64,000 bases of DNA from Daphnia pulex (lineage: Eukaryota > Arthropoda > Branchiopoda > Diplostraca > Daphniidae): the NCBI RefSeq assembly GCF_021134715.1, contig NC_060021.1, positions 10,014,501 to 10,078,500 of the forward strand. Reading direction: 5' to 3'. Below are positions 1-64,000 of the stretch, piece by piece. Numbering within the stretch: position 1 is the stretch's first letter; the number at the start of each line of letters is the position of its first letter. A program made the position numbers and the translations under genes. The notes beneath the pieces are model-generated. The model ran no database searches. It saw only the letters and a program-made list of their open reading frames with translations, and was not told the origin of the DNA.

Positions 1-1331
1 ATTACAGCTATTTCTTTCTTTATTTTTTTTCGGAGGACAATGCAAAGTCGGTTTATTGCGACGTCGGCTTTTAGTTACATGTAAATTGTAGCGTTGCAAA
101 CCTAGTTTTGGCAATATGATATCGTCATATCAGGTTTTATTCGATTTATTTAGTTTTATTTATTTTTATTTTATTTAGTGTATTACCCAATCATTTTTTT
201 ATTTAATATTTGTTTTTTTTAAAGACAAATTTAATAAAATAATTACAAAAACTTTGAGTTAATTTTCGCAATTTGGCAAATGCAAAACCGAGATTGCAGA
301 CTACAAATTCAGCCAACGACACATGGAAGATTTTATTTCTTTTTCAATTTTTGAGAGTGATAAAAAACTAGAAATCATAGATAAAAACTACAAGGAAATA
401 GTTTGTGCACTTCACAACAGACATGTGCTATTCTGGCAGGTATGTTTGCCTTAATTTTGTGAACCTGAGTGTGAATCATTTTGTAGTGAACGAAGATGGC
501 AGAGGCAGACACAGACCTAGCTTTTTTTCTTGTCAGAGGCCAGACTCAGGCCACGATGGCCGAATTAGAATAAAACTTGAAAGAAAGTGATGAAGGCATC
601 TCAGAGTTTTCTTGTCCAACATCTTCCATGTGAACAAGTCACCTGGTGGTTATCGTTGGTGAAGAACTTCAACCCTCCAAGAGAGAACAGGTCTTCAGAA
701 CTGCGTCTTCCTTTCTTTGAGGACTTGAAGTTTATTTATTTGTAAATCTAGATGAAACTGAATCGTCAACCAAATATTATCAAGTTTACTGTCTTGTTTA
801 AGGCTAAAACCTTTTTTCGAAAAACCAGATGATTTAAATTCGTTAAATTTAGTTTTATTTTAAACTAAATTTGCAAGGCTAATAAATTGTAACTTGAAAG
901 GCAGACCATTACCCTGGTTACGTGACCGACAAAACGATGGGAAGTAGATCATTAAAATAAAAGCCAACGCGCGTCCCATCGTCGATCATTGGCGCACATT
1001 CAATCGAGTCGCCGGAACAGAAAATTCCGTAAAAAAAGAAGAAAAAAAAAGACCAATAGTATCCCTTGAGCATTGTTTGTTGTTGTTGTTGTTATTATTT
1101 ATTTTCCCTTTTGATAACAAGTGCGGCAACAGGACGGGTGGCCTTTTTTTCCCTCGGTTTTCTTTGGTGGTTTAGCTCAAGGCATCCTTTGAAGCTGGTT
1201 TGTGCTGGAACTGGTTTACGCGACTCACTTTATCTAAATAGTATCTCATTTTCTCCCGAATGAATTCAAAGTAGGCGACTCTGCGTGTGTGTGTATATGT
1301 ATCTGTGTTTACAAAGTGGAATTTCGCGAAG
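1..1331. other. AT-rich upstream region of the AHNAK-like gene
   Basis: No coding exon can be supported here. The first 900 bases are AT-rich with many T and A runs. A GC-richer stretch near 960-1020 could be promoter or 5' leader of the gene starting at 1332, but I see no TATA box at a clear initiator, so no promoter is called. The short open frame at 405-590 is interrupted by a donor-like site (GTATGT, about 448) and its phase does not fit the next exon. Confidence 0.4.
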
Positions 1332-1374
1332 ATGGGTTTAAATGGCTCGTATGCGACACGTGCAGCACGACAGA
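1332..1374 (+). CDS. Probable first coding exon (MGLNGSY...) with N-myristoylation signature
   Basis: ATG at 1332 is preceded by CGAAG. Fourteen codons plus one base run to a donor GTATGT at 1375. The leftover A joins the GT at the start of the next exon (1557), giving Ser, and keeps the frame of the peptide that follows (ADRQTKGPRIV). The start reads Met-Gly-Leu-Asn-Gly-Ser-Tyr, which fits the pattern for N-terminal glycine myristoylation (small residue at 6, no Pro at 7). The intron is 182 bp. This exon was chosen on phase, donor and start context alone, and an upstream exon outside the window remains possible. Confidence 0.55.
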
Positions 1375-2241
1375 GTATGTTACGAAAATGATAACAACAG
1401 AACATGAAGATCGAAATCTTAGATGCAAAATAAACAACCAGTAGAACATTCTTCGTCTTAAAAAAGAAAAAAACTGAAATCTAAGAAGAGAAATCACGGA
1501 CTGAAATAACAAATGATTTAATTACATTTCGTTGTTCTTCTTGTTTTACTTTACAGGTGCAGACCGGCAGACTAAAGGGCCGCGTATCGTGGAAAGCGGT
1601 TCGGGGTTTGACAATCCCTGCTTCGAGGCCAATCCTAATTCAGGTACGCCACACATTCTTCCATGTCCCTTTTAGCTTTCAAGCTGGATTTTCAACATGT
1701 ATCTAGTCTTTCATTTTGTCTTTCCCCCCTTTTCCTTTTTTCTGTTTTTACATAACCGCACAAGTAATGTGAGAGAGTCATACCATTTTCTTCGAAAAGG
1801 CAGCTAGTTTGTTTCGCGAATACGGCAATCAATATCTGTTCGGTTTTCTCCCCGCCATTTTTCATTGCCTAGTTTTTGCCATCTATCAACCTCAGCACAC
1901 ACAGCTGGGAAGATTTTTCATTTCGATGTGAATTGGGTGGCCAAAAAACCGACTCCGAAACAACTGCGCAATGACTTTTGCTCGGGGTTTTCTATAACTT
2001 GCGAGATTGTTTCTAACTGTTTAGAGCTCGACTGATATCTCTATTTCGTGCGCTTAGTTACGTCTAGTAGGACACCGTGTCGGTGCTTCAACACTTGTAT
2101 ATATTTCCACCAGCTTAAATAGATAGTGTATACATATCATTCCGTTTTGAAAGCGTAGCTGCATTATTTAGGTTTTATTTCTTTACAAGTGGCATACTTC
2201 ACGAAACGGGGAGGAAAGAGAGAAGAAGAAAAAAGAAAATC

Positions 2242-2282
<41 letters not shown>

Positions 2283-5200
2283 GAAAGAAAAAAGCACTTG
2301 ACCAACAAGCTTTGATTGCCTTACCCGCAAGACCTCACCTTGGCATTTCACGAGTTTAGTTGAAAGCGTCGCTGGCGGCCTGAAACACAATAACGCGCTT
2401 TGAAAGTATATAGATACACAACACTACGGGGCAGGGCATATGGGAAAGAAAATAACAACATTTAATTAAGGGACATTAGGCGGAGAGGGGAGAGAGAGAG
2501 GAAAACAACCGTAATAAAAGCGAGACGTGAAAAATGGTTTGTTTCAACTCCCTGAGATAAAATATAGCAGCAGCAGCAGCGGTGCTCTCTGGTTGGCTGT
2601 TTTTTTTCGGTCTCCGCTATGAGAATTGGAACGTGTCAGGTCGGGTCACGCACCTGTTGCAAAAAACAAAACCAAAAAATTGGTTTCCGAATCGACGTCG
2701 AAAAAAAGGGGTTCCCTTTTTCTTCTTTTTTTTGACAATAGGAACCACTAAACATCCGGCCACATCCCCCCTCAACTCACAGTTAAAATACGGTCGAACG
2801 CACGACGACCGGACGACCGACAAACGGTGACTGCGTCACTATATTTTCCAAACAATAAACATGCAGTGACCGTCGAGGGTGTGGCTGTTGCGCGATGACC
2901 GTATTGTTGTCGAGGATTTCACACGGACAACCGTCGGGTTGAACGTTTGAACTTTTGCGTTACTTTTTTTTTATTTCCTTTTTCTTTTTTTTCTTTTTTC
3001 AAACATTCCACGTCTATCAATAATATCCGAAAACTTGGTATATAGTATAACTCGGTCTTGGAAGTGTAATCAGATTCGATTCCTATACACATCGAGGCAA
3101 TGATGATTATATACCGCCGTCCCTCCCCTCCAGGGAAATTGAAATGAATATGATTGAGTTTACGCTCGGAGCCACCTGTTGAAAGTGTGAGGTCACCATA
3201 CCGATAATGCCGCACAATAGTAAACTTACCACACCACGCTATTTACAAAAGGAGGCTGTGGAAAAAGAAAAGAAAAACTATCGCAATTCCTTTGTTGTAT
3301 TTTTACTTTTATGGCCGAAAAAAAAAAGAAAAAAGAATGTGCCTTTCAGCATTTTTTTTCTTTTTGCTTCTTCGTATTAAGTGAAGAGATGATGTCATGC
3401 CGTGTTCTTGGCCCTTTCGGGTAGAAAAAAAAATAAATGTATTTTTTTTTTGTGAAAAAGAAATAACGTCAAGGATGTCGTCATCATCATTCCACCCAAC
3501 GGCAGTTGAAAGGTTAAAGAGGAGAGTGACGTGACAGTACACATTTTTTAACGTCAAAAAAGCTCAAGCTTCTTTCGGCGTTTTTGTGTGTGTGTGTGTG
3601 TTGGCCTCAGCGATGCGTTGTCTCGTGTGTTTTTGTTGGAAGACTGCGTCTCATTCAGTCGATCGTGAATCATTCACCGTGTTGTTGTTTTTTTATTTTT
3701 TCTTATTTCACGTTTCGCATAATTTTGTGTTTATTGTGCATTCCAGATGTTGTTGACGGCGGCAAGGCGGACGACTATGGGCAGAAGGTGAGCTTTTCTT
3801 CTTCTTCTTCTTCTTGGATAAGAAATAACGTGATTACAATGTGTGGAATAATGTTTGACTCTAGTCAATTAAAATCAAACATTTTAGAAGGAATCGTGAC
3901 TCGATATTATAATAAAGGCCTGGGCAACATTTCAAAAGGGAGAAAAAAAAAAGAAATTGAATTCGTCATTGTACCGTGTCGCACAGACCCTTGGGTGTGT
4001 TCGAATCTCTGATGTCATTTACTTCCTGCACCTACGCCGTGAATTTTTCCCTTCCCCCTCCTACCCCGAAATTTCCCATGTAGAATTATGACTTAACTAT
4101 GACGCAGGCAAGAAAGGAATGACGAGATGTAATTTTAGAATCAGCTGCTACCTACCATGCCTGTCTTTCTCTCTTATACGCATATTTTATAATGAAATAC
4201 CCGGATGAAACCTACCTGGTGAAAACCGGAAGGAACTTCCTACATCCGACACGTGAAACATTCCCGAGACCTGCGTGATAAAACTGTCAAAGACCCTCCC
4301 TGTTCGTCCCCTCCCCCTATCATTTCTTTTTTTTTTTTTTTTCTTTTTACCAAACACACAGAACGTCAAAAAAGATGAGGCATGGCTTATTAATATAATT
4401 GCTTAATACGTTGTTGGTTTTTTGTTCCAAGTTCCAGTCACGTAACGCGATTTGTTTTCTTTCAATTTGACCAGGATGCGAGGAGTACGTCATGGACGCC
4501 GTTGCGGTTCTTCGGCGCCAACAAAAACGAAAAGAAAAGATCCATGGACGATTCGTTTATTTCGGTAAGTGACTATTATCAGCGACGGTATTATATAACA
4601 TGTAGGACTGGAGAACTTTTGCAAGTCGCCTTTCTTTATTTCTCCGGTAAACACTCCAGAAGAAGGCCGAAAGAAAAAGGGAGGAATCGGGGAGAGCTGC
4701 CCAATTACAAGCGAATGTTGAATTGTGGCATTGCGTACATATGTAGCCTCTGTGCGTCCTTTAATGGCTTTTTACAAACATGATTTGTGAATCCTTTGGC
4801 TGTCAGATGGAGAAGAATTAGGGCGTTGGTTTCTTTAAAGTGACAGTCGAGGCTAATGAGGCCGAGGGAAAGTTTTTTTCTTTTCTTTTTTTAAAAACCT
4901 TGATTCTTTCGTGTTCCCTTCGGCGTCTATACTTACGACGGACATTCTTCGCGCTTATCGTCATCAGACGTGAATGATACAAAGTTACTTGCTTCACCGT
5001 GCAACTAACTACCTGGAAAGAAATCCTGATTTCGCCGCCGGTATTGCGTAAACATCAAATTGAATTTCAGAACTTTGCGATTACCATAAAATATCCATTT
5101 AAAAGCACAAATTCCGAAATGTGATTAACGAAAGCTGATGAATGATTTATGGCTATTTTGTTGTTGTTGTTGTTGTTATGTCAGCTGACCCTTGAGACAT

Positions 5201-8200
5201 CTGAATTTATCTCTTATTGATATTCCTTGTTACGTAGGAACCTGAACGCGTATCAGTGCAGCTGCGAGGACGCGATTTCACGGGCTTGGGACTTAACGTG
5301 ACTGGCAACATGAGAGACGGAATATTCATCAAAGATATTTCCAATCGCGGACCAGCCTTTGAGTCGGGCAAAATCGCTCCAGGTACTATAAATGCAAAGA
5401 TGGACTAACCAACTGGCCAAGACTAAATGGCTCGATGAACATTTTAGGCGATAGGATCCTCAATGTGACAATATCCTTCCGCAACGTCGTCTTCGAAGAT
5501 GCCATGACCATTTTGAGCTATGCGTCGCCATATGACGTCACCCTGGAGCTGGAAAAAGGTTTGCGCAACAACAGCAGCACGCTGAAGAAACGCAAAGCCT
5601 CCAGCACCGTGTCTCTGGCGTCGTCTTCGGCCAACGTGACACTCTTAGCTGGAACGGGATCCGCTCAGCCGGAAGGACCACCCAATGAGCGCTTGGTTCA
5701 TCCTTTATATCGCTCGCAGTCGATTGATGACCTATCCAAGGTGAGAATAAATATTCATATCTTGACTTGTGTTTCATGCGCAGCCTGTTGATGGCTCGTC
5801 GACATCTCGATTGCTGTTGCAGCTGTGATGTTGACTGATCTCCACGGTCTACTGTCGTCCTTGGGAAATGTTCCCAGTGAACGACGCAAGCCACACCAGC
5901 ACGTACGCGCTCGTCTCAGACGAAGAGAGAGAGATGATCGTGCTGGGTCTTTGAGTTGCATAGACCATAACCAAGGTCAGCCGAAGGTGGAAAGTCGGAC
6001 CTCTGAACAAGTTGGTTACCTGCCACTAAGGAAAGGCTCGTCGCTGTTGCGTATTTAAAAAAACGTCTTGTTTTTTTAAATTAAAATGTCGATCGCAAAT
6101 GACAAACAAGTTGTAATTTGCCATTATTTGTATTCAAGTTTGTTTTACATTCTGACAAGTTAATTAAATCCAAATTTTTGTCTTTTTTCAAAACAGGTTG
6201 GTCGAGCGGATAACACTATTCGGGCGGAAGTGCGAATTCCCAGCTTAACGGGCCAGCTAAGTGGCGGTCTGGCCAAATCAAAATTACTCGGAAAAGCGAA
6301 CCTTGAAATCGATGCGCCGAATGTTCCCGACGTCAAAATCAAAGGTGGAATTCCGAAACCTGGTTCCGTCAACATTAGCTTGGACCCTGGAGATATCAAC
6401 GTCGCTCCGCCGGATGCCTCTTTGACAGTCGACCCCAGTCGGTCCTCGAAAATGTCGAAATTCGGAATCAAAGTCTTGCCAGACTTTAAATTCAAAGGGA
6501 GCGCCAAAAGCCCTGATTTGGGCATGACGCCACTTCCTACCGGACTTGATGTACGAGAAGCTGAGCTTAGTATTCCTAAAGTAGAGATACACACACCCAA
6601 GGCTTCCGATCTTGCTGTAGACATCGACATGCCGGACGGCTCAAAAATCAAATCACCGAAAGGCAGCATCTCCATGGCGATTGACATGCCGGACCAAGAA
6701 TTTTCAGCTGCCGTGCCAGCCATGAACGTGCCCAGCGACGTCAAACTCAACATCGAAGCTCCTTCGCTCAATGTTTCCGCACCATCCGGCGTAGCCGAAG
6801 TGAATCTCAAGGGTCCCGCAATCAGCCAGCCCAAAATGGACATCAACCTCCCAACTTCAGCTAATCTGGGCCTCGATTTCACATCACCGAGATTGCCAGA
6901 TGTTGAAGTCGATCAAGAGATTCCGAACGATGTATCCATCGATTTAAACAAAGCTGCGAAATCCGGCTTTCATATCAAGTTCCCGAAATTTGGCGGAAAC
7001 AAATCCGCCAAGGCAGAAATACCTGAAACGGGTGTTGAAATCACGGCGCCAGAAATTGATGTGTCCTTGCCTGAAGCCTCCCTCGAAATTGACCCGAAGC
7101 TGAAAAAAGATGGGTCCAAAGCAGGATTCGAATTCAAAATGCCGAAGCTAAGCTTAAAGAAGAAACCCGAACTAGGCGTGGAAGTTAAAACGCCGTCCTC
7201 TGTGCAAGCACAGATCCCAGAGATCGATGTTGACGTGAAGATGCCTGGAGCTTCTGTTGACATTCAACCGCCATCAGTGTCCGTCTCCGCACCAGAAGTG
7301 GAATTACCTTCCGCATCCGTTGACGTTAAAAAACCCAAAATCGGCTTTTCCATGCCGAAATTCAATATGGGAAAGGACAATGTCGAACTCAAAGATTCTC
7401 TGGATGTGAATGTCGGTATTCCGAGTGCTCATATTGATGTATCTCGCCAATCAGATGATAGTGATAGCGACGATGACTCTGAAGGAGGGAAGAAAAAACT
7501 TAAATTCGGGAAAGTGCCTAAAATCAGCCTAAACAAACCTCACATTGAAGTAGAAGCTTCTGTTCCCGATGCCTCAGCAAAAATTGAGCTTCCCGATGCC
7601 CAAGTCGATGTTGGAGACTTTGATAAAATGGATGTCAAGACGAAGAACAAATTTGGATTTAAAATCCCGAAATTTGGCGCCGGTGCAAATATTTCTGGCG
7701 GAGACTTGGATTTGGACGCTTCCCGTGAACTTGAAGTGAAATTACCCAGCGCAGAAGTAAAAATTGAGACCAGTGATTCTTCCGACGACGACGAAGACGA
7801 AAACGGTGAAAAGAAGAAGAAACGCTTCAACATTAAGATGCCGAAATTTGGATTACCCAAAGCTGAGGTGGACGTGAACGCGCCCAACATCGCCATGCCG
7901 TCGATTTCCGCTGATGTGCCCAACATCACACCAATAGGAGGAAGCCTTGAAATTGGAGTTCCAAATCTATCAGGAGATGTTTTGAGGATGCAGTCTGACA
8001 GTGAAGACAGTGATAGTAAAGACGAAGGAAAGAAAAAGAGGAAATCTTTGAAGATTAATGCTCCCGAGCTTCAATTAGGTGGTGGCATTAATTCACCAAG
8101 TCTAGCACTCTCCCCTATTGCCATTGGCGATGTGAACACTTCTGGTGGTGCCGATGTCTCTTTCGACGTCAAAGCTCCGTCACTAAGTTTTTCGACTCCA

Positions 8201-11200
8201 GTCAGTTCTTCTGAATTCAAAGTCAAAGGACCAAGAATTGACCAGCCCAATATCGACGTTAGTCTCCCAACAGGAGCTAATCTGGACGTCAGTTTGAAAG
8301 CACCAAGCTTGCCCGATGTTCCAGTTGTTCCAGATATGTCTAATCCCGAGGTTTCTGTTGACTTGAACAAAGCTTCGAAATCTGGATTCCATATCAAATT
8401 CCCGAAATTTGGAGGAAGCAAAACTGTCAAAGCCGATGTTCCTGACGCGGGAGTTAAAATAGTCGCGCCAGAAATTGATGTATCCTTGCCCGAAGCCTCC
8501 CTTGAAGTTGACCCAAAGCTGAAAAAAGATGGGTCCAAAGCAGGATTCGAATTCAAAATGCCGAAACTAAGCTTAAAGAAGAAACCAGAACTAGCCGTGG
8601 AAGTCAAAGCGCCGTCTTCTGTACAAGCACAGATCCCAGAGATCGATGTTGACGTGAAGATGCCTGGAGCTTCTGTTGACATTCAACCACCATCACTGTC
8701 CGTCTCCGCACCAGAAGTGGAATTACCTTCCGCATCCGTTGACGTGAAAAAACCCAAAATTGGCTTTTCCATGCCGAAATTCAATATGGGCAAAGGACAT
8801 GTAGAACTTAAGGACTCTTCCAATATCGTCGTCGATGTTCCAAATGTTAAGGCCGATTTACCACATCTATCAGCTCTAAGTGACAGCGAAGAATCAGAAG
8901 GAGGAAAGAAAAAATATAAATTCGGGAAAATGCCTAAAATGAGCATGAACAAACCTCACATTGAAGTAGAAGCTTCTGTTCCTGATACCTCTGTAGCAGT
9001 TCCAGATATTGATGTTGGAGACTTGGATGTCAAGACGAAGAACAAATTTGGATTTAAAATCCCGAAATTTGGCGCCGGTGCAAATATTTCTGGCGGAGAC
9101 CTGGATTTGGATGCTTCCCGTGAACTTGAAGTGAAATTACCCAGCGCAGAAGTAAAAATTGAGACCAGTGATTCTTCCGACGAAGATGAAGACGAAAACG
9201 GTGAAAAGAAAAAGAAACGCTTCAACATTAAGATGCCGAAATTTGGATTACCCAAAGCTGAGTTGGACGTGAACTCGCCTAACGTCGGTGTATCTGGAAT
9301 TACCGCAGATGTGCCTAATATTAAACCAATTGAAGGAAGCCTTGAAATTGAAGCACCTAAATTCGATGCAACTTTCCCAAAGATGGACCTCGGTTATTCT
9401 GATGACGAAAGTAAAAAAAGTAAAAACACCATGGGCCTTGCCATTGGAGGAGCAGTACCCGATATTGATGCTAATGTAACAATGAATACGGGGAATATGG
9501 ATTTCAGCCTTGCAGACAAGAAGAAGAAAGGGGGATCTGAGTTTGGAATCAAATTTCCAAAAATGAAGACAAATTTGAAAGGAAATAAAGGCGACCATTC
9601 CGAATCGGACACCAGCAGCGATGAAGATGCCGAAGGAGACAAGGCGTTTGGTGGCAAAATTTCAATCCCGTCAATTGATCTCTCCAGACCCAAAGCTGAC
9701 TACCAAGGAAGCATTCAGCTTCCGAATGCCGAATTCGACGTAAAACAGCCCAAACTTGATCTCGAAACTGAGATCGGTGATGACGAAAACGACGACGACG
9801 ATACCAAAAAGAAGTCGAGTAAATTCGGATTCTCCATCAAGATGCCCAAATTTAACATGAAAAAGAAAACTCTTAACGCTGACATTGAAGACAAAGACCT
9901 TTCAGCGCATTTGAACCTTGATTCTATTTCCGGTGGCACTGACGACGACCGAAGCAGCGAAGACAAGAAGAAAGGGAAAGTGTCTGTCAAATTACCAAAA
10001 TTTAGCATGAAGAAACCCGACTTCGACGCTGACTTGAGTGTGGATAAGAACATCGACCTCAGAGCAGATGTGAAGGCGCCACAAGTAAATTTGCCGGAAG
10101 TATCTATCCACGGAGATAAGGAAATGCCCGGTTTTTCATTACCCGAAGTTTCTATCGAAAAACCTAAACTTGACTTGACTTTGGATTCAAATATCGACGT
10201 TGACGGATCAAAGAAATTCAGCATCGACTCGGGAAAAGTGAATTTCGGCCAACTACCAGCTGGTATTACAGTCGGAGGACAGGTGCAACCTCCCCGCGTT
10301 CCAGACGCTAGTTTGAACATTGCTACCGGTACCAGTCTGCAAGCTGACGTTGGGTTCCCGGGAGTTGAACTGGAAGTAGATCATGATGATTTTGATGACG
10401 AGAAAAAGAAGTCGAAATTTTTCAAGATGCCTAAATTTCATATGGGCAAACACCATGGCGAAGTCAAAGTTGATCATGGGGCTAAGGTGAATTTGCCAGA
10501 TGCCGAGCTCAATTTACCAACTGGAAAAGTGGAACTTGACCATAACATTAGTCTCGATGTTTCCAGCAAAGACGAAGGAGACAGCGACGACGACAAAAAG
10601 GACAGCGGCAAAAAGAAATCACGCTTTGGAATTAAAATGCCTAAATTCCAAATGAAGCACTCTCATCCCTCTGGCATGAATGTGGACATTAAACCCGAAG
10701 ATGTTGCTTTGGGGGTGAAAATTCCTACGTTAGAAGCCAATGTTGAATCGCTCACTCTGGAACAAGACTCCATCAGTTCGGATAACACGTCAATTGATAT
10801 GGATCTTCCTAAACTTCCTGACCTTAATCCGATTGAAGTAGACTTGACCGTTCCTAATGTGAAAGTCGAAGTTCCAGAAAAAGACTGCAAGAAGAAAGGA
10901 AAGTTTAGTTTTAAATCAAACTTTAAAATGCCCAAACTTCACATGAGTTCTCACGGTAAAGGTCACGCCGAATTGGAAGTCCCGTCAACCGAAATTACTT
11001 TACCTAAAGTGGAAATCGACTCGGCTGCAGAAATCCGCAAAAGCGACATTGATTGTGGTGACATTGAAACGGAAGCGCTGGATGTCAAATTCGGCGTAAG
11101 TTTGCCCAAAATCGACAAGCCCTCGACTGATTTCGATATCAAATTCGATTCCAAAATGTCTTACCCAAACCTAAGTCTGGATGTTAAAGGAGACGTCAAA

Positions 11201-14200
11201 TCAGATGAAAGTGACGATGAAAAAAATAAGGGAGAGAAAAAGAAATCTGTCGGATTGGGCTTTAAAATGCCAAAGCTCAGTGCCAGTCCCAAAACTGAGT
11301 TCAATCTGCCTGACGTCAAAGCCGAAGTAAACGTGAAAGCACCAAAGACAGAAGCATTGAAATTGGAGGGCAATTTTGATTTAGATGAAGGCGACCAATA
11401 CAAGAAATCTCCTTTTATTGTCAAAATGCCTGCCCTCAACCCAGTGAAGCCGGAAATGCAGTTAAACGTATCCGCACCCAAAGATGATTCACACAGCGAC
11501 GACAGCGATTCGGAAGAAGAGAAAACCAAGAAGGGATTTAAACTGGGATTTAAACTTCCCCAATTATCCATGCCACAGTTGAGCATGGGTGGGAAAAGTG
11601 AAGGTCTCCATGCCGACTCCACCTTGAATGTTAAAAAACCAGAACTGGACGCGCCTTCCATTGATACTAATGTTTCTCTTCCCGAAGTAAACATTTCAAC
11701 GAAGCAAAAGGGTCGTTTTGAAACTGACTTCAACATGCCATCCTTTTCCGCTGACAAAAAGACAAGCGACGACAGTAGCGATTCCGAAGACGAGAAATCA
11801 AAATCGAAAGGATTGAAACTTGGATTCAAAATGCCAAAGTTATCCATGGGAGGGAAAGGCAATGTTGATCTTGATGCGGATGCTGCCATCATGGTGAAAC
11901 AACCCGGATTAGATGTATCCTCAGTTGACGCTGAAATTTCACTTCCCGAAGTAGATGTGAAAAAGAAGGGAAGTTTTGGATCCCATTTCAAAATGCCAAC
12001 TTTTTCCACCAAAGCTGACGTAAGTGCAAGCGCCGAGCAGGTTGACAAAAGCGGCGACAGTAGCGATTCAGATGACGAGAAATCAAAGAAAGGATTGAAT
12101 CTTGGCTTCAAAATGCCAAAATTATCCATGGGAGGAAAAGGCGACGTCGATCTAGATGCAGATGCTTCCATCAAGATGAAAAAACCTGAATTAGATGTAC
12201 CCTCAATTGATGCTGATGTCTCTTTTCCAGAGGTAGATGTTACAACAAAAAAGAAGGGAAGCTTTGGATCCCATTTCAAAATGCCAACTTTTTCAACCAA
12301 AGCTGAAATCAGTGCAGCTGGTGGTGAGCAGATCGACACAAGCGACGATGACAGCGATTCAGATGATGAAAAATCAAAAAAGGGACTGAAACTTGGCTTT
12401 AAAATGCCAAAATTATCCATGGGAGGTAAAGGTGATGCCAATCTCGACGCGGATGCTGCCATCAAGGTGAAACAACCCGAAATAAACGTTCCCTCAGTTG
12501 ATGCTGAAGTTTCACTTCCTGAAGTAGACATCACGACAAAAAAGAAGGGAAGTTTTGGATCCCATTTCAAAATGCCAACCTTTTCCACCAAAGCAAATGT
12601 GACTGGCGCCGAACAAAATGACACGAGCGACGATGATAGCGATTCAGGGGACGAGAAATCAAAAAAGGGGCTGAAACTTGGCCTTAAAATGCCAAAATTA
12701 TCCATGGGAGGAAAAAGTGACGTCGATTTGGATGCGGATGCTGCCATCAAGATGAAACAACCCGAATTAGATTTACCCTCAGTTGGCGCTGACGTTTCTC
12801 TTCCCGAAGTAGACATCACAACGAAAAAGAAGGGAAGCTTTGGATCCCATTTCAAAATGCCAACCTTTTCCACCAAAGCAAATGTAAGTGGCGCCGAACA
12901 AGTTGACACGAGCGAAGATGATAGCGATTCAGGAGATGACAAATCAAAAAAGGGGCTGAAACTTGGCTTTAAAATGCCAAAATTATCCATGGGAGGGAAA
13001 GGTGATGCCAATTTCGACGCAGATGCTGCCATCATGGTGAAACAACCCGAATTAGATGTACCATCAATTGACGCTGAAATGTCACTTCCCGAAGTAGATG
13101 TTACAACAAAAAAGAAGGGAAGTTTTGGATCCCATTTCAAAATGCCAACTTTTTCAACCAAAGCTGACATCAGTGCAGCTGGCGGTGAGCAGATCGACTC
13201 AAGCGACGATGACAGCGATTCAGATGACGAGAAATCAAAGAAAGGATTGAATCTTGGCTTCAAAATGCCAAAATTATCCATGGGAGGCAAAGGCGACGTC
13301 GATCTGGATGCAGATGCTGCCATCAAGATGAAACAACCGGAAATAAACGTACCCTCAGTTGATGCTGAAGTTTCACTTCCTGAAGTAGACATCACGACAA
13401 AAAAGAAGGGAAACTTTGGGTCCCATTTCAAAATGCCAACCTTTTCCATCAAAGCAAATGTGAGTGGCGCGGAACAAGTTGACACGAGCGACGATGACAG
13501 CGATTCAGGGGACGACAAATCGAAGAAAGGATTGAAACTTGGATTCAAAATGCCGAAGTTATCCATGGGAGGAAAAAGTGACGTCGATCTGGATGCGGAT
13601 GCTGCCATCAAGATGAAACAACCCGACTTAGATGTACCCTCAGTTGACGCTGACATCTCCCTTCCCGAAGTAGACATCACGACAAAAAAGAAGGGAAGCT
13701 TTGGATCCCATTTCAAAATGCCAACCTTTTCCACTAAAGCCGATGTAACTGCAGGTAGTGGCGAACAGATTGACACCAGTGACGATGATAGCGATTCAGA
13801 TGATGAAAAATCAAAAAAGGGACTGAAACTTGGCTTTAAAATGCCAAAATTATCCATGGGAGGAAAAGGTGACGTCGATTTGGATGCGGACGCTGCCATC
13901 AAGATGAAACATCCCGAAATGAACGTCCCCCCTGTTGACGCTGAAATGTCACTTCCTGAAGTAGACATCACGACAAAAAAGAAGGGAAGTTTTGGATCCC
14001 ATTTCAAAATGCCAACCTTTTCCACCAAAGCAAATGTGAGTGGCGCCGAACAAGTTGTCACGAGCGACGATGATAGCGATTCCGAAGACGAGAAAGCAAA
14101 AAAGGGGCTGAAACTTGGCTTTAAAATGCCAAAATTATCCATGGGAGGAAAAGGTGACGTCGATTTGGATGCGGATGCTGCCATTAAAATCAAACAACCC

Positions 14201-17200
14201 GACTTAGATGTACCCTCAGTTGTCGCTGACGTTTCTCTTCCCGAAGTAGACATCACAACGAAAAAGAAGGGAAGCTTTGGATCCCATTTCAAAATGCCAA
14301 CCTTTTCCACTAAAGCTGGTGTATCTGCAGGCGAACAAATCGACCCAAGTGACGAAGATAGTGATTCAGATGACGAAAAATCAAAAAAAGGATTTAAACT
14401 TGGACTGAAAATGCCACAGTTGTCCATGAGTGGAAAAAATGACGGCAGTTTAGATTCAGACTATACTGTCAAAGTAAAACAACCTGATCTGGATATCCCT
14501 TCACTCGATGCAGAAGTCTCACTTCCCGAAGCAGAACTTTCGACGAAAAAGAAAAGTAGCTTTGGATCCCATTTTAAAATGCCAACCTTTTCCACCAAAG
14601 CGAATGTAAATACGATCCAAGTTGAGAAACACGACGACAGTAGCGATTCAGAGGATGAGAAATCAAAGAAAGGATTGAAAATTGGTGTCAAAATGCCTCA
14701 GATATCTACTGGTGTTAAAGGCGATGTCAATTTAGATTCAGATTCTACTATCAAAATAAAACAGCCTGAATTGGACGTACCCTCAATTGATGCTGTCCTA
14801 CTTCCTGAAGTTGATGTTACGACGAAGAAGAAGAGTAGTTTCGGATCCCATTTTAAAATGCCTTCGTTTTCCACCAAAGCCAACGTTAGCGGAGCCGCAA
14901 AAATTGAAACAAGCGACGACAGCAGCGATTCAGATGACGAGAATTCAAAGAAAGGATTAAAACTAGGAGTCAAAATGCCTCAGATATCTACGGGCGTTAA
15001 AGGCGACATCAATCTAGATTCTGATTCTACCATCAAAGTAAAGCAACCTGAATTGGATTTACCCTCAATCGATGCTGGAGTTTCTCTCCCCGATGCAGAT
15101 CTTTCGATTAAAAAGAAGAGTAGCTTCGGATCCCATTTTAAAATGCCTTCCTTTTCTACGAAATCCAATGTAACAGTGAGTGGAGTTGAGGTTCCAGAAG
15201 TAAATATGGTTTCTCCTCGATTGCAGACACAAGAAGAGGAACATGGTTTTTCTGTAACTGGTGATGAGGATTCGGAAAAGAAAAGTCATAAAATTGGCAT
15301 AAAATTACCTAAATTTCAAACACGACAGAGAAATGCTGAAGTAACTTTACCACAGGTGGAACTCAGAACCGAGCATTCTTCCGATGAAGAAGACAATGAC
15401 AAAGAGTTGAAAGTAAAAGTTAAGAAGCCCAAATTCGGAATTAAACTACCAGAATTCAACAAACCGAAACTAGATGCAGGAGTTAATATCCAATCTTCAA
15501 ACCTTACTGGAAATATAGGTTCTGATGTTGATTTCCCACGAACCAGTATTGAGATTAATCAGCCCGCAGCGATCAGCTTCGAAGATACTTCAAACATTGA
15601 TATTCAAGTTGGAAATATTGACGCTGAAGTCGCTAAGGTAAATGCCCAAATAGCTCAAGTTCAAGCCGAAATCGACATTCAGTCAGGAAAACAAAAGGCA
15701 AAAATTGAAGACGACGAATCCAGTTCTTCGTCGTCGGATAGTGAAACTGAAAAAAGAACCAAAACGTCCGGCATTAATTTTGGATTGAAGTTACCGAAGT
15801 TCTCGCTAGGCAAAGAAAAGCCCGAAGTGGAGCCTAAAGTTGACGTCAGCATGCCCACTGTTTCACTGACAACAAAGAATAATGGCGACGACATGACATC
15901 ACCATCTCTTTCCAGTTTGGAAGTGGAACCTGTCAAGTTAGAAGGTGGCCATGGTAGTGAAAAGGAAAAGAAGAAATTTAGTCTTGGTTTGAAAATGCCA
16001 AAATTTCCATCGAAGGGGAGCGCTGTAGTCGTCGAAGGTGACGTTGGATCTAGTTCCAAAGATGTTGACGCTGCAATTGCACCGAAGCCTCTTAAAGTCA
16101 ATGTCAAAGCGCCTAAAATGAAATTAAAAAAGAAGAAAGGAGAACAGCAGCAATCGTCATCCAGCGATAGTGACAGCGATGAAAACAACGACGAAGACGA
16201 TCAGCCTAGAAACAAAGATGCCAGTGGTAACACTCAATTGATGGGAGTGGAAGTCAAATTACCACGGGTTCAAGTGTACAAGAACGTTGAATACCAAGAT
16301 GCCGAAAAGGGTCATCACGACAGTAGCTCTGATGAAGAGGATGAAGTGAAGGATATTAAAAAAAACATCGGTGCTCGGTTCGGTGTCAAACTGAAAAAGC
16401 CTAAAATGTTTTCCAGTAGCAAAATAGAGATTACTGGCAAGAACGATTCGGGTAACAGCAGCAGCCTTCAACCGGAATGGAAATTGCCTCGAGTCGATCT
16501 TCGCCGTGCATCAAAGTCATCCGACCAAGAGCTTAGTATTGAAGTTGATTTGGATGGAATAAGTGAACAACAAAAACTTGAGCAACTTTCGCCATCAGAA
16601 CGAGCCGAAGCGATCAGACGTGATTCGAAATCAAGTGCTGGAATTCGCTTACACTCGCCGAGTTACATAAGTCTAATGCCAAGTCCACGCTCCAAGAAAC
16701 CAAACCTAGAAATGCTGGATGTTGATTCCTCACCAAAGCTGCTGTCCGTTACTCGACTAGATCCTACTCCTCCGATCGAGAGCTCCGTTAAAATGCAACA
16801 ACCAATGTATGGCAATATTGAACTGACCACCACCATGACTGGCCCCCAAGTTTCGGCTAGCCAGGTTCCTTCATCCGTTATTATGGCTTCGGATGCTGTC
16901 AAGATGAAACGTGGCCCACCCACTCCCGCTCGACGCTTCATAGTTCCATTTGAACCGAATTCTGCCGTCTTACGCGTCGCTCCCCCTGTTATTACAACAG
17001 ACGTAACAGGTAAAATAATAAAATAAGCTACTGTAAATTATTATCCGTTCTATAATTCTGAATTGTTTTTTTTTCTTCTCGTTATTTTCTTTCACGCAGT
17101 GGAAGGCGGATTTTCAACACTGATATCTGAAGATGTATCTAGCGAATTAGAAGCCAACATTGGTGATCCATCCTTCGCTTCCGGCAACAACCAACAAGCT

Positions 17201-18507
17201 TCTGATACGGATATCTCGATAACAACGTCAACCGGCTCGGATACACTGGTCATTAGTTGCCCTACACCGTCGTCTGGACAACAAGAAGCCCACAATCGTA
17301 AAGCTTCTTCACTCGGCGATCTGACTCGCATTCCAACTTCCGGAAGCGAGGAAGGATCTCTTGAGAGGACCGTCTCACTCGACTTCAAACCGGTTTCAAC
17401 ATTGGCTGGTAATTCGTCACGAGCTATTTACAACTTGGCCGTCCAAGATCTAAGCCGTGTTGGCGAGGATAGTGATGAAGACTACAATCTTAATCGGAAA
17501 CGTACGCTATCCGATCACGCAAGCCTGGAAAGTGAGGTAACGGTCGTCACCGCAGACGAAGTTGACGCACAACGACTATCTTCTGCCAACATGCCTGGCG
17601 GTAATCGTACATTTCTCACCATCAATACCGACGTCGAAGGTGGCAACGTCACGCAACGGCCATTAGGTGGCGATATTGCTGAGTCCTTGTGGTTTGGCAG
17701 CACCAGTATTCAAACTGTAGAAAGTGTCCAAACAACGATGTCCTACACTCAAATGGAAGAATCTATTAGCACTGATGTAACATTGACGACCACTAGTTTA
17801 GGTACTAGCCCTTCTGAAACCAGTTCTAGTTCAGAAGGAAGTCCGTTTTCTCCGGCCAGTCCAGAGCCTAGTGGCGAGAGCACTCCAAATTTAATCGAAC
17901 ACTCATCTCAAGTAAGTAGCGTGCTGTACTATTTTAACAAAAACAATTTTCCAACTTTGCTTGTTCAACACTAAATAAATGTCTTTTGTTTTTTAAATAG
18001 ATTGAGAACGGTAGAACTCAGCAATTTCACACTGAAATGACGGAACTTGCCCAAGGAGAATTGGGATTTAGTGATACCCACACTATAACTTTGGAGATGT
18101 CGTCCCTTTCCGACGATTCACAACCACAGCCGTTAACTGATTTAAACCCAAGTGCAGGTAATTTTGCTGCTGTCCGCAACCGCTTTGAGCAACTGAGTGG
18201 CAGCAACCCGCTCAATGGAGGCGAAATGACTGGTTCTTTAGGCCGGAATTCCGGCCGACTGAGCCAAACCCAAGGAACCGTAATCAAACGATTAAGTGGA
18301 AATTTTGAAGATCTTCCGCCATCCTCTGTCAACGTGGTTCAGAAATCGTTCATGCAACATATAGCACCGGAATTAAGCGAAGGTGCCCTCTCCCGTACAG
18401 TCATCATCTCCAGCCTGACACTAGATCGAGCAGAACAAAACAGCGTTAGCTCTACAACTGGCATTGGTCCCGAGTCACCCGTTCCAAATTTAGAGCCCCC
18501 ATGTTAA
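1332..18507 (+). CDS. Giant AHNAK/periaxin-like PDZ scaffold protein, about 4276 aa, 8 coding exons
   Basis: Exons, all with GT-AG borders and matching phases: 1332-1374, 1557-1643, 3747-3787, 4475-4564, 5238-5382, 5448-5740, 6197-17009, 17100-17911, 18001-18507 (the first two together encode the N-terminus; stop TAA at 18505). They total 12831 nt including the stop. The protein has a Gly at position 2 in a myristoylation-like context, one PDZ domain (about 90-172), and a giant repeat region (about 234-3837) built from K-x-P-K-F/L units separated by Ser/Asp/Glu-Lys clusters. A non-repetitive Ser-rich tail encoded by the last two exons follows. A small PDZ at the front and one enormous repeat exon is the plan of vertebrate AHNAK, AHNAK2 and periaxin, which are membrane-cortex scaffolds. 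Orthology is inferred from architecture. The 43-nt first exon is the least certain part. Confidence 0.8.
1557..1643 (+). CDS. AHNAK-like gene, coding exon 2
   Basis: Acceptor TTTACAG ends at 1556 and donor GTACGC starts at 1644. Only the third frame is open in a sensible way; it encodes ADRQTKGPRIVESG then FDNPCFEANPNS. The final single G pairs with the next exon to make Asp, so the phase is preserved. No domain is recognised; it is linker sequence ahead of the PDZ domain. Confidence 0.65.
1644..3746 (+). other. Intron 2 of the AHNAK-like gene
   Basis: A 2.1 kb intron with no supported exon. It holds a (GA)n run at 2245-2279, a short CAG run near 2571-2580, several T-rich tracts and a (GT)n run at 3585-3601. 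Open frames inside it are low-complexity shadows. Confidence 0.5.
2245..2279. repeat. (GA)n microsatellite
   Basis: About 17 uninterrupted GA dinucleotides inside an intron of the AHNAK-like gene. A GAGA-factor binding role is conceivable in arthropods but nothing else here supports it. Confidence 0.9.
3747..3787 (+). CDS. AHNAK-like gene, coding exon 3 (41 nt)
   Basis: Acceptor CATTCCAG and donor GTGAGC flank 41 nt. With the leftover G of the previous exon this gives 14 codons, reading DVVDGGKADDYGQK, and ends in phase 0. The size and phases fit the chain exactly, which is the main support for this microexon. Confidence 0.65.
4475..4564 (+). CDS. AHNAK-like gene, coding exon 4
   Basis: Acceptor TTGACCAG and donor GTAAGT bound 90 nt, exactly 30 codons, phase 0 at both ends. 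The peptide begins DARSTSWTPLRFFG and ends SMDDSFIS. It is a basic, Ser-rich linker just before the PDZ domain. No domain is recognised. Confidence 0.7.
5238..5573 (+). other. PDZ domain of the AHNAK-like protein
   Basis: Encoded by exon 5238-5382 and the start of exon 5448-5740. The domain spans about residues 90-172: a first beta strand (VSVQLR), the carboxylate-binding loop Gly-Leu-Gly-Leu at 103-106, a second strand (GIFIKDI), the stretch GPAFESGKIAPGDRIL typical of the PDZ middle, and a last strand VTLELEKG. AHNAK and periaxin PDZ domains are of this type and are known to form dimers. The position near the N-terminus of a giant repeat protein is the main clue to the family. Confidence 0.85.
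5448..5740 (+). CDS. AHNAK-like gene, exon 6: end of PDZ and basic linker
   Basis: Acceptor CATTTTAG, donor GTGAGA. It completes the PDZ domain (GDRILNV to VTLELEKG), then gives a linker with a basic patch (LKKRKASS) and the segment HPLYRSQSIDDLSK. A basic patch followed by SQSIDDL could be a 14-3-3 or kinase site, but this is only a suggestion. Reading on into the intron gives 16 more residues and a stop at 5789-5791, as discussed in the findings. Confidence 0.8.
6197..17009 (+). CDS. Giant repeat exon (10.8 kb) of the AHNAK-like gene
   Basis: Acceptor AAAACAG ends at 6196 and donor GTAAAA starts at 17010; 10813 nt are open throughout, residues about 234-3837. The exon is a string of short beta-type units with alternating hydrophobics (for example VDVKMPG), each block crowned by a K-[MLF]-P-[KTQ]-[FL] core and separated by acidic Ser/Asp clusters followed by Lys runs. 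The acidic Ser clusters match the casein kinase 2 rule (Ser then acidic at +3). Two levels of internal duplication are annotated separately. Codon use stays uniform and no stop or frameshift is seen across 3600 codons, so the protein is under selection. Confidence 0.9.
6960..9270 (+). repeat. Intragenic 1419-bp direct duplication in the giant exon
   Basis: The segment beginning KSGFHIKFPKFGG at about 6960 recurs at about 8379, an offset of 1419 bp (473 codons). Blocks such as the one with SVQAQIPEIDVDV (7200 and 8619) are almost identical. Towards the end the offset falls to 1395 bp because of in-frame indels. All differences keep the frame, as expected for a tandem duplication in a translated repeat protein. 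Confidence 0.85.
11700..15180 (+). repeat. Tandem array of 12 units of 93-97 codons in the giant exon
   Basis: The core FGSHFKMP, with its GGATCC or close variant, begins at 11978, 12266, 12557, 12842, 13127, 13418, 13703, 13994, 14279, 14564, 14843 and 15128. Spacings are 288, 291, 285, 285, 291, 285, 291, 285, 285, 279 and 285 bp, all multiples of three. A degenerate thirteenth unit (FNMPSFSADKK) precedes the array near 11730. Each unit holds an acidic Ser/Asp stretch, a Lys cluster, GFKMPKLSMGGK, an Asp/Ala-rich segment and the FGSHFKMPTFSTK core. Central copies are much more alike than the edges, the usual pattern of unequal exchange. Confidence 0.92.
17100..17911 (+). CDS. AHNAK-like gene, exon 8: Ser/Thr-rich tail
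   Basis: Acceptor TTCACGCAG and donor GTAAGT; 812 nt, residues about 3838-4108. The repeats stop here. The peptide is rich in Ser, Thr, Asp and Glu (for example SLGDLTRIPTSGSEEGSLER) and has no visible globular domain. The phase agrees with the leftover G of the giant exon. Confidence 0.8.
18001..18507 (+). CDS. AHNAK-like gene, last coding exon
   Basis: Acceptor TTTTAAATAG; 168 codons and TAA at 18505. It includes the segment AAVRNRFEQLSG and ends VPNLEPPC. No known domain is recognised. The C-terminal Cys is not in a CaaX setting. Confidence 0.8.
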   Translation: MENGRTQQFHTEMTELAQGELGFSDTHTITLEMSSLSDDSQPQPLTDLNPSAGNFAAVRNRFEQLSGSNPLNGGEMTGSLGRNSGRLSQTQGTVIKRLSGNFEDLPPSSVNVVQKSFMQHIAPELSEGALSRTVIISSLTLDRAEQNSVSSTTGIGPESPVPNLEPPC

Positions 18508-19734
18508 AAGTCAATTCAATGGGAAAGGCGCCAACAGCTTAATCCGAGTGAGAGCATTAAACAATTCACAATCCATAACTAGACTACTAAGATTTTATGT
18601 TGCGTGTTTTTTTTTCACTTATTATTTAGTATCTTGCTTGTAATAATTTTAAATCGAAAATTAAATTTCGTAAAGGAAAAATGGGAAAACTCAATCAAGA
18701 TCAAAATTCAACGGCGCCCAGTGAGTTATGTGTAAAGCATAATTTAAAAAAAGGAAATATCTTAAAATCATTATAGTTTGGTTTTTTGCATGAAACAAAA
18801 AGTGCCTATTTCGTCATGAGAAATATTGCTCCCATTTTCATTTGTATAACAATGTGTTATTGCGAATGCTTCTATTATTTCTTTCTGACATCTGACTAAT
18901 CGATCCTCCTATTTGATTCAATCAGACAGTATCATTAAAACACCTAATTATCTTATCGCTAAAATCTATATGGTATACCGTACGAAATAGCATCACGCTC
19001 TTTGAACTTTATTCCTTTTATTTTTTCATGGTTTCATTAGTATAACCAAATAGTGTGTAAGTTGCTCAAAAAACCAAAAAAAAAAATCGCAAAATTAAGC
19101 TTTCCAAAGTTGAAAAGTAAGGAATTAATTTGGAACATCAGTTATCTGGATTCATGGCACAAGTTTTACGAAATGAAATCCAAAAAAAAGCAAATATTGA
19201 ATCCTGTCTGTCATCGACATTTAACCGACTAGTTTAAGATGGAAATTTTGTACATAAGGAAGAATTAGCGGCATTTGTCTGGAGACTTTTACATTCTAGT
19301 TTTCTGTCGATAAAGTCTGTGTATAAATGCGTCCAGATTTTCATTTATGGATACATATTTAACTTTAAAACATATTTTATGCACCCCAGAACTTACTTTG
19401 CTACCCATTTTTTAAGTGCATGTGCTGTATCTAATCTGACAAGAGCGGTCTTTATCCGTGTTCCGCCCTGTCGATATTTGGTATCGCAATGTACCCTTTT
19501 CTGTAGACCACTAAGTATACACCCCATTATAACTCCATATTTTGTGACATTTGTTATCCGACATTATCAATACACTCTTGTTTTGAATATAGCTGCTCAC
19601 TACTAGCAAATGTATCTTTTTTTTTTGTTAGCCATTTAACGTTATAACCGTGTATCCGTTAACGGCTTAATCTTTTACTCTTTCTCTATTCTTTGGCTCT
19701 CTCTCTTTTACTTAATCTTTTGCGAATGCTCCAC
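18508..19734. other. 3' UTR and intergenic spacer
   Basis: Runs from the stop of the AHNAK-like gene to the outer edge of the large inverted repeat. A variant poly(A) signal ATTAAA lies at 18660-18665. The rest is AT-rich with no supported gene. Confidence 0.4.
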
Positions 19735-20221
19735 CCTAGATGGCGAAATCGTCGAGCTATTTTGGAAAACTGTTGTCTGCTCTGAAAGAATAACAATATG
19801 GCGACACATATTGCGAGGTGGGGTTGGGTTAGTTAACGGCTAACGGGCCCGTTAGGCCATTACCATGTTAAAGGAGTGCCATTACGTCAACAATTCGTGC
19901 AGTACAAAACTAGCAGTGCAAAGCACTTTATGTGACATCTCGTTGTTAAGAAATTGACGGCGGTGAAGAAATTATAGGAAAGACCGTAAGACGTGATTTT
20001 ACTCGAGCAGCCCCATCGATTCCAACAGTTGCTTGAAAATTTGGCCAAGACCGAATTTGGAAAACCCCTTTTGTCAAAAGCAATACAATTTGAGGCAGAT
20101 GGTTCTCACGGTTCAGTTGACAAACGAGCATTAGGTGCATAATGTTATACCGCCTTGTTTTTGTCATAAAACACACTAATGATTTGTTACATTTTAGGCA
20201 AAAACAAATCCTTTCTGGATC

Positions 20222-20449
20222 TTGATGAAGAAGTGGAGCCCTAGAGATACCTTTGAGAAATCAAAGTTGAGAAAGAAGAGAACAAACTTATTCCACACCC
20301 TGCAAGACTGTCATGTTGATTTACAGGGAATGTTCTGGCGGATTCCCCATCAAATAGAAATAGTCATGTTAGTGCTGCTTTTATATTTTACTATTTGCTT
20401 TGTGGTTACTTTTATCGTTAAATTTTATGGCTATTATCATCTGTCCTGA
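20222..20449 (+). other. 75-codon open frame with a membrane-like C-terminus (left arm)
   Basis: An open frame with a basic N-terminal half (KLRKKRTNLFHTLQDC) and a hydrophobic stretch (LVLLLYFTICFVVTFIV) that could cross a membrane. The identical frame is at 32552-32779 on the other strand, but the whole region is homogenised, so identity is no proof of selection. An acceptor-like TTTTAG precedes it at about 20198. No family is recognised; a gene fragment is more likely than a gene. Confidence 0.2.
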
Positions 20450-21164
20450 TGATACAATCCGTTAAAGAGATGCAGAGTGAAGTTCTTTTTCCCAGTTCGG
20501 AGCAAATCTTTTTTGAAAAACTTCCCCTAAAATAGTATCTGAACTTGCTTCAGTGGCCGTGCTCCCTTTTTGCTCCATAGACCGAGGCGGGAAGTTAGTT
20601 CCTCATTTGAATCTCTTCGACTTTTTCGTAGCTTACTACAACTGTTACTAAAAAAAAATCTCGATAATTGCAAGGTGGCTATCAATACTACTGTCTCATC
20701 AAGATATTGCATTAGCATAAATAGATCAATTGGATCATAGGCATTTCAAGTTTTTACGTCAAGTTGCTGAATAGACAACACTTTTTTTAGCTAACGATTC
20801 TCGTTGCATTCTTGAGTAAATATTGTCATGAAATTTATCCAGCTAAAGTTTTCGGTGACATGGGTGCCTGTCGGTGCCTGTGACAATTGGGATAAAATGG
20901 TCCAATAATCCAATAGGGCAACCTGTATCTTTCAAAACCAAGGAAATCCTATTAGCAATGTAGTTATTTTGACAAACTTTTGTTTTTATTACTGTGATAT
21001 TTAAGGTGGTATAGTATTATTAGGTAGGACATTTCCGGAAAAAATGGTTTCTCATTTGTTTCTATTGGTTGCTATTGTTATATTGTTTTAGTATTAGTTC
21101 TCATGACTAAAACAAATCCTAGCTCACACCCCCAGTAAAAAGGATAACCTAGTCCTAGTGATGG

Positions 21165-21385
21165 CAACCTAGTTTTTTTTGAAAACTAGGTATTACTATT
21201 ACTAAATACCTAGTATTTTAGAAAAAGTAGGTATTACTAGGTTATTATACCTAGTATCAAAATAAATTCAACTAGGTATCGGGAAAAAAAACTAGGTTTT
21301 TACTATTACTAGGTATAAACTAGGTAACTAGGTAAAGTACCTAACTAGGTAAAAATACCTAGTTACCTAGTTACCTAGTTTGGAT
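21165..21385. repeat. CTAGGTA-type subterminal repeats, left end of the hAT element
   Basis: Many direct and inverted copies of ACCTAGT / ACTAGGT separated by short A-rich spacers. A matching array is at 22018-22190. Subterminal repeats are known transposase-binding sites in hAT elements; that role here is inferred. Confidence 0.8.
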
Positions 21386-21565
21386 ATTTCTCTGTTTATA
21401 CTTCCAAATTACATAAAAAACACAAATACAACAACTTGCAACTGAATTTTTTCTTTTTATTGCAATTTCTGTCCCGCTAAGATCAATGATAGGATAGAAA
21501 GGACTAACGACTAAGCGATAAGAACGGAAATTGAAAATTAGAGACTGAGAATTCAGATTCAGAAG

Positions 21566-21784
21566 TCAAAGTTTTTGTTGAATCGGCAAAGTGTTTGATT
21601 CTACCAAGACAGGGGAGACATTTCTTTTCTTGCCTTTGCAAGAACGACCACTACACGAAAAAAGACGCTCTGCAGAGGCAGAAGTAGCTGGCATGGCGAG
21701 ATACTGCAAAGCAATCGGCGACAACTTAAATAGGAAATCTCCCAGACTTTTCTCTCCAGAAAACGAAGGGGTCCACTTCCTCAT
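21566..21784 (-). pseudogene. hAT transposase C-terminal dimerisation fragment
   Basis: A 72-residue frame contains SPIALQYLAMPATSASAERL followed by FSCSGR, the conserved core of the hAT-family C-terminal (hATC) dimerisation domain. The rest of the transposase, including the catalytic core, is absent, so the element cannot move by itself. Confidence 0.85.
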
Positions 21785-22017
21785 GAAAATCTCCTTTGTT
21801 TAGTGTTTCAGTTTTAGTTTTTCAGTGATTCAGGATTTCAGTCTACCATAAACCATACGTTTGACTTTGAATTCAAGAAACAATGGCTGCCGGCCGGGCC
21901 TGTGATTTCTGATGCCTGTCTAGTGTCTACCAGAAACGACCAGAAAGCAGAGAAGCTTACTAAAATTAAATAAAAGCATAGTTGCCATTTATTTGACAAT
22001 GCTGCAAAAAAATGGAA

Positions 22018-22190
22018 AATACCTAGGTAATTACCTAGGTAATCATTTTTCAAAAACTAGGTATTACTATTACTAGGTATACCTAGTAATAGATTTTTTC
22101 CCGAAAACTAGGTAAAAGTAGCTGAAAAAAAACTAGGTATTACTAGGTAACTAGGTAATACTAGGTATTACTAACCTAGTAATGCCACCA
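22018..22190. repeat. CTAGGTA-type subterminal repeats, right end of the hAT element
   Basis: Counterpart of the array at 21165-21385, in the last 175 bp of the element, with the same ACTAGGTA/TACCTAGT words. Confidence 0.8.
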
Positions 22191-22738
22191 CTACCTAGTC
22201 CGTGTTTGTAATTCTGTTTCATAAAGTTTCTTTAAATTCAAACAAACCTACAATTACAAACTTTAGAAAGTGATATATGAGGGCCGGGCTGGCACTTTTA
22301 AAGTTGCAAACTAAACCTTTTATTACATTTTCTTTAAAATTAGCATTAATCTTTCAAGTCAGCTTTGATACACAATCTAAAGTTTTTGAGCTAGGGTCGG
22401 TCATAAAAAGTGCGTTTTATGGCAGATTTGCGTTTGCGAGTGTCTAAAGACTGGGTCTAAAGAACTGAATTAGGATTGCTGTCGAGTTCCAACGCAGACA
22501 ATAATAAACGAAAGTTTTGATATCGAAATTCCAGTTTGATGCAACCAATTATTTTTAATGTGTTTTACAGGATGTAAAGGAATTACCCATTCATGTCAAC
22601 AAACAGACCGTCTTCGTCACACCTGAATAAGAGTGAAAGCAATAAGTCCGAAGTCGTACAAGATTTCCATCGTGGCCCCAATTCGTCGGCTTGGATTTAA
22701 CCATTTATCAAACCTCTCTTCAAAAGAATGTCGGTTTT

Positions 22739-23165
22739 TTGGTATTCATTTTGATATTGGTTGTTGTAGACCCATTCCCCAGATGTATTCCCATTCCCCA
22801 GCAACGTAAACCTGCAGAAGGAAAGGCCAGTTTTCATGGCCTTCATACTCGAAGGTCACGGAGATTCATTACGTTAAAAGTGTCATAGTGTAGAGGTTGG
22901 GTGAGAACGGGATGTGTTTCATCATAATCAAGCAGGTATAATAGCCGCAAGGCTCAGCCATTTGGTATTCATTTTGATATTTGTTGTTGTAGACCCATCC
23001 CCAGCAACGCCAACCTAAAGAAGAAAAGGCCAGTTTTCATTTTCTTCATGCTCGAAGGTCACGGAGATCATTACATAAAACGTATCATGCGACGGCGGAG
23101 AGGTTGGGTGAGAAAGCTACGTGTTTCATCATTATCAAACAGGTAAAATACCCGCAAGGCTTAAG
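22739..23165 (+). repeat. Two tandem upstream modules (about 222 and 204 bp) before the Tyr-rich gene promoter (left arm)
   Basis: The block beginning GGTATTCATTTTGATATT at 22740 recurs at about 22963. Both copies contain AGACCCAT..CCCAGCAACG, AAGGCCAGTTTTCAT, CTCGAAGGTCACGGAGAT, AGAGGTTGGGTGAGAA and a CCGCAAGGCT end. The second copy stops about 25 bp before the TATA box. They may be a duplicated enhancer; the motif AAGGTCA resembles a nuclear-receptor half site. Confidence 0.75.
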
Positions 23166-23189
23166 AGGTGAGGGTGATCAAAAAAATCG

Positions 23190-23226
23190 TATAAAAAGGA
23201 GAGAGAAAAGGCCAGAGACATCAGTC
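23190..23226 (+). promoter_or_regulatory. TATA box and TCAGT initiator of Tyr-rich gene 1 (left arm)
   Basis: TATAAAAA at 23190-23197 is followed 33 bp later by TCAGTC at 23221, an arthropod initiator with the start A at 23223. The spacing is that expected for TATA-Inr promoters. It lies about 88 bp before the start codon at 23311. Confidence 0.75.
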
Positions 23227-24229
23227 GAGTGAGCATCTCCGACACGGCAACAACTGCTGTGGCCTATCTGTCACCATCTGCCTTCTTCACTGTATTGCCA
23301 GTTAGCACCCATGGGTAAATATTCTGTTTTTTACATTGAGATTGTTATCAATCCTACTGTTTTCTTTTTTTAAGCATGTATTTAATATTTATGTTTGAAT
23401 TTGTTAACTGTCTAGATAATAAGGTGTCGTATGCTGTTGGGTGTTGTATCGTTGATGGCTGGGTCGACCACTGGTGTACCGATGTCCTTACTACACAAAA
23501 GCAACTAACGCAACGACCAGTTACTGTACCGAGGTCTACAAGTACAACACTACTAAAGCACCGGAGTCCACAACTCACGCTGCCCCGATCCACTACAGTG
23601 ACGCCCTGAAGTATTACTCTGCCCCGAGTTACTACACCACCAAGGGGACGGAGCAGGACTGCGCATGCTGCCCCATTCTACTACACCAAGGCTCCCAGGT
23701 ATTACTCTGTTCTCAGCTACTTATTGCACCTATTTTCCTAAATACTACTCTGTTCTCATCTGCTACACCGAGGCTCATGCTGATAACTCCACCAAATCGG
23801 TCGAATACTACACCGAAGCGGCAAAGTACTTCTCTGCCCCGATCTACACAACCACAACTGAGGCGGCCAAGGATGACGCAGTCCAGACTTACTACACAGA
23901 AGCTGCCCTTTCGTGCTACGTTGAACAGAAATACTACACTGATGCTCCAGTCTACTACACCACGACCTACGCTACACCGCAGCCCCGAAGTACTACACCG
24001 AAGAAGCTGCCTAATCCCCAACAACAGCGTATGCTGCCTAGTTTACTACACCGAGGCTCCCAAGTACTACATCACTAAGTCACCGGAATTCTACACGTCT
24101 ATGTATGCTGCCCATGCCTACTACACCGAGGCGCCGCATTACTACAACACTGAAGCGCTCAAGTACAGCACTACAACCTACGCTGCCCCGAGCTACTACA
24201 CCTACGTCCCGAAGTATTACTGTGCTTAA
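23223..24229 (+). pseudogene. Secreted Tyr/Thr-rich YYTEAPKYY-repeat gene 1, broken (left arm)
   Basis: Exon 1 runs from the initiator to ATGG|GTAAAT (23311-23314) and exon 2 starts near 23416. The body encodes repeats of the type SYYTEAPKYYS and TTYAAPSYYT, ending SYYTYVPKYYCA and TAA at 24227. The repeat frame is split: one frame carries the start and end of the repeats, another carries 23740-23990, with at least two switches. The signal-peptide part (MLLGVVSLMAG) is in a third frame that stops soon after. The promoter is intact, so RNA may still be made. Such proteins are presumably extracellular or structural (Tyr-rich, cross-linkable); that is inference, and the family's function is not known to me. 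Confidence 0.75.
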
Positions 24230-24322
24230 AAGGAGTCGTCTGGAAAAAAAGAAGTCGTGTCCGAACTGCAGTGCTCCATCTGTCACCAACTGCATTCCTC
24301 ATCGTGTAACCAATTCGCCGTT

Positions 24323-25145
24323 ATGGGTAAATATTCTTATTTTTGAGTTTTGTATCTATTTTTTTTTTTTTTTGTTAATATACCTGTTAATATTTAATAG
24401 TAATGCTAATTTATTTAATGTTTAGTATGGGCGTATGGCGTTGTGCTCCTGTTGGTTGTTGTATCGTTGATGGGTGGGTCGACTGCTGGTGTAGCGATGT
24501 GTCCTTGGTATGGTGGAAACCGAACTACAATGCCGCCGCCGTTCTACACAACTTACGCAACGACCAGTTCCTGCACCGAGGTCATCAAGTACTACACTAG
24601 TAAAGCAACGGAGTTTTAGACCACAACTTACGCCGCCCCGAGCCACTACACTGAAGCATTACTCTGTCCTGAGTTACTACACAATCTAGGCGATGGAGTG
24701 CTACATGGATACGTATGCTGCCCATCCTACTACACCGAGGCTCCTAAGTATTACTGTTCTCAGCTACTTATTGCACAAATTTTCCTAAATACCACTCTGT
24801 TCCCAGGTGCTACACCGAGGCTCCCGCTGATTACTCCACCATAACGGTCGAATACTACACCGAAGCGGCAAAGTACTTCTCTGCCCTGATCTACACAACC
24901 ACAACTGAGGCGGCTAAGTATTACGCGTCCGGAGTTGCTACGCAGAAGCTGCCCTTTCGTGCTGCTTTGAACAGAAATACTACACTGATGCTCCAGTCTA
25001 CCATACCACGACCGACGCTACACCTAGCTACAACACGGCAGCCCCCAAGTACTACACCGAAGAAGTCGCCTATTACACAACTACGTACCCTGCCTAGTTT
25101 ACTACATCGAGGAATTTAAGTATTACCCTGCTCCTAAGTATTCCT
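24323..25145 (+). pseudogene. Secreted Tyr/Thr-rich repeat gene 2, truncated (left arm)
   Basis: Exon 1 ends ATGG at 24323-24326 with donor GTAAAT. Exon 2 begins at 24426 and reads on as a clean signal peptide: MVWAYGVVLLLVVVSLMGGS then TAG. The frame continues with CPWYGG, FYTTYATTSSCTEV and KYYTSKATEF to an in-frame TAG at 24617-24619, giving 65 residues. Beyond it, repeat sequence (TTTYAAPSHYTEA and more) continues with several frameshifts to about 25145. No TATA box is seen close upstream. The truncated 65-residue secreted peptide could still be made. Confidence 0.7.
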
Positions 25146-26305
25146 AAACTGAGGTTCATATTTATTGCAATTATCTCAATTATGCCACCATTACTCATGT
25201 TGCTCCGACCATTACACCGAAATTCTTAAGTATTTTTCTGGATGTGTTGAAAGATTTGATGGAATAAAAAATGATTGATAAATCATAAGTTCATGTCTCT
25301 AATACATTTACTGCTGCTGATTACAAATATTCCAAATGTTATGTAAACTGACAAATAATAAAATTTGCAAAATTCAACTATAAAATACCAAGATTTTCTT
25401 TAAAAAAAGACCAAGAGTATTTTGCTAATTCCAGTTTATTGCCTCAATCGAATACCGCATAATTATATGAATACTCGAATGTCAACAGATAAAATTTTTT
25501 TGTCAGCACACAGTTAACACAGAACAATTTCATAGCATGGATGAAAAAACAACCTAAATTTTTAAATCAGGAACCCAGATGGAACAGCTCAGCTACAACA
25601 GCACAACAACTTCTAGATTACACTTAAACCGCATGCTGCATACAATAGTTCAATCTGTCTTCGTCACACCTTTCACCATTTGGTTGCAACAAGGTAACCA
25701 ACAGCGTTGAAGAAGTGTTTGTTAAACCTATTTAAGAAAAGAAAATTACTTTCGGAAACACAACTGTGTACACATGCATACTCATTGTAACAAAAGAATA
25801 CAAAGTGTAACAGAAAACTACGCAGTCCAACAGAATAACTTTAATATCTGATAAAAAATTTCTATAGTAGCGGAGCAAATTGGGCTACTCTCTAGTCATG
25901 TTAACTAAATCTGTACTTTTGTAAGACATTTGATTAAAATAATTACTTTTTGCTGTTGCATGGAATGAGACGTACGTCTAAGGCAGGCAGCGAGACACAC
26001 GAGGCACGCTATTTCAGAAATGTACTGGCACTTCCAAGTCAGAGTTGAATGATTTGGCAACTTGGTTTCTACGTGCTAAATCACCTGTAAAATTTCACAT
26101 CAACATTTTACATTCAATAGCAATAGGAAATTAACAATAAATACTTTTTAATTTTCATCGTGGGAAACGTCACAACCGACAACCCATTTCTGCTGCGTCT
26201 TGGAACAAAATGGCTGTTCCTGGCGAACAAGCGTGAAGCCTGAAGCGTCCCTCTCTGAAGACACTCGCGCTATCTGGTGGACATTATTTCAGCCACTTAT
26301 TCACA

Positions 26306-27432
26306 GCCACCTGTTGACAGCCATTACTCATTAGATAATTGTGTTGAGTTGTTGTCAAAAGTTTTCCTATTTTTCCATGAAAATTACCCATGAATTCATA
26401 AGTAAATTCAAGTTCGTTTCTGTGCTAATTGTTTGTGATGTGATTTATTCCGTATGTGTGCTGGATTAAATTCAAAATTCCTCAATCTAACCTGTAGGAA
26501 GGAACTGGAAAGGAAACAGTGGCATACAGTTGCCTACCATCACTAACACCAACTCTTTTATTAAAAATCTTCGTTCTGCTGAATGCATCATGCAGTTAAT
26601 ACAGGTAAAAACCAAAAATGTATTTGTCACAATTTTTTTTAATACTTGTTCCCAGACTTAGTTAATATTCGTCTAATTATCAGCATTTTCTATTGATCTT
26701 GGTAGGTCACTACCCCAGTGTGGACATGTTTGTTTTTCAACAAATAATTCATTGACATACAAGTATTCTTCTTTCGGTTTTAAACTGTTATTTGATGTCA
26801 TAGTTTGTATTTTCTGTCATAGGGAAAACTATGAAAAATATCATATCATCTTGGCCATGGGTAATCTTCAGGTTTATTGCAGCAGCTTAAGAGAAGAATA
26901 TGAACAAATGCAGGGCAAATACCAACATGTGTTGTATTTTTCTGAATGTTAAACACAAGCAGTAGGTAGCCATTAACTTTAGTTTATCTGATTAATGTTG
27001 GAATATTTATTGACATATTTTCTTTAGATTCAACATGACTAACTGTTTGATGCCAAAGTTGGTTGGAACTCAACTCACTGTACGTACTCTAACACAGATA
27101 ACTGGTGCTGTTGCCTTTCAGCCACAGGCAGGAAAATCATTCTTTTCTTCAGAAAATTGTAAGTTTAATTTTTTGTCTTGACCCCCCCCCCCAACACTTT
27201 CTGTTAATATTATAGATTTTTATGTTGAAAGAGTTACAAAGTGTGAAAAGCTAACTAAAAACTTTGTGTATTTGTGTCATAGGGAAAGCTGCTGGAGTAA
27301 TCTGGTGTTCATGCTCATTTGATTCATTTCGTGCCAGCTAGTGAAAGCCGAAAGGCATGTCAATTCAATTGAGTTGCTCCGTGCTGTCTCGAAGCAAGCA
27401 ATCCAGCCGTTGCGTTCAGTCATTTGGAACAG
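26306..27432. other. Spacer of the palindrome, with exon-like fragments
   Basis: About 1.1 kb that is not repeated. Plus-strand exon-like pieces: 26497-26604 (open, ends in donor GTAAAA; contains SFIKNLRSAECIMQLIQ), 26825-26952 (open after an acceptor; ENYEKYHIILAMGNLQVYCS... to a stop), and 27028-27158 (see separate entry). The phases of the first two do not join, so at least part is decayed. The first two faintly recall FASTKD-type helical repeats; I would not rely on that. Confidence 0.35.
27028..27158 (+). pseudogene. Exon-like fragment with mitochondrial-targeting-like N-terminus
   Basis: Acceptor TTTCTTTAG and consensus donor GTAAGT bound an exon with ATG at 27035. It encodes MTNCLMPKLVGTQLTVRTLT followed by a segment ending SFFSSEN. 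It has no acidic residue until the last few positions, and it has Lys, Arg, Thr and Ser spread between hydrophobics, as in mitochondrial presequences. The next plausible coding piece on this strand is at 27643. What remains of the gene is incomplete, so it is called a fragment. Confidence 0.35.
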
Positions 27433-27642
27433 GAATCTAATGGCTGTGAATAAGTGGCTGAAATAATGTCCACCAGGTGGCGCGAGTGTATTCAGGGACA
27501 GGGAAGCACATCGGCCATTTTGTTCCAAGACGCAGCAGAAATGGGTTGTGAGTTGTGACGTTTCTCACGATGAAAATTAAAAGGTATTTATTGCTAATTT
27601 CCTACTGTTATTGAATGTAATATGTTGATGTGAAAATTTACA

Positions 27643-27760
27643 GGTGATTTAGCACGTAGAAACCAAGTTGCCAAATCATTCAGCTCGGACTTGGAAGTGT
27701 CTGTACATTTCCGAAATGGCGTGCCTCGTGTGTCTCGCTGCCTGTTCTTAGACGTACATC
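27643..27760 (+). pseudogene. Exon-like fragment resembling the N-terminal domain of a mitochondrial calcium uniporter (right arm)
   Basis: After an acceptor (TTTACAG) the frame reads DLARRNQVAKSFSSDLEVSV then HFRNGVPRVS. Beyond that, the fit to the family needs a frame change to read LPVLRRT. The pattern of a beta strand, N-G-[LV]-P, another strand and L-P with basic residues is that of the N-terminal domain of MCU proteins. The inverted copy in the left arm (about 25980-26095, minus strand) has a stop at the strand HF*NS. Both look decayed. The family call is a motif impression only. Confidence 0.3.
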
Positions 27761-28949
27761 TCATCACTTTAACAGCAAAAAGTAATTATTTTCATCAAAT
27801 GTCTTACAAAAGTACAGATTTAGATAACATGACTAGAGAGTAGCCCAATTTGCTCCGCTACTTTAGAAAATTTTGAATCAGACATCAAAAGTTATTCTGT
27901 TGAACTGCGTAGTTTTCTGTTACACTTTGTATTCTTTTGTTATAATGAGTATGCATGTGTACACAGTTTTGTTTCTCGAAAATAATTTTCTTTTTTTAAA
28001 CAGGTATAACAAACACTTCTTTAACGCTGGTGGTTGCCTTGTTGCAGCAAAATGGTGAACGGTGTGATGAAGACACACTGAACTTTGTATGCAGCATGCG
28101 GTCACAGTGTAATCCAGAAGTTGCTGTGCTGTTGTAGCTGAGCTGTTCCATCTGGGTTCCTGACTTAAAAATTTTGGTTTTGCTGTTTGTGTTTTCAACC
28201 ATGCCATAAGAAATTGCTTTGCGAGAGATATTTTGTGTTGCTGAGTTCAAAGTTTGATCTGTTGTCTTTTGAGTCTTCATTCAATCATGCAGTATATGAC
28301 TGAGGCAATCTGATCAATATCAGGTTTGACACAGTCGAGAACTGCTAGATAAAACAAGCTTTCTGCTCCAAACAAATAATGACTTGCATATATCTTGCAT
28401 CATGTTATTATCGCGGTAGAGAAAGCGACAGGCCCCCCCCCCTGGGGGCCACAGGAAAAATAAATGAATGTAAATATTATAAAAATAAAATTTTTTGCAA
28501 TAAAATTTTCGAACTAATTTTTTCTCGATAAATTTTTTAAAACTTTGTGCAGGGGGAATTTTTTTAAATTTTTTTTCAAAAAGAAAAGTCTGGACTTAGC
28601 AGAAATAATTAGGTGTGTGGACTTTGATTTTGGAAAAATATTGATTGTTGGACTTTATTTTTCATGATAGAAAACAATTTATAAAAAGGAAAGTTTGAAT
28701 GTTATTGAAATGTAGAACATGAGTTTGAATTTTTATTGTATTTTGCAAGATTTGTAAGTTTACATAGCACTCAGAAATATTTTCTCATATCATGCAATTA
28801 TCAGCAGCAGGAAAGGTACTTCAGGAGAAAATAGAGACATGCACTTGTGATTTATCAATCAATCTTGTATTTCAGCAATCTTTCAACATATCCAGAGAAA
28901 TACTTCAGAACTTCAGTGTAAAGGTTGGAGCAGCGTAAGTAGTGGTGAC

Positions 28950-29725
28950 ATAATCGGGAGAATTGCAATAAATATGAACCTCAGTTTGGTAGTTGTTTGG
29001 AGCAGAGTAATACTTATTCTTCGATGTAGTAAACTAGGCGGCTTCTTCGGTGTAGTACTTGATGTCTGCTGTGTTGCAGCTAGGTGTAGCGTGGGTCATG
29101 GTGAGGTAGACTGGAGCATCAGTGTAGTATTCCTGTTCAACGTAGCACGAAAGAGCAGCTTTGGTGTAGAAGTCGGAACAGCGTCAACCTTGGCCGCCTC
29201 AGTTGTGGTTGAGTAATCAGCGGTAGCCTTGGTGTAGCACCTGGGAACAGAGTAGTATTTAGGAAAATTTGTGCAGTAAGTAGCTGAGAACAGAGTAATA
29301 CTTACAAGCCTCGGTGTAGTAGGATGGGCAGCATACGTATCCATGTAGCACTCCATCGCCTAGATTGTGTAGTAACTCAGGACAGAGTAATGCTTCAGTG
29401 TAGTGGCTCGGGGCGGCGTAAGTTGTGGTCTAAAACTCCGTTGCTTTACTAGTGTAGTACTTGATGACCTCGGTGCAGGAACTGGTCGTTGCGTAAGTTG
29501 TGTAGAACGGCGGCGGCATTGTAGTTCGGTTTCCACCATACCAAGGACACATCGCTACACCAGCAGTCGACCCACCCATCAACGATACAACAACCAACAG
29601 GAGCACAACGCCATACGCCCATACTAAACATTAAATAAATTAGCAATACTATTAAATATTAACAGGTATATTAACAAAAAAAAAAAAAATAGATACAAAA
29701 CTCAAAAATAAGAATATTTACCCAT
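28950..29725 (-). pseudogene. Secreted Tyr/Thr-rich repeat gene 2, truncated (right arm)
   Basis: Inverted copy: start codon 29725-29723, exon 2 from 29623, the same signal peptide and the same in-frame TAG (29432-29430). After about 29303 it diverges from the left copy, with a deletion of about 70 bp near 29215 and many substitutions. Confidence 0.7.
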
Positions 29726-29818
29726 AACGGCGAATTGGTTACACGATGAGGAATGCAGTTGGTGACAGATGGAGCACTGCAGTTCGGACACGACTTCTTT
29801 TTTTCCAGACGACTCCTT

Positions 29819-30826
29819 TTAAGCACAGTAATACTTCGGGACGTAGGTGTAGTAGCTCGGGGCAGCGTAGGTTGTAGTGCTGTACTTGAGCGCTTCAGTG
29901 TTGTAGTAATGCGGCGCCTCGGTGTAGTAGGCATGGGCAGCATACATAGACGTGTAGAATTCCGGTGACTTAGTGATGTAGTACTTGGGAGCCTCGGTGT
30001 AGTAAACTAGGCAGCATACGCTGTTGTTGGGGATTAGGCAGCTTCTTCGGTGTAGTACTTCGGGGCTGCGGTGTAGCGTAGGTCGTGGTGTAGTAGACTG
30101 GAGCATCAGTGTAGTATTTCTGTTCAACGTAGCACGAAAGGGCAGCTTCTGTGTAGTAAGTCTGGACTGCGTCATCCTTGGCCGCCTCAGTTGTGGTTGT
30201 GTAGATCGGGGCAGAGAAGTACTTTGCCGCTTCGGTGTAGTATTCGACCGATTTGGTGGAGTTATCAGCATGAGCCTCGGTGTAGCAGATGAGAACAGAG
30301 TAGTATTTAGGAAAATAGGTGCAATAAGTAGCTGAGAACAGAGTAATACCTGGGAGCCTTGGTGTAGTAGAATGGGGCAGCATGCGCAGTCCTGCTCCGT
30401 CCCCTTGGTGGTGTAGTAACTCGGGGCAGAGTAATACTTCAGGGCGTCACTGTAGTGGATCGGGGCAGCGTGAGTTGTGGACTCCGGTGCTTTAGTAGTG
30501 TTGTACTTGTAGACCTCGGTACAGTAACTGGTCGTTGCGTTAGTTGCTTTTGTGTAGTAAGGACATCGGTACACCAGTGGTCGACCCAGCCATCAACGAT
30601 ACAACACCCAACAGCATACGACACCTTATTATCTAGACAGTTAACAAATTCAAACATAAATATTAAATACATGCTTAAAAAAAGAAAACAGTAGGATTGA
30701 TAACAATCTCAATGTAAAAAACAGAATATTTACCCATGGGTGCTAACTGGCAATACAGTGAAGAAGGCAGATGGTGACAGATAGGCCACAGCAGTTGTTG
30801 CCGTGTCGGAGATGCTCACTCGACTG
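29819..30826 (-). pseudogene. Secreted Tyr/Thr-rich repeat gene 1, broken (right arm)
   Basis: Inverted copy of 23223-24229 with the same start codon (about 30737 downward), the same frameshifts and the same final SYYTYVPKYYCA and stop. The two copies share every lesion, so the damage predates the duplication or was spread by gene conversion. Confidence 0.75.
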
Positions 30827-30858
30827 ATGTCTCTGGCCTTTTCTCTCTCCTTTTTATA
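30822..30858 (-). promoter_or_regulatory. TATA box and initiator of Tyr-rich gene 1 (right arm)
   Basis: Inverted copy of the left-arm promoter: TTTTTATA at 30851-30858 on the plus strand and GACTGA near 30822-30827. Sequence and spacing are the same. Confidence 0.75.
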
Positions 30859-30882
30859 CGATTTTTTTGATCACCCTCACCT

Positions 30883-31309
30883 CTTAAGCCTTGCGGGTAT
30901 TTTACCTGTTTGATAATGATGAAACACGTAGCTTTCTCACCCAACCTCTCCGCCGTCGCATGATACGTTTTATGTAATGATCTCCGTGACCTTCGAGCAT
31001 GAAGAAAATGAAAACTGGCCTTTTCTTCTTTAGGTTGGCGTTGCTGGGGATGGGTCTACAACAACAAATATCAAAATGAATACCAAATGGCTGAGCCTTG
31101 CGGCTATTATACCTGCTTGATTATGATGAAACACATCCCGTTCTCACCCAACCTCTACACTATGACACTTTTAACGTAATGAATCTCCGTGACCTTCGAG
31201 TATGAAGGCCATGAAAACTGGCCTTTCCTTCTGCAGGTTTACGTTGCTGGGGAATGGGAATACATCTGGGGAATGGGTCTACAACAACCAATATCAAAAT
31301 GAATACCAA
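30883..31309 (-). repeat. Tandem upstream modules, right-arm copy
   Basis: Reverse-complement copy of the two modules at 22739-23165, at the same distance from the right-arm TATA box. Confidence 0.75.
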
Positions 31310-32551
31310 AAAACCGACATTCTTTTGAAGAGAGGTTTGATAAATGGTTAAATCCAAGCCGACGAATTGGGGCCACGATGGAAATCTTGTACGACTTCGG
31401 ACTTATTGCTTTCACTCTTATTCAGGTGTGACGAAGACGGTCTGTTTGTTGACATGAATGGGTAATTCCTTTACATCCTGTAAAACACATTAAAAATAAT
31501 TGGTTGCATCAAACTGGAATTTCGATATCAAAACTTTCGTTTATTATTGTCTGCGTTGGAACTCGACAGCAATCCTAATTCAGTTCTTTAGACCCAGTCT
31601 TTAGACACTCGCAAACGCAAATCTGCCATAAAACGCACTTTTTATGACCGACCCTAGCTCAAAAACTTTAGATTGTGTATCAAAGCTGACTTGAAAGATT
31701 AATGCTAATTTTAAAGAAAATGTAATAAAAGGTTTAGTTTGCAACTTTAAAAGTGCCAGCCCGGCCTCATATATCACTTTCTAAAGTTTGTAATTGTAGG
31801 TTTGTTTGAATTTAAAGAAACTTTATGAAACAGAATTACAAACACGGACTAGGTTATCCTTTTTACTGGGGGTGTGAGCTAGGATTTGTTTTAGTCATGA
31901 GAACTAATACTAAAACAATATAACAATAGCAACCAATAGAAACAAATGAGAAACCATTTTTTCCGGAAATGTCCTACCTAATAATACTATACCACCTTAA
32001 ATATCACAGTAATAAAAACAAAAGTTTGTCAAAATAACTACATTGCTAATAGGATTTCCTTGGTTTTGAAAGATACAGGTTGCCCTATTGGATTATTGGA
32101 CCATTTTATCCCAATTGTCACAGGCACCGACAGGCACCCATGTCACCGAAAACTTTAGCTGGATAAATTTCATGACAATATTTACTCAAGAATGCAACGA
32201 GAATCGTTAGCTAAAAAAAGTGTTGTCTATTCAGCAACTTGACGTAAAAACTTGAAATGCCTATGATCCAATTGATCTATTTATGCTAATGCAATATCTT
32301 GATGAGACAGTAGTATTGATAGCCACCTTGCAATTATCGAGATTTTTTTTTAGTAACAGTTGTAGTAAGCTACGAAAAAGTCGAAGAGATTCAAATGAGG
32401 AACTAACTTCCCGCCTCGGTCTATGGAGCAAAAAGGGAGCACGGCCACTGAAGCAAGTTCAGATACTATTTTAGGGGAAGTTTTTCAAAAAAGATTTGCT
32501 CCGAACTGGGAAAAAGAACTTCACTCTGCATCTCTTTAACGGATTGTATCA

Positions 32552-32779
32552 TCAGGACAGATGATAATAGCCATAAAATTTAACGATAAAAGTAACCACA
32601 AAGCAAATAGTAAAATATAAAAGCAGCACTAACATGACTATTTCTATTTGATGGGGAATCCGCCAGAACATTCCCTGTAAATCAACATGACAGTCTTGCA
32701 GGGTGTGGAATAAGTTTGTTCTCTTCTTTCTCAACTTTGATTTCTCAAAGGTATCTCTAGGGCTCCACTTCTTCATCAA
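32552..32779 (-). other. 75-codon open frame, right-arm copy
   Basis: Same sequence as the left-arm frame at 20222-20449, in inverted orientation. Confidence 0.2.
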
Positions 32780-33265
32780 GATCCAGAAAGGATTTGTTTT
32801 TGCCTAAAATGTAACAAATCATTAGTGTGTTTTATGACAAAAACAAGGCGGTATAACATTATGCACCTAATGCTCGTTTGTCAACTGAACCGTGAGAACC
32901 ATCTGCCTCAAATTGTATTGCTTTTGACAAAAGGGGTTTTCCAAATTCGGTCTTGGCCAAATTTTCAAGCAACTGTTGGAATCGATGGGGCTGCTCGAGT
33001 AAAATCACGTCTTACGGTCTTCCCTATCATTAATTTCTTCACCGCCGTCAATTTCTCCACAACGAGATGTCACATTCTAGTTTTGTACTGCACGAATTGT
33101 TGACGTTATTTATGGCACTCCTTTAACATGGTAATGGCCTAATGGGCCCGTTAGCCGTTAACCCAACCCTACCTCGCAATGTGTGTCGCCATTTGTTTTG
33201 AGCAGACGACAATTTTCCATGACTACCGCGAGATGGAGCACAATTCGACGATTTCGCCATCTAGG

Positions 33266-34694
33266 GTCTAAGTCTAAATAAAATATAAATCTTTTGCAAT
33301 AAAAAAAAAACTGAATAATGCCTTTCTTATGCGTGTTCTTAATGTGTTTATACATTTGGTATTGAAAACCCTGTAATGTGCCCTTCACTAAGTTGTTTAG
33401 AAATAGCTTTAGCATTCCTTTAACAATTACATAGCTGTTTGCTTTGGCATTACTGGCATTACTACTTCTTCGCCCTCTAGTTTCTCCTTGAAATGTGGCC
33501 CAAATGGCTTGCCATATTTAGACCAAGCATCAGTTTGTATGCTACTTGATTGTTAATTCCAGTACACAAATAAACAGGAGAAGACAATAAAATTCGTGGA
33601 ATCTTTCCGCTGCATCGCGAAACATGTATTTGATTTTTTATTAACACATCTGAAATTAGCATTATATACCAGCAGCGCATGAGGTCGACTTTTAAACAGA
33701 AAAAGAGAAAACTGTATATAAGAAGGAAAGACGGTAATACAAGTTATATATTATGTATGATACATAACACAAATATCGAAACCTTGAAACGATTCTTTGA
33801 TCCCCATTTTAATATTTTTTTCCCCGATACAAAAATCAGCCATTGAGAGCTAGTTTACTTGACGTGAGCACTCAATTGATTTACAGTGCAAATAATAATA
33901 TATAGTACAGCTCCAAAGTGAATGAATAAGCCGGCTTCCCATGAATCAAATACTCACCGTGGATTTCGACCAAGCGATGAAGAAAACGACAAATCCCTAA
34001 ACTCTATGAAACAACAAAGATAATAGGATGGAGGAGGGCAAATTAAAATTATGACCTGCAGCGCCACGGTTTAGTAGATCAAATGTGATAAGGGATCAAT
34101 ATCGGGAGGACAGTTAAGACAAATTCAATAATCACAAAAACCAAAAATAACTAAGAAACTGCCAAAAAAAAAAAAAGAACAAAAATCAAAAATTGTGGAG
34201 TGGAGTGTCAACAAAAAGCGCGGATTTAAATTTGGCACTTGGCGATGCTATCTTAATCTTCACAACATAACAGACTTTGCTGGTAGGTTAAAAAAAAAAT
34301 TCCTTCGCGCTAATACGCTTAGCATCAGGACATTCAAAATCAATGTTTAGTGAATCCCATTAAGAGTCCAGATGTGTAAGACAGACGTGTAAGATATTGG
34401 TGAAAGTTTCGATATTCGCCAACAGGTGCTGCCCTTTTCTTATGCAAATTCGATAAGAGCTGCAACAGGAGGAGTAGCTTGCATAGCGCTGACCAGATAA
34501 CCTCCAAAACATTTTTTTCTGGAAAACTTCTGCAAAATCCCGAAGTTAAAAAAGTAAAACGCAAGGCACTCCTTCCTTTTTTGGAGAGAAAACAATCCTG
34601 CTGACCTACACGATGTCTCGTTCTATGTACACATAAAAAGATATTATTTGTTAATCGGTTAGTTTTAGTTTTTCTAACTGGAACGCTTGATCAA
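33266..34694 (-). other. 3' UTR of the pico gene and spacer
   Basis: Follows the pico stop codon on the minus strand. A canonical AATAAA (TTTATT on the plus strand, 33637-33642) would give a 3' UTR of about 1.05 kb. The rest to the palindrome edge is AT-rich with A-runs. No coding exon is supported. Confidence 0.4.
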
Positions 34695-37408
34695 TCAATG
34701 AATTCGAGTTGATAAGTGAGTCGTTTCGCTTCGTTTGGGTGGAGGAGGAGGGAGACGCTTGGCGCTGGCAGCCGACACGGTCGTTGCGGTCGACGCCGAA
34801 CTCATTCGCGGCGAATGCGTGTGGTTCGGATGGACAGGCAGGTAGGGGTGCGTGTACTCTCTGTCTCGGAGTTCGACGCAATTCTGGTATTCCTCTCCGG
34901 GCAGAGCAGAAATAGTTGCAGCCGATGAAGACGGCACAAACACGTTCTCGTAAAAGCCCATCGAGTTGTCGGAGGAAATAACATCAGAGCCCGACCCGTA
35001 GTGCTCGGCCACCCACGCTCGGACGCTGTTTTCTTTATAAGCGGCCGGGACGGGGGCGATGGGCGGCGGCTGATCTCTAAATCCCAGTACCGAATGCGGC
35101 GTCACTTCGGTGTCATCCTTGCATTTCTGGGCTACCTGCCATTTTTTCTGCATCACCCGTTGGAGGTCCTTGAGAAATTCACGCGGCGGAGTCACAGTGC
35201 ATCCAGGCGCCGTTAGCTTTTGTGGAATAGGTTGCTGCTTCATCGACGAGCGCAAAGGATCCACTCGTTTGGGCATAACGGGCGGTTTGGGGGGTTTCGG
35301 CGGCGAATCCGTCAGCGGCGGAGAGGGACTGCAGGCGACTCGTTCGTCAAACGTGATCCTTCGGTTCTTTTTGCTGGGACTCTGCGTTGGCGGAGGCGGC
35401 GGAGGCGTTGGCATAACGGATTTGGCAGAGTTCGCGTAGATGGCTTGGCAGCCGGCAGACTCTCGCTTCGAAATGGAAGAAATGATGGCCGGTTTGGGCG
35501 GTACCGTCGGAGCGCACGAACTCGATTTCAAGCAAGGTTTCAATGTTCCAGGCACGATCGGCGGCGGAGGAGGGGTAGGACTAGGTGGCTTGGATCGCAA
35601 GATACGTGGAGACATGGAGTGCTGATACGGAAGGTAAGACGAATCCAGCAGTTCGGCCGGAGGCAGCGGAAAGGAAGACCCGCAATCGACTTGGTCAAAA
35701 GCTTCCGGCGGAGGGGGAGGGAGTAAATCCGAATCGCAACTGATGCCGTCATCCGGAGAACTGAACGTAGGCGGCGGCGGTAGAGGTAACGAATCCACAT
35801 CTTGCGAATCGTTCAACTCGTGGATGATGGGCCGCGAAGACTCGAGGACAACACAGCTCGCCGCCGCAACAGCTTGACTGTTGGAAGCGGCGCTGGTTTT
35901 ACGCCGGATTGTATTCACCTCCTCGTTGAGGGATTTTCTGAAACTTTGCCGCAGCGTGTTCCGAGCCTCCATGGCCGCTTGGCCGTCGACAGTGTCTTCC
36001 AGTTCCTTGACCAACAACCTTGTAGTGGACGTCAGGGGAAGTTTGGGTGTCATGGATGGCTTCCGCTTGATGGTGCCCATGGGGAAGTCGGAATCGAAAG
36101 CGTTTTCAAAGGTTGGCGTAGCTGTGCCGTTGCTCGAGCGCTCCGATAAGCATCCGCTGGAAGAAGAATTGGACGCTCGACTCTTCAGACTGTCCTGTCT
36201 GGAGAGCGGGCGGGAGGTATGAAATCCCAGTACACCGCCCCGTTCTAGCGTGTTGACGGGCGTTTCGTTCTCGTCGGTTATCGACTCGGAAACGGGAGCT
36301 GTTGTCGGGGTGGCGCCGCCCAGCGTCATGGAAGCCAAAGAAAAACTTCGAGCGTTGGCCAACTGATCCAAATCTTCCTGAGCCAACTCTTCGACCAATG
36401 CGCGATAGTTGTCCATCAAGGCCCGGCCATGTTTGGCGATACGGATGCCCATAACCCATCTGGCCATGGTCCGCTCGTCTTCGGCGCACAAGTATTTGAT
36501 GAACTTGGATGATCTCGACTGCAGCTTTGGATGTTTGATGGCGAAACCGAATTCGGTGGGGGCCTTGAATTTCTTGCGCCACGAAACGGATGTGTAGACT
36601 TGATTGACGTCGAAAGTGGCTAAGCAAACCAGGTCTTTGGAGGATTTCGACGAAGACTTGCCCTTTGGTGAATAATAGATGCCCGAGGCGCGCAGGACAA
36701 AATAGAATCGCTTCCACGCCTTTTTACCCTCGGCTTTTAGGTAAAGTGGACCTTCGATTTCAGGTACGCCGACGCCATTACCGCCCGTCCCCGAAAAGAA
36801 TTCTTCGAGTAGAGCCAATCGGCCGTCGTCGTCGAGATGGCGGTCCCTTTCTGAAGACGAATTGAACGACAGCAGGTAATCTTCGGGCCGTGAAAAAAGG
36901 CTGTACTTTTCGGGTCTTTCGACGAACAGTAGCGTGTTTCGTGAGTCGCGCGTCCACAGCATGAGCTGATCCACCAACATTTCATGGTCTTCGTAGACAC
37001 GCTCCATGTACAAATCGGGTAGGTGCTCGACCAGGACCCATTTGGGCTCCATGCGGACGTGGTTCTTGTCAGAGAGCATTCGCGTGACGCTGCCCACTGC
37101 CATTTTCTCGTCGACCAGCAGCGATTTGGTGCTACCGTCGGTTGTGAAAGCTTTGATGTATAGCTTTTTTACGTTGGCTTCCCGCATTTTTTCTAATGCT
37201 AAACGGATCTTTTCGGCCTTCAGACGAGCCGCTTCGTCTGCCGCCACTATCGTAGACGAACCGGTCGACGAAGCGTTCGATGCCGAACTTTTGGAAGAGG
37301 CGTCCGTTCGGGCAGCGCTGGCTCCAGAAGAAGCCGAACTTTCACTCGAGAGCATCGAGATATTGTCGGAAAAAGCTGAATCATTATCCGGACTTTCCGT
37401 TCTCATTC
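34695..37408 (-). CDS. pico: pico main exon: RA, PH and proline-rich regions
   Basis: Acceptor GAATAG ends at 37409. The exon starts with a Ser/Asn-rich linker, then a coiled coil (AARLKAEKIRLALEKMREA), the RA domain from KKLYIKAFTTDGSTKSLLVD to LLFVERPEKY, and the PH domain from IEGPLYLKAEGKKAWKRFYF to ERTMARWVMGIRIAK. The basic KKAWKRFYF strand is the usual phosphoinositide-binding edge. The RA and PH domains are close together, as in the RIAM RA-PH tandem. The tail has LLPPPPPEAF and RLPPPPPKR, which fit the [FL]PPPP rule for Ena/VASP EVH1 binding, and PxxP stretches for SH3 partners. Confidence 0.93.
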
Positions 37409-40400
37409 CTATTCGACAACCGACAGTTAGTACATTACTCGAGACGTGACTTTTTCAATTGAAATATAGTCCTTTTTATGAATATATACCTGAGTCTGTT
37501 CTGTTGGTAGAATCTGTGGCGTCGGGGGTTAAATCGAGCCTCATTTTATTGTTATTATTCACTTGGCAACCATTAAAATTGGATTTTGAATGGGTCGTTT
37601 TCGTCACGTGTTCGTTTTGATCGTTGTTACTACTTACGGCTTTTTTCAGCGCATCCATCGGACCTGCTAATCATATGTGAGAAAAATACGTTCGGTCAAT
37701 TTGAAATGAACTGTGTGAAACAGAAGCCCAACGCGTCCACGTACCTGATGATTTGTTATTGGCAGGACGAGGAGCATCCTCCACTTTAAGCTCTTGATCA
37801 AACTGTGATCCGAGAGCACAAAGTTCCTTCAATATGGCATCGAGTTCTCCATCTTGGGATTCTAAGTAAACATATTAGCAAAATTATATTCAAGGACTGT
37901 TGACATAAGGGGGAAATTAATTCAAAGGAAATTTAAAGAGAGGTGGGAGTACTGAAAAGTCGAAAAAGGACCAAATAGCCCGATGGATTAAAATTTGATT
38001 TAATTTAATTACTAATAGGAAAGTAAAATAATTTTTGACTAGAATCCCCTTATGTAATTCTTTAACAACGGGAAATAAAACTGAAACAAAAAAATGTTAA
38101 ATTAAACATCAAAATTTACCTTCGAGATTCGCCATGGAAAAACGATAACTGTCAATTCGTGGTTCTGCGTGCAGCAGTTGCAACTTATCCATTTCCGGAA
38201 CTGAGAGTGGGCGAGGCCCTGATGTTTCTCCCGCCGTCGTCACGGCACTTCCGTTTTCCGAGCCCTGCAATCAAAACAGAACAATAGCCAACAATGTAAA
38301 TATGGAAGTGAATTTCTAAGCGCTATTGTAAATTTGGTCAAATGCGATCATCCGATTAGAAAGGGATTTTGAATGGGCTGATTTTACCAACATGAAAAGG
38401 GACCCATATGTACCAGGAAGTATAAAAGAATATCAACTTTTTCCGTATTAGAAAGCGAATGATTCTCTTTTTTCTCCCCTTTTCTATTTATTATTATTAT
38501 TTCTTCTTCTCGTCTGTAGAAAGGCACTACAACAACTGCTTTTTGTGAAGCGGCCAACTGCACAAGAGAGCTCGGGCTTTCACACAGTGTATACAGTCGA
38601 AATGACGGAAATCTTGGCGCTGTGCAGGAAGCGCTGCAGAAGTGGAGGCAGAAGAACAGCCAAGGCTAGTCCCAGTAATTAAGGACGTGATGACATACAG
38701 TCCACATTTGGTACTTCCACTTTGCCGCAGTTAATGAGAACAATCGATCAGTCCGGCAATCAGCAGTGTGCACAACCCAAGTAGAGGGAGAAGAAAAAAG
38801 AGAAAAAGAAGGTTCTGCCGAGATTTGTCCAAGAAAAGAAGGTTATGAGCGGCCGTGAGCGGCTGTTGCCATGGCTTACTGCCAATGAGCCGCGTGATTC
38901 GCAATGATCCCAGTACGTGATTCGCATGTTCAAAAATTAGTTAACAGCAAAAAAGAAGGAGACTGTGATATTCAAGAAAGTTGCTGGTCTGTTGAGGATT
39001 TTGTTTTAAGTTGATTATCTTTCAGAGTGCAAGTTATCAAAAAAGAAAGTAACCAAAAAGTTGGAGAGATAGCAGTCGCCGGCCAAACTTCTTCTCTGCC
39101 ACTTCAGCAGATTCTAAAAGGTGCTGTGGCTACAGTAACTCGGAAAAGAAAAACAAAACATGAGGGACAAAAGTTTATCTTGCGTTTCTATTCACTTGGC
39201 TGTATAACAGCACGTCGGCGTTGCCGGGTCGAAACAAAAACACATACGGGCTTGTGTGTGAGTGTGTGTGATCAAGGAACGCGAGACCGAATTCGGTTAT
39301 TCGAGGCCAAGGAAGAGCTTTGACGTGATCCTATCAATTACACTCGAGAGCGGACGACCAGACGCCATGATAACCCGTCCAAACGTGGGCGAGACAACGG
39401 CCAAAGTTGGCCGTTCCTTTGGAAAACAAACACACACATAAAAACTGGCGTGGCCCCATGTCGAAACCCCATATTTTCTTCCACAGAAAAAAATAACGTC
39501 AGAACAGGGCGATTCAGTCCAAAAAATTAGTCGAGATTCTAACTAAATCAAGCGAAATGGAACATGGCGTACGTGAGGCGACAAAGAACCACATTTCCGT
39601 TAAATTTTGGACATGAAAATTTAGTTGCCTTTTGGGATTCAATTATCAGTCTCTCTCTCGAGGGAAATAAATACTGGTCATTTCAAAGAACCCCGTGCGA
39701 CTTCCTCATGATCAACTACTAACAGTATATCTCACTTTATCAAGTGTTAATGAATAACATTTTTTTTTTTTTTCCCGTTTCAGCCGCGCTATTTATTAGT
39801 TCAAAACTATCTAAAAAGAAAACGACCGGACGATCTGATGATCAACGACCGGATGATTTTTCTTTTGAAAACTGAAAACATACGGTGCGACAACTTTAGT
39901 TCAAACCCTAGCATATACAGATGTGTTTTCGTCGGACTTGACCAGCTTTTATGCTAGTCATGTCAGCAGCTAAAGCCCCCAAACATTGGATTTTTTATTC
40001 TTTAGAAGAAGAAAACCGAAAGAGCTCGGGTATTTTTTTATTACCCAGTCTAGTTCTAATCCGTCACACGCAGGGTTTGGTGAAACCCAAAGGATCATGG
40101 AAAAACGACACATTTTCGAAACATTGAAGGCACACATGAGCCATAAAAACGGATGGAATTTGTCTAAAATGTAAGTTAAGGAACAAATCCGGATGCAACG
40201 GCCCAGTGTTTAAATTTTCGGTGGACTTGAACCGGAACAGCACACGATGACAGATGCTAACAAAACTGTTGCGTTCGTCGATTGGCTAATGAATGCATAG
40301 GGGGGGGGAGGCCACGCGATGACGTCCCGCTGAAACCTGATCGCACCGCAGCAAATGTGGACGGGCAAAAATAAAAAAAAACTTTTCGCCCAATCATTTC

Positions 40401-43400
40401 AACTATACACTCGACCTACATTACAATTTGGACGGAACGAATGTACTGGCCTTTGCCTCAATAGGCAACCAGCACTATAATAGAAAGCCCAACCATCAAA
40501 AAAGAGCGACTGGTAATGTAGCGCCGGTGGGACCATCAGCTGGTAGTTCCCAACAATGACACAAAAGAAAATGTTCATAATGGATACAAAGAGCTCGAGC
40601 ACAATAGCTGCAAAGCCTAGAATAATAATGCCACGAGGTATATTCACTATAGTGGATGAAAATATGAAGAAAAAAAAAAGAGAGGACTTACATTGAAACC
40701 CTCAATACCCTCGTCATCGGAGACGGCTTCATCTGAATCGACCTCTTCGTTGTCAGCCATCATGGCGTTCATATTCCATTGCGGCTGCTGCAGTAAAGCA
40801 GCTTCCATTTTGAAAACCATCGCGAGATTTTTAAACGTTTTGTTTTTTTACGATTCAAATAACATCCAAAATCATTCCATTAATTGTGGGAATCACTGCA
40901 GATGTGGCACTGGAATTCAAAGAGTCTATCAAAGACTTCGCCTTGGAATAGATCCGCCTTTGATTTTTTGTTTTTACGAAGAGATCGGGACTCTGATCTT
41001 ATCCTGGACTTTTTAAACACAAACGATTGGCCAACTCGATTTGGCTACTTCACACAAGCGCGCACAAGAGTGTAGACCCACTTCAGAGGACTGTTTGGGT
41101 TCGAATGCGATAGCACAAATCACAGCGGGTTGACACAGTAGCGGAAGGGTCCGATACCATTGGCTCTATCGACGGCGTAAAGTCAACACTCGCAGATATT
41201 TCTCACACATACAATAAACCAACCAGTACGGTTATTTGGTTGTTTCCAACAATCGAACTGTTATTTGATTTTTTGTCCCCGTCTAGTTTCGGTTGCTGAA
41301 TTGCCAGTACGTTATATTGCACTCCCCCAACCCGCCAAATTAGAGACCATTCGAACGGGATTTGGTTAGTATCCGTTGGAAACTTGCTCATCCATCAAAT
41401 AGATTTTGTCTTCTTTTTCTTCTTCTTCCTGATTCTCCGTCTGATGATGTCGTGGCAACTTCAGATGCAGTCTTTTCAATCAGCAGCGCACGTCGCTAAC
41501 ATTCTTAGAATTGAACCGACTGCACGCAAGAAAGGAGAGAGAAAAAATATAAAAAAACCAAGATGGTGGTGGGGTCTTCAATACTCAAAATAAACCCAAA
41601 CAGGCTGCTGCTAGAGAGAGAGAAACAGAGATGTAGTAGCTATAACTTCGGAACAGTTGAGTGTGTGTTGGCGTCGCTTTAAATACTTTTTTCTTTCTTT
41701 CTTTCTCGTTTTCTTCGCTTATTCTTTCTTCGACCGGAAAGACTTTTGCCGGAAGATTGCCAACTGGATATCACTCTTTTAAAAGACGAGAGACGTTGTG
41801 GGATTCACATGGCACTGTTTTTTCTCTCGCCACACAACTGTTTGAAATAGTGAAGAGGAACTTGCAGAACGGAAGGTGAATCACGCGCGTTGGGTAATGT
41901 CGTGACGCACGCTTCCCTCTCAGCAACACAAAACACACACACACTCAAACTGGGCGGTGTGTTGTAATCGAAAGCGGGACTGAAACGAGTCCCATCCGTT
42001 CCACTGGGCGTCTGAGAAGCAACTGGCAACGCCGACTCTTTTAACACGCGCACTAGACTCTGGCTGTGAAGCTCCGCTCTCTCTCCAGTCCCAACGTCAA
42101 ATAAACCTAAGGCTTCCTCTGACCCTGTGTTGTATATACCCTGCTCTTTGACGTAGATATGGGTTTAAAGTTGGGTGTACCAAACGACTCGCCCTTTTAC
42201 ACCCCACCCACCCCTCTTCGCCACCACCAACGGCTCTATTGTGCGCCCAGTAAACAGCTTGGAAAAAGAAAAAACCTGGAACTTTGAAAAACCACACTTG
42301 AGCCGTCCAGGATAGCCCCAATTCAAAAGTTGTTTTATAACATTCTTAAAAAAAGATGCTTTACTTTTTATAAATATGACGTAAAATGTGGTTTAAATCA
42401 CGCGTCATTTTCTAGAAATATCTTTCCAGGTTTTTTCCATTTTTCTTTTCTTGCTTCTATTCTTTTATTTTTATTTATTTCACGCTTGGAAAAGGAAACG
42501 GTTGATATCCAGCAGGCGCAGGAGGGCCAAAAAATAACTAAAAAATAAATGGGGGGAATGAAACATTTAACACTCACGCCCTCTCCGCCCTAGAAAATAT
42601 CGCCGGGCGTACACCACTGGCAGAGAGAGAGAGAGAGTCTCCTGACCCAAACCTCTAACGGCTGCAGTAACGTCAGAGTGTTAATGGGAAACACATGGGC
42701 ATGTTTCTTTAGCTCTCACTCTCGACATATTTTTCCAGGCCCTATGTGTGTGTGTGTGTGTGTTGCTTGTGTGTGTGTGCAAAGGCTGAAAAGATGGAGG
42801 GGGGAAACAATCACAAGCCAACAACACTAGAGGGGGGTTTCTAGACATAATATAAAAAGGACGAAAAACGGAAAAGAAAAAAAAAGTTACGAGTTTAGAT
42901 TACTGCGCTCGTTTTGTACAGTGCTAGTAGAGATGATTGTATGGACGTAAAAAAAAAGTGACAGTCGTTCAATAGGGGGGTCAAATGTTGGTCATGCGAG
43001 CAGTCGTGAAAAAGTGCCGCCAGAGAAAATCCAATTAGGCAGCGTTCCAACTTCAAATAAGATACAAGACCAAAGGGACCAGCAAGTTCGTTGCTCTTGT
43101 GACTTTGCCCGGCGTCACTGCTGCAGGATTGGCCCTTGTGTGTGTGTGTGTGTGTCTCGGGGCCCCCTGTTAATCAGTCTGTTTGGGCCGCGTCAAGACT
43201 TAAGGGAGGAGACAGTCAAGTTGCTTATCTATACTGGATAGATTCTTCTTTTCTTTTTAAAGAAAAACTAGTACCCGGTTTCAATTGAGTTAGCCATCAG
43301 ACGGCACACGTAACGTTTTTATGATGCATCCGGATTCCGTCAAACAATGGGGCTTGAGTTTGGTCTTCCGGCGTCGCAAAGGCGACGGAATTTGATGCGC

Positions 43401-46400
43401 TCCGCGTGTTATTTTTGATGGATGAAGTTTTGAAAGGAGAAAATGTACGCACGACAGACAGGTCGTTATTATATGCGCTTAAGGAATTCCCCCCGCCATC
43501 GCATGCGATAGAAGAGAGCCGCGCTACCAGTTAAGTTTTTCTTACAGTCCGAAACTCTTGTTTCTCTCACACACATTCAAACTTTTTCTTGATTTCTCAT
43601 TTTAAGTCGGTGAGTCGGATGCAGTGGCACGGATCAAAACCAAAAAAGTTGTATCTCGGCTTCCGCGCGTCCGGTAGGCAACTACCTAGCTGTATACTGT
43701 ATATATTTATACACACACACACACACAAGAGTCATAAAGAGAGAAAGAAAGAAAAAAAGGTTATATGTGTGGATATAAATCCCTAAGCGACTGCGACTCG
43801 AATGAAATAAAGTCTTTTCGGTGATGATTATGCAGTCTCACGATCACGGTCTTTGGGTGGAGGAAAACACCCAAAAGCCCCATCGACGACAGAGACACAT
43901 TCCAGCCTTCTTCTTCTTCTTCTTTCGAAAAGGCGCTCGCTCGAGCACACAACACACACACACAATAATAATACAGCAACCGAGGTATGTTTAGCCACCA
44001 AGCTGCCACATGGCCCCCACCACCATCGTGCGACGATCATCAGCGATGCCTGCCGCAGAGAATCCCTTTTGGCCCCTCTTTGATGCAGCACACAACAGGC
44101 ATGGCTGGGGCCCATTTTTATCTGATTTCTCGGACTATACTATCCTGAGCATCTCTTTCTCTCTAACCCCGTCTCATTTTGAGAAACGAAAAACAATAAA
44201 AAGACATTCAAATAAACACAACCCGAAAAAAATTCTAGAACCTATAGGACAAATACGTCGAACGCGGGCCGCGACGACAGGAGCGGACCGGCCCCGGAGT
44301 GCCCCGAGTTATACGCGCAGTCGAGACTCGCCACAAGGGGAAACGAGTCGAGGAGGAGGATAACAAACGAGGTAAACTTTTGTATTTTTATTTTTTCCGA
44401 TGCTCTCTTCTCTCCCTTCTTCTTCTTCTTCAGGCCCAATTCCGCGCTGCTTATCTCCAAGAGTCCATCTATTGGGACGGTGACAGTCGTGTGCGCACGT
44501 TTCCGTGCTGTGAGCTTCGGCTCTCCCTGAGATAACACACGCAGACGACGCTCGAGGGGTCGCATTCAATTAAAAGAGACCTCGTTCTCTCTCTCTCCCT
44601 GTTGCTATTTCACATTCGGTCGAGAAAAAAAAAAATATAATAAAATACAAAAACCCAGCGCGCGTTTAATGAGAGAGTCCTCCCTTGTACAAACAATTAG
44701 TCCACGGGTGTGACAATTCTTTTCTTCCTCCGGGCCCCAAAGCATTTATACTTCCGCCAATCACGCCATCGAAATCCGAAAACCCCCTTCGGCTATACTA
44801 GCGTGAACCACAGAGACTTTACACGCAAATGTTGTGCCTGTGCGATTGTAGTTGTGAACCAAAAAACCCACCCCCGAAAGTCATCATTTCGGGTTCATCA
44901 ACCTTCGCCATCGAAAAACTATAAAGTCTACCAAACACGGCCGAAAACTGTCAAGACACGCTCCTTACAAGTTCACAGAGTCCTATACTCGACGGTATTA
45001 GTGAGTTTGAAAAATTTAAAAGGGCATTGACGTCACAAGCTGCACTGTGGAAATTGGATTCGTCAAGTCTCGAACTGTGCGCTCCCTCTCGAAAAAGTTC
45101 GTTTTTAATTCGAGCCTCCCCAACCCGAAAAGCTCCCAAGTGTGTGTGGCATCTGTTTAGAAAGGGGGGGTGCTGGAAAGAAGAAAAAAAGTAGTTGTCT
45201 GCTTCCTTCTTCTTCCCCAATGTCTGGCCCAACCCACCTCCTCCGCCCGAACGGAAGGAAAGGAGAGTCAACTTCCGTTTCTCGCCTAGGCACACACACA
45301 CATCTCCCCCCCCCCCCCCTTAACACACACACACATCTTTCCAAGGAGTGAGAGAGTGAAAAAAAGATGAAGGAGTGCCACTGTTTGGGTTCATTGTTGC
45401 CGGACAAAGTCAGGAAATGCCCGAGAGAGCGTCAACTGAATTGGCTTCCGCCATCGAAAAAAGTCTCACTAATGAGTTCTACATCCACGCGCCAGAGCGC
45501 ATGCAGATGATTCATTAACGAGACGAGCAGATGCGTAGTAGTCCCGCAAACAATCAACCGTCATAACTCCCGTCTAACCAAACAATAGCGGTCGGCCACT
45601 ACTACTACCGCACTACTAAGTAATACTTGGAACATGACCGGAGAATGGGAAGAAATGGAACGGAAGTGTCGTTTTGATAGTCGCGGTTACCATCATGTCC
45701 GACATTCCCCCAATTGAAGAAAATAAAAAGAAGAGCCCTAGCGCCGACCTACATGTCAAACCAGGAAAAAAGAAAAGAAACGAAACAACCTCAAAAGTTG
45801 AGGCACAGACGTGATGGAACGTGCGTGTCCCGATGTCACAGACACACACGAACCTGGAACTTGAACTCTTGGATGTTGCACATAGGGGCGAAGAAGACAA
45901 GAGTGATTGTGCCATCGGGGTAAAAGTTGTAAGTGCGTAAAGGAGACACACAAAAAGAAAAAGAGAACTTGAATCTATTCAAATGTACAGGTGGGATACT
46001 CCCAGTGGGGGGTTGTGGATGACAATTTTTATTTCTCCCGAAAAGAAACACCCAAAAAATGTTTGAAAAAAAAACCCCCCAAAAATTGATGTATCATCCC
46101 TCCACCTCAATTTGTCTACTTTTCCAACAAAAAAAATGAATCTTTTTGACTATTGGCTCCAGCTGTGAACACATAACTTTTAAAGTGGCTGGAACGCCTT
46201 CATTCCCCCCACCCCCACTTGAGAAAATTCTTCGCGTCTGTACCTCCTCTCTATAGTAAATGCGTGTCAAGTCTCTATTTGCCAATGATCATTTTCTTCT
46301 TTTTTTAAAAACAAAAAGGCAAAATATATAAGTGACGATGCAATTCACGACACAAACATGTTGACCGGGTGAGGGGGAGAGGAGGACTAAAAAGGAGGAA

Positions 46401-49400
46401 AAAAAAAAGCAAAACAGCGAAAAATACTAGGAGGGTAATAAGAGTCGGCGTAGTTTAAATATAGCACGCGTGCCCCGTGTACATCTGGGAGACTTTTTTT
46501 TTTTCCTTCCCTTTTTTTTTTTTTTGTTTTTAGGGAGAAAAACTTGGGAGAACAGTTTCACTTCCGTGGATCCTCCCCCCGTTTGCTCTTATATTTCTTT
46601 CGACACGCTTGGCTCTTTGTGTGTTTCCAGCCAGGCAGCAGCAGCAGCAGCCGACCCCCACCGACCGACCGATTGGCTTATGTATTTGAAACTCAAACGC
46701 TGTGGTCTTCTACAACGCCCTAACGTTCATCCAGCAGGATCAGTTACAACTAATCTGTTTAATCAGCCATTTATTTTCCTTTGGAAAAACACACACAGGA
46801 GAGAAGAGACCAACGGAACTGTATTTTTTCTTCTTTTTTCCCCTGGAAGAGACCAAATAAAAAAGGGAAGAAACATCCCCCCGGTCCGTCTTAGCCTATA
46901 CGCAGCTGGGGTGATGGCCATCATTTCGAAATGCATCCATCATCAAGTTTCCACTCGAGATGACTTCAATCAACAACAAGGAAGCGGGAAAAAAAAGTCC
47001 GTTGTGACTTTACCCCGTTTTCTAAAAGTGACGGATCGTTCGTGCCAGACTTAACGACCCACAAAAACTTGAATAGTTTTTCTTGTCATGTTTGTTGTTG
47101 CGGGGGGAAGAGAAATAAAAATGAGCCGGCCGTGACGGAGATATCGATAGATAGCCCGTGAGTAACCCAATCATGCTACTAGTATACCTGGGCACAACAA
47201 ACCACTTGGCCGCCATCATTGAAGCGCAAGTGCGAATGATGTTACTAGGGGAAAAAAGAAGAAAAATGCGCACCGCAATAGTTTCATATAACGCGCCGTC
47301 TTGATTTTGGTTTTTCTCACAGCCAGTGAGAGAAAGAGAGAGAGAGAGATATATGTGCGCAAGAGTGCGGAACAACACCAGCTGTTGCTACCATTTTTAA
47401 ATCAATAGATGCGGAGGTTAGGAGCGCGGACGGGCGGCATGTGCGCGCGCGATTTCTCCTCGGCCGCATCCCCTGGCTGCCCCTGACTGGTCAGTCGGCT
47501 GATGAGCTTAAACAGGTAGTCACTCACAAGTAGGCCTAAAGCAGATGGTAGACTGGTCAAAAAACTTTGGTTGGCAAACGAGAGGAGGAACAAGCCCCCA
47601 CCAAATGCTATAAGAAAGAGAATGAGAGAGAGATAAGATGGAGGGGTTTTGGGTGTTTCGAGGGGGGAAAAATAAATAGAAACAGAGCAGGTGTTGGCTT
47701 AGATATCTTGAGGAGGAGGCACGTGTTTACCATATGAAATGTGGAATAACTTTCGTTTCTGTATGTGTGGTGGTGATCGACAGAAGAAGAAGGGAAACAA
47801 ACCACCAAACATCTCAGAAATATACAAATAATAAAAGGTCAGCCAGTCTGTGTGTATGTTGATGACCGGGGCTCCAGCTTGGCTTGGCGCCGAATTAGCA
47901 TCAACTGTCGGAATATTTAGCCTTTGCGCTCATCTGAATTTGTGATGAAACGGGAGAAAAAGAAGAAAAAGGGTCCTCGACGCGTATCGGAAATGAAACA
48001 GTCTGCATTGATGAACGTCGTACACTACAAATTGCCTAGCGCGTTTCGAGTAGTTCGTGACTGCTGCCGGCGACGTTCAATAATTCATGGTCAACAACTC
48101 AAAACATTGGGGCTTTTCAAACGAAATCGACACATATTCGGCAGGGGCTCGGTAGGGGGGACCCGAAGAGAGTCACGACTCTCTTCGGCTTTTTACGATG
48201 GCGGCCAGGGGGGCCAGCAAACACACGCAGCTCTTACAAACGTTACAGAAGAAAAAAAGAGCGCATCTCTTCTTCATCCCGATCAGCGCTTCTTGTCGCA
48301 TCTTCTTCAACTGGTTTCATAATAAATGAGCCAAAGCAGGTGTTGAACCTCTCTCTTTCCTTCTCCCAAATCGATCAACTTCCAGGAGGGGGGAAAATAG
48401 AGAGTCACTGATCCAGACTCGGGGAAAAAGCGCAAGGAGATTGACAGATGTGACGAAGCATGCGTCTATATAATCCTGTGACATCTGCCGCCTCCATGTT
48501 ATTTTCTTCGTCCTCCCTCTCTCTCTCATGATGGTTGGGAGGTGGGGGGGAAAGAAACTTTCAACGGAGACATCGTCGTGCAGCTTGATGAAAGCCTGTC
48601 ACGGGCATTCGTTACGTGTTTGTCACAGTCTAAACTCGGCTAAGTGCTGATTCGACAAAAAAAAGAGCGGCGATATATTCCTGGATTTTATTTTATTTTC
48701 CCCTTCCTTCCCGGAGCACACACACACAGACAGACGTCATCAATTTATCATCCATCGAATGCATTACCGCCCGTCTAGAAAGAGCGACGGTAATAGTCGA
48801 CGGAGAGCTGTGAGAGGAAATTGCATTTTTCTATTTACGGTTTTACAGCGCAATTAGCCATCGTCTTCAATAGAGCCAAGTAGTCATTCTTTCGCTCGGG
48901 TGCGACTTTTAAACTGGAAATGACGACCAATTTTCTCTCAGTATTTTTGTTTTTGTTTTTTTAGAGCGGAAATGAAACTTGTCGGAGCAATTTGTTGATC
49001 ACTTTTGAAATCAAAGTTGACGTTCACCTGATCGTTTCAACAGTTCTCTCTCTCCCTCCTTTGAAATAAACTTGGTCCCGTCAACGAGACTATTTACGAT
49101 TTCAAGCTCCGCCCTTCAATTAAAATGCGTTGCGGCGGACTTGACGAAAGGCATTTTCGGTTATAAAGACGGGAGCAGAATGCAGAAACTCCCATGAAAA
49201 GAAAAAAAACAAAAAAACTGCTATGCTCGATAGAAATAAACAGCGTTTTTGAAAATAAACAGTAGAAATACATATTTTCTACATTGCCGGGCCAACGCCT
49301 TATTCAAAACGTGCACAGGGTTATTTCTTTTTTTTCTTTTAAGACCATCCGACCAACTTTTGAACGCACACACAAGAAAAAAAAGGGTAATAAAAAGCCG

Positions 49401-52400
49401 AGCCACTGGACACCCATGATGTAGTTTCATTTCCACAAAGAGTGCATAACTAATAACGGAAAATGCTATATAAGAGAAGACGACGAAAGGAGCAGAAGAG
49501 AAACAACAAACAAACAAGAAGATTGAAGACAAGCCCCGTTATGAGAGGTAAAAGTTCAAAAATGGATTTCTATCTTTTTTCCTTCCCTTATTTTCTTGAT
49601 GGGGCTCTTCTTCAGCCCCGACAGGCCCCATATCAAACCAAAAGGCAAAAATGCGGGGCTGTAACCAACAAAAACAAAAAACCTACTAGGCTCCTCTTGT
49701 ATTTTATTTTTCTTGATTTAATAACAAGGACGATTACGTATTCAAACAAAAAAGAAAAAAACAAAAAGTTTTATATCTAGGTCTTTCATCTTCTTGTCAT
49801 GTGTCACTTCTACTCAACTGATGAAGACAACGACTTTGGGTTTGTTTTTCTTTTCTTTCGCTTCATCCGTCTTCTTATATAAAAAGATATCATATCAAAA
49901 TATCAAAATAGCGATAATTTTCAAAAAAAGGCCAGAAAAAGCAACGATGCCATCTAACGGTTAAAAGAGCCGTTTAAGCAAAGCTAGTCTACTACAACCA
50001 CCGAATCCTGTTGACGAGACCCTCCCGACGACAGCCAAGGCAAAAAGAAAATAAAAATCCGGACCGGTTCATGACTTGACAGTCTTTTTTTTCTGACATT
50101 TGAAACGAAAGATAACAAAAAAAAAAGTCAATATAATATTCGAATGAGGCCGCCGACGTCATCGGATGGTGTCATATTGTCTTAATATTATTCGTTATCT
50201 CGACGAACCAGACAACCGAAAAGCCTCTCTTTCATATTTTTGAACTAGAAAATAATTAATGATTTTTATTTTTTCATCACTGATAAAAAAATTAATTATT
50301 CAAAAGCGACAGTTAGAATTGCGCAACGAGGGGCGATGTTTTTTTCACGAGGTGTTCACAGAGGCTGAAAAATTAAAAAAGGAGAGCCGCACACATATTC
50401 GTTATAATGGTCGCAATGATCTCATCGGGTAGCCAAAGAACGTGTCTGTTAATAAATGCGATAACGGAACCGGACTTTGAATGTGGCACGAACCCGAGAG
50501 AGTTCCTTGACTGAATGTTTCTTATAGACATTAGACTTCCATCAGTCATTAGATTTCATCCGTCGTAATCCGTCATGACGACAGCGATGAGAAAATGGGT
50601 GTTACAACGACTCCGCCCTGGTTTTTTTGAAACCAAAACACATTGGAAGAAAAAGAAACCCAGCCCCTTTCATTTCAAATTCCTCCTTTTTCGTTTATCC
50701 CCCCCCCCCATCGGAAAAAAACAAAGTTCCATTCGTCTAAATATAATCGATTTCAAGTGTTGGGTCATCCAATACATTCACCCCCCTCCACCATCACCCT
50801 TCTTCAGTGTCTGATGTATATTCAAGAGAAAGAGGTCTAAACGACTTTCAATTCTTCGACTTTATACAGGCATGGCAGCTCGGCATTGTCTGAGTGAAAG
50901 GACATTAGTAAAACTCGGCACGTAGTTTTAGATACATTTTTTCGTACATGCTATGTCATTTGGTGCCAGGTCGAGCGTCAAGGTAACGCAGACATTTCGG
51001 TTGTTTGTTTTTTTCGGAAAGAAGAAAACAACAACAACAACAACAACCGAATAAAAATCAAGAAAAACAAGAGGGAATGCGTTGCTGGCCATGTTTGGGA
51101 TGAATCCCGCGGCGCTGCAGTTCAATTCGGAGGGGGGGGGGAAGAAGAAGAAAACAATGCCTACAACACACGTCGGCACTCCACTCACAATAATTGGATG
51201 GCAAACACCTTTTCAATGTGGAATGAATCCTCCGTTAAACAAAAAATATAAAAACTGGCAAGATAACAACAAATCCTTTTCTTTCTTCTTTTTTTCCCGA
51301 TTGTCAAGCGCCAAGAAAAAAACGGAAACCACACACACTATAGTGACTATACATCTATCCGAAATCGAGGTTACGGTGCATCACGAAAACAACGAATGGG
51401 GCTCCGGAAGCTCTCGTGACAAAACAAGCTCAAATAAATCGTCAAACAACTGGGCGTCCGAAACGGCGCTCACCCAATCATTGACACCGAATTCCCATTT
51501 TTTCTCGTTACTTTTCCTCTTTTTGTTTTGTTTTGTTTTCAAACAGAAAAACAGAACTTGGCAACGCTCGCCTGTACACACGAATCGGCGTAAAAAAGGG
51601 AGGGTAAAAACAAAAACAACCGACAAACGAGACGATGGATGATTCACGTAAAGGATCCGGTACTAGTACTACTACTCTCTGGCTGGCTGGATGGCTGGCT
51701 AGGGCGGAGGTCCTCGTCCATCAATCCTTGGGACGAAAAAGAGGCTGAACAATTTTTGTTGTTTAGCGTGCAGTAAAGCATTGCGTCAAAGAATCGCTGT
51801 TTTACACCCACACACGCCAGCCAGCCAGCCAGTCAGCCCAAGAATCCGTGTGGGAGTGTTTTTGAAATGGCATCGTCCTATAACTTGGGAATTCCGGTGC
51901 GGCACGGGCCACGTCTAGATGACGAAATCTGGCGCGACAAGTACAAGCAGCAATCATATGCTGCTCTTGAAATGGGCAAAAATAAAGAGAGAGAGAGAGG
52001 CGCCTTTCTACTATACTGAAGAAAAAGAGCGATGAATTTCCATCAGCATCGCTCGAATTCCTCGACAACTCGGCACCGGCAACGATTTCTCTCCCTTTAA
52101 CTTTCCTCCTCCCTTTTCTGTCCGCATCCAAAACTTCTTCCCTATTCTCTCTGGCTCGTTTTTTTAAAAAGGTTATCTTTTGCCCAGCTTGAGACTCCTC
52201 CCCTCCATCGCGAGTCCCTCCACTTGCAAGGGCGGTGCAATCATCTTATAGAGCTGCCGCGTAAAACGCTTGTACAAAATCCCTGCCAGACACAAATCTA
52301 ACATGCTCCTCTTATAACAACTTAGATATATAATACAATCATTCGAGTGGGGCACTAAAACGTCAAATCCTTTCGGGCAATAGGCCAAATCAGCCATTCA

Positions 52401-54000
52401 ACGTAATCTACGGACGGACAGTGAAACCAATCGATCGATTGGTTGAGGCCCTCCTCCTCTTCTCCAAATGGTCCCCTCCAACAAATCATTACCTTAAATT
52501 ACCTTTAAGGCCATTAACATGAAGGTAAAAAGCACTGAACAAAAGGGGGAAAACCAAACGAAATGAAATCAGTAATGGAAGTTTCGAGATGCGCTTGGAT
52601 GGAAGGAAGGACGCGAAAAAAAAGAAAAGAAAAGACAAAAATGCTTGTCGGTGGTGTAGAGAGAAAATACTGCAGTCGTAAGATGACACGATCTGGCACT
52701 CAAGTTATAAGATGGCTTGGGTTTTCTCTGCCACTGGCTGGCTGGTTCAAATAACCCTCGAACTCGAGAGATGGAATAACCCGAAATGGAAAACGACAAA
52801 GTGTACGGGGGTATATGGCGTCTTTCTCACGCCACCATGAGAGCTGTGTGCAGCACCAAATAGAAATATTCGTCTTCTCCCCCCTCCTCCTTTCCCCCCT
52901 CCCTCCAATCTCAGAGTTGCACCCACTATACACTGGTGTGTGTAGGTAAGTATAAGAAGATTTATTGCGTGTATGCGGAGCTTCTTCTTCCTCCTCCCCA
53001 TCCGGAGCAACAGAGAAATGTAGACACAACAGGAAAAGTGCGGGAAGGGAGGCAAGAAGAAGGATGGAAGAAACAGCCACTGGATACATTAACATCCGCA
53101 TTGTGTTACAAAACGCGGACCGCAAGGAGGGGTGGGAAGGGGAGGGAAAATAAGAAAAATCTCCTGCTGCTCCGGCCGGACCATCTCGGTAATGTTCACC
53201 ATTGGAGAGCAACGGCGGAGAATGCGTCATATCAATAAGCAATTCAAAAAAAGTATCAGATCCAAACGAGATAAGATTATATTAAAGGGACCCCCCAGCA
53301 AATGCGAGTCTTGTTCCGAGCTGGATAGTTTCAGGTCGTAAAACATGTCAGACCTTTCCTCCCTCCGCACTTTGATTTCCAGTAGAAGAAAAGGACAAAA
53401 AACATTGTAGTGCGTACAAGTTAAACTTAACGAGACCAAAAAAAGAAAAAAGAAAAAGAGAGTGGGGTCTCCTGGATTTTCTTTCTTGAAATCAAATTGA
53501 CGCCGGATCGCATTCCCAACCGAACAGATCACCGCCGCCGCCATCCCTTACGCAAGACTGCGACTGCTGGAATGTTTTAATGACCGGCAGATTGGCCGCA
53601 TAGTTTGTTTGCGCGCCCAAGGTAAAAGAAAGACGTTTTGATTTCTTTTTCTTTCGCATTTTCAGTTCGGAATTTTTGGGTTTTTTTTTTTTACTTTTTT
53701 CTTTTAATTTTCTAATTCATTATTCATAGCACCCGGTGACGGAATCCAGTCAAAACTAATGCCAAATAAGGCCCGAAGCCAGTCAACAACAACAACAACA
53801 AAAAAAACAGGTAGCATGTCATGACTTACCATATGCAAATTGTCCAATTCTCCCAGCCAGGTGTTGAGTAGTGCTTGAGGATCATCCCACGCCAGTTCCG
53901 GTTTAGCCGCTGCCGGTTTAGCGACAGAGTCTTCCGTTTCCGAATCCGGCTCGGCTTCACTGTTGGACAGGTAGCAAGCTTCTTCGTAAAAATCCGACAT
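34695..54000 (-). CDS. pico: MRL-family adaptor (pico / lamellipodin / RIAM / MIG-10), long isoform, 1106 aa
   Basis: Coding exons on the minus strand, in order: 54000-53830, 38264-38120, 37861-37745, 37663-37490, 37408-34695; 3321 nt with TGA at 34697-34695. All junctions are GT-AG and in phase. Domains: N-terminal amphipathic helix LLNTWLGELDNLH (residues 44-56), the conserved YRFSMANLE segment, a charged coiled coil before the RA domain, an RA domain (about 282-369), a PH domain (about 419-528), then a long Pro-rich tail with several poly-Pro stretches. MRL proteins bind active Ras/Rap, phosphoinositides, talin and Ena/VASP proteins and drive lamellipodia and integrin activation at the plasma membrane. 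Arthropods have one such gene (Drosophila pico). The ATG at 54000 is the first in the exon and lies 45 nt after an acceptor. Confidence 0.9.
37490..37663 (-). CDS. pico: pico exon: Asn/Ser-rich linker
   Basis: Acceptor ATTAGCAG, donor GTATAT. It encodes PMDALKKAVSS through NRTDSG, a hydrophilic linker between the YRFSMANLE region and the RA domain. The exon is 174 nt, a multiple of three, so it could be skipped without loss of frame. Confidence 0.8.
37745..37861 (-). CDS. pico: pico exon: conserved helical region
   Basis: Acceptor TTTACTTAG, donor GTACGT; 117 nt. It reads SQDGELDAILKELCALGSQF then DQELKVEDAPRP. With the previous exon it forms the conserved MRL helical segment after YRFSMANLE. 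It is also a multiple of three. Confidence 0.8.
38120..38264 (-). CDS. pico: pico exon: common exon with YRFSMANLE motif
   Basis: Acceptor TTGATTGCAG, donor GTAAAT; 145 nt. It starts in phase 0 with GSENGSAVTTAG and ends RIDSYRFSMANLE. Both first exons (53830-54000 and 40692-40820) end in phase 0 and can splice to it. Confidence 0.8.
40692..40820 (-). CDS. pico: Alternative first coding exon of pico (short isoform, 1092 aa)
   Basis: ATG at 40820 (MVFK) or 40808 (MEAALLQQPQWNMNAMM). The exon continues with an acidic stretch (EEVDSDEAVSDDEGIEGFN) and ends at a consensus GTAAGT in phase 0, which matches the common exon at 38264. No acceptor is close to the ATG, so the exon probably starts at its own promoter. 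This form would lack the LLNTWLGELDNLH helix of the long form. Drosophila pico is also known to have forms differing at the N-terminus. Confidence 0.7.
42745..42779. repeat. (TG)n microsatellite
   Basis: Two TG runs split by a TTGCT interruption inside the large pico intron. Confidence 0.9.
45290..45335. repeat. (AC)n / poly-C / (AC)n compound repeat
   Basis: An AC run, 14 consecutive C, then another AC run. The C tract is likely to vary in length and to be a sequencing trouble spot. Confidence 0.9.
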
Positions 54001-54045
54001 GGTTCTCCTCAATTCGGATTTGACTTGGCGGATTAAACCCAAATC
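53830..54045 (-). CDS. pico: First coding exon of long pico with talin-binding-like helix
   Basis: Acceptor TTTACAG at about 54046, then 45 nt of leader and ATG at 54000-53998. It reads MSDFYEEACYLSNSEAEPDS and on to DDPQALLNTWLGELDNLHM, with donor GTAAGT at 53829. The helix with L..WLGELD..H matches the N-terminal amphipathic helices of RIAM and lamellipodin that bind talin. The acceptor before it means that at least one non-coding exon lies upstream (higher coordinates). Confidence 0.8.
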
Positions 54046-57000
54046 CTGTAAACCTATAAAACTCTTTAAAAAAAAAGAAAAAAACAACGTAAGTACAAAG
54101 TTTTCCCAAAAACAAACTAACAACACATTGTGTGAATGTCAAATGGCGTTGTTGTAAAATGCAAATCACAAATGTCGGCTTTTTTACAAAAAACCAAAAC
54201 TCAAAAGATGGACACGGTCTGATGAGCTGGCGTCGTGGAAATCCATCCGGAAACTGAGCTGAACACGATATGGAAATCGTCACCAGAAGAAAAAAAAAAC
54301 AAGAGTGACAGAGGATACCAGTTAGATATTCCCCCCTCCGCTGTCCTTTGTCATTACTAATTACACCAAACTTCCTCTCTGTGTACTACCTACTCGGAGA
54401 ATGACAATTACAGACCGTGAAAGGCATCTCGTCACGTGACGTACTCTCTCTCTCTCTACTTCCAACTTTCTGGGAGCGCACCAAAGTTGCCTTTGATTTC
54501 TTATTCAATTTAATATAAGCTGATTCGACTCTCCTCCTACGCTGGATGTCAGAAACATGGGCCGTTTGAGATGGACGTTGCCGCTGGACTGGAATATAAC
54601 GAGAGTGCTGTACTTGACTAGGAAGAGACCATTGAACCTGTGGACCAGCAGGTATCGACATTCCCCGGAGACATCGTTAACCCAACTTGCGCGCACACAC
54701 AAAAAAAAAACGTCATCCACTTGGCAGACTGGTGGAACACCGGAAACAAACGCTACGCACTTATGTTTTTTTTTTTGGTTAGTAAAATAAAAGGTATCCA
54801 ACCGGTTTCTCTCTCTCTCTCACTATTCAATGGCTATTTACTCGGTAATAAGAGTTCTGAATAATGCAAGGCAAATAATAAAAATGGAACACTTTTATAC
54901 AAGAGCAGAGGACGGGATACGCAAGAGCGGATCACGCGAGGTCCATTATTTCCGCCCGATGCCACACACACACCACACGTCTCAATTCACTTATTCAATA
55001 CGTGGAGATGTAACAAATGGATGAATAGGAAGAGAGGGGAGAGAGAGAGAAAAAAGTTGTTGCCAGGGGTGTTGGCTAATCGACGCTATTGTATTGTTGG
55101 CGGTAATAAACGACCGAGGCGAGAGGGGAGGACCGGCGTTCGCCGAAAGATATGACGTCACGCAGATGACGTGACTTCCGTTCCATCTTGGCAGACTGGC
55201 GTTGTCTTGTATATACGTGCCGAATGATAAATAGGTGACGCATCGCAGCACAGTTTCCAAGATGAAAAAAAAAAAACAGGTTATCTTTTTTTGGCGTATA
55301 ATTTCGTCAGTCGAACCGATTTAATTGGCTGGCCAAAAAACATGTTGGGAAATTAAGGTAAAACGAATCGACGACGACGACGTAGATAAAAGCTGACACG
55401 TGTTTTCTAGAATCATTTCCATCTTCTATTGACTCAAAGTTATTTGTCCCTCTCGAGATTTTGTTTCCGAAGAAGAAGAAGGAAAAAGATTGTTATCATT
55501 ATGACTCCACATGTCTTGTTTGCCATAATAAGAGAGAAAACGAACCCTCCTTTTACGTCGGACAATCAGTGGATATCTTCAAAGAATACTTGGAAAATGA
55601 ATAGCGGCCAAACTAAAAAAGAAAAAAAAAATCTCATGACAATAAAGAGAGCTGTGCATTGCGGGTGGCAATGTATTCATTTAGAAAGCACTAACAATCG
55701 AGGATTCAATTACCGGCTGGCCAGCGACGAGAGAAAGTTTCGTGTTGTGAATTTTTTTTTTTTTCGGTCTACATTGTTTGGTCATTTCCGTTCGACTGTC
55801 TCTTTTGGCGCTTTTGTCTTGGCGTCCTCATTTTGATCGTCCCGATCAGGGGAGAAAATCCAATCCGACGGTGGGAAAAGGATAACAAATGAAAGCCGCA
55901 GACAGATATAATAACAACAACAAGAAGAAGAAGAAGAAGAAAAAGGCGATGGGAGGGAAATGAAAAATCTCCGACACGCCGTTGATTGCAGGATCAAGTC
56001 CATAAGTTATTTTTCTTTCTTTCTTTTCTCTCTTTTGGGTTTGTTGGTGCCCTTTTGTATATTTCGTTTGACCTCACAAGTCCTTATATTGACAAAATAT
56101 GCGTCCAGCCAACCTTGAGCGCTTGAGAGTGGCACCAGCACCACCACATCGGATGGTGTGCGTCGAGACCAGCAGATAAAGAAAAAGAACTCTCTCTCAT
56201 TCTCCCAAAAAACCCGTTTTCTATAAGACGACGAAACCGGATCGATATACACAATCCATTGCCGCTCGCAGCGGCTGTTTTTCTTCTTTTCTTTTTTGCG
56301 CTGGTGTTGTTTTCGTACTAGAATTTTCAGCCACAAAAAATCCGTCATCGTTGGTTAACGGTACACTACTACAGTCGTGGGCTCATCCGAAATTCACCAA
56401 GAGAAGACCTTCGGGGAGAAAATATGGGTTCAATCAACTGCCTGTTGGCAAATTGTTGTTCCAACGCCTCGAGGATCCTCCTTGGATTACAAAAGCAACA
56501 AAACAATCCAGACGGGGGGGAGGTCCAGAGGCAAACAAAAATGCCAATCAGCAACAGACCAGAGAGCTCAGAGGTGCATTCTAAGAAGCTCATTAAGAAA
56601 CAAAAGCCGATCATATCGCAAGATACATATGCATCGCTCTGAGTTGGTTCCAATAAAATAAAATAAAAGTAGGTGAACAACCAACCCTACAAATGACAGC
56701 ACTACATACATGACGGATAGACTACAATCAGCCTTCCCACGGTTATATACCCAAGTCGGTCAGCACTGCGCGCGCAGCCGACGTCGTGTGAAATATCCCG
56801 CGTACTTAAAAATATTTAAAAAAGAAAAAAAGCCAAACTCCAAAAAGGGCAACTCAATTTTTCAAATGTGCAACCCCAAAAAAAGAAGTTTTTTTTTTTT
56901 TTTGGTTAGAAAAGAAATAAAACTTAATTTTTTTTTCATCATAAACAATGTTACAGTGTTATTTTTCTTTTCTTTGCTTCTTCCCGGATGTTTCTGCAAA

Positions 57001-60000
57001 AAAAAAAGAGTTGTGAGTTATAGATCGTCTTACGCACCAACTGCGAATAACAAACTAGCGGTTTCAAATGGCTGCTGGTTGCAGTTTCGGCTTTAATCTA
57101 GCGACTAATCCATCGGCACAGGCAGTATTTCGAAAATTCCAAGTCAGCTAACTCAGCTTAGATTTATTCTTTCATTATGGAGCTGGGGGGAAAAAAGAGA
57201 TGGGCACCACATTATTCTTTCAGAGAAGGAAAGAAGAAATGGCTACAACGTTGCCGTCTATTCCAATTCAACAAAAGAGGTTGTCTAAAAGTGATAACTC
57301 GTCGTAACACAGCGAATGAAAAACATCAAAAAATAAAAAAATATATACAGAGTGTCTGGGAGTTGTCTCCGTAGACTTTCTATTCACCTGACGAACACAC
57401 ACACACACACTATACTACTCTGCATTTATTTTTCGAAGGAAAAATGGAGAAGAAGAAGAAGAACAGGCTCTGCTGCGGGCGCTCTATTTGAATTTCACTC
57501 CCTTTCTCTAGACCATTCGTTTAGCTCATTACTTTTACTCGGCTGGTGTAGGATCTAGACGAACAGAGAGACTCTGCAGTGTGTCGCCGGAAGCATCTCC
57601 TCCCTCTTTGGCTCGTTAAAATTCGAAAATAGAGCTTGGTGTCGGCCCGTTTAGCAGCAAAAAAAAAAATAGTCAAAATGTATGACAAATACAGTGAAAC
57701 TATTGCTCTGAGGTATTCCAAAAAGAGATGTAGACCTCTGAATTTCTCCAGAATTCCAGTGGCTCTCGAGAGACTCGAGAGTCTCTATTTGACCTTTTGT
57801 AGATATCCTATATAGTCTAATCTGGCCGCCGATTTCCGGTGTTGCCGGCTGCTGCTGACCGTATCAAGATTCCCTAAAGTCGTTTCGGTATTTTTTCGTA
57901 TGTCGGCTGCAGCATTCTCTCGCGAGACCTTTGCGCAGCAGTGAAAGTTTGAAGCGATGGGAGGCTCACAGTGTCGTCAATCATTGTACACAAGACTTCA
58001 AATGTGGATGGTAAGACAGGACGAGCGGCCCAAAAGGTGGTAACTATCACAACATAGTTGGAATGATGATGCAGCCGTGCAGACAACTCGGGAATCAAAT
58101 GGTTTTCCTGGCTCCTCTTGGGCCAAAAACGGTTTGAGTCGAGCCTCAAGTTTGCCAACGTTTCGACAAACTGCTGGAATCTCGGGATCGAACCAAAAGA
58201 GGGAAACACACAGTGGGCATTAAGAAAATAACACACACACACACACAAAGGACGAGTAGTAGTAGTAGCCCAGGGTAACGATGCCCATAAAACAGAAATT
58301 CTATGAAAGGAACTCGTAAAAACCAATCAATAAGAATCAGAATGCAGGAAAAACGTTTCGATTGTCAGAAACGATTCCTCTTCATTACGACGTCGTCCAT
58401 GTTCCAGTAGACGGCCTCCTACGGTTCACTATTTTGTGTGTGTGTGTTGTACCTCTCTCTCTAAACAAACGCCCATGAATAATTCACTGAACCGGCGCAC
58501 GAGCGTCAACGGATTGGCATTGGCAAGTCAATAACTCGTATAGCCGATCATCTCTAAAAAAAAAACGGAGGGGGAAAGAAAAATCTTCGTACCGTGGAAA
58601 ATGGGAAAATCCTACGTTCTTCTTAGTTCCTATCCATCCGGATAGCTCTGCTGGCCATCACCCCCACCAACCGTCGTTTTTCATCGATCCAACTCCCACC
58701 CGCTGCGTGAGTCATCCTTCATCTCACTGTCGTCTCCAAACTCTTTTTTTCTTCCTCTTTTCTTTTAAGACGAAGGCGACAGCGCGGAAACTTTTTTTCA
58801 ACTGACGGCATTCATCCGGTTAACAACGGGATAATATGAGCAAAAAAAATAAACCCCCCTCTCAGCCCACCCAATTAGTACACATAATTTTCTTAGATAA
58901 AAATAAAAAGTTACTAAAGAAAAAAGGGAGAAACATTTCCCGTGTAGTTGTTTGGACTCGCAGATAATCGCACGACTAACGGATGCAGTCGGCGAGGAAG
59001 TGGTAGACTTTGGCCAATTTGAACTGTAGTACTGTGTAATGTATGTATGCTAATAGGGACTAGCATTTGCCGGCTAATTCCTTGCGACGAATATTTGAAA
59101 AAAACAAACAAGAAAGTATCTTGTACGGGTCGTTGTTCGATGTGTAATATGGCTTGATTCGTTGGATTCACAGTCTGGTGCACAGAGAACGGGCCCGTAC
59201 GGATTCTTTTGAGAAGGAGGTAAGTTATCATGTGAAACAGACTGGCTGGTTCGACTTGCACGTAAGCGGCTTATCGAGTTAGCCAACTGACCGTTGAGGA
59301 GAAAACCTACGCACTACCTACTATTCCTTGTATACACCAGCTCTTTAGGCAGGATAAGATCAGATCGATACGCGAGTGCACAACTGGCTTGCCTGCAGTT
59401 GCTTCAAATATTTGAAGCAGAGTTGCACGTCGTTGGAAAATGACGGGCGGCAGCACACACCGCTGGATTCCCCGGGTTCATCAACCAATCGATTTGGGGT
59501 GACACACCCAAAAGGTTCTCCTCTCCCCCCCTCCCTTCTTACGGTACTACTCCTCCACCCACCCATTGAATGTAGCCACCAACATCTATAGATGGAAGAA
59601 TTTAAAGGGGGGGGGACTAGCCGACTAGGCGAAATCCTCAACATTTGGGAAGACCGTCGTCCTTCCCTAACACACACACACCCACTCCATTCGTAATCCT
59701 CCCCCATCCTCTTCTTGTGGATGACTCACGCTGGCAGCAAGGGGGAGGGGGCCAAAAATCGATTTTATTTTATTTCTTTTTTTCTTCTTCGGTCGACGGT
59801 ATCTTCACTCAAGATATAGTATACCGTCTTCCCGATATTCTACTAGACGCACGGGACGCCAAAGAATAAAAGAGAGAATACACAAAAGGGAGAGGGAGAA
59901 TTTGATCGACTACCATTTAACATTCTTGTTTTCTCCCCCGAGTTGATTGAAAAATGAAAAAAATTTCGTATAAAACGGAGAGAGAATAGGGTTAACCCAA

Positions 60001-63000
60001 GCGATTACTTTAGATGATTACATGGACAGAGTTCAGAGTCTTGCGGTCGTAAAGAAAAGAAAAACTTGTGTGTGATAGCATGGACGGGCGGCTCTGCTGG
60101 AAAAGGTCGAGCGCCGGGCACACAACACCAAACAACCCCCAATGGATTTTTCACACTTTGAGAGCAGACGCCGAATGCAACCAGCAGCGAGAGAGATGCG
60201 GAGAGATGCAGGAGAGTAGAAAGCAGTTCTTATGCAAATAGCGATCTGTCTATAACAGTGGCGAGGCTCGAATGAGTGAGTGTGTTTTGCTCCGGAGGAC
60301 AGAAAATGGCCCGTCAGCATAGATCAAACAATAGGGCAGTCGGGAGAGCGTTTTTTAGACAGTTTTCACGGGTCCCTGTGCTGTGAACGGACCGACCAAG
60401 ACGGGCACAACGAGGTGCTAAAGAGGATCGTCTTCATTTACGACGGCTTATACCATAGTCCATTTGCATGTAGACGACTTGAGCAACTTTGTGGTATCAA
60501 GAGGAGGCGAAGGTTTTCCCAGGGCCGTAAAAAACGGAAAACACATATCAACGAGTAGTAGCTTGGGCTCTTCTTCTTCTTACCTTATGAATATGTTATT
60601 ATTAAAGCATTCAAGCTGCACAGTTGAAAACAGGCAGGAGGATTAACGAGGTGAACTTTAATAAGCCCAAAGGATTTCGGGTTAACTTTTTCTGGCATTC
60701 AAATTCTGAAAGTTTGACTATGTAGATGTGGCTGGCTCGGCGAGAGCTGTTTCGGATCGATCGCTACAAAAACGTCCTCTTTTTATATTTTTCTACTTTT
60801 TAAGTCGAAAAAGAGCTTTTTTTTTCTAGTTTGGGAGTTTTCTGGTGTGAAGTAACACGCGATGCTGTTGTTGTTGTGCTCACCATCTGCCCAATCCGCT
60901 GCAGCAGCGTAACGCCTGATAGCACCGCAGCTATATAATATAATAGAGAACTAAGAAATGATGTGAATCAAGGTTCCTCTTCCTAGTGGTTCGCTACAGG
61001 AAAGAAAATAACACGGTGAAGTGAACGGGAAAATTATAAGCTCTGCGGTCAGAGACAGGAAACTTTTGGCTGGCGCTTTCGATGGGTATCGTGGGTAATT
61101 CTCTCCCACGTCTTGCGCGCGACTCCTTTTCAGGTACGTACAACTTCGCGGATCACCCACCAGCACAAGAGCCCAGGAACAAAGGCAATACGCTTTATCG
61201 ATTTGATTTGGTCATAAAAAGCTGCTATTTTTTATTTTAATTAAAAAAAAAAAAAAAATAAAATAGAAAATAGCAGCTAAAATGCTCCGTCATGTAGAAG
61301 AAAAACGAATATATACAAGTGCAATGAATTGACATAATCTGGTGATCTTTAGGCAGCAGCAGCAGCATGGCCTGGCCCGGTACATCCCTGGGCTATACAA
61401 CAAGATTTTTTTAACTGGAAAACCACTCAGACTCTGGAGAACGGCACCCCGGAGACGAGGATGTGCGTTTCTTTTTCTCTTCTTTTCACAGTACTTTCAT
61501 GCATACCAAATAAAGAACTGGCCGAAAGGTGGACTGGCGGCGTTCTGGCGGGCGGCTTATTTAGGAAGCGACGCACTAACGAGAGAGAGAGGCCAGCAAA
61601 GGCAATGGCTAGGCGCACGAGCCGCCAAAAATAAAAAAACCTGGACCAACTCCGGGGAAAAAAAAAAGAGTCGTACGTTTCACTAGACGCGGGAGAGACA
61701 TTATCAGTGGGAATATTCGAAAGTCCCTTTGTGTTTCGGGTCGATTTGCGCAACGTTGATAAAAGGCCGGGGTGACAAATAACGGCTTTTGATGTTGTTG
61801 TTGACGTTGGATGTTGCAAGCTAAGAGATAAGATTGCCGAAAAAATAAAAACTACATCAAGCCAATCTCGTTGGACACGGGGGCCACATCGTTTGGGGGA
61901 ATAAAATGTGCCCAGCCACACACAATCTACCACCGCATATTATCTCCTTCTAAAAAATACAAAAGATGGGTTTTTCTTTTTCTTTGCTAACCAACAGGAA
62001 AAGTTCAGAGTCGTAGACAAATAAAAACGACCAATTTCGCTTGTTAGTCGGAATTCCCGTTGTCGACTTTTGCGGTTACCAGCCAGTCAACCTTTACATG
62101 AGAATCCCAACGTCATAACACGAGAGAAAGAATAATATTAAAAAACCGGCCGTTGAACTTGGTGTAGTACACCAACCACACCAAAAAGTATCAACCCCAC
62201 ATAAACACATTTGCGTTTTCGTAGTAGCTTTCATCGAATCACCTGACAACGAAATGATTTCTAATGCCTTTTGGCCACAAGAGCGTGATCACAGAAACCG
62301 TCTAATGAGTTCGCCCTCTTGATGGATGAGACATGTATGTACTACTCCAGATGGGAGAGAGTAGTAGAACCTCTTTTCATTTTCAGGAAAATAAAACAAA
62401 CTTTTTTTCTCTTTCTGTTGTTGGTGGCGATTCGGTGACCGTGAACGCACGCTACAGGGCCATCATCAGTCCAGCACACGCAAAGTGTCGCCTCCGACAG
62501 GCCACGTAGAGAGACGATGGAGGATTTAACTCGAATAATAAATAACCGGTCAAATGGTCAAGCCTTATTGACAAACCCCAGTGATTACAGAGTGACTCCC
62601 TTGTACTAACAACGGACCTTAAGAAAAAAAATGTCGAAACGCCTATAAGGTCAGAGTCATTTGGGGATTTTTCGTCGTCCAGCTAGTACACACACAACTA
62701 AAACCATTAGGAGGGTTCCACACACACACAAAACCCCGGGGTCTCCATAACCAAAATGGTGGGTCATTATGAGCTAACACGGCTAGTTCAAAATGTCCTA
62801 ATCCATCAAACGTTTTGCATTGTGTAGGGTGCCGTCAAAATGGTTATAAATGGATTTCTCTATTCAAAAACTATCCACAGCTCTGACTGTTTGAGCACGT
62901 ATAGTATTGAAAGAAAAAGTTTGAAGAAAAAGACCGTGGCTAATCTAGTAATGGTTCCCGCAGCGTGGTCTTTGAAATTAGAATCAAAAAGCCATTCAAC

Positions 63001-64000
63001 ATATACACACACAAATACGGCAGAACAAAATCGTCTTGAAAAGAATGTGACGGCACAAAATAGTTGTAAACAAGACTTTTTCTTCTTACCTTTTAGCCCG
63101 CGAGAAGTGAGAAGACAAACCAGCAGACGACACACACGCGCCCGAAATCCACAACGATCATGGACAACTGCCAGCAAATTAAACGTAAATGACGAGGTTC
63201 GGCCCTTCCATGAGCTTCAATTAGACGTGGGCTGATAAAACGGTTGGGAAATCCTTCGGCAATCACAATTGCAGTCCAAACGAGGTTGATTTTCGATAAT
63301 AAACAAGATAACAAAACAGCTAGGACTTTGCCCAACACTCGACGTTCGGTCACCTTTACGCGGCCATTGCAGGATGGCTAATGCTGACTGGCAACACAGG
63401 CACCGCTTCATCACCCTCCCCCCCATTTTTCTAAGCGTTTCAGACGCCAGAGTCTCCAGCGCCATCTACCGGTCAATTTTAAAACTACATAAAGCGGATA
63501 GGAAAATTCAACGAGGAAAAGCCATGAAAACTTTCCCATCTTCCTCGACAATCATTCAACTAGACTTTGATACAGTGTTATTTCTTGTGTTGTATAATAA
63601 ATGTGGAGATCGTTGCGTTATGCAAAACACACACACGTAGACACGCGTGCACTCAACATGTGAAGCTACTATAATATTTAACAGCGACGAGCTGAGAGCG
63701 CGCACAAGGAAACTCCAAAGGTAAATAATTCACCGGTATCGTTATAAAGAAGCAGAACCCACATTAAATGTGACGTAAGAATTATAGCCCACCATCGACC
63801 GACCGAATAACTGCAGTGCTGATTCCAGCCGGCAGAACAGTGTGACTCGCCATATAGCGTTCGCCACATTTCCCGTCAAAAATCTAAAAAGGGTAATGAT
63901 AAACAGCTGATGGTTAAGGTAAATATACTAATGCTAATGACAGACAACTCGTAATCCGCACATTACAAAGGGTCGTTGGTTCGTTCTGTTAAATATTAAT
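54046..64000. other. Region upstream of pico: low-complexity, no supported gene
   Basis: Probably 5' introns, leader exons and upstream DNA of the pico gene. It contains purine-rich and A/T-rich tracts, (AC)n at 58231-58247, TAG repeats at 58255-58270 and an inverted repeat at 61221-61277. No exon with good borders and protein-like content was found. The longest open frame (57874-58326, minus) is discussed in the findings. Confidence 0.4.
61221..61277. repeat. AT-rich inverted repeat (potential hairpin)
   Basis: The left arm GCTGCTATTTTTTATTTTAA pairs with the right arm ending AATAGAAAATAGCAGC; about 19 of the first 20 bp match, around an A-rich loop. It could be the remnant of a small inverted-repeat element. 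No target duplication is obvious. Confidence 0.7.

Follow-up and report, generated by a model that had tools for sequence, protein, structure and literature searches.

Recurrent gene conversion between the arms is, with high probability, the best explanation of a family of palindromes in the genome of Daphnia pulex, one of which lies in the 64,000-nucleotide stretch analysed here (hereafter the window; C5:10014501-10078500 of the searched genome, which holds 133 Mb in 13 contigs). The arms of this palindrome are nearly identical and group as sisters in their core, they do not group as sisters in their inner part, and both the spacer between them and the architecture as a whole recur elsewhere in the genome.

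The inverted arms of about 6 kb facing each other across a 1.1-kb spacer, as described in an earlier note on this DNA, were confirmed by a repeat search, by self-BLAST and by a global arm alignment. The last two methods placed the left arm at 19733..26309 (+ strand) and the right arm at 27441..33267 (- strand), with the 1,131-bp spacer (26310..27440, +) between them. Chance can be ruled out as the origin of the structure, because the repeat search of the window returned inverted matches of 2,091 and 1,186 bp given as 100% complementary. The homogenised core occupies 19970..24755 in the left arm (+, including an insert of 1.04 kb) and pairs with 29294..33031 in the right arm (-), at most 20 bp away from the near-identical tract previously noted at 19950-24745 and 29303-33040. 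Over 19980-24742, the arms differ by one substitution (position 24403), two 1-bp indels and one large insert; per 3,715 aligned bases this corresponds to one substitution and three indels, the third being a remnant of the insert, and to 99.9% identity. The outer fringes (19733..19969, +, and 33032..33267, -; delimited by the arm alignment) differ at 19 of 220 aligned sites, and the inner arms, which escaped homogenisation (24756..26309, +, and 27441..29293, -; arm alignment and inner-arm tree), at 219 of 1457, with gaps outside the core reaching 231 bp in the global alignment. The strong divergence with indels claimed for the outer 200 bp or so and the inner 1.5 kb was therefore found, and the divergence is uneven along the arms (a single substitution in the 3,715 core bases), also as claimed.

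The core tract lengths of 4.8 and 3.7 kb had been noted correctly; what had been overlooked is that they are unequal because an insert of 1,038 bp (21156..22193, unstranded, from the arm alignment) sits in the left arm only. This insert is bounded by an 8-bp direct repeat, CCTAGTCC, and has inverted ends, TAGTGATGGCA / TGCCACCACTA. Neither the right arm nor the corresponding stretch of another palindrome (P2) carries it, and it most likely arrived, therefore, after the last rewriting of that part of the core. From its 8-bp direct repeat and ends we take it to be hAT-like. This transposon-like insert serves as a marker in time for the latest rewriting.

In the genome, at least 30 pairs of convergent arms were counted, 23 of them from searches with arm and spacer pieces and seven from protein searches. 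In the former, the best 40 candidates of each search were scored and a pair was defined as a plus-strand arm with a minus-strand arm following it on the right; all 23 pairs were convergent, with eight on C5, four on C1, three on C2, two each on C9 and C12, and one each on C3, C7, C10 and C11. The protein searches, run as a check with the best 150 candidates of each scored, added the convergent pairs C4:4497021/4508044, C4:4339317/4349316, C4:5662071/5668040, C4:4165426/4173235, C11:2064703/2071204, C12:9400555/9408302 and C12:10082351/10088071. The matches at C4:3881132 and 3899212, 18 kb apart, were left out of the pair count. Copies represented by a single arm were also present among the scored matches, including those on C8. 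Twelve of the 23 loci were closely aligned (the window palindrome, P1-P8, Q1, Q2 and L043) and the rest were judged by match positions only, while a thirteenth, P9, was obtained in part and stands outside the arm totals. On C7, part of the outer arm of the window is repeated five times within 2415484-2440024 in steps of 6,090-6,091 bp, which indicates 6.09-kb units in tandem array. Judged by titles and the openings of abstracts, no palindromes of this kind were found described in Daphnia.

A near-identical arm core was common to 11 of the 12 closely aligned loci, with 24 substitutions in 47,337 bp (0.05%), a figure to be read with the loci having been drawn from the top-scoring pairs, a choice that favours arms that are alike, and with the core of each locus having been defined afterwards by whichever segment of the arm alignment scored best. 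The individual cores measure 3.7-5.3 kb and carry 0-5 substitutions, that of P6 being split into two stretches of 2.3 and 1.9 kb. The outer fringes are clearly diverged (about 10%) in seven of these 11 loci (the window, P1-P4, Q1 and Q2), and the inner fringes show more than one difference in four (the window, P1, P2 and P7), and in none of the other 11 is the unhomogenised inner part nearly as long as in the window. Within single loci, fringe divergence of about 5-36% stands beside an undiverged core. Since so many of the closely aligned palindromes (11 of 12) possess such a core, the underlying process is probably a recurring one; the earlier proposal that the core had been rewritten by gene conversion is supported, its restriction to one recent event being too narrow. 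The remaining locus, L043 on C11, had been chosen as a suspected exception, its arms scoring unequally against the probe, and was kept apart from the 11-locus total; its arms differ by 56 substitutions in 3,384 aligned bases (1.7%), meaning that homogenisation does not extend to all the palindromes.

The age of the palindrome could be set against the age of its arm identity by comparing paralogous palindromes within the one genome assembly. Across the six loci that entered the between-locus comparison (the window, P1-P4 and P6), core divergence was 5.9-11.5%, except for P3 and P4 (1.5%). In a tree built on 0.8 kb of the core, without Q1, Q2 and L043, the arms within each locus were identical or sisters at all nine two-armed loci, the window arms being sisters with a support of 100/100. 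A tree of 1.9 kb of the inner arm, in which P5 and P6 are represented by one arm each and P9, Q1 and Q2 are absent, placed the window's right arm with P5-P8 (98/98), apart from the left arm, and the sisterhood of the window arms was rejected on this stretch (AU p=0.0146). On the innermost 0.77 kb it was not rejected (p=0.135). For P1, sisterhood was rejected on the 0.77 kb (p=0.003), and its arms were sisters over the 1.9 kb, most of that stretch being homogenised in P1.

The spacer is likewise held in common. That of the window is 97.7-98.2% identical to those of P1-P4 (over window positions 26339-27161), 93.3% to that of P6 and 92.7% to that of P9. The spacers of the window and P1-P4 are 97.7-99.5% identical to one another, with arms differing by up to 12%. 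Because the spacer is shared and the inner arms of the window do not group as sisters over 1.9 kb, the palindrome is older than the identity of its core; it predates the parting of these loci, and a younger core identity is the signature of arm-to-arm conversion. The old inverted duplication postulated earlier is in this way upheld, with spacer and inner arms found again, arranged alike, at other loci and inner sisterhood rejected on the 1.9 kb. Between the window and P1-P4, spacers differ by about 2% versus 8-12% for the arms, P3 and P4 having changed most in their flanks. This slower change of the spacer runs outside what the conversion model predicts; candidate causes are selection acting on the spacer, error-prone repair of the arms and exchange from one locus to another. 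A part of the spacer near 27029-27156 looks exon-like by eye, lying between splice-site-like ends.

An improbable alternative is that the palindromes represent a transposon whose terminal inverted repeats are very long, the arms being identical through recent insertion. Many dispersed copies, the convergence of all 23 counted pairs and the common spacer would all agree with such an element, but the outer limits of homology vary from copy to copy among the copies compared, P2-P4 have flanks outside the arms in common, and the fringes of a single locus are diverged where its core is not. In addition, no target-site repeat was visible by eye at the printed ends of the window palindrome, P1-P8, Q1 and Q2, although old copies may have lost it, and the arm-end motif of the window is absent from P1-P8.

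It is very unlikely that selection on a gene within the arms keeps them identical. The relatives of the arms are indeed annotated as proteins: a protein search gave 99 matches at E<=0.001 to uncharacterised Daphnia proteins, nearly all the relatives being from Daphnia or unnamed metagenome sequences. Among the D. pulex proteins tried, P0015 came closest; its best match in the genome is P4 (98%, 3 of 158 residues differing), in keeping with D. pulex or a near relative. Elsewhere in the family, mainly on C4, some copies have open frames reaching 391 aa, stop-free within the match, so living genes may exist within it. However, the longest open stretch of the left arm, a Tyr-rich repeat of 257 aa (23456..24226, +, in the left arm; 29822..30592, -, 257 aa, in the right), is far exceeded by the core, the same sequence is 6-12% different between loci, and in the arm copies that were read the open stretches do not exceed 257 aa and switch frame, the annotated protein relatives having the same shifted frame. 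No Pfam family matched three open stretches of the window, and the protein motif occurred in none of the five literature matches listed out of 12,098.

An artefact of assembly or polishing likewise seems to us hardly credible: near-identical arms are hard to assemble, yet those of the window are diverged at either end, an insert is present in one of them alone, and the same architecture is found on many contigs with spacers and flanks specific to each locus. A single recent inverted duplication, with the diverged parts arising from later decay or misalignment, would suit the near-identity of the core arms and the result on the innermost 0.77 kb, but was rejected as scarcely tenable, provided that the assembly is right, in view of the uneven divergence, the spacer and inner arms common to other palindromes and the p value of 0.0146 against sisterhood.

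Recurrent conversion between arms would have had as its starting point a decayed gene of tyrosine-rich repeats, duplicated long ago in inverted, convergent orientation, from which palindrome and spacer would have spread together to many places in the genome. For a break in one arm, the template of repair would then be the other arm or, on the sister chromatid, the opposite arm, most of each arm being overwritten repeatedly. Near the ends of homology conversion would tend to fail, allowing differences to accumulate there and to cause further failure, and the inner 1.5 kb of the window may have escaped in this manner. The copying would thus be gene conversion in the course of repair, recurring and presumably without a function of its own.

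From the 0.05% divergence between arms, a conversion rate of about 0.9-1.8e-5 per site per generation is implied at equilibrium, using the D. pulex mutation rates of 2.30e-9 to 4.53e-9 quoted in PMC12926508 and with an upward bias from the choice of loci. This agrees in order of magnitude with the rate of allelic conversion for D. pulex quoted in the same source (6.47e-6), the rate quoted for human Y palindromes in PMC3723533 being 2.2e-4. The single substitution in the window core corresponds to an age of about 3-6e4 generations, with limits from <1e3 to >3e5. No clear signal of GC-biased conversion was seen in the parts of the window or in a 600-bp probe region: GC content was 0.413 in the window core, 0.385 and 0.374 in the inner parts and 0.425 in the whole window, and in the probe region it was 0.433-0.473 at 11 two-armed loci and 0.434-0.438 at three loci represented by one arm.

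The ends of the palindromes and the orientation of the spacer vary among copies. The window spacer has the same orientation in P1 and P2 and the opposite one in P3 and P4. Flank A is single in P2, P3 and P4 and lies on both sides of the window palindrome, while flank B is single in P2-P4, on both sides in P1, and on the left in P6, where the right side has 66 bp of it. Both P3 and P7 carry the spacer's start on either side, and the arms of Q1 and Q2 extend 1.4-1.9 kb past the stretch common to both. Against the arrangement in P2 and P3, the P4 spacer is flipped with respect to flanks A and B (P7 versus P8 being less clear), and P3 and P4 are 98.5% alike in the core and 99.1% in the middle, their flanks being 85.5% and 88.7% alike. 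Inversion between the arms could have produced the flip in P4, and exchange between loci could give the same result. These features would fit repair running on beyond the homologous sequence, together with inversion and inter-locus exchange. It can be suggested, as a tentative and somewhat doubtful extension, that the palindromes remodel themselves, with repair from the opposite arm running into flank and spacer, arms growing in both directions, flanks being overwritten and interiors being swapped between palindromes. In the left flank of P2, just outside flank A, a second copy of the spacer lies in direct orientation (C5:9284195-9285026; 87% identical to that of the window).

This behaviour is already known in kind, and the window palindrome is a new member of a group that is unusually well replicated in Daphnia. 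In the consulted portion of Zhao et al. 2007 (PMC1803023), gene conversion is proposed for inverted-repeat gene pairs of Caenorhabditis which, like those of Daphnia, are convergent (there also divergent), have near-identical arms, are older than this identity and were duplicated as units. The Caenorhabditis arms described there hold expressed genes, whereas the Daphnia arms that were read have no long intact frame, and the test was made there between species and here between paralogous palindromes of one genome. The excerpts from PMC3723533 and PMC6790999 describe human Y palindromes with arms kept alike by conversion, rare inversion and arm growth by duplication of the flanks; these palindromes measure tens of kb and more and reside on a non-recombining sex chromosome, whereas the Daphnia arms are 4-6 kb long and occur in many related copies on several chromosomes. 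The GC bias reported in these sources for human palindromes is not clear in those of Daphnia. The inverted duplicated blocks of parthenogenetic animals such as Adineta vaga and Folsomia candida, proposed in the part of PMC7953838 consulted to permit conversion without sex, resemble those of Daphnia; annotated gene blocks were scored in that study, which names D. pulex as unscorable for want of annotation.

About thirty related palindromes on several chromosomes offer natural replicates for the study of arm conversion, inversion, GC bias and edge decay. Daphnia is a useful setting for this, outside sex chromosomes, as a genus in which clonal lines for mutation accumulation exist and rates of allelic conversion have been measured, and the arm conversion rate estimated above is directly testable there. 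The fact that many uncharacterised Daphnia gene models sit in such homogenised repeats calls for caution. The protein P0061, filed under Mitosporidium daphniae (on a contig of 2,995 bp), belongs to the Daphnia repeat family, and its presence in the assembly of a parasite likely reflects host DNA. On C4, family members with open frames of 198-391 aa, free of stops within the match, were observed at 4339317-4349768, 3881132 and 4497021-4508493, the copies on other contigs mostly containing stops. Elsewhere in the window, an open frame of 3,620 codons at 6164-17023 (+), presumably AHNAK-like, contains 11.9 copies of a 285-bp repeat (11762-15174) and a direct duplication (6826-7958 and 8242-9353, 84%), with an antisense frame of 1,099 codons lying opposite to it at 11164-14460.
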